Shown piece after piece: positions 1 to 64,000 of a stretch of 64,000 nt of DNA (positions within the stretch are counted from its first letter, which is position 1; the number at the start of each line of letters is the position of its first letter). Both the position numbers and the translations under genes were made by a program. Where the stretch lies: NCBI GenBank assembly GCA_017506865.1, contig JAFCMP010000423.1, positions 310,001 through 374,000 of the forward strand, written 5' to 3'. The notes beneath the pieces were generated by a model. It searched no databases. It was not told the DNA's origin and saw only the letters and a list, made by a program, of their open reading frames with translations. The stretch is from Tribonema minus (taxonomy: Eukaryota > Sar > Xanthophyceae > Tribonematales > Tribonemataceae).

Positions 1-714
1 TTAATGCTTGTTCCACGAAGTGACCTGCTTGGGCATCCAAGTATTGCAGCGACTCTGCAGATGGTATTGGCAATATCGGCAGCAGTCATGATGATGTTCA
101 ACTTGACAAGTGTACGGGCTTTTGCGGCACTGACAGCCGCTTGTTTCCAGTGTATAGAACCAATCAGTGTATTATAATATGAAAAACGAATCAAAAGATC
201 GTAGAGTTCTAGGTGACAAGGGATGGTTAGCCGCAAGTGTCTTCCACCAATAACCGTGGTCGCCGCTGCTGCAGTCATTGACCACGAGTCAACCAGTGCC
301 ACCGTATCCACAGTAGGCCAAAAACACTTCTGTGTGCAAGCTTTGTAGCGTTCCAGACAGGGGTGTTCAGTATGGAAAGGTCTCACGTGTTCGGCAGGCC
401 AGCTCCAGCCGGCAGTCCCCACAGATATATTGCAAAGAAGAACTCCATCTTTGTCTGTGCATGCGTTACACCAGCACGTCAATATGTTACTTCGAAGTAC
501 AAGTCATCATCACTGCAACGATGCTGCAACATGTGCAACTGCTTTCAGAAGCAAACACAACTGCTAAGGCAAACTCCAATCTCTAAGCTATGTCTCTGAT
601 GCGATCTGAGTAAGTCTCTCAGTGCACCCCTAACAGCTGAACGATTGCTGGTCAGCGTCCCTTGCTAAAAGTGGTGATTTGCGTTAATTGATGGTTTCCG
701 CTTTGTTCCTGCAG
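1..714. other. Sequence upstream of gene A, no supported gene
   Basis: I see no convincing exon here. The stretch ends in a polypyrimidine tract and acceptor (CTTTGTTCCTGCAG) that defines the first recognised exon of gene A at 715. Positions 187-252 hold a short sequence (AATCAAAAGATCGTAGAG and onward) that recurs at 20361-20420 inside an intron repeat of gene A, so it is probably a small dispersed repeat. An upstream exon or 5' UTR of gene A may lie here but cannot be placed. Confidence 0.4.
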
Positions 715-813
715 ATGAGCGATGCGGAAGATGACGTGTACTTTGGCAGTGATGCAGAGATTGGTGACGACAGTGAAGCGCACCGGTCCATCTCTACAGA
801 TGTGCACATTCAG
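715..813 (+). CDS. Gene A exon 1, acidic
   Basis: This 99-nt exon lies between acceptor TTCCTGCAG and donor CAG|GTGTGT and is in frame from end to end (33 codons, phase 0 to 0). It begins MSDAEDDVYFGSDAEIGDD and ends STDVHIQ. It has ten Asp/Glu residues, matching the acidic character of the later micro-exons. It may be the first coding exon. Confidence 0.55.
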
Positions 814-3800
814 GTGTGTTGCGTGATGATATGCGCAGGGTTGCCACAGGAAACTCCTTTGTGCCGCGTGTCAGGGACCTCCCCTTCTGCGATGAATTTC
901 ATTGGGGTGCCACAGGATCCCCCCTCCGTTGCCATTTGATTGGGGTGCCATGGCACTATGTAGGCTCATACACATCCTCAGGCCCCTTGCGATGTGAGTC
1001 TGATGAAAGGCTGATGCTTGGGTGGCTGAGCATGATGTCATGGTTCGCAGCAGCACCGAGCCTGCACACAATGCAGGTGGCAAAGCTCAAACGCCTAGCT
1101 GCTTGCACGTGCAGTGGATGCGCATACTGAACCACCCCCCCCCCTTTCCCCCCTTAAAGTTTGTCCGGCTTCAAGTTGATGGAGTCGTAGCTGTACTTCA
1201 AGTTTTCAGCACATGGTACTGTAGCCCATGTAAAGGTGTTGCCTTGGCTGCATATAGTCTTGCTGTTACATGATGGGTTGTATACGGCTTCATACAGGCC
1301 TAGCGACTAAACTCGGACGGCCTTGGCGCGACTGAGTTTGGGTTTTGGGCCCCAGCTAAATTAGTTGAGCCATGGCGCAACTGGCGCAACTCTTACCAAG
1401 GCTTCTAGTCCTTCTACAGTCACTATCAAGGCCCATACAGCTTACATAAGGGCTAGAGTTAGGGTTAGAGTCATGACTAACCCTAGTTGAAACACTAACC
1501 CTAGGCAAGAGTTGCGAGTAAACGTGCGAGTAATGAGCAATACTTCGAAGTACTCGTGAGTAAATCTGCGAGTATCGCCAGTTGCGCCACGAATCACTTG
1601 GGCCTCCACCTGGCGCAACTGGCGCAATCAAGTGGCGCAACCTGTTTGGCGTAAGGGCTTAGATTAGGCACTGCCCTGGCTACATTCTTGAGGCTGCCAG
1701 TGGCTTCATTGACAAGTCGTGGTGGCTGCACATCTGCGAAGTGGGGACCTGGAATATTGTGATTTACAGCTTTATCAATACTGCATTGACTACAACAATA
1801 AACCAGCGGGTGTCCCTAATTGCAGTATCAGGCGCAACATGCATGCATAAAATAAGCGGAGGCCCGGCTGTGCACATAGGTTTGGTAGAGTAGGTAATCA
1901 AGTGCACATATGCCTGATTTCAGTGATTTTTTTAAAATTATATTTGTGGTTGGCGCCCACGTGTACATAGCCTCGGAGGTCTGCACCCACTGGCAATGAC
2001 CAGAGTGTATTCACTACGCTCACATGAGTCTGTGAATATGATGTTTTGCTCTTGTGCTTGCTTTGGTATTGGCTAATCTCAGCATGAGGACGGAAACAAG
2101 ACCCAGCCTGCAGAGGAGGTCAGTGACGAATCACCTACTGTTATATGTTAGAAGTCAAGTGGGTCAACAAGCATGCTCCTGTGGTGATTGGACTCTGGAG
2201 GGGGCAGTTTTGGCCCTGGTCGGGTTTACCTGGCCCCGGGCCTTGTCACCAATGCACGTGCAGCATACTTACACGCGCTTTGCACATACCCCCAACAGTG
2301 GGTACAGCTATGTCCCAAGGATTCTGGCCGCCCTGATGGAGTGAGTCATGGCTTTTATCTCAAATCGGAACACACAACCGAAGTTTGCTGTAGCTGCTCT
2401 CATGGTGTCATCGTAGCTGCATTGTCTCGCAATAGCCAAGCATACTACTGGTGATGAATTATATACCGCCGCCTGAGGCTGCCTTGAAGGTGTGGTGGTT
2501 GCATTCCTGCGAAGTGGAGCCCATTGAATGCATTGTAAACACAAAGCTTTATACTGCATTGACTACATCTATACACCAGTTTAACTGATTCTTGCAATAT
2601 TGCGCGCATCATGTAGGCAAAGAGCGGAGGCCGATGCATCCAGGGTTTGGATTATCTAGGCTTATCAGACGCACAGGGGCAGATGCCTGCATGATTTGCG
2701 GGGGCACAGATGGCTGATGAACTGCAACGGCGCGTAACTTACTCAAACCTACGTCTTTTAGCCCTTTTTGACGTAGAGCGGTGATGCCTATACCACAAGT
2801 TTATGTCTGTCCGCGGTCCAGGACAGCAAAGGACAGCAAGCCAAAGGATTGTTCAAGTAGTTAGGCCTTAATCTTGTGATCAGGAAGCTTATGTGCTTGT
2901 GTACATGTGTGCTCGCATGGCTCACTCCACACTGCCACAAAAGGCAACAGAATCTGAGATGCAATGCTTGCATGTCATTGTTAAACCTGTGCGTATCTCA
3001 TAATTTCCCAGAAACAATTTGCTATGCGCCCAAGTGCAGCCCACGGTATGCACCTAACAGCCGCAGTGCATCTACTGCCGAAGCTGAACATTTGGTACTT
3101 GTCAACAGATGTTTCCGATGTCCATCACCAACTTGAATCTGTGTCGTGGCGAATGTTTCACTCTATGAAATGCGCTTCTGTGTATCTGACATCATGTTAC
3201 TCTTCTCGCACATGCAGTGAGCCGGTAGCGGCAGCCTGCTTTCATATACATGTGTTGCACCTCCTAGTGCGCTTGGCACATTGTATTGCGCACAGTCATG
3301 TACATGAGCTGCGGCACCTACTACACTGCGCGCATTGTATGCTACGCTGCTGCTGTTGTCACTGCCAACGGTGTTGCTTGGCAATCATGTGTCACTACGC
3401 CGCACTCCACAGGAGGCGCCATCATATGCGCACACTGCAGCAGCAGCGGCGGCAGCAGGCAACGCGTGTACCGGTGGCGACGACAACGATGCCGCCCCCC
3501 TTCCCCCGCGCAAGCAGCGCAAGACCGAGGTGAAGGGCACGGCGGCGCAGGACGATGCGGTTGATGCGGGGGCTGGCGCGTCGTCACATTCCCGTCCCCC
3601 CCGCCACCCAGAAGCCAGGGCGTGGAAGGGGACAGACGAGTGCTCGCACGCGGAGAAGGCGGCGGAGGAGAAGGCGCGGCAGAGGTGGCACGAGGAGGCG
3701 GCGGCGAAGGACAAGCTGCTGCAGGAGGCGACGCCTTCGGGGGAAATGGAGAGGCCGCCCTTGCCGCCGCCGGGTTTCACCACGGTGGCCGCGACGCCGT

Positions 3801-6800
3801 GGCCACGCGCCTCGCACAAACATTGGCCGCCAAGGAGGGCATGTCGATCCTTGCCTCTATTGAGCAGGACGGCCCCGGCGGCGGTGGGTCTGCGCCACCA
3901 TATCGGCCGGAGGCAGCGACGGCACATGGCGCGGTCAGCCGCCGTGGCGCGGTGAGTGCTTTGACGTTCATGGTTCATGCGCGTGCTGACTCTTTTGCGC
4001 GCTGCCACTCGTACTACACTTGACACATTGCAAACGCGGCATTGATGCCAATGCTTTTCATTGGTACCTACATAGACCTGCACTTCCTGACAAGGTATTA
4101 AAGATACTAGTGTCTTTAGCCAGAGGGGCCTGTCACATGCTGCTGCACAGATACAGCTGCACTTGCATGTGAGCGTCTGCATGTGCATGAGCTAATCTCA
4201 GCACGGCCAGGATCATGAGATCCTGGACCAGTCTGCAGGGGTGAGTTGTGATTTCATAATAAATCCATTGGCAAGTGCATTACCACGCATGCTCGTATGC
4301 CGCTGTGGGGAACTGACTGTGATGGCCCAGGGGTCAATCTTGGCAACTACGTTTACATTGGACCAGGTCGGGCTTGCCTGACCCCTATCACTCGTGCAGT
4401 TATGCGTACTTCGCGTGTATCCCAACTGCTTTAGGTGCAGCTGTCATGTTAGGTCGCCAGGATTTGTGCTGCCCCTCTAGAGTGATGGCGTCACTTTGGA
4501 TCTGAGCCCACAGTCACTGTGTTTGCTTTAGCCGCTGTACTGGCGTCGCCGTTGCTGCATTTCCAAGAGAGTCTATGCTCAGCAGCAGGCGATGGATCTC
4601 ACGCTTCAAAATTGAACAGCCATCTGAGTCTGAGATGTGGTGTTTCCATTCCTGAGAAGCAGAAGCGTACAGATCCAATGTGTTTAGGATTTGCAGTGTT
4701 GTGTCGCAATTCAGCAGTTGACAAACTTTTTGATTTGTTGTTGTGTCATATATGTGTCGTCTGCTCGCCTGTGTATTGGCTAGTGAAAGCAGGACGAGGA
4801 TGGCTGCCAGCACTAGCGTAACAACAAATCTGCAACGTGTTCGTATATGAGTGTATCGTCGAGCCTGGGGGTTCATGAAGTATACATTATGTAGCATCAA
4901 AGCGCATTGTGGCAAACTAGATAGACTACTTAGGAATGAATGGCTGGTGCAAGTCGGTATTTCTAAAGGTACAGCTGCCCCCACTCGACATAGTTGATTA
5001 CAGTGCGTTGAGGAGAATTATGACAGCATTAATTGAACATAGAGTAGGACAACAATGCGTTCAATTTAACACTTGGCAAATAGCTGCACAACTCAGAGTC
5101 TCAGGTCAAGGCAGGGCCTATCACTCGTGCAATGATGCGTACTTCGCGTGTATCCCAACTGCGGCAGGTGCAGCTGTCAGGTCGCCAGGTCTTGTGCTGC
5201 CCCTCTAGAGTGATGTCATCACTTTAGAACGCAGCCCACAGCGTTTCCTTTAGCCACTGTACGTATGCACTTGTATTTATGAAGGCCCAAGGGAGGCCGG
5301 GTTGCCTATGCAATCGAAAAGCTTGCGTCAACGCAGCAGCCTAGTCTGCGCTGTGCCCTAGGAGTTTGGATACCGGCGCCGCAACACAGCCCAGCATTCG
5401 CGCTCCACGTGTGTATGCCATGACGCGCTCCGCCAACTCCCGCGCCAGCGATATGCTCAGCTCAATGTGGATCTGACGCTTAGCTAACCCGGCCTTGCGT
5501 AACACATATGCCTTCCCCCCCCCTGAGCACAGTGCTGAGTGCATTGCCAACTCCTTAACAAAAAGGCTTGTCTGCTTGCCCAGCCGTCCGTACGACTCCT
5601 GCACGAATGGCACAAAAGCCCAAGATGACGTCAAGGTGTCGGTGTGGTGCTTGACCTTCGCGTCCTCCCCCACCCCAGCAGCATAGCCGTCCGTGTTCGA
5701 GGCATTTGTTTTGCCTGTCAGGTACGAGCTCGCTGTGGGCGCGCGCACACTTGTGTCTAGCACTATTCCCTTGTTTTGGTATGCACTGCTAAAGTGCAGA
5801 CACCCTGGGTCAATGACTGTGTCCGCCCGATACCCCGGTACCTTGAAGACGCTAGCGTCCTCATTGCGGACAATAGAGACATGGTGCTGTCTCAAGATGC
5901 ACTGTAGGCACCGCTTTTGGGCAGTGTGTGTCGCGTTGTGCCCCCGTATGTGCTGGCTGGGGCAGCTGATCGCATGCGTGGAGGTGGGGCTCACGTCACT
6001 GCACCGCCATGGGCACACCTCGCCCTGTATGCCCCACCCGTCTATAAAGATCGCAACCATAATCATCGTGGCTGCTGCCATACTGGACATGGGCGCCGCA
6101 CCCGGGCGGTCATTGGCAGCGGGTGGCACGCTCATCCACGCCATTGCCCCGGACGCACGCTGGCTGCGCAGCTGCGCCAGGACCCGCGCGCTAGCCTGTT
6201 GGCGGCGGCGGCTGGTGTCACGCGAGTCACCAATAAGTGTAGCCTGCGTCGGCTTGCCCACGGCACCAGCCGAGGCAGCCTCTAGGTCCTGCACCAGGCA
6301 GTCCTCGTATTGACGTCGAAGAACATTTGAAAGGCCGGCTTGTAGTCCGTGCGTGAAGTGACCGCGCCGGCGGCGGGGCACTACCTTCCTGCAGATCTCG
6401 TCAGCATAGGCCCTTAGCCACTGTACTGGCATCGCGACTGCTGCAACTTTTAGCTGTGTCTTTGTCGTGCTTGCAGGGGAGGTCCTATGTCCTGTGCGCA
6501 TCTACCATGACGCCACCCGCTAAATTAATCTGTACCGCTTAGTTCGTTTCAGTGCACCCGATGTATACATGAGCATGCACAGTGTCTTGCATGCTGCAGT
6601 GCCATCCCAACAGGAGTGCAATTGAAATTTTCAACTGATGGTATTAGTCCGTGGGTCACAATCCCTGACCCCAGATTTGTTGACAAACAATGGGGTTTCA
6701 ACAAGTGCTTGTGCCAGCTTTCAGCTAGGGCTCCGCTCGCATTGTAGCAGCGTCTGCAACCTGCCAGCCTCGCGTGCCTCCCCATTGCCCTGACGCACAT

Positions 6801-9800
6801 ACGAAAAGGGTTCCCCGCTGTGTCTTCTGTTGCTTCTGATGGTGCCCACAGCTGGATTCAGTGATGCCATGCTTGCAGCCGATCCTGGACTGCGCACCGC
6901 CGCAGCATGACGCGCTTGTTGCGCAAGGCCCAGAGGTACAGGTAAGGCAGGCAAATATCACAACTGTCTGTCATTTGCTCTGCTACTTGAGCCTCAGAGT
7001 CCGTTGCTGTTATGGGTCACCCTGAGAGACTTCGCAGCGCATCTTGAATTGTTACACTAGAAACGATCAAAGAATCGTGATGTTCATGTAGTACCAAAAT
7101 GCAAAATTATGAAGTGTGTTCTGGATTTCGGTCACGTTTGGTTTGGAGGCTGGGCTGCTGGAGTGGTTGTTGTGCGTCACCCTCAGGCTTGATGATGAGC
7201 ATTGCAGCACATTTTGCACAATGGTTCTGTAGTACTGAAGATTCAGCAGGTGCTGCTGTTGTACAGACCAGGAGGAGCCGCTGGCGGAGCGGCGGCGCGG
7301 AAGGCGAGGATGCACAGGGGACACTGAGGGCACAGCAGCACCGCACGCTCAACCTGTCGGCCTGGCTACAGCCGAGGACTTGAGAGCGGATTTTCGCTCC
7401 ACCGCGGGCCTGAGGCGAACAAGGCCAGACACGCAGCGTGGGTCGCCGGTGACAGCGAACGCCGCCATGGTGTTGGCCGTTGGGTACGCCTAGTGATACC
7501 GCCGCCGCCACCGATCCCGGGCCCGCCGCCAATCCCGGGCCCGCCGCCGATCCCGGGCGCGCCGCCGATCCCGGGCCCGCCGCCGATACCGGGCCCCCCG
7601 CCGATACCGGGCCCGCCGCCGATACCGGGCCCACCGCCGATACCGGGCCCGCCGCCGATACCGGACCCGCCGCCGATCCCTGGCCCGCCGCCGATACCGG
7701 GCCCGCCGCCGATCCCGGGCCCACCCCCGATCCCGGGCGCGCCGCCGATCCCAGGCCCGCCGCCGATTCCGGGCCCGCCACCGATACCGGGCCCGGGTGC
7801 CACTAATCACTGTGACAGGGGATGCTCACAGACGAAGCGCCCGCGGCATCAGCCTGCCAGTGACTCGGAGTCTCAAGCGGCGAGTTTACGGGAGGCACTG
7901 CCGCCAGCAGCGATAATTGTACTGAGCTTGGTGATACTACCGCCACCAGCGGCAAGTACACGCCGTCGGGCGACACTGCCGCCGGATTCACCAGTAGCGA
8001 CAACGCCAATGCCAAAACGACGTTCGCGGCGGAAAACGCCTTTAGTGACGGCTGCCACTGCCGCACCAGCGGCGGGGCCCGCACCGGCCAACCCGGTGGT
8101 TGCACAGCCACGGACGACTGTCACAGCCGCCGCTGCATGCGGTCGCAAGGTTACCTCCGACTTAACGGCGGCGGCAACGCCACGTGCGGCAGACATGGTG
8201 CCAAAACCGCCGGCAGCCGCTGCCGCATCAGATGGCCAACGCGGGGCAGCTGCATCCCGGCGGGGTCGGCGTCGCGGCGCCAGCGCCGGGCCGCCCCTGG
8301 GACGCCTCGGAAGCATTGGCAGCATCAACCGCCCAAAGTCGCCGTCTGGCAAACTGAGTGCGCTGGCAAAGGCGGTCACCATGATCGTGCCCGTACCGAT
8401 GGAAGTTGGCAAACCTACCAGTGGGCCAGCGGGTCACCAGAGACGGATCACGTCGCGGCCTTCGCAGCCAGCTAGCAGCGGCGCCTCTCCCCAGTGGCAT
8501 CCCGGTCCTCAGCCGATGGAGGACACCGCAGCGGAAACCCCATGTACTGCAGACATGGTGACAACAGCACCAGCGGCCGCAGCGGCTGCTGCACCGGGCG
8601 GCGAACGTGGGGCGGCTGCACCCCGGCGGGGTCGGCGCCGCACCAGCGCCCAAAGCACTGGCAGCGTCACCCGTCCAGAGCCACAGTCTGGCGGTGCGCT
8701 GGCAAACCCGGTCACCGTGACCGTGCCTGTACCGATGGAAGTTGGCGAACCTGGGCCGGCGGGTCACCAGAGACGAATCACGTCCCGGTCTTTGCAGCCA
8801 GCTGGCAGCGGCGCCTCTCTGTCAGGCGGCAGCGTCACCTCTGACGGTAGCAGTCGCAACGGGCACCCAATATCCGGCATCACCGCTATGACAGTTTTGG
8901 CGCCCGCCAAGACACCCGCTGCCAACCGGAAGGTCAATATCCCGGGGCTGGACTGCCGCATGTGCGACAAGTTCATAGTGCGAGCAAATCCTCGGGCCCC
9001 GGGAAAGAATTGCCCAGCGGCACACGCATGTGCACACCAGCGCACGCGCCACACAGGGAAAGGGAAGCAATTTGCAGAACTGCATGTTCAGCTTTTCCTA
9101 GACCACCGACCAATATGCGGCGGCCTGAAGCAGGTCTGCGATGGGTGCGGCAACCTCTTCATCAGACGCACAGCAGCAAGCGCCACGACACCATCTGGTG
9201 ATCTAGAGGCCCTGGACCAGTGCGACGTGTGGCGCTGCGCCGACTGCCTCGCAGGCCCAGTCGCCGCGACAGCATGCACACTGTCAGGCTGTGACCGTGC
9301 ATCAGGCCATGATCACATTGCTGACATACACACCCGACCAACGACATGCGCGGCGGCAGCGGGTGGTGCAGCTGTTGGTGGGGGGAATAGCCTGAAGCCA
9401 ACAGCCGCGCTGCTCGCCGCCGCTAGCAATTGTGGTCCCATACGCAAAATCCTCGGATGCGAGCACCTGGGGGTAGACCCCAGGCAAGCCCATGCATCTA
9501 CGTTGGACGGTGTGGCAGATGCGCCGCTGCCGAGACTGACCCGGAGCAGCACAATGGGTGTGCTGCCTGGCGAAAGTCGTGCTAGCGATAGCGGCGCAAC
9601 GATGTCAAGCAACGATCGTGTGCCCAGCACACCTGGCAGTGCTGCAGCTGCTGTCGCAGCGGGCGCTCAGTCTAGCGAATGCCCCAGGGACCCGACGGCA
9701 TCACACTGGCAAGGCCTGCTGGGGGCGGCTGGCGCACTCGCGTGCAGGGTACGTGCACTGGCCCTTGCCCCCAATCGGGCACGCGTCACGGTGCTTTGCG

Positions 9801-12800
9801 CTTGGCCGACGGGTACCAAGCTTGGACCCTGCCGCACGTCACGCCGACTGCATATGCGGCCGGCGGCCAGCGACGCGCCAGCAACACAGACCCTGCTGGG
9901 CCGGACTCCCTGCGCACCGCTGGTGAGTCAGATGCATGACCTGACGGTCACGTTCAGCTTGCTCTCCCTCCGAGAAGAGGGTAATGACCTGGCAACGGTG
10001 TTTGACCAACTCTCCCTTAGGGAACCGGTCGTTGCCAGGTCGCCTCGCCAGCCAGCCGGGAAACGTGGTGAGTCAGACGTAACGCAGGCTGGTGATAACA
10101 GCACCCACGCAACAATGACCGAGACAGCACCTGTCACGGCTATGGTTGCCAGTGGAAAGCGCAGTCGACGCAGAGGTAAACACAGACGGCGGACGCAGGA
10201 GCGACAGGCCCAGTGCGACAATTCTCGTGCACCCCTGGCACCAGCCACCACACCGCCGAGGGGCGGTGCCTCTGCCCCCTCAGCACCAATATCCGGGCCG
10301 GCGAAGGTCACCACCGTGACGGTGGCGACCCGGATACCCTCAACCGTGTGCCATACAGTCACCGTGGAGGAGCAGCAAGACGCGCTGGCAAAAGCCACCA
10401 ACTATGGTTTTTCCACTTGGCACACGGGCCTGCAGGCACTCCACAAACAGGCGCTTGGGGAAAACACAGCGACGCTAGCACGTGGTGGGGAGCTTCGCCC
10501 CGTGAGCAACGTGGGCAATGGCAACTGCCTGATTCATACAGCTCTACACGGCATAGGCAGCGTCGCAGTTGAGCACGGACTGCCGGCCCCAGCGCTGGTG
10601 ATTGCCATGCGAGAGGCACTGCTGGACGGGATGGTGGCATACGTCACGCAGGGGGCGGGCAAACAAGGGGCCAGCATGTCATCGATGCGTCAACTGACCG
10701 CGCATGCAGCAGCCCAACCTGCGTGTACACGTGAACAATTCGACACGTACGGGACACGCGCTCGCTGCCTCGCAATCGAGTACGGCACAAATGAAACGGA
10801 CAGCGCGGACAGCGGGCACACGCTCCTGCTGCAACGCCTACAGGAAGAGGGCGTGTGGGGACGGCCCCTCGGTTTGTCTGTGTGGGCCATTGTTGCAGCG
10901 GTCTACGCGGTCTCGGTGACGGTGTGGCAGGCCGAGCCTCAGGCCACTGGCAGCACGCAAAAATCAACAGGGCTGGTGCTGGCACAACTGATGGGGCTGC
11001 CAGTGGTATTCGCACCGGCAACTCCAGCTCAGCCTGACTGCCATCTGGATGTGCTGTGGACGCCGCCAGGGCTATATACAAATGTGGGACACTTTGAACT
11101 GCTTGTCGCCCCTGCGGCAGCTCCGCCCTTGCCAACCACTATGACAGCGTCGGCGACCACTCAAGCTGACAGCACCCACATCACGGCTCCGAGTCGGACA
11201 CAGCCCCGTACTACGCTGCAGTTGCCACAGCAGCCTGAGCCACTGAGGTGTCCACTATGCAGACTGGCATTTTGGCAGCTTGGTCAGAAAGAGAACAGCA
11301 AACAGCGAGGCAAACTGTCAGCTGCGAGCCGCATGGCACCGGTAGTGGCCCACTTCAACGGTGGTAGCTGCACGAGGTCGATGCTGAACCCTGAGGCGAG
11401 CACATCACACTGTCAGCAAAATCCGGCGGCAGCATACGCCAAGGGCATCCGGCAGCAGGTTGATCACGACCCATCCGGTGACCGTGCCCCTTCAGGCAGC
11501 AGTACCTGCAACACTGGGGCACACCATGCCAAGCGTGTGCAGGAGATGAGGACCATGTATGGTTGCACGGCAGAAGACTTCCTACGGGCGGTAAGGAAGC
11601 TGAGTGCATGCACAGGTGCCTGCGGTCTGGTCCATATGTCAGCCAGCGCGGGGCAGAGGCAATGCGCGCTGACCTCGCCATGCCACACGTGTCGACGGAA
11701 TGGAAGCGCCCCCACGCGCGCACGCCCGGCAGTACCCCCGGGCCAGTCCGAGGGCGGGGGTGCGGGTAGGCTAAGCGACGGCGCGGCCGCGGCGGCGGGG
11801 GCTGTCGGAAGCGAAGGATCTAGCAGGAGTCTCCAGCAAGTGACCAGGCAGGAGCAAGGGCACGAGGCAGGAGGAAGAGAGACTCCGGCTTGGCCGTGTG
11901 TAGAAGAGAGAGTGAATTGATGGGAGTGAGGCGACCTTCCAAAGTGCCGAACTCCAGAGAAGCCGAGAACTCCAGAGAACTCAAGAACTCTGTAGAACCG
12001 GCCTGATGCAACTGGCCGATGTGCCGACAGGCCGAACTGTAACTATAAGTGGCCGATGTCACAACCTCAAGTTCAACTTCCTACTTCAACATGTACTTGA
12101 AGTTGACCAGCAAACTTCAACATGTACAGTTCAACCTGCTGGTGAACCCTGCTACTGCTGAGCATCGCTACGCTACAGGATAGCGCACCCAGTCATGACT
12201 CTCCTGGGGATGGGGGCATTTCACCGCTCTTGCGCACACACTAGGATGACAGCAGCTCTTGCTACAGCTGCTGCGGTATGCTACACTAGACTCATGTGAG
12301 GGTGTACATGACCATATTCCGACACCCCCTCTCGCACTCAGCATGAGTCTTGGCTACTGCACATATCCTGGAGCCCCCCTCTGGCTCTGACGTGGCTCAC
12401 GCTAGAAGCCTACGTTCGGTCTAGGCTTCGTACCTGGTGTGCGGCCCTGAGCCTCAGGCTGGCACTCGAGATCAGAGTGCGACGTGGACTTGTGGTATTC
12501 GCACCACTTGTCTCCCGATGGTCTGGACCTGAGTGGGCACGCATTGGCCTTGTGCCCCTTCCTCTTGCAGTTGAAGCAGACAGGATTGCCGGTGGCGAGC
12601 AGTGCTGCGTCGTCGGGTGGCGGTGCGGTGGTAATACGCCGGCTGTAGAATGCCCGAATCTTGTCCTTCGTCTCTTCGTAGGTGAGGTTGTCGGCGGAGT
12701 CGAGCACAGTGGTGAGCTCGGCGTAGGCCTCCGGTAAGGCGTTGATGGCGATCCCGATGAGCCAGTCATCGTCGATGTTGCGGAGGTTTTCCCAGTAAGA

Positions 12801-15800
12801 GAGCTGTTTGACGACTTCGTTGACCTTGGTGAAGAGCTCCTCTGGGTCTTGTGAAGGGGTGAGCTTGATCCGCATCAGCTCGCTGAGCAGCTGTATTTTC
12901 TGTGCTCTGGTCTTGGTCTCGTACCTGTTGAGAAGTAGCTGCCAAGCTTTGTTGCCCTGGTCCTCAGGTGCTTGTGAGACGACGTTGAAAGCTGCGTCGC
13001 TGACGTTGGTGATGATGAAGGTGTAGGCGGTGCTGTTCTTGGTGTCGAAGCTGGCTCGTGCACTTGGTTCAGAGGGTGGCGCTGTCCTGCCGACCATGAC
13101 GTCGTACACGTCGATGAGCTTCATCCATGCTGTGAAGCGTAGTTTCCAAGGCGTCCATGCCTCGTTCTTGCCGTCGAATGGTAGTCGTGGGATTCTCGCA
13201 AGGCTCTTGAAGTCCAATGCCGATGAAGTCTCCCCGCTATCTCCCATGTCGCTCGCTGACGAAGCCCGTTAGGCGTCCACCTGTATAGGGCGAGCACTGT
13301 ATGGAGTCTTGTCCGAAGATCTCGCTAGCCGCTCCCCTGTGTAGGCCGAACCCTGTGTAGAGCCTCCGCTGCGTCCTGTATAGGCCACTCCTGTGATGTA
13401 GGAGTCCTGTGTAGGACCTCGTTGCTGGTGCCGTGTTGAGACGCTCGCAGGTCAGGTCAGACCTTCCCTATTCCCGCTGCTCCTGTCCGAGGATGCGCGC
13501 AGTACTGTCCCTGCAGCTCCCGTATACGCGCTACCAGATCTCGTAGTCGTTCTGCTACGCCGCCTTCTGCAAGGTGTTCGACCTACTCCAACCTGGCAGG
13601 TTCGCAGCCGTTCGCGCTAAGGCGCACACTCGCACCAGTCGCAGTGCGCGTGTGGAGAGCCGCAGCAGTGTCTCACCAAGGGGGACTTGACAGGTTTCGA
13701 ACCCCAGTGCCGCCCTTGCGTGGTTTGCCCGCGCTCTGTGAACCCACACCACACTACTCTGTGGAGCTAGGCAGGATATGCCAGTATTGGACGTACCACG
13801 GGGTGGTTGCAGTCCAGGCCAAGCTGCTCACCTGTAGAGTGATTCGATGCAGCTGATTTGTTCTCGCACTGGTGCTGTGCGGATTGAGCCGGCTCCAAGC
13901 CGTGCACTTGACTGTGCAGATTTGATGACGCACTGGTGCTGTGCGGACTCCCTCGCTGATGGCTCCTAAGCTGTCGGTGTGACCATGTCGGAAGCGAAGG
14001 ATCTAGCAGGAGTCTCCAGCAAGTGACCAGGCAGGAGCAAGGGCACGAGGCAGGAGGAAGAGAGACTCCGGCTTGGCCGTGTGTAGAAGAGAGAGTGAAT
14101 TGATGGGAGTGAGGCGACCTTCCAAAGTGCCGAACTCCAGAGAAGCCGAGAACTCCAGAGAACTCAAGAACTCTGTAGAACCGGCCTGATGCAACTGGCC
14201 GATGTGCCGACAGGCCGAACTGTAACTACAAGTGGCCGATGTCACAACCTCAAGTTCAACTTCCTACTTCAACATGTACTTGAAGTTGACCAGCAAACTT
14301 CAACATGTACAGTTCAACCTGCTGGTGAACCCTGCTACTGCTGAGCATCGCTACGCTACAGGATAGCGCACCCAGTCATGACTCTCCTGGGGATGGGGGC
14401 ATTTCACCGCTCTTGCGCACACACTAGGATGACAGCAGCTCTTGCTACAGCTGCTGCGGTATGCTACACTAGACTCATGTGAGGGTGTACATGACCATAT
14501 TCCGACAGGGGCTGCCGCAGCGACACCTCCAAAGCCACCGGCGGTACCGGCTAGTGGCGCTGCCAACTCAAAGTCCAGCAAGAAACGCCCGGCGGCCACG
14601 GCAACCGGCGCGCAACGCCGGCGCCGAACGGCAGCTGCTGCGGCACCGCCTGGCAGCGCCGGCAGCCGCACTCCGTCTAACAGCCTAAGGCTGCAGGACA
14701 GCAGCCCCCCCCCACGAGACGGCCGTGGGATGGGCGGACATGGACTTGGACCCGCCGGACGATGCCGCGTCACCGCCCCCCCCGACCACCACCACCAGTG
14801 GCAGGCCCTCAAAGCCCCAGGCACGAGCATCCCTGGCTTGGGACCTCTCGACGCCCTCGGTCGTCCACGCACTTGACCAGACCAATGAGGCGGATCTACT
14901 GCTGCTACGGTTCACCACGACTGCCAACCCCTTCCGCACTCAGCTGCAGTGCACCCAGTGGGCACGGCTGGTGGAGCACGCCACACGACTACTGGCGGAC
15001 GCCACAGACAGTGCACGTGAGGCGGCACGGGTGCGCCTCCACCATGGTGCCGGGGCGTTTGCTCATCAGGTTTCTCAGACTCTAGTGCAGCGCGGCTACA
15101 GGCTGCTGCACCTGCTAGCAGCAATGGCCTTTGGTAGGCAACCGGAGGGAACCGGTATGCCGCCTGCGGCCCGGCTGGCAGTGTTCAACTTGCTGTCTGG
15201 CGACTTTGCGGAGCTACTGAGAAAGACGCTGTCAGCAGCAGCGGCGCTGCGGGCCCCCAAACCAAACAACGCAGCTACGGCGTCGGCACAAACGAACTTC
15301 GATGCCGACTGGACGGAGGCTGACTCCAGGCAGCAAACAGCATGCGCTGCCCTCTCAGGCAAGCGACGGGGGGTAGGCCTGGCTGCCGCACGACTAGAGG
15401 CGCGTGAAGCATGCGCCCCAGCAGACGAGGTCACGGCACAGGTGCTGGCAGCAAAGCACCCTGAAACTGGCACCCGGCCCGGGGTAGTCGATACGCCAAT
15501 GGAGCAAGTGCGCGGCCTGGTACGCGACGCCCGGCGGCACTGCTTGCACGGTGCAGGGGTGGCAACGACCGCCGGGCCCGCTGGCAGCGGCAGTCCCGTC
15601 TTCGAATCGGGACAGGCGCATGATCGCAGCAATAGGCCTGAGGATGCTGCCAGCGCAGCCGGACGGCGCCTCGAGGTGGAGGCAACAGACATACTGTCGA
15701 CTTTGTCCGCAGCAGGGGCGGGGAAGGCAGGAGGGCTGGACGGCCTACGCTATGAACACCTCTTGATGGCCGCTGGGCCTGGTGCACCAGTGAAAGCGGC

Positions 15801-18800
15801 CACCCGCCCCGTGGGCAGTGCCTCGCCAGGACTAGCTGGTGATTCAGAATCGGATGTGATGGAACCGGCATTCGCCCATCACCTGGCCAAGGTGTTCACG
15901 ACGCTGCTTGTTGAGCCCGAACTGCTGCCGGAGCAATCGCAACGGCTTCTCCGCGCCGCGGCCCTCTCAGGCATAGGACAGAAGCGGCGTCCGATCGCCT
16001 GCTCCAGTGTCTGGCGCAGACTCCTTGGGTCCACAGCGGCACGGAGTGTCAAGGGCAAAATATCGGGGCTGCTGGCCTCCATGTCACAGTTTGGCGTAGG
16101 ATACCGGTCTGGCGTCGAGCATGTGGCAGCGCGCGCGCGCGTGTGGCACGAGCTGTATGGCACCACAATCCAGCTGGACTGTGAGAACGCATTTAACAGT
16201 GTGGATCGCGCCGCCATTGTGCGGGGACTTATGCTCTTCTGTCCGGAGCTGCTCCCGCACTTTGAGTCCGTATACTGTGGTGACACTGCCCCAGAGATGC
16301 GAGTGGAGGTGAACGGTGAAGCTCGCATTATCTGCTCCCACCTAGGGTGCCAGCAAGGGGACCCTCTAGGGCCGCTGTACTTTGCAGTGGCAGCGGCCTT
16401 CCTACTCTTCTACCCTGATGGAGTGAATGCGACGCCCGGCAGTATGCCGGCCTACGGCCACAGCACAGCGGAACCGCCAGCCCCGCACTGCGCTCTCCTG
16501 GATGACCTCAACGTGCTGCAAGCTGCCTACTTCGACGATGCAGCGGCCGCTGGGGTGGCAGAGGTGATCCGTCGGCTTGCGGCAGGGGGCCTACGCGTTC
16601 GACCAGACAAGTCGCTGGCCATCGCCATGCGCGGCACAGTGTTTGATGAAGCGGCCAGAGCACGCCTGCGCGCCCTTGACATACCGTTTGTGGACGCCAC
16701 CATGCCAGAATCCAGTCAGGGCTTTACGTCGGTCGGGGTACCGGTAGGGCACCCAGCCTATGTGCATGCTGCCATGAGCAAGCATCTTGTTGACGCAGGG
16801 ACATGGCGATTGTCGTGGCAGCTAGCTGGAATGGCGCGGCATCACCTACAGGCAGCACAGTTCATTCTGCGCAGGTCACTGACGAAGCGCATGGGCTTCT
16901 TAGCTCAGGTCGTTGACACGGCTTTGAGTGAGACATGGCTGCACGCATTTGACGGGTTCTGTGCATGGACGCTTGAACGCATGCTGCACCTGCACGGCTG
17001 CGCTACCGCGGCAGTCATGAAGTCACACCTGCTGGCCGCCTGCCTTGCTGGTGACAATGAGGTAGCCAGCAGTGGCGGCGTGCTGGTATTGCCGCGCTTG
17101 GGCCCGCCAGAACTCACGGACATCGCAGTGCCACTGCGGGCGTCACGGTTGCCGGAGCGACGAGGCGGTCTGGGCCTGCCGCTTTTGGGGCTACTGGCAC
17201 CAGCCGCATACACGGCCCAGGCATGCACAACACTGCGGCCTCCAATAATTCATGCCACTGTGGCAGCAGGGGCCCTGAGGCTCGGCACTGACAAACACGG
17301 CGCAGTCACCTGGTTCGCGCAGCACTCATGCGCAATACGCGAGGACCAGGGACTGCCGCCAATCATCGGGGCCGTGCGACGCTCTACGCGAGCGCTGACA
17401 GCTGATGGCGCGAAAAATCACGCACAGCTGTGGCCGAGCAGCTCCCAGCATCGTTGCTACGGTGGGCAGCAGATACGACGGCCACAGCGTCGACGCTCCC
17501 CACTGCGGTGCAAGCGATCTACGCCGCAACTGCCGTCACGGAGACGGGGACCACTGAGCCAGCCCCACACACCCACGGCATTGTGCCTGGCGCCGAGGCG
17601 GCCGCTGCGGCGGCGACCGTATCTGGCCCTCAACCGCTGCCGCGGCTGCCTCTTCCACGCCCGCTAAAACACAAACTAGCGCGGAAGAAAGCAGCTGCAG
17701 CGGCGGGCAGGAGGACGACGACGACGACTGGGAGGCCTATGCTGACGAGATCTGCAGGAAGGTAGTGCCCCGCCGCCGGCGCGGTCACTTCACGCACGGA
17801 CTACAAGCCGGCCTTTCAAATGTTCTTCGACGTCAATACGAGGACTGCCTGGTGGAGGACCTAGAGGCTGCCTCGGCTGGTGCCGTGGGCAAGCCGACGC
17901 AGGCTACACTTATTGGTGACTCGCGTGACACCAGCCGCCGCCGCCAACAGGCTAGCGCGCGGGTCCTGGCGCAGCTGCGCAGCCAGTGTGCGTCCGGGGC
18001 AATGGCGTGGATGAGCGTGCCACCCGCTGCCAATGACCGCCCGGGTGCGGCGCCCATGTCCAGTATGGCAGCAGCCACGATGATTATGGTTGCGATCTTT
18101 ATCAGGGCGAGGTGTGCCCATGGCGGTGCAGTGACGTGAGCCCCACCTCCACGCATGCGATCAGCTGCCCCAGCCAGCACATACGGGGGCACAACGCGAC
18201 ACACACTGCCCAAAAGCGGTGCCTACAGCGCATCTTGAGACAGCACCATGTCTCTATTGTCCGCAATGAGGACGCTAGCGTCTTCAAGGTACCGGGGTAT
18301 CGGGCGGACACAGTCATTGACCCAGGGTGTCTGCACTTTAGCAGTGCATACCAAAACAAGGGAATAGTGCTAGACACAAGTGTGCGCGCGCCCACAGCGA
18401 GCTCGTACCTGACAGGCAAAACAAATGCCTCGAACACGGACGGCTATGCTGCTGGGGTGGGGGAGGACGCGAAGGTCAAGCACCACACCGGCACCTTGAC
18501 GTCATCTTGGGCTTTTGTGCCATTCGTGCAGGAGTCGTACGGACGGCTGGGCAAGCAGACAAGCCTTTTTGTTAAGGAGTTGGCAATGCACTCAGCACTG
18601 TGCTCAGGGGGGGGGAAGGCAGATATGTTACGCAAGGCCGGGTTAGCTAAGCGTCAGATCCACATTGAGCTGAGCATATTGCTGGCGCGGGAGTTGGCGG
18701 AGCGCGTCATGGCATACACACGTGGAGCGCGAATGCTGGGCTGTGTTGCGGCGCCGGTATCCAAACTCCTAGGGCACAGCGCAGACTAGGCTGCTGCGTT

Positions 18801-21800
18801 GACGCAAGCTTTTCGATTGCATAGGCAACCCGGCCTCCCTTGGGCCTTTATAAATACAAGTCCATACGTACTGAACTTTAGAATCATTACGCGTGTGCTG
18901 CATATGGTTTACTTTAAGTTTGGGGCTGGGCTGGAGTGCGTTGCTATGGTTGAAGCTGGGGTTTGCAGCGTCACGCAGCAGCACAGCAGCTGGCATGCTT
19001 TCTGTTCCCTTGCAATATTGTGTGTCGCATGCACTTAAACAGCGTGAGGCCAGTGAACCTAGGCTTTGGGTGGGCTGAACACACGTACACGTGCCTGCCT
19101 TTTTTGTGGGCGAGGTAGATGGCTGGTGGTGTTACTGCACCGGTACCTATGCGTGCTTGCGCGCTTGCATCTCTCGCTATCACACCGACACCAAAGATAA
19201 CCACTGCTCGCCTGTCATCATTGACCCTGTACGCATCTCATGTTTCTCAAATGTGGTATGTGCCCATGGCAAGCCTCATGGTGCGCGCCCAATTGCCGGA
19301 GTGCATATAAAATCAATACTACCAAGCTTTTAGTACTTGTCGAGCGTCAGTCAGATATGGTCCATTACTAGTTGTGATTGGTTTATGGCAATTTTGTTAC
19401 CACCAGTTGTGATTGGTCTATTGCAATTTGTATCCAAACATGCAAGCCTCAGTTGAACGTGGTATTTGCTTGTGTGCCCCCTTGGTTTTGGCTAAACTGA
19501 GGAGGATTATGACCATGGGGCCTTTTTTGCCAACGAGGTGAGTGGTCAGTTCATGCTGAAACAAAACGCATCATCACACGTGCTCCTACATGGTGCCCCC
19601 ATGGGGATCCGACTTTGATGGGGCAAATCTTGGCCGCTATATATCTTCTGGTCAGACTTACCTGACCCCCCGCACTCATGCGCATGCACTTTGCGTCGGT
19701 CTGCGTTCAAATATTGTGTATCTCAACTGCTGCCCTGCTAGAGTCATGGCTTCACACAAGTTGCTGTAGCCAATGTGGTGATGTTGCGATGGCTGCATTG
19801 TCGTTATGGGTTCTATAGCTACCAATTTTGTAAATAAGACCAAATATTCTTGCTGACTTTTTGTCAAAAAATCCAAAATAGCAGATTTTAAACTGTCCTC
19901 ATTATGAGCCTGTAATACTGCAGGTCCAGTTACAGTTTGAATGGTAGGATATTTATCCAATGATTTATCACCACCACAGTAAAAACACCAGTCAAGATGC
20001 TTTAAAAAAATTAATCTAAACTAAGCGTATGTATGTGACTGGAATTAATGGCTTCCCTACATGCTACATGTTATTAATTAAATAGACATGCCATTAATTC
20101 TAAAAGCGCCATAACCCATAACGAATTATAGTGCGCGCAGTTTTTGAGCCAGCGAGAAAAAAAGACGTAAAAAAAATGCCACAATTTGATATATCATCTT
20201 TTATTATTCCATTAATTTCTTTATCTTTACCGTGGGGCTGACTTGAGATGGTTGCATTTCTGCAAAGTGGAACCATGTAATGTGTTTTGGAATGAGAGCT
20301 TTATACCACGTAGACTACATCAACAAAACTAGCTGATGTGTTCCTTGAACATTATATGGAAACGATCAAAAGATCGTAGAGCTCTAGGTGACAAAGGATG
20401 GTTAGTGCCTTCCACCAATAATATATGATTGTGCGCAGCATACATGTAAGGACCGTGAGGCCGATGCACATAGGGTTGGAGCAGACTAGGGTTGGAGCAG
20501 GCAGACTAGGCTTATCGAGCACAGATGATTTGCAGGGGCACATGTGACATAACTGCAAAAGCATGTGCGGTCACAACCCCCTTGTCATATGCAACTGTGA
20601 TGACGGTACCCTCGACCCACAAGTACGCAGATATCACCGCTCGATGCCCATTATATAAAACACATTGTATCTTTTGCGGCCAACGCAACCTGAGGGTTGT
20701 ATACGCAGGCCTGTGGCTCAGCTTATGACAGGAAGTGTACGTGCTTGAATGAATGTGTGCTCAAGTCGCTCGTCCCACAATGTCACAAAAACATATGCTT
20801 GCCTGTCTTCGTTGACCCTGTGCATATCTCATGTCTCCCAATTCTGGTTGCAGCGTGTTCGTACAAGGCACCTCACGGCACTACGGTATGCAACCAACAG
20901 CAACTGTAAAGGTAATGTACTACCAAATCAAGACTTCTGATACTCGTCAAAAGATGTTCCGATGTGGTCCAGTGCCAATTCACTTCGGTCTGTGGCAGAT
21001 TTCATTACACTCATGTGCGTCTGTGAGTGTGGTATAATGCTCCTTTGTGCGCCTGTGCATTGGGTAATCTCAGGAGGAGGAGGATCAACAGATTCTGGAC
21101 CAGTTTGCAGAGGAGGTCAGTGGTGAATTCATGATAAAGTCAAGTGCATCACCACACATGTTCCTGATGCCCTGCGAGGAGGCGATTCTCGAAGGGGCAT
21201 AGGGTTAGGGTTAGGGCTAACCCTAAGCTTGGGCCTCCACATCGCACTGGCTAGGCTGACCTGACCCATTTCAGTCACGGTAATGCATGCTTAGTTTGCT
21301 TACGAGCGCTTGAGTATATCCCCAACCGCGGTGGTGCACATCTGCCCCAGGATTTTGAGCTACCCTGATGGACTCATGGCTTTAAGTTTGACCACTGCAA
21401 CATGCGCTTTGCTAGTGGGCAATGTAACAATGTTGCTGTACTATGTAGTTGCTGCATGATCATGCTCATGCTGTTTCATGGTGGGTTGTACACGGCCACG
21501 TGAGGCTGACTTGTGGTGCTGGCATTCCTGCAAAGTGGAATTATGCAAAAGAAGTATGTTTTGGGTTGACAGTCTCATGTAGCCTTACTACATCAGTACA
21601 CCTGCTGATGTTACAGTGTACTCCTTGTGATTTTGTGTGCAGCATGCATGTAAAGAACGGAGGCCGATGCACCCAGGGTCTGGGTAGACTACTAGTAGGC
21701 TTGTCAAGTGCACAGATGCCTGCATAACTATGAAGGCACATATGGCTGATGTTATGACTATGGCGCGTAAGGTCGCTTAGCCTCATGACACGGTACAGTG

Positions 21801-24800
21801 AAGCCTGAAACACTGAATCATAAGTACGCAGATTTCATTTTGCATCGCACACGAGAGTGAGATTGTCTATCTGCAGACATTGTCAAGCAAAGCAAGCCTA
21901 AGGGTCATGTAAATATGCCTGTGGCTCAGCTGTTGATCAGGAACTGTAGGTGGTCAAATGAATGTGTGCTTGCATCGCTCGCCCCTACATTGTCACAAAA
22001 GACAACACATGCTTGCTTATAATATTTTACCCTGTGCATATTGCTTAATCTTGGCATGTGTTCGCATGTAGCCCTGTGGTGTGCAACCACCAGCTGCAGC
22101 TGCAGTGCATTGTCTACCACAGCAGGAGTTTTGTTACTTGTCAGAAGACGTTCTGATGTGGCCCAACTCCAGCTCAACTTTGGTTTGCGTCTCGCTTGTG
22201 TATTTGCTGATTTTAGCAGCACGAGAACTCCGACATCTCGTCAGAATCTGCAGAGGAGGTGAGTGGTGGGACTGTAGCCGTTGTAACGGTGATGCTGATG
22301 CTGTAGTGTCTTGCTGGCGCTGACGGGTTGGTTACTGCCACTGAGGCTGACTTCCAGTTGTGGTAGTTGCATTATCGCGAAGTGGAGCCATCAAATGCCT
22401 TGTGGAAAGCCAGCTATACATGCATAGACTACATCAATACACCAGCTGATGTTCTTCGCGCAATATTGCGCCTACAATGCATGCAAAGAGCGCAAGGCCA
22501 ATACACGGTGACACCCACATGCTATGTTTGGGATATGCTACTTAGGCTTATCGGGTGCACAAATGCCTGCACGATTTGTGGGGGCTCAATTGGCCAGCAC
22601 GCAAGCTAGCCCTCATTCAACGTGGAACGGTGATGACTGAACCCTGAACCATAAGATTGCAGGGATCACTGCTAAATGCACATCATACAAGTGAAGTGTC
22701 TCTCTACAGCCAAACAAACTGGAGGGCTGTGTGAAGAATAGGCCTCAATCACACTCTGAGGCTTGTGATGAGGAAGTCCTACATGCTTGGATGAATTGTG
22801 TGCTTCTGTTGCTGACTCCCACACTGTCATGCAAACAACATGTGCTTGCCTGTCATTGTTGGCCCTGTGCACAATGTCATCTAAAAATACTAATATACTT
22901 CTGTTACATTTGTCAAATGTGGCGTGCGCCCACATGTAGCCTTGAAGTACTGTGCGCCCATTATCTGGAATGCATCTCATACCAGCGGGACTTTCAACAC
23001 TTGGCGAGTGTTGTTTCAGATGCTGTCTTTTGCTGATTTGTGGTTGGTCTACTGCAAAGGTTCATCATGTGAGTCTGATGGCTTCTTGCTCTTATGTGTA
23101 CACGCACATGTGTTGCCCATGGTTTGCACCCAGCATGCTGCAGCAGCTGTACATCTGTACTACCGATCTCAAAGCAGTTGCTAGGAAATTTAATACTCAA
23201 CTGACTATTGTTTCACATGCGGCCTGCCACCAACTTGCATTTAGTTCTCATTAGACTACATAATGCCATTTTTATCCACTCATATGGGCCTGTGAACGTG
23301 ACATTTCGTTTTTGTCCTACTTCAACATTGGCTGATCTCAGCAGGACGACGCTGATGGTGCCCAATCTGCCATGGAGGTGAGTGGTAACTTCATTTAAAA
23401 GTCAATTGCATACATGCGTGTTCTTGATGTCCCTGTGGGGATCCGACCCTGAAGAGGCCAACTTCGGCCCCCACATATCTCACTGGTCTGGCTTACCGTC
23501 ATGTCGCTATTTAAGCCGGCCGGACACCTAATTAGAGTAATGGCCTCAAAACTATTTAAGCCTGGGTGATTACATTTGCTGCATTCAATATAAGACGACC
23601 TCCCATTCGTGTTGATGTCAGTAGTGCTGTCGTTGAACTGAAGTTGCTTTTGTTGCATGCACGAGTGGCTGAGGGTGCCCTCTTGAAGGTATATGTGATG
23701 CGCCGCTGCCTTTCAATGACTGCAGCCCACTTCTGAACCTGTTTCAGCTTTAAACGCATGCGCGCAGGAGCCCCCACGTGCGGCCAAAAACAAACCTCAA
23801 CAACAACTTGAACTACAAAAAGCCGTTCGGTACGCGCTGGAATAGCCAGTCGTGTGGGCTTATGTGTGGTGTATAGAGGTGGCTGATAGGGGTCAACTTG
23901 ATATAAGACTGGGGATACAAAAGCTTGATTCAATCTGCTTGTCCGACGTAAACAAGTGCCTGTTTTATTTAGGACCGGCCGGCTTAAATAGCGACATGAC
24001 GGTACCTGACCCCTCTCGTGACCACGGATGCACATGCGAGTTGCAGACACACGCTTCACGCGCACCCCCAACTGCGGTCGGTGCGGCTATGGCACCAGGG
24101 AAAAGGCACCACCTCAATTTGAGCACACCAAGTCTGCTGCAGTCGCTGTAAGGTATAGGTGTTGCTGCATTGACGGGTTGCACGCAGCATCTGAGGCTGG
24201 CTTGAGTTTACGAGTGTGGCGGTTGCAATCCTGGTGTACAGATACTGTTCATTAATTCTCGCTCAGGGCGAGAAAAAGCCCAGATGAATGGCATCTATGC
24301 AGCTTGCTGTACGGTGTGCATGTACTTTTATTATATTCCACTTGTGGCTGTGGAAATGCCATGTTGTAGGTGTGTCGCCTTGTTCTCACTCTTGGATGTA
24401 GCATGCAAAGCTTGCACGCCACACCCCGCCCCCCACATCACCCCCAACAAAGCACCCGCAAGCGACTGTCCCCCACATACTAGCAGGGATACCAAACAAA
24501 GCTGCAAGACTCTCCCCCCACAGACAGACCCGTCTTAGGGCCACCCAGCTCCACGCAGACTCCATCTCAAAGTTTTCATGCAGGCCAAGGTCACCATAAT
24601 GGGCCCTGAACTGGAGATTGTGGCTATCTACGTGAACCCCGATATCATAAAGATAAGCAGAGGGAGTCACTGGGCGCCAGGCGCTGACGCTAGAAAGAAA
24701 GGCTATATAACTAAGCAAAGCATCGCCTCCTTGATGAGCGGGACGGTGGTTCACCGGGCCTCCCATATCACCCCCAACAAAGCATCCGCAAGCGACTGTC

Positions 24801-27800
24801 CCCCACACACTAGCAGGGATACCAAACAAAGCTGCAAGACTCTCCCCCCACAGACAGACCCTTCTAAGGGCCACCCAGCTCCACGCAGACTCCATCTCAA
24901 AGTTTTCATGCAGGCCAAGGTCACCATGATGGGCCCTGAACTGGAGATTGTGGCTATCTACGTGAACCCCGATATCATAGAGATAAGCAGAGGGAGTCAC
25001 TGGGCGCCAGGCGCTGACGCTAGAGAGAAAGGCTATATAACTAAGTAAAGCATCGCCTCCTTGATGAGCGAGGTCACGGCTCACCGCAGGCTGCAAGCCT
25101 GACAAGATATTGCCATTTACCGCTGCTAGTAACTTGTGGTTGGTGCCGTGGCGTGCAGCCGACTCCGCTTGCTCTCCAAGCACGCCAAGCCGCTCCCTGT
25201 CCCTCCTCCGCACGCCAGCCAGGGCTTCCGAGACACCACCACACGTTTGAAGTTCTCTCGAAGGGGCTACGCACGCTGGCATCACCTGGGGGCCGCTGGT
25301 GCTAGCTCCTGCAAGCCCTGCAGCCCAGCCCACCCACCAAACCAGCCGCATTCGCTGCCACGCCTTTCGGCGTTAACGAGCTTGGGTACCACTTTACATG
25401 TGCATGTACTTCCTTGGGTCAGACTCTCAAGGACTTGTCCATTACCATTGTGGTACACCCTGCCCTACCTGAGGCGTTTACTTCTTGATATTACCATGGA
25501 AGAGGATTGAATTTGCTTCATATATATGAGCGTGCCATGCAGGTGTCAGAAAAACCTGGACTGAACACGGCTTTTGCTGGATTACCTAATTACAACATTA
25601 TGTAGCTCAATCGATCACTTTTTGTTTTCCTTGCATCAGGCGCAGCGCAACAATGGCACCAGACTGGTGCCACCACCGCCGCAGCAGCATTCCGATATGC
25701 AGCATGGTAAGTGAATAAGGGACACTTTAGCTTCATGCTCCCCAGATCAGGGCTGGCGGATAAACATCCGCCCGTGCGCCAAAGCGGTTGCGCCCCGCCA
25801 GTTGTGCCAGTGCGCCAGTGTTGTTAATACCGGCACTTTTGGGTATGAAAGTACTTCGAAGTACATGTGTACGCGGTAAAAGTTGGAAGCCTATTACCGT
25901 GCGGCATTACCGGCTAGGTTAGGGGTTCATCTCATGTTGAAGTTACCAAGTAGGGTTGCACTTCTACAACTAGGGTTTAGCCAAACAAACACGCCCTACC
26001 CGCAACAATGATGACTTTTCGCTGGATTTGACTACGAGGTCTTGACTACGCGGTGCAAGCCTGGGGAGAAGAGGCCGCTGTGGCAGCCGCGCACTGTGAG
26101 TGTAGCTAGCGATAAGGGCTCCAAGTGGCAGCGCAAAATCTGCGACTGCACATCTGGTCTGGTGGTCAACAGCTATCACGGCTTCTTGCGCACATCGTGC
26201 TCTCGCACGACTGCCCGATAAGATGCAAAGCTTCATTGACGCAGTGGCATCAGTCACCAAGAAGTGCGAGGCTGTCGCTGAGAGCAGGACAGGCTGCACG
26301 TGTAGCTACTGCCGGCCAGGCAAGCAAGCAGGCCTACCACATTTTACGGCAACACAGCACACAAGCGGGCAGGCAGGGGCTGCCAATGGCGAATGCATGA
26401 TGTGCTACCGTACTAGTAGCACACAGTCTGCACGTCAATAAACGGTCCCAGCATCAGCATCAGAGGACATAAGACAGAATGTGTGTAGGACGGTATGGTT
26501 GGGGTAGAAGCACTAGGGTTCAAGTTGGGGTTAGGGTTAGGGCTAGGGTTGCCTAATTCTAGCCCTAATGCTACGGTTAGTCAGTACAACGGTAATACTC
26601 TGAAAATCCTACGTACTCCCCCGTTACCTTGTACGTACGTACTTCCCGTCCGTACATCATTAACAACAATGATGTGCGCCGCGAAAGAGCGTTTCGGGCC
26701 AAGGCTCAAGAGCGCAACTTCATTTACACGAAGGGGTTGCACGCGTTGCGCCTCGGCGTGAAACTTGGTCCAGCCTCAGGGCAGGGGGGTCAAACAGTTT
26801 TCGCCCCCAGTGGAAACCCGCGCATGAACGATAATAGGTATCCTTAGGCTGATGGAGGTATTCCGTATTTCGTGTTGTTCATTACTGTATGCGGTCGGGC
26901 CTTGCAAAGCACGTTGTTCATGGAACGCACACTTGCTGCAGCACTCGAAGTCTGAAGAGTGTCTCAACTTCTCACAAGATTCTCCACCCCTACGACATGT
27001 TGTACTGCACTTCCCGCGTACGCGGGAACCAGCTCTGAAGCTTTGTAACAAGAAGGTGCATGCTGCATACTCGCACGACAGAAGGTGGCAGGAACACCAG
27101 TACTTGTTCTGGATGTCAGAGGCTGCAAAGCAACACTTGAGGCCATTGACTTGTTGACTTGTCACATACAACCGTCGTGCCGGGTGTGTGTGCTAGATGT
27201 TGAGATTATATAGGTGGCGTGCACAGCTAATAGATCACAGGATGGTATGCTGCATTGACACAAAAGCTCGTGGTGCATGCTGCTTGGGGTCACTCTCTCT
27301 TCTAACAAGTAATTGTGCGGCGGCCTGTGCTACGTGCACCAAAGTCAATGGTGGCTCACTGGCATTTACCTTCTCATGCAGCAGTGAGGCCATGCAAGAT
27401 CTGGAGTACTACAGAGGTAGCTACTCTCGCATGGCATTCCCTGCTCTTGACCCAGCAAAGTCTTCGAGAGATTTGATTTCAAGACAGGCTACTGTTTGAC
27501 GCATGCAAACTGTTTTGCGTGTGCATACACCTGGACCGCATATACCAGCTTATAAATATGCAAAGGCTTCGGGGTGAACTACTGTATACACCAACAGCTT
27601 ATCTGGTGCAGCTCGTACGCTCCTTTTACCTCACATTTGCGGCCGCACTGCGGCAGTCGTGGCGCCTCAAAACATTTGTCACTTTGCAGGTCGTGCTGAC
27701 AGCTCAGCAGAAACCTGCGCTGTCACGTTGTTGCGCCGCAGCTGTCGATGGCTCAGTGAAGAAACGGTCACGGGCGGCAGCAGGTGACCACCCTCAGCAG

Positions 27801-30283
27801 CAGGCCAAGACGAATGGCAGCAGCAAGCGCAACGGCAAGCGCAAACACAACGGTCAGCGCAATGAGGGTGTGTGTCGAAGCGCAGGCTGCAGCCAGCACA
27901 TGCAGCAGATGATGAAATGCATACCTACCTGCTATCTCAGATCGCTTCACGGGTGTGTTGCACCAGGCGTCAAGCAGTGTGAAATTGGCATTACTAGTGG
28001 ATGTCAGCCTGCGCATGAAGCTGTTGTGCTATTTGCAGGCCCCAAGGTGCAATCAGCATTTGCGTGTTCACGAGCTCTTTGTCAGGTATCGAAAAACAAC
28101 AGGATCAAAGCTCAAGTGAAGATGCGCTCAAGACTTGTACATGAGGAACAGAGCTCCGCGTTACTGTTCTGTCGTGTACAGTGGAGCTCTGTTTCTCATG
28201 TACAAGTCTTGAGCGCATCTTCAGTACCCCCTTCTGTGCGTTGCGAATGTTTATTACACACCCGAAACCAACGCTCGTGCCAGTCACTTGCGAATCGCAT
28301 CACGGGCGAAGGGCATCGCCAACTATTCAAAGCTGTTCAAACAATTTTCAAATTTAGCATGTATACTCAAGTGGAAATGAGAATCATCACACCAGCCAGT
28401 ACTCCCGGCAACATAGAAAGTTCGAGAGGGTAATATCACAGTAGTACCCCTTGTCGTCTTCAATAAGAAGTACATATCACCGGCATTATACAGGCATAGC
28501 GCTGCATCCATATGGTCAGCTCTCTCGGCAGCGCTCCACAGGCGTGCTCCTTGCGTGTGATGACACACATGACAGATTCTAAAGGGGAGGGACAGATGAA
28601 CAAGGATATCCTGGGGGGGGGGGAGATGCCTTTTGGCTGTGTTGTTAAGATGGGCTGTCATTGATACAGTTTCAGATTGTCACATGACACTCAGATTTGT
28701 GCTAGGAGCTTTGATATCCATCAGCTGGGCTTTTTTGCACCCAGAGCGAGAATTGAGCAAGAAGTACCTATCAGCCTAATTTTTCGCTGCTTCTTTCTTG
28801 TGCTGGCACTTTGCGAAAAACAGGCCTTGTATAGTCATACAGAATCATGCCCAGACATCATCTTGAACGAACGTCACGAAAGCAAGTGCTCACCAGATAC
28901 TCAATAATGAACACAGTGTGACGTCAAAACGCTTAGGTGCACCGCTTGTGTGAATTTGTTGCTTATTATTGCAAGCTTGAAAGCTCAGGCCATGTATCAT
29001 ACTGGCATTTGGGTAGGGGTGACCCCTGACCAACCTACGTCTTGAGAGTACATGACATTACTATTGACGCCAGAATAATCTTCCTTCTCGATGTGTGAAC
29101 GTTGGCAACCCTTGAAAGGAGAGTGGCTCAGTTTGTAGGTCCGCGTGTTACATCGCATTCAAAGTGCAGGATTTGTTTGAGCCTTCAAGTTGGTTCAAGT
29201 GACTCAACGACGCTAGCGTCGACAGCTCAGTGCACCTATCACCTCCGCTATCACATTCTTGCCCTGCAGCCGAGAGTGGCAGCATGCAGGCGTACAACAG
29301 GACGGAGTCTCTCAAGAAGCAGAAGACGCAGCAGGCAGGCCAAGCGGGCGTTGAGGAAAGCGGCAACCTGGCAGGTGAGCACACACAGCAGCCTGAGTAG
29401 GCAGAGCAGGATTGCAGACCTGTACATGTAGGTGGTGATCCCAACGCACACATTGTGCCACAGAAAGGGATGAAACGGCGGCTCATGTTGTCATTTTAAA
29501 GGTGCCTACCTCAATCCCAAGCCGGCTTGCATATAATGCACAGCAGACAGCGACCAGCACCGAACTTCAGTGCCACTCTGAGCTCATCAGTAACCCAAAG
29601 CTATGTGTACACCCCACCTGCTACAGTATGTATACACCCCACTCCACCTGCTGCATCAGTCCTACTTGGAGGAATTCCTCCTTAGGCCACTGACCTTAAA
29701 GACTCATCCATGCCAGCGGCAGCTCAGGACAAGTTACCATGTGCAACCTTGAGTACTAGAAGTACATACTATGAGCTCATGCCACACCTAGATGTGTCGT
29801 AACTCGTTGCATACCACCCCCTGACGTTTGCGTTCCTGCTATGCAGACAATCTTCAACCTTTCGCCGGCCAGATTGAGCGGGTGGACCAGATGTACGAGT
29901 TCAAGGATGTGCATGAATACGTTGCGAGAGCCCGAGGCACCTTCGCCGAAAAATTCCCGGAAGTCAGTGAGTTGATTCCTTGGCGTGAGGGCACATTGTG
30001 GACCGGCCCTGCGACCGGGCTGGACAAGCATCGCAACCGGAAGTCCCCTGCGGAATTCTACAAGGAGACTCAGAATGTGCGTCTGCAACACATGCCTCTT
30101 AAAAAAACCTGCGGACAGCGACTCAACCCTAAGAAGCCCCCATACTACCTCACACCTGACGAGGTGAAGAAAGTGCAGGCGATCCGCAAAATCAGGAAAC
30201 AGGTCCGCAATCAACATGACAAATTTGAGTGGTGGACGCGCATGCAGCCGGCCATAATGTGGCTCATCCAGCAGCCCGTCTGA
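715..30283 (+). CDS. Gene A: long multi-exon gene with acidic micro-exon array, function unknown
   Basis: I do not recognise this protein. Thirteen exons were read from acceptor and donor sites with compatible phases. Exons 1-9 join in phase 0, apart from a frame change inside exon 3, and exons 10-13 join through phase 1. The N-terminal part is acidic. It continues as short acidic peptides from micro-exons, then a Pro/Gln stretch and a Lys/Arg-rich, nuclear-localisation-like segment (exon 11). It ends in a 145-residue basic and aromatic region with a Trp-Trp pair and the sequence PPYYLTPDEVKKVQAIRK. The mixture of acidic repeats and basic tail suggests a nuclear protein, which is inference only. 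Introns carry LINE copies A and C, a MITE, an AT-rich island and 1.1-kb tandem repeats. The start at 715 (MSDAEDD) is plausible but the exon is preceded by an acceptor, so the true start may be upstream. More exons may exist, especially within 7-19 kb and 25.7-29.3 kb. Confidence 0.5.
2083..2118 (+). CDS. Gene A micro-exon 2
   Basis: A 36-nt exon between GGCTAATCTCAG and GAG|GTCAGTG, coding HEDGNKTQPAEE in phase 0. The surrounding intron matches the 1.1-kb repeat unit found again at 19.5-23.4 kb, including the sequence just before the acceptor (TTGGCTAATCTCAG). Confidence 0.55.
3413..3951 (+). CDS. Gene A exon 3, Ala/Glu/Lys-rich
   Basis: The acceptor CACTCCACAG|GAG opens in phase 0 (EAPSYAHTAAAAAAAG). 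The frame continues through a basic patch (PPRKQRKTEVKG) and a helical Glu/Lys/Ala stretch (HAEKAAEEKARQRWHEEAAA). The donor GCG|GTGAGT at 3952 fits phase 0 only if the frame changes by one base near 3780-3830; the last third then reads LAQTLAAKEGMSILASIEQD. This may be a sequence error, a real frameshift, or a mis-read exon end. The helical character is seen directly; membership in gene A rests on phase and position. Confidence 0.4.
4202..4240 (+). CDS. Gene A micro-exon 4
   Basis: A 39-nt exon between GAGCTAATCTCAG and GGG|GTGAGTTG, coding HGQDHEILDQSAG in phase 0. It resembles micro-exon EEEDQQILDQFAEE at 21074 (shared ILDQxA), which supports common descent by tandem duplication. Confidence 0.55.
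4372..5249. repeat. Imperfect direct duplication in a gene A intron
   Basis: Sequence 4372-4557 is repeated at 5100-5250 and continues past LINE copy C at 6414-6448. Shared landmarks are CTATCACTCGTGCA, TACTTCGCGTGTATCCCAACT and CTGCCCCTCTAGAGTGATG. The ~550 bp between the copies is not repeat-unit sequence. It contains open frames on both strands that I cannot assign, including a - strand one with a hydrophobic stretch. Confidence 0.6.
5250..5262. repeat. Target site duplication, left copy, LINE C
   Basis: TTAGCCACTGTAC (13 bp) recurs at 6414-6426, exactly flanking LINE copy C. The length is typical of target-primed reverse transcription. Confidence 0.8.
5263..6413 (-). mobile_element. LINE copy C, 5'-truncated RLE-type LINE
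   Basis: This 1.15-kb insertion lies antisense to gene A and matches the 3' end of copies A and B. It runs from the region coding CPWRCSD/RLE back to about YADEICRKVVPRRRRGHF, then stops abruptly. An open frame at 5341-6501 covers the zinc-knuckle and endonuclease part and reads slightly past the 5' junction. A 13-bp target duplication flanks it. Its 3' end (AAATACAAGTGCATAC in LINE sense) has no poly(A) and matches the other three copies. It is dead by 5' truncation but looks recent. Confidence 0.85.
6414..6426. repeat. Target site duplication, right copy, LINE C
   Basis: TTAGCCACTGTAC, identical to 5250-5262. Confidence 0.8.
6852..6941 (+). CDS. Gene A exon 5 (probable)
   Basis: A 90-nt segment between a good acceptor (TGATGGTGCCCACAG) and donor (CAG|GTAAGG). 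It is open in phase 0 for 30 codons, beginning LDSVMPCLQPILDC and ending QGPEVQ. It is not acidic like the micro-exons. Phase and splice sites fit the neighbours. No independent evidence is visible, so it could be a chance open stretch. Confidence 0.4.
7232..7239. repeat. Candidate target site duplication, LINE A left
   Basis: GTACTGAA here matches 18868-18875 immediately after the LINE A 3' end. It is only eight bases, so chance is possible, but it begins with GT like the duplications of copies B, C and D. Confidence 0.4.
7493..11802 (+). CDS. LINE A ORF, N-terminal part with OTU protease
   Basis: About 1,437 codons are open up to the LTR insertion. The frame has no clear ATG, since it opens at a GTG just after a stop, so the true start is unknown. 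It begins with ~16 tandem PPIPGP-type hexapeptides. A Cys/His-rich region follows (LDCRMCDKF, KQVCDGCGNLF, VWRCADCL). The OTU cysteine protease signature VSNVGNGNCLIHTALHGIG lies near residue 1,005, with Cys in the GNC position, and the matching His is in NVGHFELLV near residue 1,200. A further Cys-x2-Cys cluster (LRCPLCRLAF) with downstream His and Cys follows. OTU domains are known in Dualen/RandI and some other LINEs. The protease may process the polyprotein or counter ubiquitin, which is not settled for the family. The residues after 11802 belong to the inserted LTR. Confidence 0.75.
7499..7797 (+). repeat. 18-bp minisatellite encoding PPIPGP repeats
   Basis: About 16 tandem copies of an 18-bp G+C-rich unit (variants of CCGCCGATACCGGGCCCG) keep the reading frame and encode (PPIPGP)n near the LINE N-terminus. 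GATACC/GATCCC variants alternate, indicating exchange between units. Both strands are open over it because the unit length is a multiple of three. Confidence 0.9.
11798..11802. repeat. Target site duplication, left, of the LTR element
   Basis: GGGGC here and at 14508-14512. The uninterrupted sequence in LINE copy B (GCGGGGGCTGCCGCAG) has it once. Confidence 0.85.
11803..12324 (-). repeat. 3' LTR of the gag-only element
   Basis: 522 bp, TGTCGG...CCGACA ends, nearly identical to 13986-14507. The element lies on the - strand, so this is its 3' LTR. Confidence 0.88.
12402..13247 (-). CDS. Gag-like protein of the LTR element, 281 aa
   Basis: The predicted 281-residue protein begins MGDSGETSSALDFKSLARIP. 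It has a Ty1/copia-type gag core (residues ~20-200, including WTPWKLRFTAWMKLIDVYDV, typical of the UBN2 family) and one CCHC zinc knuckle, CFNCKRKGHKANAC, near residue 222. Gag proteins of this type coat the RNA. A gag-only element would need polymerase from a relative. It is the only coding sequence between the LTRs. Confidence 0.85.
   Translation of the reverse strand: MGDSGETSSALDFKSLARIPRLPFDGKNEAWTPWKLRFTAWMKLIDVYDVMVGRTAPPSEPSARASFDTKNSTAYTFIITNVSDAAFNVVSQAPEDQGNKAWQLLLNRYETKTRAQKIQLLSELMRIKLTPSQDPEELFTKVNEVVKQLSYWENLRNIDDDWLIGIAINALPEAYAELTTVLDSADNLTYEETKDKIRAFYSRRITTAPPPDDAALLATGNPVCFNCKRKGHKANACPLRSRPSGDKWCEYHKSTSHSDLECQPEAQGRTPGTKPRPNVGF
13986..14507 (-). repeat. 5' LTR of the gag-only element
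   Basis: 522 bp, almost identical to the copy at 11803-12324, followed by target duplication GGGGC at 14508-14512. Confidence 0.88.
14513..17667 (+). CDS. LINE A ORF, reverse transcriptase part
   Basis: This continues the LINE reading frame after the LTR insertion. The core shows AGKAGGLDGLRYEHLL, then RRPIACSSVWRRLLGS, motif A QLDCENAFNSVDR (~16170), motif B GCQQGDPLGPLYFAV (~16347) and motif C LLDDLN (~16495; FLDD in copy B), followed by GGLRVRPDKSLAI. A later LPERRGGLGLP thumb-region motif is typical of LINEs. Relative to copy B there is one length change in a C-run near 14705, and a one-base loss near 17405 that throws the rest into another frame, so this copy cannot make the full protein. 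Confidence 0.8.
17765..18789 (+). pseudogene. LINE A C-terminal part, RLE endonuclease remnant
   Basis: Homologous to the last ~340 residues of the copy B ORF, but split into two frames (17765-18139 and 18112-18789) by a ~17-bp deletion near 18102. It retains CPWRCSD with downstream Cys/His (knuckle), then PGYRADTVID and IVLDTSVRAPT. These fit the PD-x(n)-D restriction-like endonuclease of early-branching LINEs. It ends with the family stop TAG at 18787-18789. Confidence 0.75.
19502..19537 (+). CDS. Gene A micro-exon 6
   Basis: 36 nt, acceptor TTGGCTAAACTGAG, donor GAG|GTGAGTGG, coding EDYDHGAFFANE in phase 0. It is the first array member downstream of LINE A. Confidence 0.55.
19802..20228. 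other. AT-rich island of unknown origin inside a repeat unit
   Basis: About 427 bp is far more A+T-rich than everything around it and interrupts the repeat unit (absent from units at 21.4 and 22.3 kb). CGTTATGGGTT at 19802-19812 is inverted as AACCCATAACG at 20113-20123, a possible terminal inverted repeat of a ~322-bp element, with no clear target duplication. The - strand has an open stretch with WCFYCGGDKS and FLTKSQQEYLVLFTKLVAIE, which looks protein-like and unlike the host's codon use. I cannot name the family; foreign or organellar DNA or an AT-rich transposon are options. Confidence 0.45.
20361..20420. repeat. Short dispersed repeat, second copy
   Basis: Matches 187-252 (GATCAAAAGATCGTAGAG, then GGATGGTTAG and CTTCCACCAATAA). 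It is an insertion relative to the homologous position of the next repeat unit (~21615). Confidence 0.6.
21074..21115 (+). CDS. Gene A micro-exon 7
   Basis: 42 nt, acceptor GGGTAATCTCAG, donor GAG|GTCAGTGG, coding EEEDQQILDQFAEE in phase 0. Confidence 0.6.
21197..21226 (+). repeat. Interstitial telomere-like tract
   Basis: GGGTTAGGGTTAGGGCTAACCC in the intron after micro-exon 7. Similar short TTAGGG-like tracts occur at 1440-1505, 26529-26556 and 40882-40955. Confidence 0.6.
22217..22258 (+). CDS. Gene A micro-exon 8
   Basis: 42 nt, acceptor TTGCTGATTTTAG, donor GAG|GTGAGTGG, coding QHENSDISSESAEE in phase 0. Confidence 0.6.
23342..23377 (+). CDS. Gene A micro-exon 9
   Basis: 36 nt, acceptor TTGGCTGATCTCAG, donor GAG|GTGAGTGG, coding QDDADGAQSAME in phase 0. 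It is the last recognised member of the array. Confidence 0.6.
23496..24002. mobile_element. 507-bp MITE with 28-bp terminal inverted repeats
   Basis: The ends CCGTCATGTCGCTATTTAAG... and its exact complement at 23975-24002 form a 28-bp inverted repeat. Each end is flanked by TA (23494-23495, 24003-24004). The empty site is visible in the neighbouring repeat unit near 19645 (CTTACCTGACCCC). TA duplication suggests a Tc1/mariner-type relative. No transposase is recognisable; a - strand open stretch inside is not convincing. Confidence 0.85.
24436..25070. repeat. 330-bp direct tandem duplication carrying open frames
   Basis: Two copies (24436-24765 and 24766-25070) are very similar, sharing CCCCCAACAAAGCA and AAGGCTATATAACTAAG. 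The - strand is open for 321 codons across both copies (24386-25351). The + strand copy reads GPELEIVAIYVNPD, which looks a little like the core of an APE-type LINE endonuclease. A LINE relic is possible; neither strand can be assigned with confidence. It sits in a gene A intron. Confidence 0.5.
25640..25706 (+). CDS. Gene A exon 10, Pro/Gln
   Basis: 67 nt between acceptor TTTTCCTTGCATCAG and donor ATG|GTAAGTG. In phase 0 it reads AQRNNGTRLVPPPPQQHSDM and ends in phase 1, which matches the phase needed by exon 11. Confidence 0.6.
25750..25985. repeat. Dispersed GCGCCA/GCGCAA-rich repeat with ACTTCGAAGT palindrome
   Basis: Intronic sequence with GCGCC/GCGCAA-type motifs and AGTACTTCGAAGTACAT at ~25850, ending in CTAGGGTTTAG. 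A related arrangement is at 1290-1670 (TGGCGCAACTGGCGCAA at both sides, telomere-like CTAACCCTA, and TACTTCGAAGTA inside). Family unknown. Confidence 0.4.
26852..27157 (+). other. Unassigned open frame in a gene A intron
   Basis: 101 codons are open on + with a protein-like segment near the end (WQEHQYLFWMSEAAKQHL). It could be a transposon relic or an extra exon. No splice sites in a phase compatible with exons 10 and 11 stand out, so I do not include it in the gene model. Confidence 0.25.
27703..27867 (+). CDS. Gene A exon 11, basic
   Basis: 165 nt, phase 1 to 1. The acceptor GTGCTGACAG sits just after a stronger TTTGCAG at 27689 that would give a different phase; the donor is AGG|GTGTGTG. 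It reads QQKPALSRCCAAAVDGSV, then KKRSRAAAGD and SSKRNGKRKHNGQRNE. The Lys/Arg clusters look like nuclear localisation signals. Confidence 0.5.
28117..28223. repeat. Near-perfect hairpin, ~42-bp arms
   Basis: TGAAGATGCGCTCAAGACTT... (28117-28158) is inverted at ~28182-28223 with about one mismatch and a ~22-base loop. It lies in the intron between gene A exons 11 and 12. It could be a tiny fold-back element or a hairpin RNA precursor; no target duplication is evident. Confidence 0.8.
29270..29374 (+). CDS. Gene A exon 12, charged
   Basis: 105 nt between acceptor CATTCTTGCCCTGCAG and donor GCAG|GTGAGC. In phase 1 it reads ESGSMQAYNRTESLKKQKTQ and ends VEESGNLA in phase 1. Both edges fit exons 11 and 13. 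Confidence 0.6.
29847..30283 (+). CDS. Gene A last exon
   Basis: Acceptor GTTCCTGCTATGCAG; phase 1 joins exon 12 as LA-DNLQPF. The 145-codon open frame has strong coding character. It contains IERVDQMYEFKDVHEYVARA, then FAEKFPEVSELIPWREG, PPYYLTPDEVKKVQAIRK and FEWWTRMQPAIMWLIQQPV before TGA. I cannot identify the domain. The same frame stays open and protein-like for another 83 codons after the TGA, to 30535. Confidence 0.65.
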
Positions 30284-30535
30284 CCGATGTGGCTGGCAGT
30301 CCTTGTGGCACACCGTGGAGACGGTCTTGGAGTACCAGACCCAACCCAACCCGACGGTACAAAAAGGAAATTCTTGTTGCTCAAGTCAGGCGGTTGTGAA
30401 AAAGTCAAGAAAAAGATTTTGGCCGAGAACACCCCAGCTGTGGACCTCCTAGTCGAGCTAGCTGGCGCCATCACCGCCAGCGCGGCACTCTTGAAGTGGC
30501 TGCAAAGCGTTGATGGTCAGCACAGCCCTTGGTGA
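30284..30535 (+). other. In-frame open extension after the gene A stop
   Basis: After the TGA at 30281-30283 the same frame remains open for 83 codons (GTKRKFLLLKSGGCEKVKKK, then AVDLLVELAGAITASAALLK) and ends at TGA 30533-30535. Its composition looks coding. It may be read-through sequence, a recent premature stop, or 3' UTR that is open by chance. Confidence 0.4.
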
Positions 30536-30753
30536 CTAGCATTTGACAGCATAGGAAGACTGCAGGTTCAGTCACGCCAGGCGGTGTCGAGCCAGAGTTT
30601 CGGCCATGCACGTACCAGCTGTGGTCGCTCGCCTAGCCGATGTCAGCAGCGGTACTGCTAGCGCGGCACTCTTGAATTGGCTGCGTAGCGTTGATGTGTC
30701 TGTATAGCCCTTGGTGACTAGCATTTGACAGCATAGGAAGACTGCAGGTTCAG
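30480..30753 (+). repeat. Direct repeat pair, ~95 bp
   Basis: 30480-30575 and 30658-30753 share GCGCGGCACTCTTGAA and CCCTTGGTGACTAGCATTTG and continue to CTGCAGGTTCA. The first copy overlaps the end of the open extension of gene A. Confidence 0.8.
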
Positions 30754-30924
30754 GACGATGCATGGTCCTCACCCGCACATCATTTGGGGTGTATGCGCCT
30801 GTGCAGATGTGAATTGATGCAACAGTGCAGTGACATGTGCTTACGATTTCAGTGCGTTGGCGTTGGATGTGCTTGTACCTTTTTGAGAAGCATCTGTTGA
30901 CCACTTTTTTTCCCCTGGGCAGAA

Positions 30925-33900
30925 GAAATCCTCTGATGGCATCCCGACGCGATGACATCTTGCGGGAGATGGCACAATTAATATATATATTTCAACCACG
31001 TGGGCAAAATGATCAGCGGACACATGAGCGGACACGAAATTTGAAAAAATCTGGATGAAGTTGGCGACGACTTGCAGTTTGAGACTGCAGACTGCGTTCG
31101 GGCTAGCAGAGGCAGGAGGAGCCTCCAGCCTCTACGTCGATGATTGCAAGGGGGTCGAGCAACTGCTGACGCTCCTTGTTGCATCGCATGGCACTTCAAG
31201 ACCGTCAATTGAGCCTCACGCTGCTGGGCTTGCGTTCTTGCTGGCGCCTCTTTACAGGCAGCAGATGTTGGCAATGCTGCAGGTTTGCTGCAATTGAAGA
31301 TGCACCAGCCTTGCAGAAGACGGCGTGCGCAGCAGCTCACAACCGGATGTTGCTGGGGCGGCGGCGCGGCGTGCTTGCGAGCTGACGCCAAGCTGCGGCT
31401 TTGATGCCAGGGAGAACATCACGCGCTGGCAATTATGACAGAAGAGAAATTGGCACATGAGCATGCGGATGTGCTGTGGAAGCTGCTGCGCGGTAATGTG
31501 CTTTTGCTGGAGGCGCAGCCAGCGAGGTGCTGCTCAGAGGAGGCTGCTGGACTGTTGTGCGCCTGCACTGACGTCTCAGGCGAGCTGTTGCATTCTGAGG
31601 TCCCACAGGCCAGCAAGCATGCATTGCATCATAGCTGGCGTGCTCTTCTGGCTCTGCCATAAGGCCTGCTCTCTGTTCCAGTCACTCGACAGCTCGCGCA
31701 GATCTGCTCCCAGAGCTGCTCGTGGCATGACTGCCAGTGTGCTTCACCAAATAGTGGTGATGCATAGCTGGCGGCGGCGCAGTGAAGCAACGTAGCAGCG
31801 CTGCTCATGGATCTCAGTGGCGGCGCACAACATACGCTGCGCCCACATGCGCCATCGGTAATGCGCGCACATTGCAGCTGGCGGCGCCGCGCACGCGCTG
31901 CCCCCCCCTGCCCTTGAAGCCAGCGTCGGCGCGCATATGCATGGCTGTTCATGAAGGTGCCGGTGGCGTGCACATGCAACATCACCCTATGCAGCTGCGG
32001 CAGTGCACATGCATTTTACTGTAACAGTTGATGCAGTCTTGCCGCCGCCGCTCATGGACGCAGGCTGAGGGGGTCACGTATTACAGGCTGGGGGGGTCAC
32101 GTATTACACATTAATGCCTGTGGACTGGCACATGCACGCACACGCAATGCCGCACGTGAAGTCTGGTGGCGGTGTGGCGGTGCTGCACATAAATATGGCG
32201 TGCAATTGTGCTTCGCCCATTGGCAACGCGTCATGCGGCTGCGACACGCACCTGCAGCGCTGCCAATCGATATTGCTGCCCAGGCACCTGCCAGCGGTGC
32301 CGCAGCTGCACTTACACTCCGGGCGATGTGTCTGCATCGCGCCCGTAAGCTTCCGCTATTTGCAGCCTGCTGTGGACAGTAGCAGGCGCCATGCTGCGCA
32401 CATGCGGCAGGGCTTGCTTGCCTGGGCGGCGGCACATACTGTGTTGCTTGGCTTGTACTTGGGATGCCATGTCGGCTTGCAAAGTGCAATTACTGTTTTG
32501 CAGCAAGTAATGGTCTTTCACAGCTTGTTCAGTCTATCGCACTGCTCACAAGTGTCATGTGGATGTCTGGTCTCTGATCAACTAGGGGCCATAACATTAC
32601 AAGCATGGGGTTCATGGTGGAGGGAGTTGCCTAGCATCAGGGTCCATTGACCAGGGTTCTGCCTTTGCAGATACAAGGATAGCTTTTGTTGCATCAGGTG
32701 TGCAGTGTAAACTGTGAACGCACATTGCATGTTTTGTGTGCAAGTGCTTCATAGCGTAATAAACACCAGTGTGGATAAATGTGCCATGATTGGCACTGCT
32801 TTTGCGCAAATCCTGCAAATGTGACCGGCCAGCGGCTGCTACATGCGCTGTGCTGCACTTCTTCATCAAGCTGCATACTACCTGCCCCCAAATCTGAGCC
32901 TGCAGCTGCGCTGTGCGCAGCCAGTGTTCTCCCGGCGGCGGCAGCGAATTAAGTTCCTCTTTTTCCTTCTTTCCCCCCTTTTTTTCCCAAACACGCTCTG
33001 CTAAAAATTTGCCGAATTTCGAAGCACCAATGGCGAAGTTGCCCTAAGTTACCTAGTTGTTTGCAAGTGATGTTGTGACTGAAGGCCTGCTGCGTGATTG
33101 CTGCGGTTTGCCGGCACCTAGGTGTTTGGACAGCAAGACATTTGCTGACATTCTGGCTCCGCAGTGCACGAACTTTGAACCCTCAAAAGCAATTGCTTTG
33201 CAGAAGGTGCTACACTACTACACCGCATGTACATGTTTCAGATCGTCACGATGACACATAGATTGTGCTGTAAGCTTTGATGTCAATCATCTGGGCTTTG
33301 TCGCGCCCTGAGCGACCATTAGAAAACACTAACGTGCGAAATTAATAGATGTAAGACAGTACACGTGTACTCTGTGGCACCTGCCATTAGGCGAACATCC
33401 GATCAATGTCGTTCAGAAGTGATCGGCATTGTTGTGTGACACTTTCAAGGTGTTCACAAGAGACCTGTGTACGAAGTCTGGTTGCAAGCTGGATATCCAC
33501 CATCTGGCTTTTCTCCCGCCCAAGCGAGAATCAACAATGCCCAAAGTCGTGTATACAGTACCTGACACAGGATAGTCAAATTTAAAAACCTCTGCTGCAG
33601 GTCTGAGCTGGCATTGTGTGTGCGCTGACCAACATGTCGTCGAGGGCATGCTTTCAAGTTGTTTCATACATTGTCAACCAGTCAAGCTGGCTATGCATCA
33701 TGATGGTACAGCTGAGCAGCTTAACGCATTGCTCACGCTACAGCAGTGTAACCTCAGGCATGTCATTTACTCGTGTTGTATGTACAGCAAGTAGTGCTCA
33801 TTTCACTGCGGCCCGATGCCATGCAGTGCACACGTACCTTAATTGCAACTGCAATATAAAACCTGTGCAGGCACTGACCAGCTCACGGTGGCCGACAGTA

Positions 33901-34708
33901 CCTTGTTGCAGCCTCTCACCCCATTGTCCAGCCCTGCTGCTGCTGCAGTGATTCGAGCCCGTCATTGATGGCATATGCTCAAATTGCATTCATTGTGCTC
34001 AGCACATCAGCTGCGCATGACGGACAAAATGCACGCGGCGTCGATGAACAGGCTGTGGATGGGCGCCACTACATGTGTAGTGTGCAGTCGCTGCTATATG
34101 CATGCTACATGTAGAGCCACCGTGGGTGACCTGCACTAACTGCAACTGAGGCACAGGTCCGGTCATGGGCCTCACCACTGACAGCCACAATTGTTAACTG
34201 CCGGCGCTATGAGACCATGCCATTGCAATCAACTGCCAGTGGGCTACTGGCCCGCCAAGCACTCGAGCACCCTGAGGGTCTTCCAACATCACCACATTTT
34301 TCATGTGAGAATCACCCACAACTTGTTGAACATGACCCAGAGGCTTCCTGCTGACTCAAAACCGTCAGTCATGTCATTGACTGCACTTTGGGAGGGGTGT
34401 CGGTGCTCAGCTGCCAGAAAGCTGGCGCGCAGTTCACGGCACACCTGTCACTGCACAGCCAGCAGTGCAGTGGCAGCCTGAGCGCTGCTGCGTGCGTGGT
34501 GCCCATGCATGTCGATGTGAAAGCAGCCGCTACAATGATCATCAAGGCACTTCCAAGGGTCAAACATACAAAGATGCTTCATTTGCGTCTTGCGCATCAG
34601 CGTAACGGAATGCCAGTGAGAGACCTTTTCGAGGGCATCAAGCAGAAGAGCCAGGATCAGCGCATGTATAAAGACATGACTGTTTTGCTGCAAGATGATA
34701 TATTATGA
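30925..34708 (+). CDS. Gene B: unrecognised multi-exon gene, fragmentary model
   Basis: Several + strand segments look like exons of one gene, but I could not join them in phase. They are 30925-31010 (after CCCCTGGGCAG, MASRRDDILREMAQ), ~31060-31282 (LYVDDCKGVEQLLTLLVASH, donor CAG|GTTTGC), ~31437-31660 (EEKLAHEHADVLWKLLR, LLEAQPARCCSEEAAGLLCA), ~33074-33207 (GLLRDCCGLPAPRCLDSKTF, donor AAG|GTGCTA) and the terminal exon below. The repeated Leu-rich helical style suggests an alpha-helical repeat protein, which is inference only. The stretch 31700-33050 contains no exon I would defend. A 22-bp near-perfect tandem GGGGGTCACGTATTACA lies at 32067-32109. Confidence 0.3.
34430..34708 (+). CDS. Gene B terminal exon
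   Basis: The acceptor GAAAGCTGGCGCGCAG opens a 93-codon frame ending at TGA 34706-34708. It contains VDVKAAATMIIKALPRVKHT, then MLHLRLAHQRNGMPVRDLFE and GIKQKSQDQRMYKDMTVLLQ. Helical, basic and convincing as coding sequence. No known domain recognised. Confidence 0.45.
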   Translation, partial: QFTAHLSLHSQQCSGSLSAAACVVPMHVDVKAAATMIIKALPRVKHTKMLHLRLAHQRNGMPVRDLFEGIKQKSQDQRMYKDMTVLLQDDIL

Positions 34709-34917
34709 CGGCGTTTGCCCTATGAAAAAAACTATCAATGAGCCAACCAATATGGGTGAGCTGGCTGCCAACTCATGACTATGACTCACAACTCATGACT
34801 TGACAACTCGAACTCTGCTTCACCAACAGCTCTCTATCAGGGCTGCACCGCTTGCAGAGGCAGCGGCACCTATTGCATGTCATGGCCAAAAAGCATATTT
34901 AACGGCCGTGCTAAATT

Positions 34918-35270
34918 AAGTACTCTACCTTCTTGGGCTGATGCATATCTGCAATACTATGCTGCAGCACGCAGCTGAGAAAGTTTCCCCTAGTGTACAC
35001 AATGCAGGCATCGTCTCCATGAGAGATGATCGGGCACACTGCCCAAACCTTGAAGTTGCCACCCAGCACTGGGCTCTCCACTAGCCGCTGATTCTGCCCC
35101 GACCCCGGACTCTGAATGAACCCATGGGCCCAGTGCTCTATGACAGAAATGCACAGGCAATACCCCCAAGCTATCATGTGATGATGCTCAGGCACCCCTG
35201 ACCCCCCCTCTCCCCCCCAGTCAGGGACTGCGGTCCACAGGCCACCCCTGCTGCTCCCACCCCCACCCAC
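34918..35270 (-). CDS. Possible - strand exon converging on gene B
   Basis: A 119-codon open frame whose second half looks coding (LVESPVLGGNFKVWAVCPII, SHGDDACIVYTRGNFLSC) and ends near a candidate donor AAG|GTAGAG at ~34930. It lies 3' of the original lipase stop (35356-35358) on the same strand, so it may be a separate gene or lipase 3' UTR. Weak. Confidence 0.25.
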
Positions 35271-35289
35271 ACAGTGTCTACCTACCTAT

Positions 35290-38200
35290 ATGGGGTGGCG
35301 CATGCTCATCTGCTCACACTGTTGTGCCAACAGAAGCACACAGCACAGATGGGCGCTAAGCCTTGGCGGAGGCACGCTCCAGTTCAAACTGTCAGCTGCG
35401 AGCCGCATGGCACCGGTAGTGGCCCACTTCAACGGTGGTAGCTGCACGAGGTCGATGCTGAACCCTGAGGCGAGCACATCACACTGTCAGCAAAATCTGG
35501 CGGCAGCATACGCCAAGGGCATCCGGCAGCAGGTTGATCACGACCCATCCGGTGACCGTGCCCCTTCAGGCAGCAGTACCTGCAACACTGGGGCACACCA
35601 TGCCAAGCGTGTGCAGGAGATGAGCACCATGTATGGTTGCACGGCAGAAGACTTCCTACGGGCGGTAAGGAAGCTGAGTGCATGCACAGGTGCCTGCGGT
35701 CTGGTCCATATGTCAGCCAGCGCGGGGCAGAGGCAATGCGCGCTGACCTCGCCATGCCACACGTGTCGACGGAATGGAAGCGCCCCCACGCGCGCACGCC
35801 CGGCAGTACCCCCGGGCCAGTCCGAGGGCGGGGGTGCGGGTAGCGACGGCGCGGCCGCGGCGGCGGGGGCTGCCGCAGCGACACCTCCAAAGCCACCGGC
35901 GGTGCCGGCTAGTGGCGCTGCCAACTCAAAGTCCAGCAAGAAACGCCCGGCGGCCACGGCAACCGGCGCGCAACGCCGGCGCCGAACGGCAGCTGCTGCG
36001 GCACCGCCTGGCAGCGCCGGCAGCCGCACTCAGTCTAACAGCCTAAGGCTGCAGGACAGCAGCCCCCCCCACGGGACGGCCGTGGGATGGGCGGACATGG
36101 ACTTGGACCCGCCGGACGATGCCGCGTCACCGCCCCCCCCGACCACCACCACCAGTGGCAGGCCCTCAAAGCCCCAGTCACGAGCATCCCTGGCTTGGGA
36201 CCTCTCGACGCCCTCGGTCGTCCACGCACTTGACCAGACCAATGAGGCGGATCTACTGCTGCTACGGTTCACCACGACTGCCAACCCCTTCCGCACTCAG
36301 CTGCAGTGCACCCAGTGGGCACGGCTAGTGGAGCACGCCACACGACTACTGGCGGACGCCACAGACAGTGCACGTGAGGCGGCACGGGTGCGCCTCCACC
36401 ATGGTGCCGGGGCGTTTGCTCATCAGGTTTCTCAGACTCTAGTGCAGCGCGGCTACAGGCTGCTGCACCTGCTAGCAGCAATGGCCTTTGGTAGGCAACC
36501 GGAGGGAACCGGTATGCCGCCTGCGGCCCGGCTGGCAGCGTTGCTGTCTGGCGACTTTGCGGAGCTACTGAGAAAGACGCTGTCAGCAGCAGCGGCGCTG
36601 CGGGCCCCCAAACCAAACAACGCAGCTACGGCGTCGGCACAAACGAACTTCGATGCCGACTGGACGGAGGCTGACTCCAGGCAGCAAACAGCATGCGCTG
36701 CCCTCTCAGGCAAGCGACGGGGGGTAGGCCTGGCTGCCGCACGACTAGAGGCGCGTGAAGCATGCGCCCCAGCAGACGAGGTCACGGCACAGGTGCTGGC
36801 AGCAAAGCACCCTGAAACTGGCACCCGGCCCGGGGTAGTCGATACGCCAATGGAGCAAGTGCGCGGCCTGGTACGCGACGCCCGGCGGCACTGCTTGCAC
36901 GGCGCAGGGGTGGCAACGACCGCCGGGCCCGCTGGCAGCGGCAGTCCCGTCTTCGAATCGGGTCAGGCGCATGATCGCAGCGATAGGCCTGAGGATGCTG
37001 CCAGCGCAGCCGGACGGCGCCTCGAGGTGGAGGCGACAGACATACTGTCGACCTTGTCCGCAGCAGGGGCGGGGAAGGCAGGAGGGCTGGACGGCCTACG
37101 CTATGAACACCTCTTGATGGCCGCTGGGCCTGGTGCACCAGTGAAAGCAGCCACCCGCCCCGTGGGCAGTGCCTCGCCAGGACTAGCTGGTGATTCAGAA
37201 TCGGATGTGATGGAACCGGCATTCGCCCATCACCTGGCCAAGGTGTTCACGACGCTGCTTGTTGAGCCCGAACTGCTGCCGGAGCAATCGCAACGGCTTC
37301 TCCGCGCCGCGGCCCTCTCAGGCATAGGACAGAAGCGGCGTCCGATCGCCTGCTCCAGTGTCTGGCGCAGACTCCTCGGGTCCACAGCGGCACGGGGTGT
37401 CAAGGGCAAAATATCGGGGCTGCTGGCCTCCATGTCGCAGTTTGGCGTAGGATACCGGTCTGGCGTCGAGCATGTGGCAGCGCGCGCGCGCGTGTGGCAC
37501 GAGCTGTATGGCACCACAATCCAGCTGGACTGTGAGAACGCATTTAACAGTGTGGATCGCGCCGCCATTGTGCGGGGACTTATGCTCTTCTGTCCGGAGC
37601 TGCTCCCGCACTTTGAGTCCGTATACTGTGGTGACACTGCCCCAGAGATGCGAGTGAAGGTGAACGGTGAAGCTCGCATTATCTGCTCCCACCTAGGGTG
37701 CCAGCAAGGGGACCCTCTAGGGCCGCTGTACTTTGCAGTGGCAGCGGCATTCCTACTCTTCTACCCTGATGGAGTGAATGCGACGCCCGGCAGTATGCCG
37801 GCCTACGGCCACAGCACAGCGGAACCGCCAGCCCCGCACTGCGCTTTCCTGGATGACCTCAACGTGCTGCAAGCTGCCTACTTCGACGATGCAGCGGCCG
37901 CTGGGGTGGCAGAGGTGATCCGTCGGCTTGCGGCAGGGGGCCTACGCGTTCGACCAGACAAGTCGCTGGCCATTGCCATGCGCGGCACAGTGTTTGATGA
38001 AGCGGCCAGAGCACGCCTGCGCGCCCTTGACATACCGTTTGTGGACGCCACCATGCCAGAATCCAGTCAGGGCTTTACGTCGGTCGGGGTACCGGTAGGG
38101 CACCCAGCCTATGTGCATGCTGCCATGAGCAAGCATCTTGTTGACGCAGGGACATGGCGATTGTCGTGGCAGCTAGCTGGGATGGCGCGGCATCACCTAC

Positions 38201-40158
38201 AGGCAGCACAGTTCATTCTGCGCAGGTCACTGACGAAGCGGATGGGCTTCTTAGCTCGGGTCGTTGACACGGCTTTGAGTGAGACATGGCTGCACGCATT
38301 TGACGGGTTCTGTGCATGGACGCTTGAACGCATGCTGCACCTGCACGGCTGCGCTACCGCGGCAGTCATGAAGTCACACCTGCTGGCCGCCTGCACTGCT
38401 GGTGACAATGAGGTAGCCAGCAGTGGCAGCGTGCTGGTATTGCCGCGCTTGGGCCCGCCAGAACTCACGGACATCGCAGTGCCACTGCGGGCGTCACGGT
38501 TGCCGGAGCGACGAGGCGGTCTGGGCATGCCGCTTTTGGGGCTACTGGCACCAGCCGCATACACGGCCCAGGCATGCACAACACTGCGGCCTGCAATAAT
38601 TCATGCCACTGTGGCAGCAGGGGCCCTGAGGCTCGGCACTGACGAACACGGCGCAGTCACCTGGTTCACGCAGCACTCATGCGCAATACGCGAGGACCAG
38701 GGACTGCCGCCAATCATCGAGGCCGTGCGACGCTCTACGCGAGCGCTGACAGCTGATGGCGGCGAAAAATCACGCACAGCTGTGGCCGAGCAGCTCCCAG
38801 CATCGTTGCTACGGTGGGCAGCGGATACAACGGCCGCAGCGTCGACGCTCCCCACTGCGGTGCAAGCGATCTACGCCGCAACTGCCGTCACGGAGACGGG
38901 GACCACTGAGCCAGCCCCACACACCCACGGCATTGTGCCTGGCGCCGAGGCGGCCGCTGCGGCGGCGACCGTACCTGGCCCTCAAGCCGCTGCCGCGGCT
39001 GCCTCTTCCACGCCCGCTAAAACACAAACTAGCGCGGAAGAAAGCAGCTGCAGCGGCGGGCAGGAGGACGACGACGACGACTGGGAGGCCTATGCTGACG
39101 AGATCTGCAGAAAGGTAGTGCCCCGCCGCCGGCGCGGTCACTTCACGCACGGACTACAAGCCCGCCTTTCAAATGTTCTTCGACGTCAATACGAGGACTG
39201 CCTGGTGGAGGACCTAGAGGCTGCCTCGGCTGGTGCCGTGGGCAAGCCGACGCAGGCTACACTTATTGGTGACTTGCGTGACACCAGCCGCCGCCGCCAA
39301 CAGGCTAGCGCGCGGGTCCTGGCGCAGCTGCGCAGCCAGCGTGCGTCCGGGGCAATGGCGTGGATGAGCGCGCCACCCGCTGCCAATGACCGCCCGGGTG
39401 CGGCGCCCATGTCCAGTATGGCAGCAGCCACGATGATTATGGTTGCGATCTTTATAGACGGGTGGGGCATACAGGGCGAGGTGTGCCCATGGCGGTGCAG
39501 TGACGTGAGCCCCACCTCCACGCATGCGATCAGCTGCCCCAGCCAGCACATACGGGGGCACAACGCGACACACACTGCCCAAAAGCGGTGCCTACAGCGC
39601 ATCTTGAGACAGCACCATGTCTCTATTGTCCGCAATGAGGACGCTAGCGTCTTCAAGGTACCGGGGTATCGGGCGGACACAGTCATTGACCCAGGGTGTC
39701 TGCACTTTAGCAGTGCATACCGTAACAAGGGAATAGTGCTAGACACAAGTGTGCGCGCGCCCACAGCGAGCTCGTACCTGACAGGCAAAACAAATGCCTC
39801 GAACACGGACGGCTATGCTGCTGGGGTGGGGGAGGACGCGAAGGTCAAGCACCACACCGGCACCTTGACGTCATCTTGGGCTTTTGTGCCATTCGTGCAG
39901 GAGTCGTACGGACGGCTGGGCAAGCAGACAAGCCTTTTTGTTAAGGAGTTGGCAATGCACTCAGCACTGTGCTCAGGGGGGGGGAAGGCAGATGTGTTAC
40001 GCAAGGCCGGGTTAGCTAAGCGTCAGATCCTCATTGAGCTGAGCATATCGCTGGCGCGGGAGTTGGCGGAGCGCGTCATGGCATACACACGTGGAGCGCG
40101 AATGCTGGGCTGTGTTGCGGCGCCGGTATCCAAACTCCTAGGGCACAGCGCAGACTAG
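35290..40158 (+). CDS. LINE B ORF: RT plus restriction-like endonuclease, uninterrupted
   Basis: 1,622 codons are open. Residues 1-~31 come from flanking host DNA; LINE sequence begins near 35385. Cys/His cluster remnants (~residues 60-180) and an Ala/Pro/Lys-rich linker lead into reverse transcriptase. RT motif A QLDCENAFNSVDR is near residue 746, motif B GCQQGDPLGPLYFAV near 802, and motif C FLDDLN near 852. The LPERRGGLGMP thumb motif follows near 1,075. The knuckle CPWRCSD...CPSQHIRGHNATH is near 1,398. The endonuclease core PGYRADTVID near 1,457 is followed by IVLDTSVRAPT near 1,482. The OTU protease is lost with the truncated 5' end. This is the best intact RT-RLE copy in the window; activity is not implied. 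Confidence 0.85.
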   Translation: MGWRMLICSHCCANRSTQHRWALSLGGGTLQFKLSAASRMAPVVAHFNGGSCTRSMLNPEASTSHCQQNLAAAYAKGIRQQVDHDPSGDRAPSGSSTCNTGAHHAKRVQEMSTMYGCTAEDFLRAVRKLSACTGACGLVHMSASAGQRQCALTSPCHTCRRNGSAPTRARPAVPPGQSEGGGAGSDGAAAAAGAAAATPPKPPAVPASGAANSKSSKKRPAATATGAQRRRRTAAAAAPPGSAGSRTQSNSLRLQDSSPPHGTAVGWADMDLDPPDDAASPPPPTTTTSGRPSKPQSRASLAWDLSTPSVVHALDQTNEADLLLLRFTTTANPFRTQLQCTQWARLVEHATRLLADATDSAREAARVRLHHGAGAFAHQVSQTLVQRGYRLLHLLAAMAFGRQPEGTGMPPAARLAALLSGDFAELLRKTLSAAAALRAPKPNNAATASAQTNFDADWTEADSRQQTACAALSGKRRGVGLAAARLEAREACAPADEVTAQVLAAKHPETGTRPGVVDTPMEQVRGLVRDARRHCLHGAGVATTAGPAGSGSPVFESGQAHDRSDRPEDAASAAGRRLEVEATDILSTLSAAGAGKAGGLDGLRYEHLLMAAGPGAPVKAATRPVGSASPGLAGDSESDVMEPAFAHHLAKVFTTLLVEPELLPEQSQRLLRAAALSGIGQKRRPIACSSVWRRLLGSTAARGVKGKISGLLASMSQFGVGYRSGVEHVAARARVWHELYGTTIQLDCENAFNSVDRAAIVRGLMLFCPELLPHFESVYCGDTAPEMRVKVNGEARIICSHLGCQQGDPLGPLYFAVAAAFLLFYPDGVNATPGSMPAYGHSTAEPPAPHCAFLDDLNVLQAAYFDDAAAAGVAEVIRRLAAGGLRVRPDKSLAIAMRGTVFDEAARARLRALDIPFVDATMPESSQGFTSVGVPVGHPAYVHAAMSKHLVDAGTWRLSWQLAGMARHHLQAAQFILRRSLTKRMGFLARVVDTALSETWLHAFDGFCAWTLERMLHLHGCATAAVMKSHLLAACTAGDNEVASSGSVLVLPRLGPPELTDIAVPLRASRLPERRGGLGMPLLGLLAPAAYTAQACTTLRPAIIHATVAAGALRLGTDEHGAVTWFTQHSCAIREDQGLPPIIEAVRRSTRALTADGGEKSRTAVAEQLPASLLRWAADTTAAASTLPTAVQAIYAATAVTETGTTEPAPHTHGIVPGAEAAAAAATVPGPQAAAAAASSTPAKTQTSAEESSCSGGQEDDDDDWEAYADEICRKVVPRRRRGHFTHGLQARLSNVLRRQYEDCLVEDLEAASAGAVGKPTQATLIGDLRDTSRRRQQASARVLAQLRSQRASGAMAWMSAPPAANDRPGAAPMSSMAAATMIMVAIFIDGWGIQGEVCPWRCSDVSPTSTHAISCPSQHIRGHNATHTAQKRCLQRILRQHHVSIVRNEDASVFKVPGYRADTVIDPGCLHFSSAYRNKGIVLDTSVRAPTASSYLTGKTNASNTDGYAAGVGEDAKVKHHTGTLTSSWAFVPFVQESYGRLGKQTSLFVKELAMHSALCSGGGKADVLRKAGLAKRQILIELSISLARELAERVMAYTRGARMLGCVAAPVSKLLGHSAD
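35356..35384 (-). pseudogene. Severed original C-terminus of the lipase gene
   Basis: Reading - from the LINE junction gives LERASAKA followed by TAG (35358-35356), in frame with codons ending at ...NRYE on the far side of LINE B. These eight codons are now 4.85 kb away and replaced by LINE-derived codons. Confidence 0.65.
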
Positions 40159-40236
40159 GCTGCTGCGTTGACGCAAGCTTTTCGATTGCATAGGCAACCC
40201 GGCCTCCCTTGGGCCTTTATAAATACAAGTCCATAC
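35385..40236 (+). mobile_element. LINE copy B, 5'-truncated, inserted in the last lipase exon
   Basis: Identity with LINE A starts at CAAACTGTCAGCTGCG (11311 / 35385) and runs to the shared 3' end CAAGTCCATAC at 40236. No poly(A). GTTC at 35382-35385 and 40237-40240 is the probable short target duplication. Removing the insert restores an uninterrupted lipase C-terminus (NRYELERASAKA, stop), so the host target was coding. Only scattered differences from copy A are seen, so it is recent. Confidence 0.88.
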
Positions 40237-40333
40237 GTTCATAGCGGTTCACATAGCGCGGCCAGTGGTGGGGCCCCGGCTCCTGCACAGACATCCAGTT
40301 GGGCACCACCGTGTGCTTGGCCCGGTACGCAGG
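40217..40333 (-). CDS. Lipase exon 6 (terminal, with LINE-derived stop)
   Basis: Acceptor TCTTGTCTGCGCAG, then PAYRAKHTVVPNWMSVQEPG and HHWPRYVNRYE. At 40237 the frame enters antisense LINE B 3' sequence, adding RMDLYL and TAA. Confidence 0.7.
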   Translation of the reverse strand, partial: PAYRAKHTVVPNWMSVQEPGPHHWPRYVNRYERMDLYL

Positions 40334-43300
40334 CTGCGCAGACAAGAATGGAAGGGGGGAGGGGAGGGGGCTTGAGAATCCAGCATGCATGCAGGGGGGG
40401 CGATTGACCTTGGGCGCCACCTTGTGCTTGGCCCGGTACGCTTGCTGCACAAACAAGTTGAGCAACCGTTGTGACACCCACACATAAGGGGAACATACAA
40501 TATGTAGTGCAGGTGCACATCTGAAGGTGGTGATTGACAGCTGACACGAGAAAGCCAGCGAACATGGGGGCGCTGACCTGCAGGCTCCAGCGCAGAGGCC
40601 TCGCTTGATATTAGCGTGTGATGTTCATGCAGCACTGCTGATGGAGCCGCAAAGGGCGTCACACATGCCTAACACACAATCAGCTTCTGCTGCTCATCAG
40701 ACGCAGTTGCGCTGTGGTAGGACATGTGTGACTGTACACATACTTCAACTGTGATGTGCGTATGCACGATCTATCTTGCGCTGAGGGCGCCATTCTTCAA
40801 CTTGTGCTGCTCATCTGCAAGTCAAAGACTGTCATTAACCATATGCTTCACAATCGATTTGCTGTCGGGTATTCGGCAACATATAACCTAACCCTATCTG
40901 TAGACAGGCTGCTACAGGTTAGGGATTAGGATTAGGATTAGGGCAAGGGTTACGGTTGGGCTTGACCCTACCTCGCTGCATCCCAACTTACTGAAATGGT
41001 GTCTTGCAGTTCGTCTACTGGGAGCAGTGCTTGTGCTCAATTGCCGCACCAGTGCACAACTCGCTGGATTAGGCACAGGTACTCTTCAAGTTGCCGCAGC
41101 AGAACGTACAGTGTGCTCCTCGCCGAAGCGGATAATGAGATATGAACTGCTGGTAAGAAGCCAAACGGCACCAATGTCAATAAAGCGCAGTACTGGACAG
41201 CTGCGCTGTCATCACACCATAGCACAAACTTATGGTTAGCGCTAGGGTTGGGATTGGCTGGCGCGTGCTCATGTATTCCATACATGGTGTGCACTAAACC
41301 GGCACGTCCTACCGAAAGCACGTCGACAAATTCGTTCATGTCCTCGTGATGGCATGGCTCAACCAACTAGCTTTCATTGACGTTGAGCACAGATGTTCAT
41401 TTGAGAGGGTAGGCTAACCTTACATGTACCCTCACCGAAAGCAGATCAGCCGACTTGTTTATGACAATGTGCTAATATAGAACCACCACCTCGTGCTGAA
41501 CAGCGTTTCTTGGATGACTTTGAGCACCGAAGTTCAATTGTCAGATGTAAAGGCCAACCATGTATACCCTTACCGAAAGGAGGTAGTCCAACTTGTTCAC
41601 GACCACGTGATAATATACCTGAACAGCTTCAACTTGCATGAGTTGGAGCACATAATTCAATTGTGAGAAGTAAAGGCTAAAAGTATGTATTCCCTCACCA
41701 AAAGCAGGTCATCCGACTTGTTCATGACCTCATGATACTATAGCATCATCGCCTCTATGACTTGTTGCTGAACAACAGTGACTTGTTCATGACCTTGCAG
41801 GACAGGAAGTATAGGTGAACAGCTTCAATTTCATGCTGAGCATTGATGTTCACTTTGTAGGGTAGAGTACCCCTATATATACCCTCACCGAATGCAGGTC
41901 GTCGGACTTGTTCATGACCTTATGATCATATACCTGAACAGCATCACTCTTCAAAGTTTAACCACTAATGTCACATGAGTAGTAACGTGCATTTGGAAGG
42001 GGTAGATTACCCCTATATATACCCTCACCGATAGCAGGTCGTCCGACTTGTTCATGACCTCCAGCGGGCGCGTGTCATCCACGAGGTGCAGGTGAAGCTC
42101 CAGGTTGTGCAGCTGCCCAATGTCAAACGGGTTCCAGCCATCGAGCTTCTCAATTAGTTTCTTGTCCTCCAGCCCCTGAGAGCTGAGCATCAGCTGCTGT
42201 CCTCCGTGACTGTAGCCGCGCACGAAGGTGGAGGGGACCAGGTCGCCGTCGTTGGTGACGCGCACGTGGCCGGGCATCTGCGATGACGTTCAAGTTGGCA
42301 TTGCTCAGCTCAGCAGAAGTATATACTTGGAGGTATTGATTGTGTAGGTACATGTGCATCGGAATTGTAGCCGCGCATGAAGGTGGAGGGGACCAGATCG
42401 CCATCGTTGGTGACGCTCACGTGGCCGGGCATCTGCAGTCACAGTGGCAACGCTCAGCTCAGCAAGAGTATTTACTTGGAGGTCTTGATTGTGACAAGTG
42501 CATCTGAATGGGCAGTCAAGTGTTGTTAATAATGTGTTGCCGTGGTGGCAGTGCTCATCTCAGCAGGGGATTGGCTTTTTGTGAAGGTGTGCATGTGCAT
42601 ATATAGATGGCAACGCATGAGCGATAGCAGCATTAGCAGGTTTGTGATGGCGCACATGTGTATGTAGAGGGTACGCCAAGCACCAATGCTGTAGGCGTTC
42701 CCAGTTGTAGCAATGCAGCATGAGCAGGTAACTGCTGGCAAGCTGAGCACTGCCACCATCAGCGCAGCGTTTGGCACAGCAGTTTTCCTGTCATGTAGTA
42801 TTGATGAGCGAGCCCTGGACTCTGTTGCGACCCAAGTAGAGTGAGGCTGAACTACGGGTTGGAGACAACATTCAGCAGCACGTGCCGTAAAAGCTACAAG
42901 GTAACCGACAACATCACCCCTCAAAGTTGTACTCATTGTGTTAAATATGCAGCGCATAAAAGGGCATGTGCAATCCCTGTAGGCAGCGCGCGCAGCAAAG
43001 CACATGCAGCGCCGGCGTCCGATCTAAGCTCCATCTCTTATGACAACCAGACTGCGCGTAGGTACCATCAGTCAAGCTGCAGGGTTGTGTGATTCAGCAC
43101 CGCTCAGCACATGCCAAAAGTGGACTGGTATTGACAGTAAGCCTGCCCATAACATGCTCATGAGGTCAGCCTTGCCCCTGCCCCTAACCCTCCTTTAACC
43201 CGCACAAACGAGCACGAGGGCTGAGCGGAGCAGCGCTCAGCAATTGCCACAAGAGGGTTGGGGACCTAACCCTTGCACCTACCCGTACATGTTCACAAGG

Positions 43301-46300
43301 TTGACACTGCCCCTGACCCCATCTTTCATTACCATCAGGCAAAACGTGCTGGCAGCAAAGCACGTCAGGGCTTACAGCTGCGTAAACGTCAGTACTTACC
43401 TGTGAAGCATACAGTATTGAGAGCCATGCACCGCGTGCGCATCACCGCACCAAACAACACACGCACCTGGGCTTCCATTCCGCGCAGACAACGGGATTTC
43501 CCATGGATGCGGCGCGCACATCACCGTGTCTGAACACTCCAATTTGAAGTATATGCAATGCTGAGTCGTGCCCCCCCCTCTGCGCAAAAACTGTTATGCA
43601 ACAGCGCTCGTACTCGTGCACGCACCGTGTCTGTCACTCCAACTTGGAAATGTTGTACAGTACTGAGCTGTGTCCCTCCCCTTATGCATCTATATGCAGC
43701 GCAACGGAACGCACTTTGGCACCCATGTCCGCACAGAAGACGTCATTGCCGACGGGCAGCGACGCCCACGTCACTGCATCTTTAAACTCCAACGTGAAGT
43801 CTGTACTTCTACAATACTGAGCTGTGCCCCCTCCCATACATATGCAACAAATCACGCATTTTGGCGTCCATGTCCGGGCGGAAGACGTCGTTGCCGACTG
43901 GCGGCGACGCCCACATCACCACGTCTTATTAGTACTCAAATTGGTAGTATATGCTCTACTGAGCTGTGTGCCCACCTGTACACCTAACGCACCTTGGCAT
44001 CCATGTCTGCGCAGCCGTCGGTGCGGGCGGGTGGCGACGCCCACGTATGTCACCGCGTCTGAACACTTCAATTTGAAGTACATGCTTGTGCTGAGCTGTG
44101 CCCCCTCCCTGTATGCAACGCACAACGCACCTTGGCGTCTATGTCTGCGCAGAAGACGTCGTTGCCGACAGGCGGCGACGCCCACGTCACCGCAACTTCA
44201 AAACTACAACTTGAAGTCTGTACAATACTGAGCTGTGCCCTCCCTGCCTGTATATGAGCAACGCACAACGCACCTTGGCATCCATGTCAGCGCAGAAGAC
44301 GTCATTGCCAACGGGCGGCGACGCCCACGTCACCGCGAACGCGGGCGCCTTCTTGCCATCTGTCCACTCCATCTGCACGACGTCGTACGCATTCAGCGTC
44401 GCGAGCGCGGCGCCGAGGCTGTGCCCCGTGGCGATGATGCGGCCGACTTCAACTTGAGGTTCGTCGCGCAGCGCGCCCAGCGTGGCGAGGATGTGATTGC
44501 GCGGCGTCTCGCCGTCGTCGTCGCGCTCCGTATGGCCGTGCTGGTCGCAGCGGCGGTTGTACATGTAGTTGAAGCCGCGGTGCACGAGCATGGGGGGGCC
44601 GGTGGTGTCGTCTGCCTCGATGTCCGCGATGGCGCTCTGGATGCGAGGGGCGGCTTCTGCGTCGGTTTGGTCGAGCTCCCTCAGGGGCTTGATCTCGGAC
44701 TCCTGTGTGAGGGTACAGGGAGAAGGTAGAGGGAGGGCAGGGGTTAAGTAGTGGCAAGGTCGTGATGGTGGCCTTTGTCAATGATAAACGTCAACAGAAT
44801 GGCATCAACACATCATCGCAACCTTACTCCTAATGCTTGAGTGCGTCGTGGTCGCAGACCCACTTGTTGCACTACACCCAGCGGGTTTAAACTGTTTGTG
44901 GGTCAAAAGCTGCAGTATGTCATGTGATCACCAGCACTCAAGAGATGGTTCAGCCGTTTCATGACATCCCTACCACTGCCTGAAAAGTGCACTCCCAAAA
45001 GGTGGGCCTTGCGTTCAGCTGGAGTTCATTACATGACAACACACGCTGTAAGACTGCGCCGTTATTTACAACAATGTGCATGAAGGGTGCGCGTTTGTGT
45101 AAGGAGGAGATGCACACCGCAGCCATGATGTGCAATGTTATGTCCAAACTGCATGACGTCGTATGCTACACCTGCAAGGCTATCATGCACGCGAGCACAT
45201 GCACTTGTGATTCGAAGCATGCACCACAGAGTACACCGCGCGCTGCCCATTGCAAACTTTAAGTTGATCAGAAGACTAAGGGGCAAGTGACGCACCTCCG
45301 GTGAGAACCACGGCGCCTGAATGAAGCGCCCATCGGCGACCCACTCCTGGTTGGTCTGCGTCCCGCGCCACGAAATCACAACGTCGCGGCCGCTGCGGCC
45401 ATCGCGCGCCGCCGCCTCCGCCGTCTCCACCGCTATGAACCCCGCCCACGCAGTCTCGTGGTGGCTGTCCATGGCCTTGGTGTAGATGGAGGAGACGACT
45501 TCAAAGTCGCCGCTGAAGTCGTACTCGCACTTCACGTGGTCGGGCCCGCCGGGGCTGACCTCGTAGTGGAAGCAGAGGCCGTAGTTGGTAAGCTCTTGGA
45601 GGGTGCGGCTGTCGCCGTCGAAGTCGAAGCGCGTGGGGACATTGCCGTTGGCGTCGCGCTTGTAGCCGTACACGTCGTAGGTGATCTGGGGCACGGCGCG
45701 TGCGTCACGGCTCAGTAAATCAGCAAATGATGGTTTTATTTGCATACTTCGAAGTACTTTGCGAAGTCGAAGCGCGTGGGGACGTTGCCGCTGGCGTCGC
45801 GCCTGTAGCAGTACACGTCGTACGTGATCTGGGGGGGGCGTGCGCGTGAGCAGGCCATCACGGCTCAGCAAATAAGCAAAAAAATGGCTTGAGTACACGT
45901 CGTAGGTGATCTGCGGCACGTGCCCGTGTGCAACGGCAGACGATTACGGCTCAGTAAATCAGCAAACGAAAGGTTTGTTTGCACACTTTGCGATGCTTTC
46001 AAGTGTGTGCGTCTGCGTGCAGCACCGCAGCTGTGGACCATAGTGAAGAGCATGGTTCAACGTCGGATGTATGCGTACTACCTTGCGCACCGTAGCTATG
46101 GTACAATCTGCTCTCAACTCATGGAGAACACACGGAGCGAGCTCAAATGCCTTGCAGGATGTAGTTGACCAACATGGTTGCGGGACCAAAAACACTCACT
46201 GTACAGAACGCGAAGCACGCAATCTTCAACTTCAACATTTTTCGCATGAGGTTTTGAGGTTAATATCGACTACAGTATCTTCTCGCATCAGAGCTGGGTA

Positions 46301-48020
46301 ATGCTCATGAGATGTCTACTAGAGCATGTGGAAGATGACAAACGCACGCTCCAGCATTGCACATGTGTTGCGGATACATCTTAGTGCCAAAACTGACCTT
46401 GAGCACAATTGACGTACTTCAACCGGGCAAACACGCAAGATTTCCGTACATAGACAAATCATGCTCAAGGCGCTGCACGAACTATTGTTGCATTGCGTCG
46501 TCGCTGCAATGTATACCATGTATACCTGTGCAAACTGGCCCCACTTCGCAAGATCTTTCCTGCCACGCAGCCATTGCGGGAGTGAGTGGACGGTAATCTC
46601 GGGCTCGACGGTGGCTGTGGACGCCGGGAGCTTGGTCAGGTCGGGCGCAGTGCTTGCAGAGGACTGATGAAGGCACCTGACGGCACGATGCCGATGGCTA
46701 ACAGCAGCAGTAGCATGTCCTGCATGGCAGATTGAATAATGATGCGACTGCTCCGGCCATCGCAAAGAGGCGGCCCTTGCAGAGCGGTCACCTTCAATGC
46801 TTCTTCTGCGGCGCGGCGAAATCTGGAGCCAGGATACTCTTTTTGTGTGTGACTCGCCGTCGGTTCAACTCCACAAAATATGAAGTTGCAGTTGCAGTTG
46901 CCATCGAATTTTTTTTTAATGAAGTTGCCACTTTGCTGACGTAAGTGCAGAGAACAGCTGCTGATGGGCGGCAGATGCGGCGGCAAAAGACCAACAGCAA
47001 TGCTAATCCCTGCCACCATTGCGGCAGCATCGGTGGCAGTGGTGACAGGCAGCCACAAAGCTCTCTTGGTGGCGTACGTATGGACTTGTATTTAAAAAGG
47101 CCCAAGGGAGGCCGGGTTGCCTATGCAATCGAAAAGCTTGCGTCAACGCAGCAGCCTAGTCTGCGCTGTGCCCTAGGAGTTTGGATACCGGCGCCGCAAC
47201 ACAGGCCAGCATTCGCGCTCCACGTGTGTATGCCATGACGCGCTCCGCCAACTCCCGCGCCAGCGATATGCTCAGCTCAATGTGGATCTGACGCTTAGCT
47301 AACCCGGCCTTGCGTAACACATCTGCCTTCCCCCCCCCTGAGCACAGTGCTGAGTGCATTGCCAACTCCTTACAAAAAGGCTTGTCTGCTTGCCCAGCCG
47401 TCCGTACGACTCCTGCGCGAACGGCACAAAAGCCCAAGATGACGTCAAGGTGCCGGTGTGGTGCTTGACCTTCGCGTCCTCCCCCACCCCAGCACCATAG
47501 CCGTCCGTGTTCGAGCATTTGTTTTGCCTGTCAGGTACGAGCTCGCTGTGGGCGCGCGCACACTTGTGTCTAGCACTATTCCCTTGTTACGGTATGCACT
47601 GCTAAAGTGCAGACACCCTGGGTCAATGACTGTGTCCGCCCGATACCCCGGTACCTTGAAGACGCTAGCGTCCTCATTGCGGACAATAGAGACATGGTGC
47701 TGTCTCAAGATGCGCTGTAGGCACCGCTTTTGGGCAGTGTGTGTCGCGTTGTGCCCCCGTATGTGCTGGCTGGGGCAGCTGATCGCATGCGTGGAGGTGG
47801 GGCTCACGTCACTGCACCGCCATGGGCACACCTCGCCCTGTATGCCCCACCCGTCTATAAAGATCGCAACCAAAATCATCGTGGCTGCTGCCATACTGGA
47901 CATGGGCGCCGCACCCGGGCGGTCATTGGCAGCGGGTGGCACGCTCATCCACGTACTCACCGGGTCAGCACTGCTCAGCAGTCCGACAGTCAGCGCAAGG
48001 TGGCCTGACATCGCAGACAT
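40217..48020 (-). CDS. Class 3 lipase / phospholipase A1-like gene
   Basis: The predicted ~460-residue alpha/beta hydrolase has six principal exons, all joining in phase 0: 48020-47961, 46663-46526, 45685-45296, 44702-44274, 42277-42029 and 40333-40217. The first 20 residues (MSAMSGHLALTVGLLSSADP) are hydrophobic, perhaps a secretory or organelle signal. HSLPQWLRGRKDLAKWGQFA and ITYDVYGYKRDANG give the N-terminal fold. VVISWRGTQTNQEWVAD is the conserved RGT strand. The nucleophile elbow is GHSLGAALA (Ser). The catalytic Asp lies in RVTNDGDLVPS and the His in HNLELHLHLVD, the usual Lipase_3 triad. The C-terminal MNKSDDLLS-PAYRAKHTVVPNW matches the family's tail. Such enzymes cleave acyl esters of glycerolipids, often at sn-1 of chloroplast lipids in plants; the substrate here is unknown. 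LINE D lies in intron 1, and LINE B in the last exon now supplies the stop, giving tail ...NRYERMDLYL. Confidence 0.8.
40409..40444 (-). CDS. Duplicate 12-codon lipase cassette upstream of exon 6
   Basis: Acceptor TTGTTTGTGCAG, then QAYRAKHKVAPK, donor AAG|GTCAAT. 36 nt, phase 0 to 0. It is a partial copy of the start of exon 6 (PAYRAKHTVVPN) and could be included, skipped, or be a decoy. It lies 76 bp upstream of exon 6 on the - strand. Confidence 0.5.
40882..40955 (+). repeat. Interstitial telomere-like tract in a lipase intron
   Basis: CCTAACCCTA then GGTTAGGGATTAGGATTAGG; degenerate TTAGGG-type repeats between lipase exons 5 and 6. The rest of 40490-41300 holds no exon I can support. Confidence 0.5.
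41306..42060 (-). repeat. Array of copies of the lipase exon 5 donor edge
   Basis: The end of exon 5 (ATGAACAAGTCGGACGACCT, donor TCG|GTGAGGGT) recurs downstream at about 41880-41930, 41690-41740, 41566-41612, 41414-41460 and, degenerately, 41306-41342. Most copies keep a GTGAGGG- or GTAAGGG-type donor. Spacing is ~110-190 bp. Confidence 0.8.
42029..42277 (-). CDS. Lipase exon 5 (Asp and His of the triad)
   Basis: 249 nt, acceptor CGTCATCGCAG, donor TCG|GTGAGG, phase 0 to 0. It starts MPGHVRVTNDGDLVPSTF, then YSHGGQQLMLSSQ, and ends HNLELHLHLVDDTRPLEVMN plus KSDDLLS. It carries the predicted catalytic Asp and His. Confidence 0.8.
42367..42435 (-). repeat. Partial copy of the lipase exon 5 acceptor edge
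   Basis: Repeats the acceptor and first ~20 codons of exon 5 (CTGCAG|ATGCCCGGCCACG, MPGHVSVTNDGDLVPSTFMR) about 90 bp upstream of the exon, then diverges. Confidence 0.8.
43439..44336 (-). repeat. Array of copies of the lipase exon 4 donor edge
   Basis: The last ~65 nt of exon 4 (VTWASPPVGNDVFCADMDAK, donor AAG|GTGCGTTG) recurs downstream at about 44129-44193, 43990-44057, 43856-43921, 43712-43777 and 43464-43530, with a degenerate copy near 43590. The period is ~130-145 bp. The spacer holds CAATTTGAAGTA-like sequence and AGCTGTGCCCCCTCCC-like sequence. Confidence 0.85.
44274..44702 (-). CDS. Lipase exon 4 (nucleophile Ser)
   Basis: 429 nt, acceptor CTGTACCCTCACACAG, donor AAG|GTGCGTTG, phase 0 to 0. 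It holds MLVHRGFNYMYNR, then VGRIIATGHSLGAALATLNA with the catalytic Ser, and ends FAVTWASPPVGNDVFCADMD plus AK. Confidence 0.82.
45296..45685 (-). CDS. Lipase exon 3 (RGT strand)
   Basis: 390 nt, acceptor CCGTGCCCCAG, donor GAG|GTGCGTC, phase 0 to 0. It starts ITYDVYGYKRDANGNVPTRF and includes ELTNYGLCFHYEV, AWAGFIAVETAEAAARDGRS and GRDVVISWRGTQTNQEW. The acceptor was chosen because the two upstream copies share CAG|ATCAC(C/G)TACGACGTGTAC. Confidence 0.78.
45758..45925 (-). repeat. Two copies of the lipase exon 3 acceptor edge
   Basis: 45758-45850 repeats the upstream GCTGAGCCGTGA-like intron end, the acceptor CCCCCAG and ~25 codons of exon 3. 45890-45925 repeats the acceptor CCGCAG and ITYDVYS. 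Each is preceded by a GATTTACTGAGC-like sequence. Confidence 0.78.
46526..46663 (-). CDS. Lipase exon 2
   Basis: 138 nt, acceptor CTTCATCAG, donor CAG|GTATACATG, phase 0 to 0. SSASTAPDLTKLPASTATVE, then HSLPQWLRGRKDLAKWGQFA. It is preceded by a hydrophobic open stretch (MLLLLLAIGIVPSGAF) that reads in another frame, so an alternative 5' exon with a better signal peptide is possible if the frame is offset. Confidence 0.6.
47077..47952 (-). mobile_element. LINE copy D, 5'-truncated, in lipase intron 1
   Basis: 876 bp matching the 3' end of LINEs A-C, covering part of the endonuclease region and the 3' tail. It has the same 3' end (CAAGTCCATAC in LINE sense), flanked by GTAC at 47073-47076 and 47953-47956. 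It lies in the same orientation as the lipase and begins directly after the 5' splice site GTGAGTAC. Small length differences from copy B break its frame. Confidence 0.85.
47961..48020 (-). CDS. Lipase exon 1
   Basis: 60 nt from ATG, donor CCG|GTGAGTAC, coding MSAMSGHLALTVGLLSSADP. Phase 0 joins exon 2. The assignment rests on phase, strand and hydrophobic N-terminus and is less certain than exons 3-5. Confidence 0.5.
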
Positions 48021-48535
48021 TGTGAGCGCCACAACAAAACTTCAATTACAGCCAGCGAGACTGCATGAGATCAATCAACAATCAGTACAGGGAGCTGTGT
48101 ATCCCATGGTATGGCCATGTAGTCACCCAAGCCATTCAACAACATCGAATGCCACCCATATACGCCATATGCCTATATACAGTGCGCCCAATGGTACAAT
48201 TTGTTTTTTCTTGGCGCGGAATTTACATGATAAAATTTTAGGGTTACCGGGTCAGCACTGCTCAGCAGTCCGACAGTCAGCGCAAGGTGGCCTGACATCG
48301 CAGACATTGTGAGCGCCACAACAAAACTTCAAGTACAGCCAGCGAGACTGCATGAGATCAATCAACAATCAGTACAGGGAGCTGTGTATCCCATGGTATG
48401 GCCATGTAGTCACCCAAGCCATTCAACAACATCGAATGCCACCCATATACGCCATATGCCTATATACAGTGCGCCCAATGGTACAGTTTGTTTTTTCTTG
48501 GCGCGGAATTTACATGATAAAATCATATCAACGAT
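47961..48535 (-). repeat. 287-bp tandem duplication including lipase exon 1
   Basis: 47961-48247 and 48248-48532 are almost identical, sharing TCAGCACTGCTCAGCAGTCC, GTGAGCGCCACAACAAAACT and CCATATGCCTATATACAGTG. Each holds the exon 1 sequence. The donor after the downstream copy is GTGAGTAC; after the upstream copy it is GTAACCC. Confidence 0.88.
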
Positions 48536-48539
48536 GTTT

Positions 48540-50171
48540 ATACATACAGCAAGTCCGCAGGGCAAGTGCAGATGACCAGAGGGCACTCGCATTGACGGAG
48601 CACGTGCAGTCTACATTGCGCTGTTCCACCAGGCACAGCTTGTTCTCCGGTGTTCTGAATGATCAAAGTCATATGTAATGATGGTGCTAGCCTGGCACCG
48701 AGCTCTGCTGATGACATGCACAACACTGCACCAGTAGCCATTGGCAGCTGTGACAACATGACGCATTACCTGCTAGTAGATGCCGACTGCGCTGACATAT
48801 GCGCAGCAAACATGGGCGCACAGCAGCCGCCGCTTCATTGCGCACGCTTCAAAAGCACACTTAAAAGAGTGCTGCTAGCAACGCGTGGTGGCCGCGATGG
48901 CAGGGGGGGCATCATTGCTTTGACAACGGGAGTGTCGCCACCTGCAGGCAAGATATCATGCAAATGCAAGTGATGCAGCAGACCGTGATGCTGAGCAAGT
49001 AGCGAGCGTGGGCCACATTTGTGGGCAGTGAAGTCATTGCTCAGTTCACTACGTCAGTGCATGCCGTTGGACCACATGGGCCTTGGCCGCGCTCTCACGT
49101 GTGATTTCAAGGCCGATGAACACGGCAGCATCTGCTATGTCGCCTAGCAAAAGCATATCCATGCCTCAGGTGCTTTAAGTTCATTGTGCTGCAACAAATT
49201 GCCAATGCTTGCAAACTACGTAAAGCAGACAACATTGCGCTGCACGTTGACCGTCAAGCTACATACATCTGAACATGCAAACCAGCAACAAGCAACAACA
49301 GGCTGCAGGAATGTAATTTGCACCGCACGGCTGTTCACGGAGTGCCACACGGGAAGGACTCTTATTGACTAGCGGCAGCACCACCAGGAACTTTGAGAAC
49401 TCTCTGACCGGCGCGTCAACCCAGACGGCACGGTTCCACTGCCTACGACTCTCACATAAAGAGAAAAACAACCATTGTGTGTGTGTGACCGGGTCACCAA
49501 AAACGATAGGTGCCGGGCGCCGGCGCAGCGCCATGCCCCGACACGACATCACTTGATGAGCCGTAACTCCCGCGTGACAGCACAGTGCCACGTGGGGGCA
49601 GGGTATGGGGGTGGCGGGGTATGTAATCAGCGTGCGCGCAGGCGCCAGCAGCGGCTGCGGAGACCTTCGGCGCCCTGCTAAAGACGTCACCGCACGAGTG
49701 GACGTATACAAAATGAAATGGCGAGTATGGAAGAAGACGAGTTGCGGCGCGCGGCATCCCTCGCCCCGAGCCTGTACCCCACAGTGCACTACTTTCCTAA
49801 CCCTATTACCGGCCCTGATTTTCACACAGATCCTGTGCCCTCCGCGCTGCGCTGAGGCGAAGGCACGGCGCACAGCCGATGCGACGCCCCGTGGCACAAC
49901 CACATTTGTCCCGCTTTATACTACCCCCCTATAAGCCCGGATTGTGAACAGAGGTTTGGTACCACAATCTCGTCCAGTGGTGTCGCGACCATCTGTGGCC
50001 GCAGCGGCGGCGACCGCGCAGCCCCTTAGAGCACTGCCTCAGCCGCCGCCGCTGCTGCCGCTGCTGCCGCCGCTGCCGCCGCCGCTGCCGCTGCTGTCGC
50101 CGCCGCCGCTGCAGCTGCTGCTACTGCTGCCGCCGCCGCCGTGGCCGTTTGCATGGCCGCCGCCGCTGCTG
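48540..50171. other. Interval between lipase and MYB genes
   Basis: No gene I can defend. A 45-codon + strand ORF at 49718-49855 (MASMEEDELRRAASLAPSLY, then PTVHYFPNPITGPDFHTD) looks protein-like but is short and isolated. The lipase promoter should lie above 48020, possibly in the duplicated segment. Confidence 0.4.
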
Positions 50172-51732
50172 TCACCAGCCGCTCCCGCTATGCGCGTCAA
50201 AGTTGAAGTCGTGCTCATCGGGCACAACTCCAAACCCCTCCCTGCTGCCCGCTGCTGCCGCCACGACTGCCGCTGTCGCCGCCTTGACTGCTGCGTCCGT
50301 CGGCAACTCCGCCGCGCCCTGCTGCTGCTGCTGCTGCTGCTGCCGGTGCTGCTGCTGCTGCTGCTGGTGGTGCTGCTGCTGCTGCGGCGGGTGGTGGTGG
50401 AGGTGATGCTGCTGCGGCGGCGGCGGCGATGCGGCAAAGAGGTTGCTGATCGCTGCTGCGTGCTCCGCGCCCCACGGCCCCTCTCCGCTGCCGCAAAAGT
50501 CAGACTCGCCACTGATGCCCGCGTAATGATGGCCAAACTCTGCAGCTGCGAATTCGCCGCCGCTGCCGCTGCCGCCACCGCTGCCGCCGCCTATGTGGGG
50601 TATGCTGCCATGGCTAGGCGCTTGTGGCAGTGCTGGCACGCCCCCCTCCCGTCCCTGCGGCTGCTGCCGCTGCTGCTCCTCTGCCGCCGCCGCCGCCATC
50701 GCCGCGGCAGCAGAACCAGTGGGGGTAGTGGATCGTGATCTCAAAAAGCCGCCGCCGCCGCTGCCGCCGCCGCCGACAGCAAAAGGCCGCCGCGGAACGG
50801 CGGCGGCAGCGGCGGCGGCGCTGTCGCTACCCCACAGTACGCTGCCGCTGCCTGCGCTGCTGCTGTCAAAACTGGTCCTGCTGCCGAATGCGCCGCCGCC
50901 GCCGCTTTTGGTGAGGGTAAACGGGTTGCTGAACGCGGCGGCGGTGCTGCCGTGGCTGGGGGCCTGCGGCAGCACCGGCACGCCGCCCTCGCTGCCAGCG
51001 TGCTGCACTGCTGCTGCTGCTGCGGCGGCGGCAGCGGCAGTGGGCGTGGCCGACCGCGATCTGCTGTTGGCAGCAGCAGAGGCGGCGCGTTCGCCGCCAA
51101 AGAGCGTGCCGCCACCGCCGCTGCCGCTACCGCCATAGCCAGGGTCGGCGGTGCTCTCGCTGAGGAGGTCAAAGTGGCCGTAATCACTGGTGAAGGCGCT
51201 GCCGAGGGCGTCACTGTGGGGGGGTGCTGCGGGCAGCACGGGCACCCCCCCTTCCGCCCCCCCATGATGCCCCTGCGCGTCAACGCTCGGCGGCGCAGCA
51301 GCGGCAGCGGCGGGCGTCGGCGGCCGCTTCATGAGAGTCTTGCCACCGCCGCCGCTGGCTCGCCTGGCAGCAGACTCCGCAGGCGCGGCGCCGCCGGCGG
51401 CAGCGGCGGCGGCGGCGGCGGCGCTGTTCTTGGCGCGCTGCAGCGTGTTGAAGCGGTTCTTGACGTCGTTGTACGAGTGGCCGGGGAGGCAGCGCGCGGC
51501 GTCGGCGAAGCGGTGCCCCGTCTGCTGCATCATGCTCTCGAGCAGCGCATCCTCTTCTGGGGTCCATGGACCGGAGCGCAGGAGCGCGGGGTTGACGACA
51601 TTGTTGAAGCGCTCGCGGCACTGCTTGGGCTCGCGCCCGGGCATGTAGCGCGCGACGCTGGACCAGGCCTGGTTGAAGTGTGCGACGAGCACCGCCAGGC
51701 GCTTGTCTTCGGGCTCGCACCATGTGCCGACG
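50172..51732 (-). CDS. MYB gene exon 2 (repeats 2-3 and C-terminal low-complexity tail)
   Basis: 1,561 nt with one leading base to complete the split Gly codon; 519 residues. After the DNA-binding repeats, a motif of the form GVPxLPxAPxHxS occurs four times (GGVPVLPAAPPHSD, GGVPVLPQAPSHGS, GGVPALPQAPSHGS and a shorter form), perhaps a repeated interaction motif. poly-Gln and poly-His follow. Confidence 0.8.
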
Positions 51733-54495
51733 CTGCCGTGTTGGGGGGGAGGGTTGCGGGGGTGCAGGGGGGGCGTGTGTGTGTCAGCAACAGCGTCTGT
51801 GTGCGTGTGGATGCTGAATACGCCGTGATGTTTATGCTGTCAGTGCGGCTGCTGAAGTGATGGGTGCACAAGGGGATGCCTTGACCGCGAAGCGCCAGCG
51901 GCATATGTCGTGACCAGCGTGGACATCTGCACAAAGGATGATGCTCAGCACGTAAACCATGAGATGCAGCCCTTGAAATGTGCGCACCTACAGCCGAAAG
52001 GCATCTTCCTCCTTCTCAACAGAGTTCATTGTGTAGACACAGCGCGAGAGTGATGCCTCTGAGCTATGTTCTGCCACGTGCATGTACAACTTAGAGGAAG
52101 TGAGGGGTATTTCGCATATGAACGTTTACTTGCTCACCCACCACAAAGCAGAACCTTCATGCTGACCTTACATGATGAACTTCAAGAACTTGAACTTGCA
52201 CTGTGACCAGCGGCAGCACGTCTGTGCTGCTGCCGCAGGAACAGCTTAACAGCACACCCTTAAAATAGTCACTGGTGACTGCATGCACCTGAGGCGCAAA
52301 ACTTCAACTGCTACCCACCCTCACCGTGCACACCTTCACACACAAACTTCATCTGTGACGCTCTCTTACCCTGTGACCGTCGCGCCCTGATTCACCACGG
52401 CGCGCCACTGCAGCATGCACTGCGCCGCCGACAGCTCCGCCTCCCCCTCACCGCGCTCCGCCGCTAGCGCCGCCGCCACCGCCTCCCACGCCACGCGCCC
52501 GGCCGCGCCGCCGCCGCTCGTCCGCTGCTGCTGCGCCTCCACCAGCCCGCGCAGCCTGTCTGTCGCGGCAGCGCTCCACACGCGCACGTCGTGAAGCTCG
52601 AGCCCCGCGGCCGCGAGCGCCTCCGTGACGTCCGGCGGAACGGCGCTGGGACTGTTCCAGGTCTGCTCCTCGGCGCTCGCCGCGGCGGCGCGGCGCGCGT
52701 GCACGCGCTGGTGCTTGCGGATCTTCTCGAGCTGGTGGTGGTGGAAGCGCATGCCGGCCTTCGCGCCGGCGCCGTGGCGGTGGTCGCACTTCGCGTGGTA
52801 GTGGCGCCGCGTCGCGAGGCGCGTCGCCGGCGCGCGCAGCGTGCACTGCGCCGCCTCGCACCTGTCGCCGAGGTTCACGCGCACCCACAGCGCGGGGTCG
52901 ATGTCCGCGTCCTTGACGTCGGTTCCCGTCGGCGTCGGCTCGCGCGACGCATCGGAGGAAGCCGCCGCGTCGCGCCTGCGCACGCCGCGCCCCCGCGTGA
53001 CGCGCCCCCCCCCCATCCCCCGCCCCCCAGGCTCATCTGCCTCGTCCATCGCCGCGTCTTCGGCAGCGGCGGCGGCAGCGGCGGCGGCGGCAGCGGCGGC
53101 GGCGGTTTCGTCGACCGACTCCGCGCGCGCGCGCTTGGCGCTGGAGCGCGTGCGCCTTGTAGAGGCACTAGCCGCGCTCGCGCTGCTGCCGCCGCCGGCG
53201 GCCGCGCTGCCGCCGCCGCTGCCGCTGCCGTCCGCAGCGGCGGCAGCGGCGGCGGTCTCGGCGCTGTCGCTGAACGCGCTGCTGCCGCCGTGGTAGGCGG
53301 CGGCGGGCGGGGTCAGGGGGGAGGGGTGGGGAGTGGGGGTTCTGCTTCTCTCGGGGTAGGGGGTGATGTGCGTGAGCGCGCGCTTGCGGCCGCGCGTTGC
53401 GGGAGCGTCGCCGCCTTCGCCCTGCGCCGCGCGCGCCGCCAAGTTGAGCTGCTGGTGCGGGTGCAGCTGCACTGGCGGCGGCATGAGCGCCATCTGCGGC
53501 GGCGGCTGCTGCATGGTGAGCTGCCCTCCCAGGCGCTGGATCTGCTGGCCCAGCAGCTGTATCTTCTGCTGCAGGCCTTGCGCTGCTTCGTCGCTGCCAC
53601 CGGCGCCTGCGGCGCTGCCGCTGCCGCCGCTGCCACTGCCGTCACCTCCTGCGCCGCCGCTGCTGCCGCCGCCGCTGCTGTAGCCAGCTGCTGGCGGTCG
53701 ATCAGCTCCAGTCAGCATTCCCCCTTCGCCGAACTGCTGTCCATGACGACGGAAGCCGCTGGGGAATTGGCTGCTGCTAGCACTTGGCATGATCACAGGT
53801 GGAGGGTAAGGAGAGCGCCTCGCATAAGCGGATGGGCGCGCAGCGAATGCACTGCTGTTGGTGCTGCCGCGGTGATGTTGTGAGATTGGAGGGGGCCAGG
53901 AGCGCTCTTGCATCTGGCGCTGATGCTGTTGGCCATACGGCTGAAAGGCACGGAACTGCCTGCCTTGCTCTGCTGCTGCCGCTGCTGCTGGCGCCATTGA
54001 ATGCTGGTGCGATTCGCGTGCGGCTTCGTCTGCAGCAGCATCTGCTCTCCTCGGCGAGCTCTGCAGGCTCGCCATTCCCGCCATCGCAGCAGCGGCATCG
54101 TATCCGCGATGTTGCTGCTGCAACTGTTGCTGCTGGCGATCATAAAGGCCACCTCCTTTAGCGCCATCGTCCCGAAATGGACTCACTGACCCGAGCCCCC
54201 TGGACGCCAGCGTGGGGCTGCAACCGTGCATAGGTGCTGCATCTGCCGCTGCATCCCTTCCTGGCTCCGGAGAGTGAGACATGTAGCCTTCTGGCTCGTC
54301 TCTGGGTGGGCTGAAGTTCAGTTCCGTAAAAGAGTTGTCCCTCAGGGTGCGTGCGCCGCCACTGGTTGCTGCCGCTGCCGCCTGAGACTGCTCCGACGTG
54401 TCGATCTGGCCAGGCACCAGGTCCACCCTGCCCAGCACAGATCTGAAGGAGCGAGGCCGGAAGGGCGCCGTCTCGTCGCCATCGTCCATGGACAA
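50172..54495 (-). CDS. Three-repeat MYB DNA-binding protein
   Basis: Two exons, 54495-52370 and 51732-50172, join in phase 2 across a 637-bp intron (donor AGG|GTAAGAG, acceptor CAACACGGCAG). The predicted protein has ~1,228 residues. Residues 1-640 are low-complexity (Ala, Gln, Gly, Ser) with basic patches (RRTRSSAKRARAE; RFHHHQLEKIRKHQRVHARR). MYB repeat 1 spans ~639-704 (VWSAAATDRLRGLVEAQ, VAWEAVAAAL, AAQCMLQWRAVVNQ). Repeat 2 starts at W713 (WCEPEDKRLAVLVAHFNQAW, then PGREPKQCRERFNNVVNP). Repeat 3 starts at ~761 (PWTPEEDALLESMMQQTGHR, then LPGHSYNDVKNRFNTL). The exon junction lies between repeats 1 and 2. The tail is Ala/Gly/Gln/His-rich with several GGVPxLPxAPxHxS repeats. It is probably a nuclear transcription factor; which MYB class (3R, SNAPc-like or other) is unresolved. 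The start ATG at 54495 opens MSMDDGDETAPFRPRSFRSV. Confidence 0.8.
52370..54495 (-). CDS. MYB gene exon 1 (N-terminal region and repeat 1)
   Basis: 2,126 nt, 708 codons plus two bases. It has a strong donor at 52369. It is uninterrupted despite long Ala and Gly runs, which also open the other frames. Confidence 0.78.
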
Positions 54496-56375
54496 AAGCT
54501 CGTCGAATTATAACGCCCACGCTGGGGTTCCTCACCGCAAATGACACCCTCCTGCAAGTATCACCCGACCCATGACGACAAAGGGCAGAGATCGACTTCC
54601 TAGGCCACCTATTGCCAGCTCGCCGTGCCTGCGTCCCACTCCTGAGCTCTGCGCAGCTGGGTCGCAGCAGAGTAACCCTGGCAGAACTTGTGGTACTCAG
54701 GCCTCTTCGATTTGCGCGACTCAAAACCAGTAGGACCCACGTGCCACTGCAAAGCAGATTTTGTGAGATGCATTGACGAAGGCATGCAGCATTGGCAGTG
54801 TGCTTGAAACATAAGGTGGTCATTGCAAACATGTAGCTATATCCTCGACCAGCTTGCAAGGTGCCAGGTTGGTGTCTCACATATGGCCGTATGTCAAGCA
54901 ATGCCGTACTCAGCATATGTCAGGTCAGGGGCAGCAGACCACATGCACAACAGCTCCGAACTCCGGATCTCGCATCCAAAAGGACGGTGAGGTCAGACAT
55001 TGCATCCTGTTCTCAACACCACCAGTAAAGCGGCGGATGGACCACAGTACTCAGTGCATGACAATTTGGGCTGATGCAGCTTGGGGATGCCCCGGGTGTG
55101 ATGCGTGATTGCAGCTTGGGTATGCCCCAAGTCACACTCAGCAAGTCTACATGCCATCTTGTCAATGGTGCAGCTTTCTGGGCACCCTGGCGTCAGAGTG
55201 TTTACAGCGCATCTTGTACTGGCAGGCCACACGGTTTGTCAACTGCCGTCAGAAAGCAATGGTGCCACAGTGTTGTTAGCACGGGTCACTGCAATGATGC
55301 TTGCCAAACTAGTTTGGCCACGGCATCTTGATCTGTGCTGTGATGCTGTTCACTTCGGACTGCAATCTCATTGCTGCGCTCAGAATTGTCGCTGACACAA
55401 GTGCTGTAACGCCGAAGCTGGCAAGGACGCCATAGCCACAGCAGCACAGAAATTTAGAAAGGTGTAGACTGCTCAGCACTGCTGATTGCGGCAATTAACA
55501 GTGGAATGAGCTTGTGTGGCAGTGGTGACAGCATGTGTGTCAGCGACATTCGTAGGCGGCGAACGGCCGCTCTCCAAAGTTTCAGGAAGTTGACTTGTAC
55601 CGGCCAGACTTGAGGTTGACGCTATCATCGTAAGGTGACGTTCCACACATGTGTGTTTTTCTGTCGCAAGTGACTGTGTGGCGTAATGCACTGCATACAT
55701 GAACATGGGGGATATGATCATCGTGACCGCACAACTCACACGGCGAAGTAGGCATTGCGGCGCAATGCCCATTCTTTGGTAGGGCATTGGCATATGTACA
55801 TACACGAAGGCGTTGCCAAATCACAATGTGTCCTCTGCATGGCACTGCAGTTGGAACGGACAGACAGCACGTAGATTTGACGTATGCGCAAAGCGTGCAC
55901 TGTATATTGGCAAGGTCACAAGTGGAAAGCCTACAGCTAGCAGCTGCTGCGCATTGCTTGTGCCCAATAGTACGTGTACGACACTGCTGCCGAGACAGTG
56001 GGGCGCAGACACAGCGGCGCCGAGTGTGAGCCGCACCATTGGCAGCACTCAGCCTCTCTTGAGTCAAATGTGCCAGACGTGCGCCAGACGCGTGCCGTCA
56101 GTGCAGGTACAGTGCGAGCTACCATGTGCCCCAAAGCGCTACGTATTGCGAAGCACATTGAACTGCAGCAGCCTCAAGTTAGACAGAAGCGGCACAAGGC
56201 CTGCAGGCATTCGCATGAGCACCTTCTGCTAAAGCAGCACGCACGGCAGTTGCCCAATATACAGGCTACATATAACCACAGCAGTGCTCCCCGCACTGCC
56301 TCCAACTCCCCTCCCCCTCCCCATCCTGTAGAGCGCTGCTTCCGCTGCTGCGCACGCCCTTGTCAACACCCAACC
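54496..56375. other. Intergenic, MYB upstream region
   Basis: 1.9 kb without a supported exon. Several open frames exist on both strands but lack coding character. It should contain the MYB promoter and the 3' end of the next gene. Confidence 0.4.
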
Positions 56376-59300
56376 TCACTCCGTCACCCAGCGCATGAGC
56401 CACGGGCGCAGCCGCAGCATGGCCACCGCGCGCGCGTGCCACGCCGCCGCGCGCTCCGCCGTCACGCGCGCCGCCAGCGCCGCCCACTCCCCCTCCCCCA
56501 CCCCCGCGCGCACCGTCGCGACCAGCGCGCGCGCGTTGCGCCCCATGATGGCCAGGTCGCGCGGCGTCGCGACCTTCGCCGCCTCCTCGAGCACTGCCAC
56601 GAGCTCGTCATCATCGTCCAGGAGCTCCTCCATGAGGGCGTCGAGCGCCGCTGCCTGCGCCGCCGACACCCACTCCTCCGCGGTCTCTGCGGCCAGCGGT
56701 GGCGGCAGCGCGGCGGCGACGGCGGCAGCGGCGGCATCCGCCAGCTGCAGCACGGTGGCGATGCCGACGGACAGCAGCGCGCGCGCGTGGGCGGCGTCGC
56801 CGCCGACGGCCTCGGTGACCGCGGGGTCGAGCGCTGTGTCAGCGGGGAGCGCTGCTGCGCGCATCTGCGCAGCGGCGCGCTGCAGCTCCTCGGCGCTCAT
56901 CATCTCCTCCTCCTCCTCCGCCTCTGCGCCTTCATCTTCTGCCGCCGCCGCTGCTGCTGTCGCCGCCGCCGCTGGCGGTTCGCTGGCTTCCGCGCCTGCA
57001 GCCGCCGCTGCTGCTGGTGCCGCCGGCAGTGCTGCCGCAGGCTCACCACCAGCACCCTGCTCCTCAGCAGCGGCGGCAGCAGCAGCACCAGCGGCAGCGG
57101 CGCCCTCCGCATCTACAGGCTCACCGGTGCCGCCGTCCGCCGCCGCTGCTGCTGCCCTCCGCTGCCGCTTCGCGGGCTGCCGCTGCTCCTGATTGGCCAG
57201 CGCCTTGGCGCTGAGCTGGCGCGGGCGTGCGCGCAGGTACGACCAGTCGGCCTGGGGCACTGCCTGCCTGAGCGCTGCCTCAATGTCGCCGCCGAAGAGG
57301 CGCACGAGGTTCCAGAAGACGCGTGGGGAGGCGCGCGCGAGAGAGGCGGGACGCAGCATGTTGCGCTCGTCTTCGGTGGAGGTCATGGGGGCGAGCACTG
57401 CCGCGAGCTGCGCGGCGTCGATGACTTCCACCTCCTGCGGCAGTTGTAAAGGAGTTTTATTTAGTAAACTCCATGTGGGAACTAGTAAGATTGTTTGAGA
57501 TCAGAAGCACCGAGGGCCGGATATTATACCATGTCAGATATTGCAATAAACGGAGACCATTGCTGGGTAGAACAGATCGGAAAATGGACACAGCAACTGC
57601 TAAAGGAATGATAATCACCAGGTTTTCCATCTTCTCAGTGTACCTGCATTGCGGTGCTCAACACAATGGCAGCTCCTGAGCACCGTGCACGTATCGGACG
57701 CACTGCGAGCAGCGGCCTCTGACTCTCCGCTCTGGTGCTGCAAAGGCACTCGTGACTGCGCGGCTCATGAGCTTCGAGAAAAAAATTTTTTGCTATCAAG
57801 TGGAATATGTTCGTCCTTCTGAAAAGCTGAAGCCTAAAACATGCAGGTATGGACCACAGATCTGGGCAGCGCGGTACGAACCAGGATTATCTGCCCTCGC
57901 ACTGCTGCTCTCTGCGCAAAGTGCTGATTATTGGAGTGTCACTGACGCTAAAATACAACGTAACCATTTGGATGACCAGATGTCCTCCGCTCATCATTGA
58001 GACTTGTGACAATGGCATGGATAGGCCTCGTGGGTGATTGTCTCAGCGTGGCCGCAGCAGCATGCTCTGCACTAGTGAGGCGTTGGCAGTGGGCTTCGCC
58101 CCTCTGCAACTGCTGCGAAGTATTCAACTCTATACTCACTGCAGGTACCGCTGCATAATCAGTGAGCACATCTCCGTATGCTCTGATGTCAGTCTCTAAA
58201 TACCTACTGATCTTCGTCGCCGGACTGCAAATTGGTGAGCCTCACTGCCAAGCCAGAACTCGCAGTTTATGCACAAGAACAGCACCCAGCACCCATGGCT
58301 TTGACTGATACATGACAAGGAGCGTCATAAACCCAGAACCCTATACCACATAAGGCCTACTGTCACATTCTAGAATTATAATCTAGGTTTCGAGCGTGGC
58401 CACTCACATCGACAGAGTTGCTGCGCGCGTTCAGCCCCTTGCTGTACGAGACGCGCAGCTTCGTCGCCGCCCCAGTGCCCAGCACCCTCTCCCCCTGAGC
58501 CTCCTCAATCTTGAACAGCCCCCCCATGGCCGCCCTCACACGCGCCTCTGCCTGAGACTCCTCGTATTTGGACGCAACGCCAACGCGCAGCGCAGCGCGA
58601 AAGGCCTTCGACGCGATGTCGACAGCGCCCCCCGCTGCCGCCGCCAGCGAAACGGACATTTCTTCAATGGTTTTGGGGCCTTTGTCGAGGCGCCGCCGCC
58701 GCCGCCGCTGCCGTGCTGCGGGGGAGCCTGCTGCTGCTGCTGCTGCTGTTGCTGCTGGCGCAGAGGCAGCGGCAGCGGCAGTAGCGGCTGGTGCTGCTGA
58801 TTCGGGTGGGTCTGCTGCTGCCGCATCAGCGTGTGCAGCAGGTTGCCCGCTGCTGCCGCCGCTGTCGCCATTCGACCGCGCCTGCGCTGCCGCTGCTGCT
58901 GCCGCTGTCGCCGCCGCTGCCGCAGCCGCTTTCGCTGCCGCTGCCTCAGCTTTCTTGCCTGCCGTTTTGCTGCCGCCGCCAGCTGCCTTCTTGGCCGCTG
59001 GTGCTGCTGGTTTCGCACGGCCCTTGCCTGCTGGTGACGCTGCCTTTGCGGCACGTTTCATGGGGCTTTTGCCTTGTACGATGCCCCCCGAGGCTTCTAT
59101 GTGGGTGAGAGTGATGGCTTCGTTGTTGGCCAGCACACCGCTCACTAGTGTTGTGGCCTCCTCTTCCTCGCTCAGAGACCTGGCATGGCAGGATGATGTG
59201 GTCACTCTGTTAATGAGCTGTTACTCTGTTACCGACTCGTTCGCCTGACAAAGTTGATGCGCACGTTGACGGGAATATCTCTTCATGGCTGAGGCGCATC

Positions 59301-59676
59301 CCTCCTGTATCACAAGCCACGCCGATGAGGCGTTGGAAAGCGGTAGGCTCAATAAGTGGGACCAAAGTGCTAGCGAGCGACACTACTTGCGCGAGGTAAA
59401 CGGATCAAAGCAGCAGCAACTAGTCTCCATCGTGCAGCAAACAACAGGCAATCTGCACACTAACACTCACCTTGGTGGGAAGCCGAACCGCAGCACCAGT
59501 TCGACCACAGAAATGTCCGATCCCAACTCGGACCTCAGCCGCTCCTTGAGTTGCGCCAGCGTCATTGCAGGATCCACATCGGCAAATTCATGTTGCCCTA
59601 CAGGCAGAGGCTGTGCGCACTTCACTTTGAGCCGCCAAGCTGCAGGTGCTGCCGGCGCAGCCTGTGGAGTCGCCAT
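56376..59676 (-). CDS. Protein with OTU1/UBX-like beta-grasp N-terminus, function unknown
   Basis: Three exons, 59676-59471, 59179-58408 and 57434-56376, join in phases 2 and 0 (donors AAG|GTGAGTG and GAT|GTGAGTGG; acceptors CATGCCAG and CTGCCGCAG). About 678 residues. Residues ~14-110 resemble a ubiquitin-like fold: WRLKVKCAQPLPVGQHEF, TLAQLKERLRSELGSDISVV, LVLRFGFPPRSLSEEEEATT, GVLANNEAITLTHIEA. The (F/Y)GFPP(R/K) motif is typical of the UBX-like domain of OTU1/YOD1 proteins, but no OTU catalytic motif follows. A Lys/Ala-rich linker leads to a conserved-looking region (LDKGPKTIEEMSVSLAAAAG, AFRAALRVGVASKYEESQAE, FKIEEAQGERVLGTGAATKL). A second follows: NMLRPASLARASPRVFWNLV, DIEAALRQAVPQADWSYLRA, then an Ala/Glu-rich tail. 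Possibly a ubiquitin-pathway or p97 adaptor, by domain only. Confidence 0.72.
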
Positions 59677-61576
59677 TGCGGCGTTGGCTGCAGGTTTGAG
59701 GCCGCTCAGCTTCACGAACTGCTTCGCTTCGCTCGCTTCGCTTTTCTGATTATCGCACTTTAAGTTGAGGTTGACTCGCCTGCGAATCCGAAACTTGAAA
59801 CCGCAAAACTGTGCTGTGTACAGAAAACAACACCACAAACAAACACACATAGAAAAGGAAAAAGGAAAGGAAAGAACAAGACCAGAACACATCATGATCA
59901 TCTGCGGTAGTACTGCAGCTGTCGCTGGGGCGCTGGCTGAGAACTTCAAGTTGTGAGAGTATAATCGAGAAACCCACTTCAAGCTACTGATGGGCAGCTA
60001 CAAGTGTTGCACATTGTTGTAGCTGACAAACCTCAAGTGAAATGTTGACAACAGGTCAGCATTGTGCTGCAAGCTTGGCTCATCATTGTGCATTGGGCCC
60101 GCACGCCTGCGTGCAAATTGGTGAACAGCAGAGCAGCAGTGGGCACACCACACCAGGAAGCATGAACACACTGTAGCCAGGGTTCCATCCGCCACTTCGA
60201 TGAGCGCACGTTACAAGTGCCGAGCAATGCTATGCAGGGCTGACAATGAACGGCGTGTCGTGCCTCATCTTCTCAATGTAAAGTCGTAGTGTCAGCAAAT
60301 GCATGGATGACCTACACATCAACATCATGATGTCCACCGTTTCTCATCGACGTGGCATCATGCAAGCACAGAGCGCCAGGTGAAGGCAGCTTAGACCTCA
60401 ACACCTACATGGCAGCAGGAATAAGTACAGTAGTTGCGAAACCATAGTACACTTCCACACATGCGGCCGCACACAATGCCACCTCATATGAGCGTGGACA
60501 AAAGCATATACATGTAGCAAGACAGGCACGGAAGAGCAGAGGCACAGAAACAAGTCACTCGGAGCCATCAACACGCAAATAGGCACCGTCTCATTGCGAC
60601 TCTGTGTATACAAAAGGCGACCCTTGGCTGCAAGACCTGTATGCAAATCGGCACTACCAACCGCTGCTACGCAGCAAACGATGACTGACACACATCACTA
60701 AGTGGTCAGCTTGCGCCACTATGTTAACGGTGATCACGCGTCCCCGGTCAGCCCCCCCCGAGGGCCGCCAATGAACCACATGGAAGTTGAGCGTTGTTGT
60801 GACCGGGCAGTTGCCGGTGGCATGCGTGCACAATCTGTTGCGCCTCCGAAAGAATACGTAAACGCTGCGGCGTTCGGCCGCGGGGTTGTGTGTGTGTGTG
60901 TGCAGCACGAAAAACGCTCCACTCTCTGTCGCGGTGCCTGCCGTCCTGATCTCACTCGCTGCCCCTATGCTGTGCCTACTGAGGGTGGTAGTAAGGTGCA
61001 CACGCTAGCGGCGCACTTGGCTAGAAACTCTTTGTACACCTGAACGGGGGATTCTGAGGGGGTTACCACACCCACTGCGTCCGCCCCACCTGTCCTGTCC
61101 TGTACATTACGGAACTGTAGGTATACACAGGGAGGTGGGGTGCGCTGACAGGCACCCCCATCGTTAGCGCAGAATTAACAACTGCAAATCACTGTCCTCT
61201 GGTTTACTAATGTCGAGCCACCGCTGCCGCCGCCGATGCCATGCACCCTCCACCGCTGGCAGCGCTGCTGCTGCCACGGCCGACGCCACTGCCTACTGGC
61301 AGCAGTAGCTAGCGCCGTGCTCTCCTGTTGTGCTCATGATCACTCACTGCTGCCGCCGCCGCCGCTGCTGCCGCTGCCGCCGCTGCTGCAGCCGCTGCTG
61401 CTGCCGTCGCTACTGCTGCTGCTGCTGCCGCCGCCGCCGCTGCTGCTGCTGCCGCCGCCGCTGCTGCCACCGCCGCTGCTGCTGCCGCCGCCGCTGCTGC
61501 CGCCGCTTCCGCCGCAGCCGCCACGCCTCCGCAGCGTCCGCTGCCGTTCGCAGTGCAGCCCTCGTGTGGCTGCGCA
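59677..61576. other. Intergenic interval with simple repeats
   Basis: No supported exon. (TG)n of ~8 units at ~60888-60902. 61330-61530 is an almost continuous CTG/CCG trinucleotide tract just 3' of the next gene's stop; it keeps frames open on both strands. Confidence 0.5.
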
Positions 61577-63843
61577 CTAAACGAGACCCTCCATCTCAAA
61601 CAGACCGTCTGCTCCCTGCGCCCCCGCCTCGCTGACCCCCCTGCTCCTGCTGACGCCCGCTGGCAGCTGCAGCTGCTCCTCCGCCGTCGCCGCCGCCGCC
61701 GCCGCCGCCGCTGCGGACGCATCGCTCGCCACGGAGCCTTCGCTGCCGGTGCGCGGCAGCGGCTTCTGCGCATGCGCGCCGCCGCCGGTCGCCGCCAGAA
61801 TCGAGAGCGCCGTGAGCGAGCTGGGCCGGCCGCCGTGCAGCTCAGCGTACTCAGACTCCGACTCGTCGTGCGTGCGCTCGTCGTACTCGTGCTCTTCAAA
61901 CTCATCAATATTGTGGCGCGACGTCGGTTCCTCCGCCAGCGAGTCCAGGCGGCTCGCGCGCCGCAGGCTTTTGCCGCCGCCGATGCCGCCAACTTCAACT
62001 TGTGGAGCGTCGCCGCCGCCGCCGCCGTCGCCCCACACCGCCGCCGGGCACGACATCGCGTACACGCTCAGGTAGCCCTGCTGGCGTTGCAGATAGCTCG
62101 CGGACAGCGAGCCGAGGCCCGGTATCGCGCCGTCGTCGCTGGGGGAGCCCGCAGAGGGGGGCAGCGCGAGCGCCGGCATGTCTTCGAGGACCCAGACGGG
62201 GGGCAGCGAGCCGATCATGAGGGGGGCGTCGGGGATGCCGCGGCGGGATTTGAGGGCGCTGTCGCCGGCGCTGATGGGGAGGGACTGCGCGACGGTGATG
62301 GGTTGGGGGGAGGGGACGAGGCGCGAGGGGAGGGTCTGTTGGGGGTCGGCTTTGGGCAGGGGGGCGTCGTCGCTAAAGCGGGAGAGGCCGGGGCGCGCTG
62401 CAACCTGCGGAGGTCGCGGGGGCACGGGAGTGGCGCGTAGAGTTTGAGGCGTGCACATTCAAGTTGAAGTTGAGTGTTGCCGCACATTGTGTGATTTCAA
62501 GGCGTACGCAGAGAGAGGGTCGAGTGGCGTGGGTGCCAACTGGCCTTCTTCGCATGGCCTTTTGGCACATGGGTGAAGTGAGTAACATCACCTAGGGGAA
62601 GAACAGGCAGATCTGACATGCAACTTGATTGTTACCCTGTGGCTCTTGCGCCTTTGCATGGAGCTGCTGGTGCACACGTACACCAGATTAAAGTAATCGT
62701 TTCACGCACAGACGATAACTGTAGGCGTTCACCATGTGATGGCTGGCGCTGCATAGTTGTGCTTGGTATCATTTGTGCCGTGCGTCACAAGCGGCGGCAG
62801 CTGTCTAAAAGAGCATGCACAACAAGGGCACTGCTGAGAGAGCATGACTAGAACAGACGAGCTGCGAACTATCAAAGTCGCTGGGTGCTGAAGCAACAGA
62901 CAAGTGCTGAGGTTGCAGAAGCACTAGCGCGACGAGGATCAGGTATAAAAAAGATATGATGGAGCCGACGAGCTTTCAGGTGGCACAGTAACGCGCCAAC
63001 GCACCTCAAGCACCACCCGCGACTATTACAGCCGGGCATTCCTGCCAGCGTTATATGTGGCAGCGAAAAAGCACGCATGCCCTTGATGCCTGCGATATGT
63101 TGCTGATGCAGTGCAGGCCCGGTCAGATCTGCACGACTAGATCTCACGCACCTCATAGAGCTGCCCCGGCACACTTATGCTCCGCATGATGGATATAGGC
63201 TGGCTCGCCACCCGGCGCGCCGCCGCATGTGCTCCCACCATAATGGGGGATGCATTTTGTGCTAAGCACAACCCGTGCTCCTTGAGCATTGTGTCCATGG
63301 CATAGAGGCGCGCTCCGACGGCAAATGGGTAGATCGATCAAAGCAGCTTTGAGTGAAGCGTCCACGCTCCTCCTCCTGTCTCTCTCTCACTCGCGCGCGC
63401 TCGTTGCTGCTTTCGCCCAGTTTCTAGGGCTGGCACTGCAAACCCTCCTTGGGTACAATTGGTGCGTCACTTCAACTAGAACTTTATTGGGATCGAGCTG
63501 TGTGAGCTGCCGAGCTTACTGCCACCAGATCATTAGAAGCAGGTGTTGAGTGCATTTACTCTGTAAACATGAATGTGCCTTCTGTCAGTCAGAGGATCAT
63601 CAATACAGATGTACCACACATAGAGATCGTGCTGAACAGATACGCACACCTGGATCCACCTCCCGCCAACTTGGCACAGGGCGTTAGCCGATGGAATCCG
63701 CCGCCATCTGTGTTTAGAGGTAATTTGCTGCACGCTGAAGTCGCTTGCGATGTTGCAACGAAGCCCTTAAAAAACGATTGCTGAGCAATCACTTTGGCCT
63801 CCGCAAATGGCTTCTGCAAATCATCAGCACCTGCTGTAGCCAT
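61577..63843 (-). CDS. Gene C: unrecognised protein, three-exon model
   Basis: The last exon, 62404-61577 (acceptor CGACCTCCGCAG), is the firmest: VAARPGLSRFSDDAPLPKAD, then RRGIPDAPLMIGSLPPVWVL and LGSLSASYLQRQQGYLSVYA, an acidic stretch (HNIDEFEEHEYDERTHDESE) and an Ala-rich end EGLV. Exon 63312-63152 (donor GAG|GTGCGTGAG) codes RLYAMDTMLKEHGLCLAQNA, then SQPISIMRSISVPGQLYE, and joins it in phase 0. A possible first exon from ATG 63843 (MATAGADDLQKPFAEAKVIA) ends near 63655 at GGAG|GTGG or CCAG|GTGTGC; only the first fits the phase of exon 2. No known domain recognised. The gene could instead begin beyond the window. Confidence 0.5.
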
Positions 63844-64000
63844 AATTGGACAAACCTGCTTTGTCCTGAAGGGTAAAAGCTCTACATCGCACGCATCTAC
63901 TTTTCATTCACGTATCACAACTCCTCCCACATGCCCCCATTTCTGGCTCGCACACATCGCAGCTGCAAGCGATGGCTCCCTGTCAGAGACGCGAACCCAC
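63844..64000. other. Window end, upstream of gene C
   Basis: Nothing recognisable. Likely 5' UTR or promoter of gene C if the ATG at 63843 is right. Confidence 0.35.

Follow-up and report, generated by a model that had tools for sequence, protein, structure and literature searches.

The lengthening of introns is usually credited to transposons and slow indels, and Vaughn and Bennetzen reportedly described patch-mediated repair in rice in 2014. In the passages of the literature drawn on here, the potato RNA-dependent RNA polymerase gene carries a tandem genomic duplication across an intron–exon boundary (Ma et al. 2016, PMC4974935), and intron gain of the Rogers type proceeds by duplication of an exonic AGGT segment (PMC3443670, PMC4974935). 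Small tandem duplications also arise at double-strand breaks from opposed nicks, as passages of Schimmel et al. 2021 (PMC8355091) describe.

Here we describe arrays of exon-edge copies lying within introns of the xanthophyte Tribonema minus, which on our best reading are a new and abundant variant of tandem genomic duplication. As in the potato gene, to the extent that the passages of PMC4974935 describe it, the duplicated segment crosses an existing intron–exon boundary and carries splicing signals; unlike the potato case, in which a single event made a new intron, Tribonema carries arrays, of as many as five additional copies, in roughly half of the sampled introns. The passages on Rogers-type gain likewise describe a local tandem duplication within a gene that gives spare splice sites, but there the exonic segment creates an intron, whereas the Tribonema segment straddles an existing border and merely lengthens the intron. 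We found no evidence of new introns in Tribonema in the one pair compared, a lipase gene and its paralogue, where the introns share four protein positions and the copies lie inside existing introns. The opposed-nick passages of PMC8355091 speak of short insertions (<100 bp), whereas the Tribonema spacings are mostly 80–250 nt, and the passages in question name no link to exon borders. Introner-like elements are recognized as related sequences in the introns of unrelated genes; among 50 introns we found weak, short matches only. The literature searched, with most subscription journals outside it, contained in the parts available no account of exon-edge arrays in introns, nor of this feature in Tribonema. 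Passages on Haematococcus likewise mention no edge copies.

Edge-copy arrays in a lipase gene

The window, by which we mean the whole 64,000-nucleotide stretch of DNA analysed, carries a class-3 lipase gene on its minus strand at about 40.2–46.7 kb. The hand-spliced protein belongs to the Lipase_3 family (PF01764; 77.8 bits, curated cut-off 22). Its top database match, an alpha/beta hydrolase of Tribonema minus (P0001), is the database protein of this same gene and agrees with the hand-spliced model except at the N-terminus, part of which matches LINE sequence, and in four inserted segments. Read by eye, the inserts are translated copies of the exon 3 acceptor, exon 4 donor, exon 5 acceptor and exon 6 acceptor edges, and the transcript-derived protein of a relative (P0002) has none of the four. 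Edge copies thus mislead annotation, the database model of the lipase taking four decayed copies as exons.

Both ends of the gene have peculiarities of their own. A signal-peptide-like N-terminus at about 46640–46720 stands in a frame that differs from the remaining exon 2; this upstream sequence in the other frame is probably the N-terminal signal sequence of exon 2, and the frame difference may reflect sequencing error, unrecognised splicing or decay. At the other end, the final lipase codons and the stop (40217–40241) sit in sequence common to the 3′ ends of the LINE copies, and to judge from that overlap the C-terminus of the lipase appears to have been supplied by a LINE insertion.

A preliminary description of this DNA had reported tandem duplications centred on splice junctions at most exons of the gene. 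The repeats are real, self-alignment and junction-anchored probes being in agreement, and the copies do contain the splice site together with part of the exon, as had been proposed. They occur at five of the eight internal edges of exons 2–6, with 13 junction-spanning copies in total (Table 1) and 111–153 nt between the true junction and its nearest copy. The other three edges (exon 2 donor, exon 3 donor and exon 4 acceptor) have no junction-spanning copy at the probe threshold. The copy numbers first given hold at the three acceptor edges, of exon 3 (two further copies), exon 5 (one) and exon 6 (one); at the exon 4 donor edge we count five where five to six had been given, and at the exon 5 donor edge four junction-spanning copies where there were said to be five. 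The introns had also been described as built largely from decayed exon edges, which needs tempering: the four lipase introns consist of local repeats to 36%, 0%, 51% and 46%, and these repeats include intronic sequence. Within the window, local-repeat coverage is 37% in the lipase span vs 6% and 7% in two intergenic-looking stretches.

Table 1. Exons and edge-copy arrays of the lipase gene (window positions; a slash marks the splice junction)
Feature	Position	Strand	Splice sites, copied junctions or basis
Exon 2	46526..46720, upper end approximate	-	translation, donor position (CAG/GTATAC at 46525), paralogue match
Exon 3, 130 codons	45296..45685	-	acceptor CCCCAG/ATC; donor GAG/GTGCGT at 45295
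Exon 4, 143 codons, GHSLG lipase motif	44274..44702	-	acceptor CACACAG/GAG; donor AAG/GTGCGT at 44273
Exon 5, 83 codons	42029..42277	-	acceptor CGCAG/ATG; donor TCG/GTGAGG at 42028
Exon 6, including stop codon	40217..40333	-	
Exon 3 acceptor-edge array, true edge and 2 copies	45618..45999	-	copied junctions at 45838, 45924
Exon 4 donor-edge array, true edge and 5 copies, unit about 130–150 bp	43452..44337	-	copied junctions at 44130, 43989, 43859, 43714, 43464
Exon 5 acceptor-edge duplication, true edge and 1 copy, distance 149	42198..42514, outer limits approximate	-	copied junction at 42426
Exon 5 donor-edge array, true edge and 4 copies	41309..42061	-	copied junctions at 41888, 41698, 41573, 41435
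Exon 6 acceptor-edge duplication, true edge and 1 copy of 48 bp	40298..40457	-	copied junction at 40444

A further proposal, that a whole exon 1 is present twice, found no support. The pair in question (47959–48523; two copies of a 287-bp unit, with 99.3% identity and 9 bp between them) sits upstream of the lipase gene and next to a truncated LINE copy, starting where that copy ends. In the lipase paralogue, the N-terminal residues and the exon 2 residues lie in one contiguous exon, and the stretch of the window that matches this exon is at about 46.5–46.7 kb.

The window holds several other features. Non-LTR retrotransposon copies with 94–99% mutual identity lie at 5258–6412 (−), 14503–18871 (+), 35861–40241 (+) and 47074–about 47955 (−), and the lipase gene is bracketed by two LINE copies in opposite orientation. 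The LINE copy at 35185–40158 falls in a frame that runs for 1657 codons without a stop; its reverse transcriptase match scores 29.5 bits, just under the Pfam cut-off of 29.6. Inside the left LINE block is a Copia-type gag open frame with a zinc knuckle (12402–13268, minus strand; 63 bits). Two more tandem pairs occur, one in a non-lipase stretch at 24428–25070 (330-bp unit, about 97% identical) and the other at 30404–30753 (spacing about 182 bp), a little downstream of the point, 30283, where an open frame ends. A two-repeat Myb DNA-binding domain is found at 51280–51839, in a long minus-strand open frame with many single-residue runs. Rfam searches of the window at the gathering threshold gave no match.

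Edge copies in other genes

We extended the scan to a set of introns from a single T. minus assembly, covering two gene families and the paralogue. A genome search gave the lipase paralogue (P0003, contig C90), whose introns are at the same four protein positions, and 132 exon matches came from searching that genome for the Pfam kinesin domain. GT–AG junctions, assigned from splice-site score and reading frame and not from transcripts of this strain, defined 50 introns in 26 genes: four in the lipase, four in the paralogue and 42 in kinesins. The kinesin introns were drawn from 29 loci, five of which yielded none; 20 of the loci (L011–L030) were the top-ranked ones, and nine (L031–L039) were picked by hand for several exons, a choice that favours long introns or long genes. 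Left out were 16 exon pairs without an exon or a clear splice-site pair, including pairs in L025 and L029, which are repeat-rich, and two kinesin matches judged to be edge copies (L018, profile 73–95; L022, profile 268–311) were removed before junctions were assigned. Each junction probe comprised 60 nt of exon and 40 nt of intron, with a score threshold of 46.

The pattern is not peculiar to the lipase and recurs in the paralogue and the kinesins. Junction-spanning copies, 69 in total, were found in 24 of the 50 introns and 15 of the 26 genes, and 26 introns had none; with the window lipase excluded, the counts are 56 copies and 21 of 46 introns. By group, the introns with junction copies number 10 of 27 among the top-ranked kinesin loci, 10 of 15 among the hand-picked ones, three of four in the lipase and one of four in the paralogue, whose single array is at the exon 5 acceptor. 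Introns with copies show weak clustering by gene (p 0.05, or 0.15 once stratified by length). The copies divide into 35 at donor and 34 at acceptor edges, with donor copies in 14 introns, acceptor copies in 17 and both in seven, an evenness that speaks against any cause specific to donors or to acceptors. In the same paralogue, the database protein extends 13 residues (VTYLSALVPGTAV) into intron 2 (L009 4502–4544), and the opening letters of this intron resemble the start of the following exon.

Copies in the same intron were detected with 32 of 100 junction probes (15/50 donor, 17/50 acceptor) and with 35 of 107 intron-interior probes (10/43 at the centre, 25/64 at quarter points). Exon-interior probes, placed 60–230 nt inside, found copies in one case of 200 (1/100 and 0/100), a design that presumes long exons and, where exons are short, puts some probes beyond the coding sequence. 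These results imply that local duplications abound along the whole length of the introns and that exon sequence enters solely as the edge of a border-crossing unit. In 400 Markov shuffles of the introns, the threshold of 46 was never attained, the maximum being 38.5. Introns with edge copies are also the longer ones, in line with the intron growth first suggested (median 884 vs 593 nt, Mann–Whitney p 8e-4), and local repeats cover 25% of 36,260 intron bases vs 12% of 159,126 flanking bases of unknown kind, the window excluded from both.

The many introns involved and the similar unit size could suggest a mobile introner-like or satellite element that inserts at splice sites, a reading we find hardly credible. 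Each unit copies its own gene's junction, and arrays of different genes have no sequence in common beyond 11 weak alignments of 36–88 nt among the 50 introns and the paralogy of kinesins and lipases, which bears out the earlier statement that this is not one satellite. Cross-gene comparisons of probes with introns reached the threshold in 25 of 4752 cases, and exon paralogy accounts for 24 of these, which coincide with edge copies in the other gene, with one unexplained. That paralogous exons recognise decayed exon pieces in this way provides independent support for the exon origin of the intron pieces.

Geometry, placement and decay of the copies

Successive junction copies are spaced at a median of 130 nt, with 67 of 69 values within 80–250 nt, and intron self-alignments gave no offset in the 40–80 nt bin. 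In the 29 arrays measured, the exonic part of the unit has a median length of 53 nt, with quartiles of 36 and 73 and a maximum of 197. Among the nearest copies of these arrays, 24 of 29 are full head-to-tail units, with source and copy in the same gene and no element common between genes, as tandem genomic duplication requires; the remaining five are not full tandem units. Some short pieces, 93–98% identical, sit 230–490 nt away, and simple tandem duplication explains them poorly. Few young complete pairs are available in which microhomology or filler at the breakpoints, as break repair would predict, could be sought; in three pairs, aligned length minus offset is −9 (the 287-bp pair upstream of the lipase), −3 (a 101-bp pair in L028) and −7 (L018). 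The copying runs from exon to intron, and in the 19 arrays with at least two copies the junction-nearest copy is the most exon-like in 12, vs 7.1 expected (p 0.016). This order of similarity, together with the longer introns, fits growth from the edge without proving it.

Tandem duplication might strike introns uniformly, with no preference for junctions, the border-crossing copies being chance overlaps with exons that are tolerated. Such a process would agree with the equal success of intron-interior and junction probes, with the exon share of the unit, which is spread from 0.15 to 0.88 and is weakly non-uniform (median 0.37, KS p 0.02), and with per-base repeat coverage, which in the 27 introns of at least 400 nt is flat from the junction inward and has no junction peak. 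Because interior copies are as frequent as junction copies and coverage is flat, the junction excess rests on placement tests, in which the null is uniform placement and the size of the excess depends on that null. Arrays occur in 23 of the 50 introns, and 19 of these 23 have a junction-spanning array, against an expectation of 6.7 when arrays are allowed up to 70 nt into exons or 9.4 with the limit set at 120 nt (p ≤ 1e-5). Restricted to pairs of at least 80% identity, the count is 12 of 16 vs 5.5 expected (p 5e-4, intrusion up to 120 nt). When exons are hidden, which keeps their slow evolution from aiding detection, 16 of 28 intronic arrays lie within 10 nt of a junction vs 6.7 expected (p 3e-5), and 21 of 28 lie within 25 nt vs 7.8 expected, a result reached in 0 of 100,000 draws. 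Flat coverage is itself compatible with anchored arrays because arrays begin at the edge and run inward. Against these counts, uniform duplication is in our judgment unlikely, and we favour recurrent duplication with an excess at exon borders.

Once formed, the copies decay as neutral DNA. Across the 69 copies, mismatch to the source is 0.143 in the exon part and 0.239 in the intron part, both lower bounds on absolute divergence, as alignments were trimmed by score. After correction, the exon/intron divergence ratio is 0.55. Restricted to the 44 copies with at least 20 nt on both sides it is 0.51, and in 39 of these 44 the exon part matches its source more closely than the intron part does. 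A ratio of about 0.5 is expected because the exon part gathers one branch of change, that of the copy only, and the intron part gathers two. At codon positions 1, 2 and 3, the mismatches are 112/929, 110/928 and 175/924 (0.121, 0.119 and 0.189), and the excess at position 3 is as expected from free change in the copy combined with synonymous change in the exon. The same divergence bears on whether the arrays are an artefact of assembly or haplotypes. The evidence comes from one assembly, but the copies differ from their sources by a mean of 14% in the exon part and 24% in the intron part and are present in more than half of the genes examined, which makes an artefact most improbable.

Might the copies instead be functional, as alternative exon ends or backup splice sites under selection? 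That 56 of the 69 copied splice dinucleotides are intact, and that four copies serve as exons in the database protein of the lipase, could be taken to say so. Retention is, however, close to what identity alone predicts: 27 of 35 donor copies are intact where 25.7 are expected, and 29 of 34 acceptor copies where 24.5 are expected, which gives no indication of a purging of decoys and little of their retention by selection. In addition, codon positions 1 and 2 drift equally, exon/intron divergence stands at the neutral ratio, and the transcript-derived relative of the lipase lacks the segments. We consider selection for function very unlikely. Of the two roles suggested at the outset, the arrays do supply many decoy splice sites, and alternative use of the copies, which decay neutrally, is unsupported.

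Probable intron growth from exon borders

Overall, we think it likely that tandem duplication that recurs locally, and in excess at exon borders, lengthens introns in Tribonema. Local head-to-tail duplications of segments of about 90–250 bp would recur in introns, especially across exon–intron borders, perhaps starting from end joining of a break or nick; replication slippage, also suggested at the outset, is a candidate as well. When a duplication spans a border, the original splice site, being on the outside, would remain intact and the copy would fall within the intron, to be spliced out and so removed from the mature mRNA, tolerated and left to decay neutrally. Repeated rounds would then produce arrays of edge copies, with introns lengthening partly from their edges.

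A bolder form of this explanation, which we hold tentatively and with some doubt, is that in this lineage tandem duplications of about 130 bp have their mutational hot spots at junctions, arising via a break coupled to chromatin, transcription or splicing, and that junctions are not simply places where duplications survive better. Introns would then grow in conveyor-like fashion from their edges genome-wide, with the newest copy beside the exon, older copies pushed inward and the spliceosome choosing among decoys.

Several uses of these arrays can be envisioned. As a practical warning, the lipase model in the database includes decayed edge copies as exons. Second, with one true donor beside up to five near-copies, the arrays offer a natural experiment on splice-site choice. 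Third, since each intron copy can be compared with a conserved exon source, intron growth becomes readable copy by copy, as a dated, directional and neutral record. Finally, if the junction excess holds genome-wide, it would point to a process of mutation that is linked to the architecture of genes.
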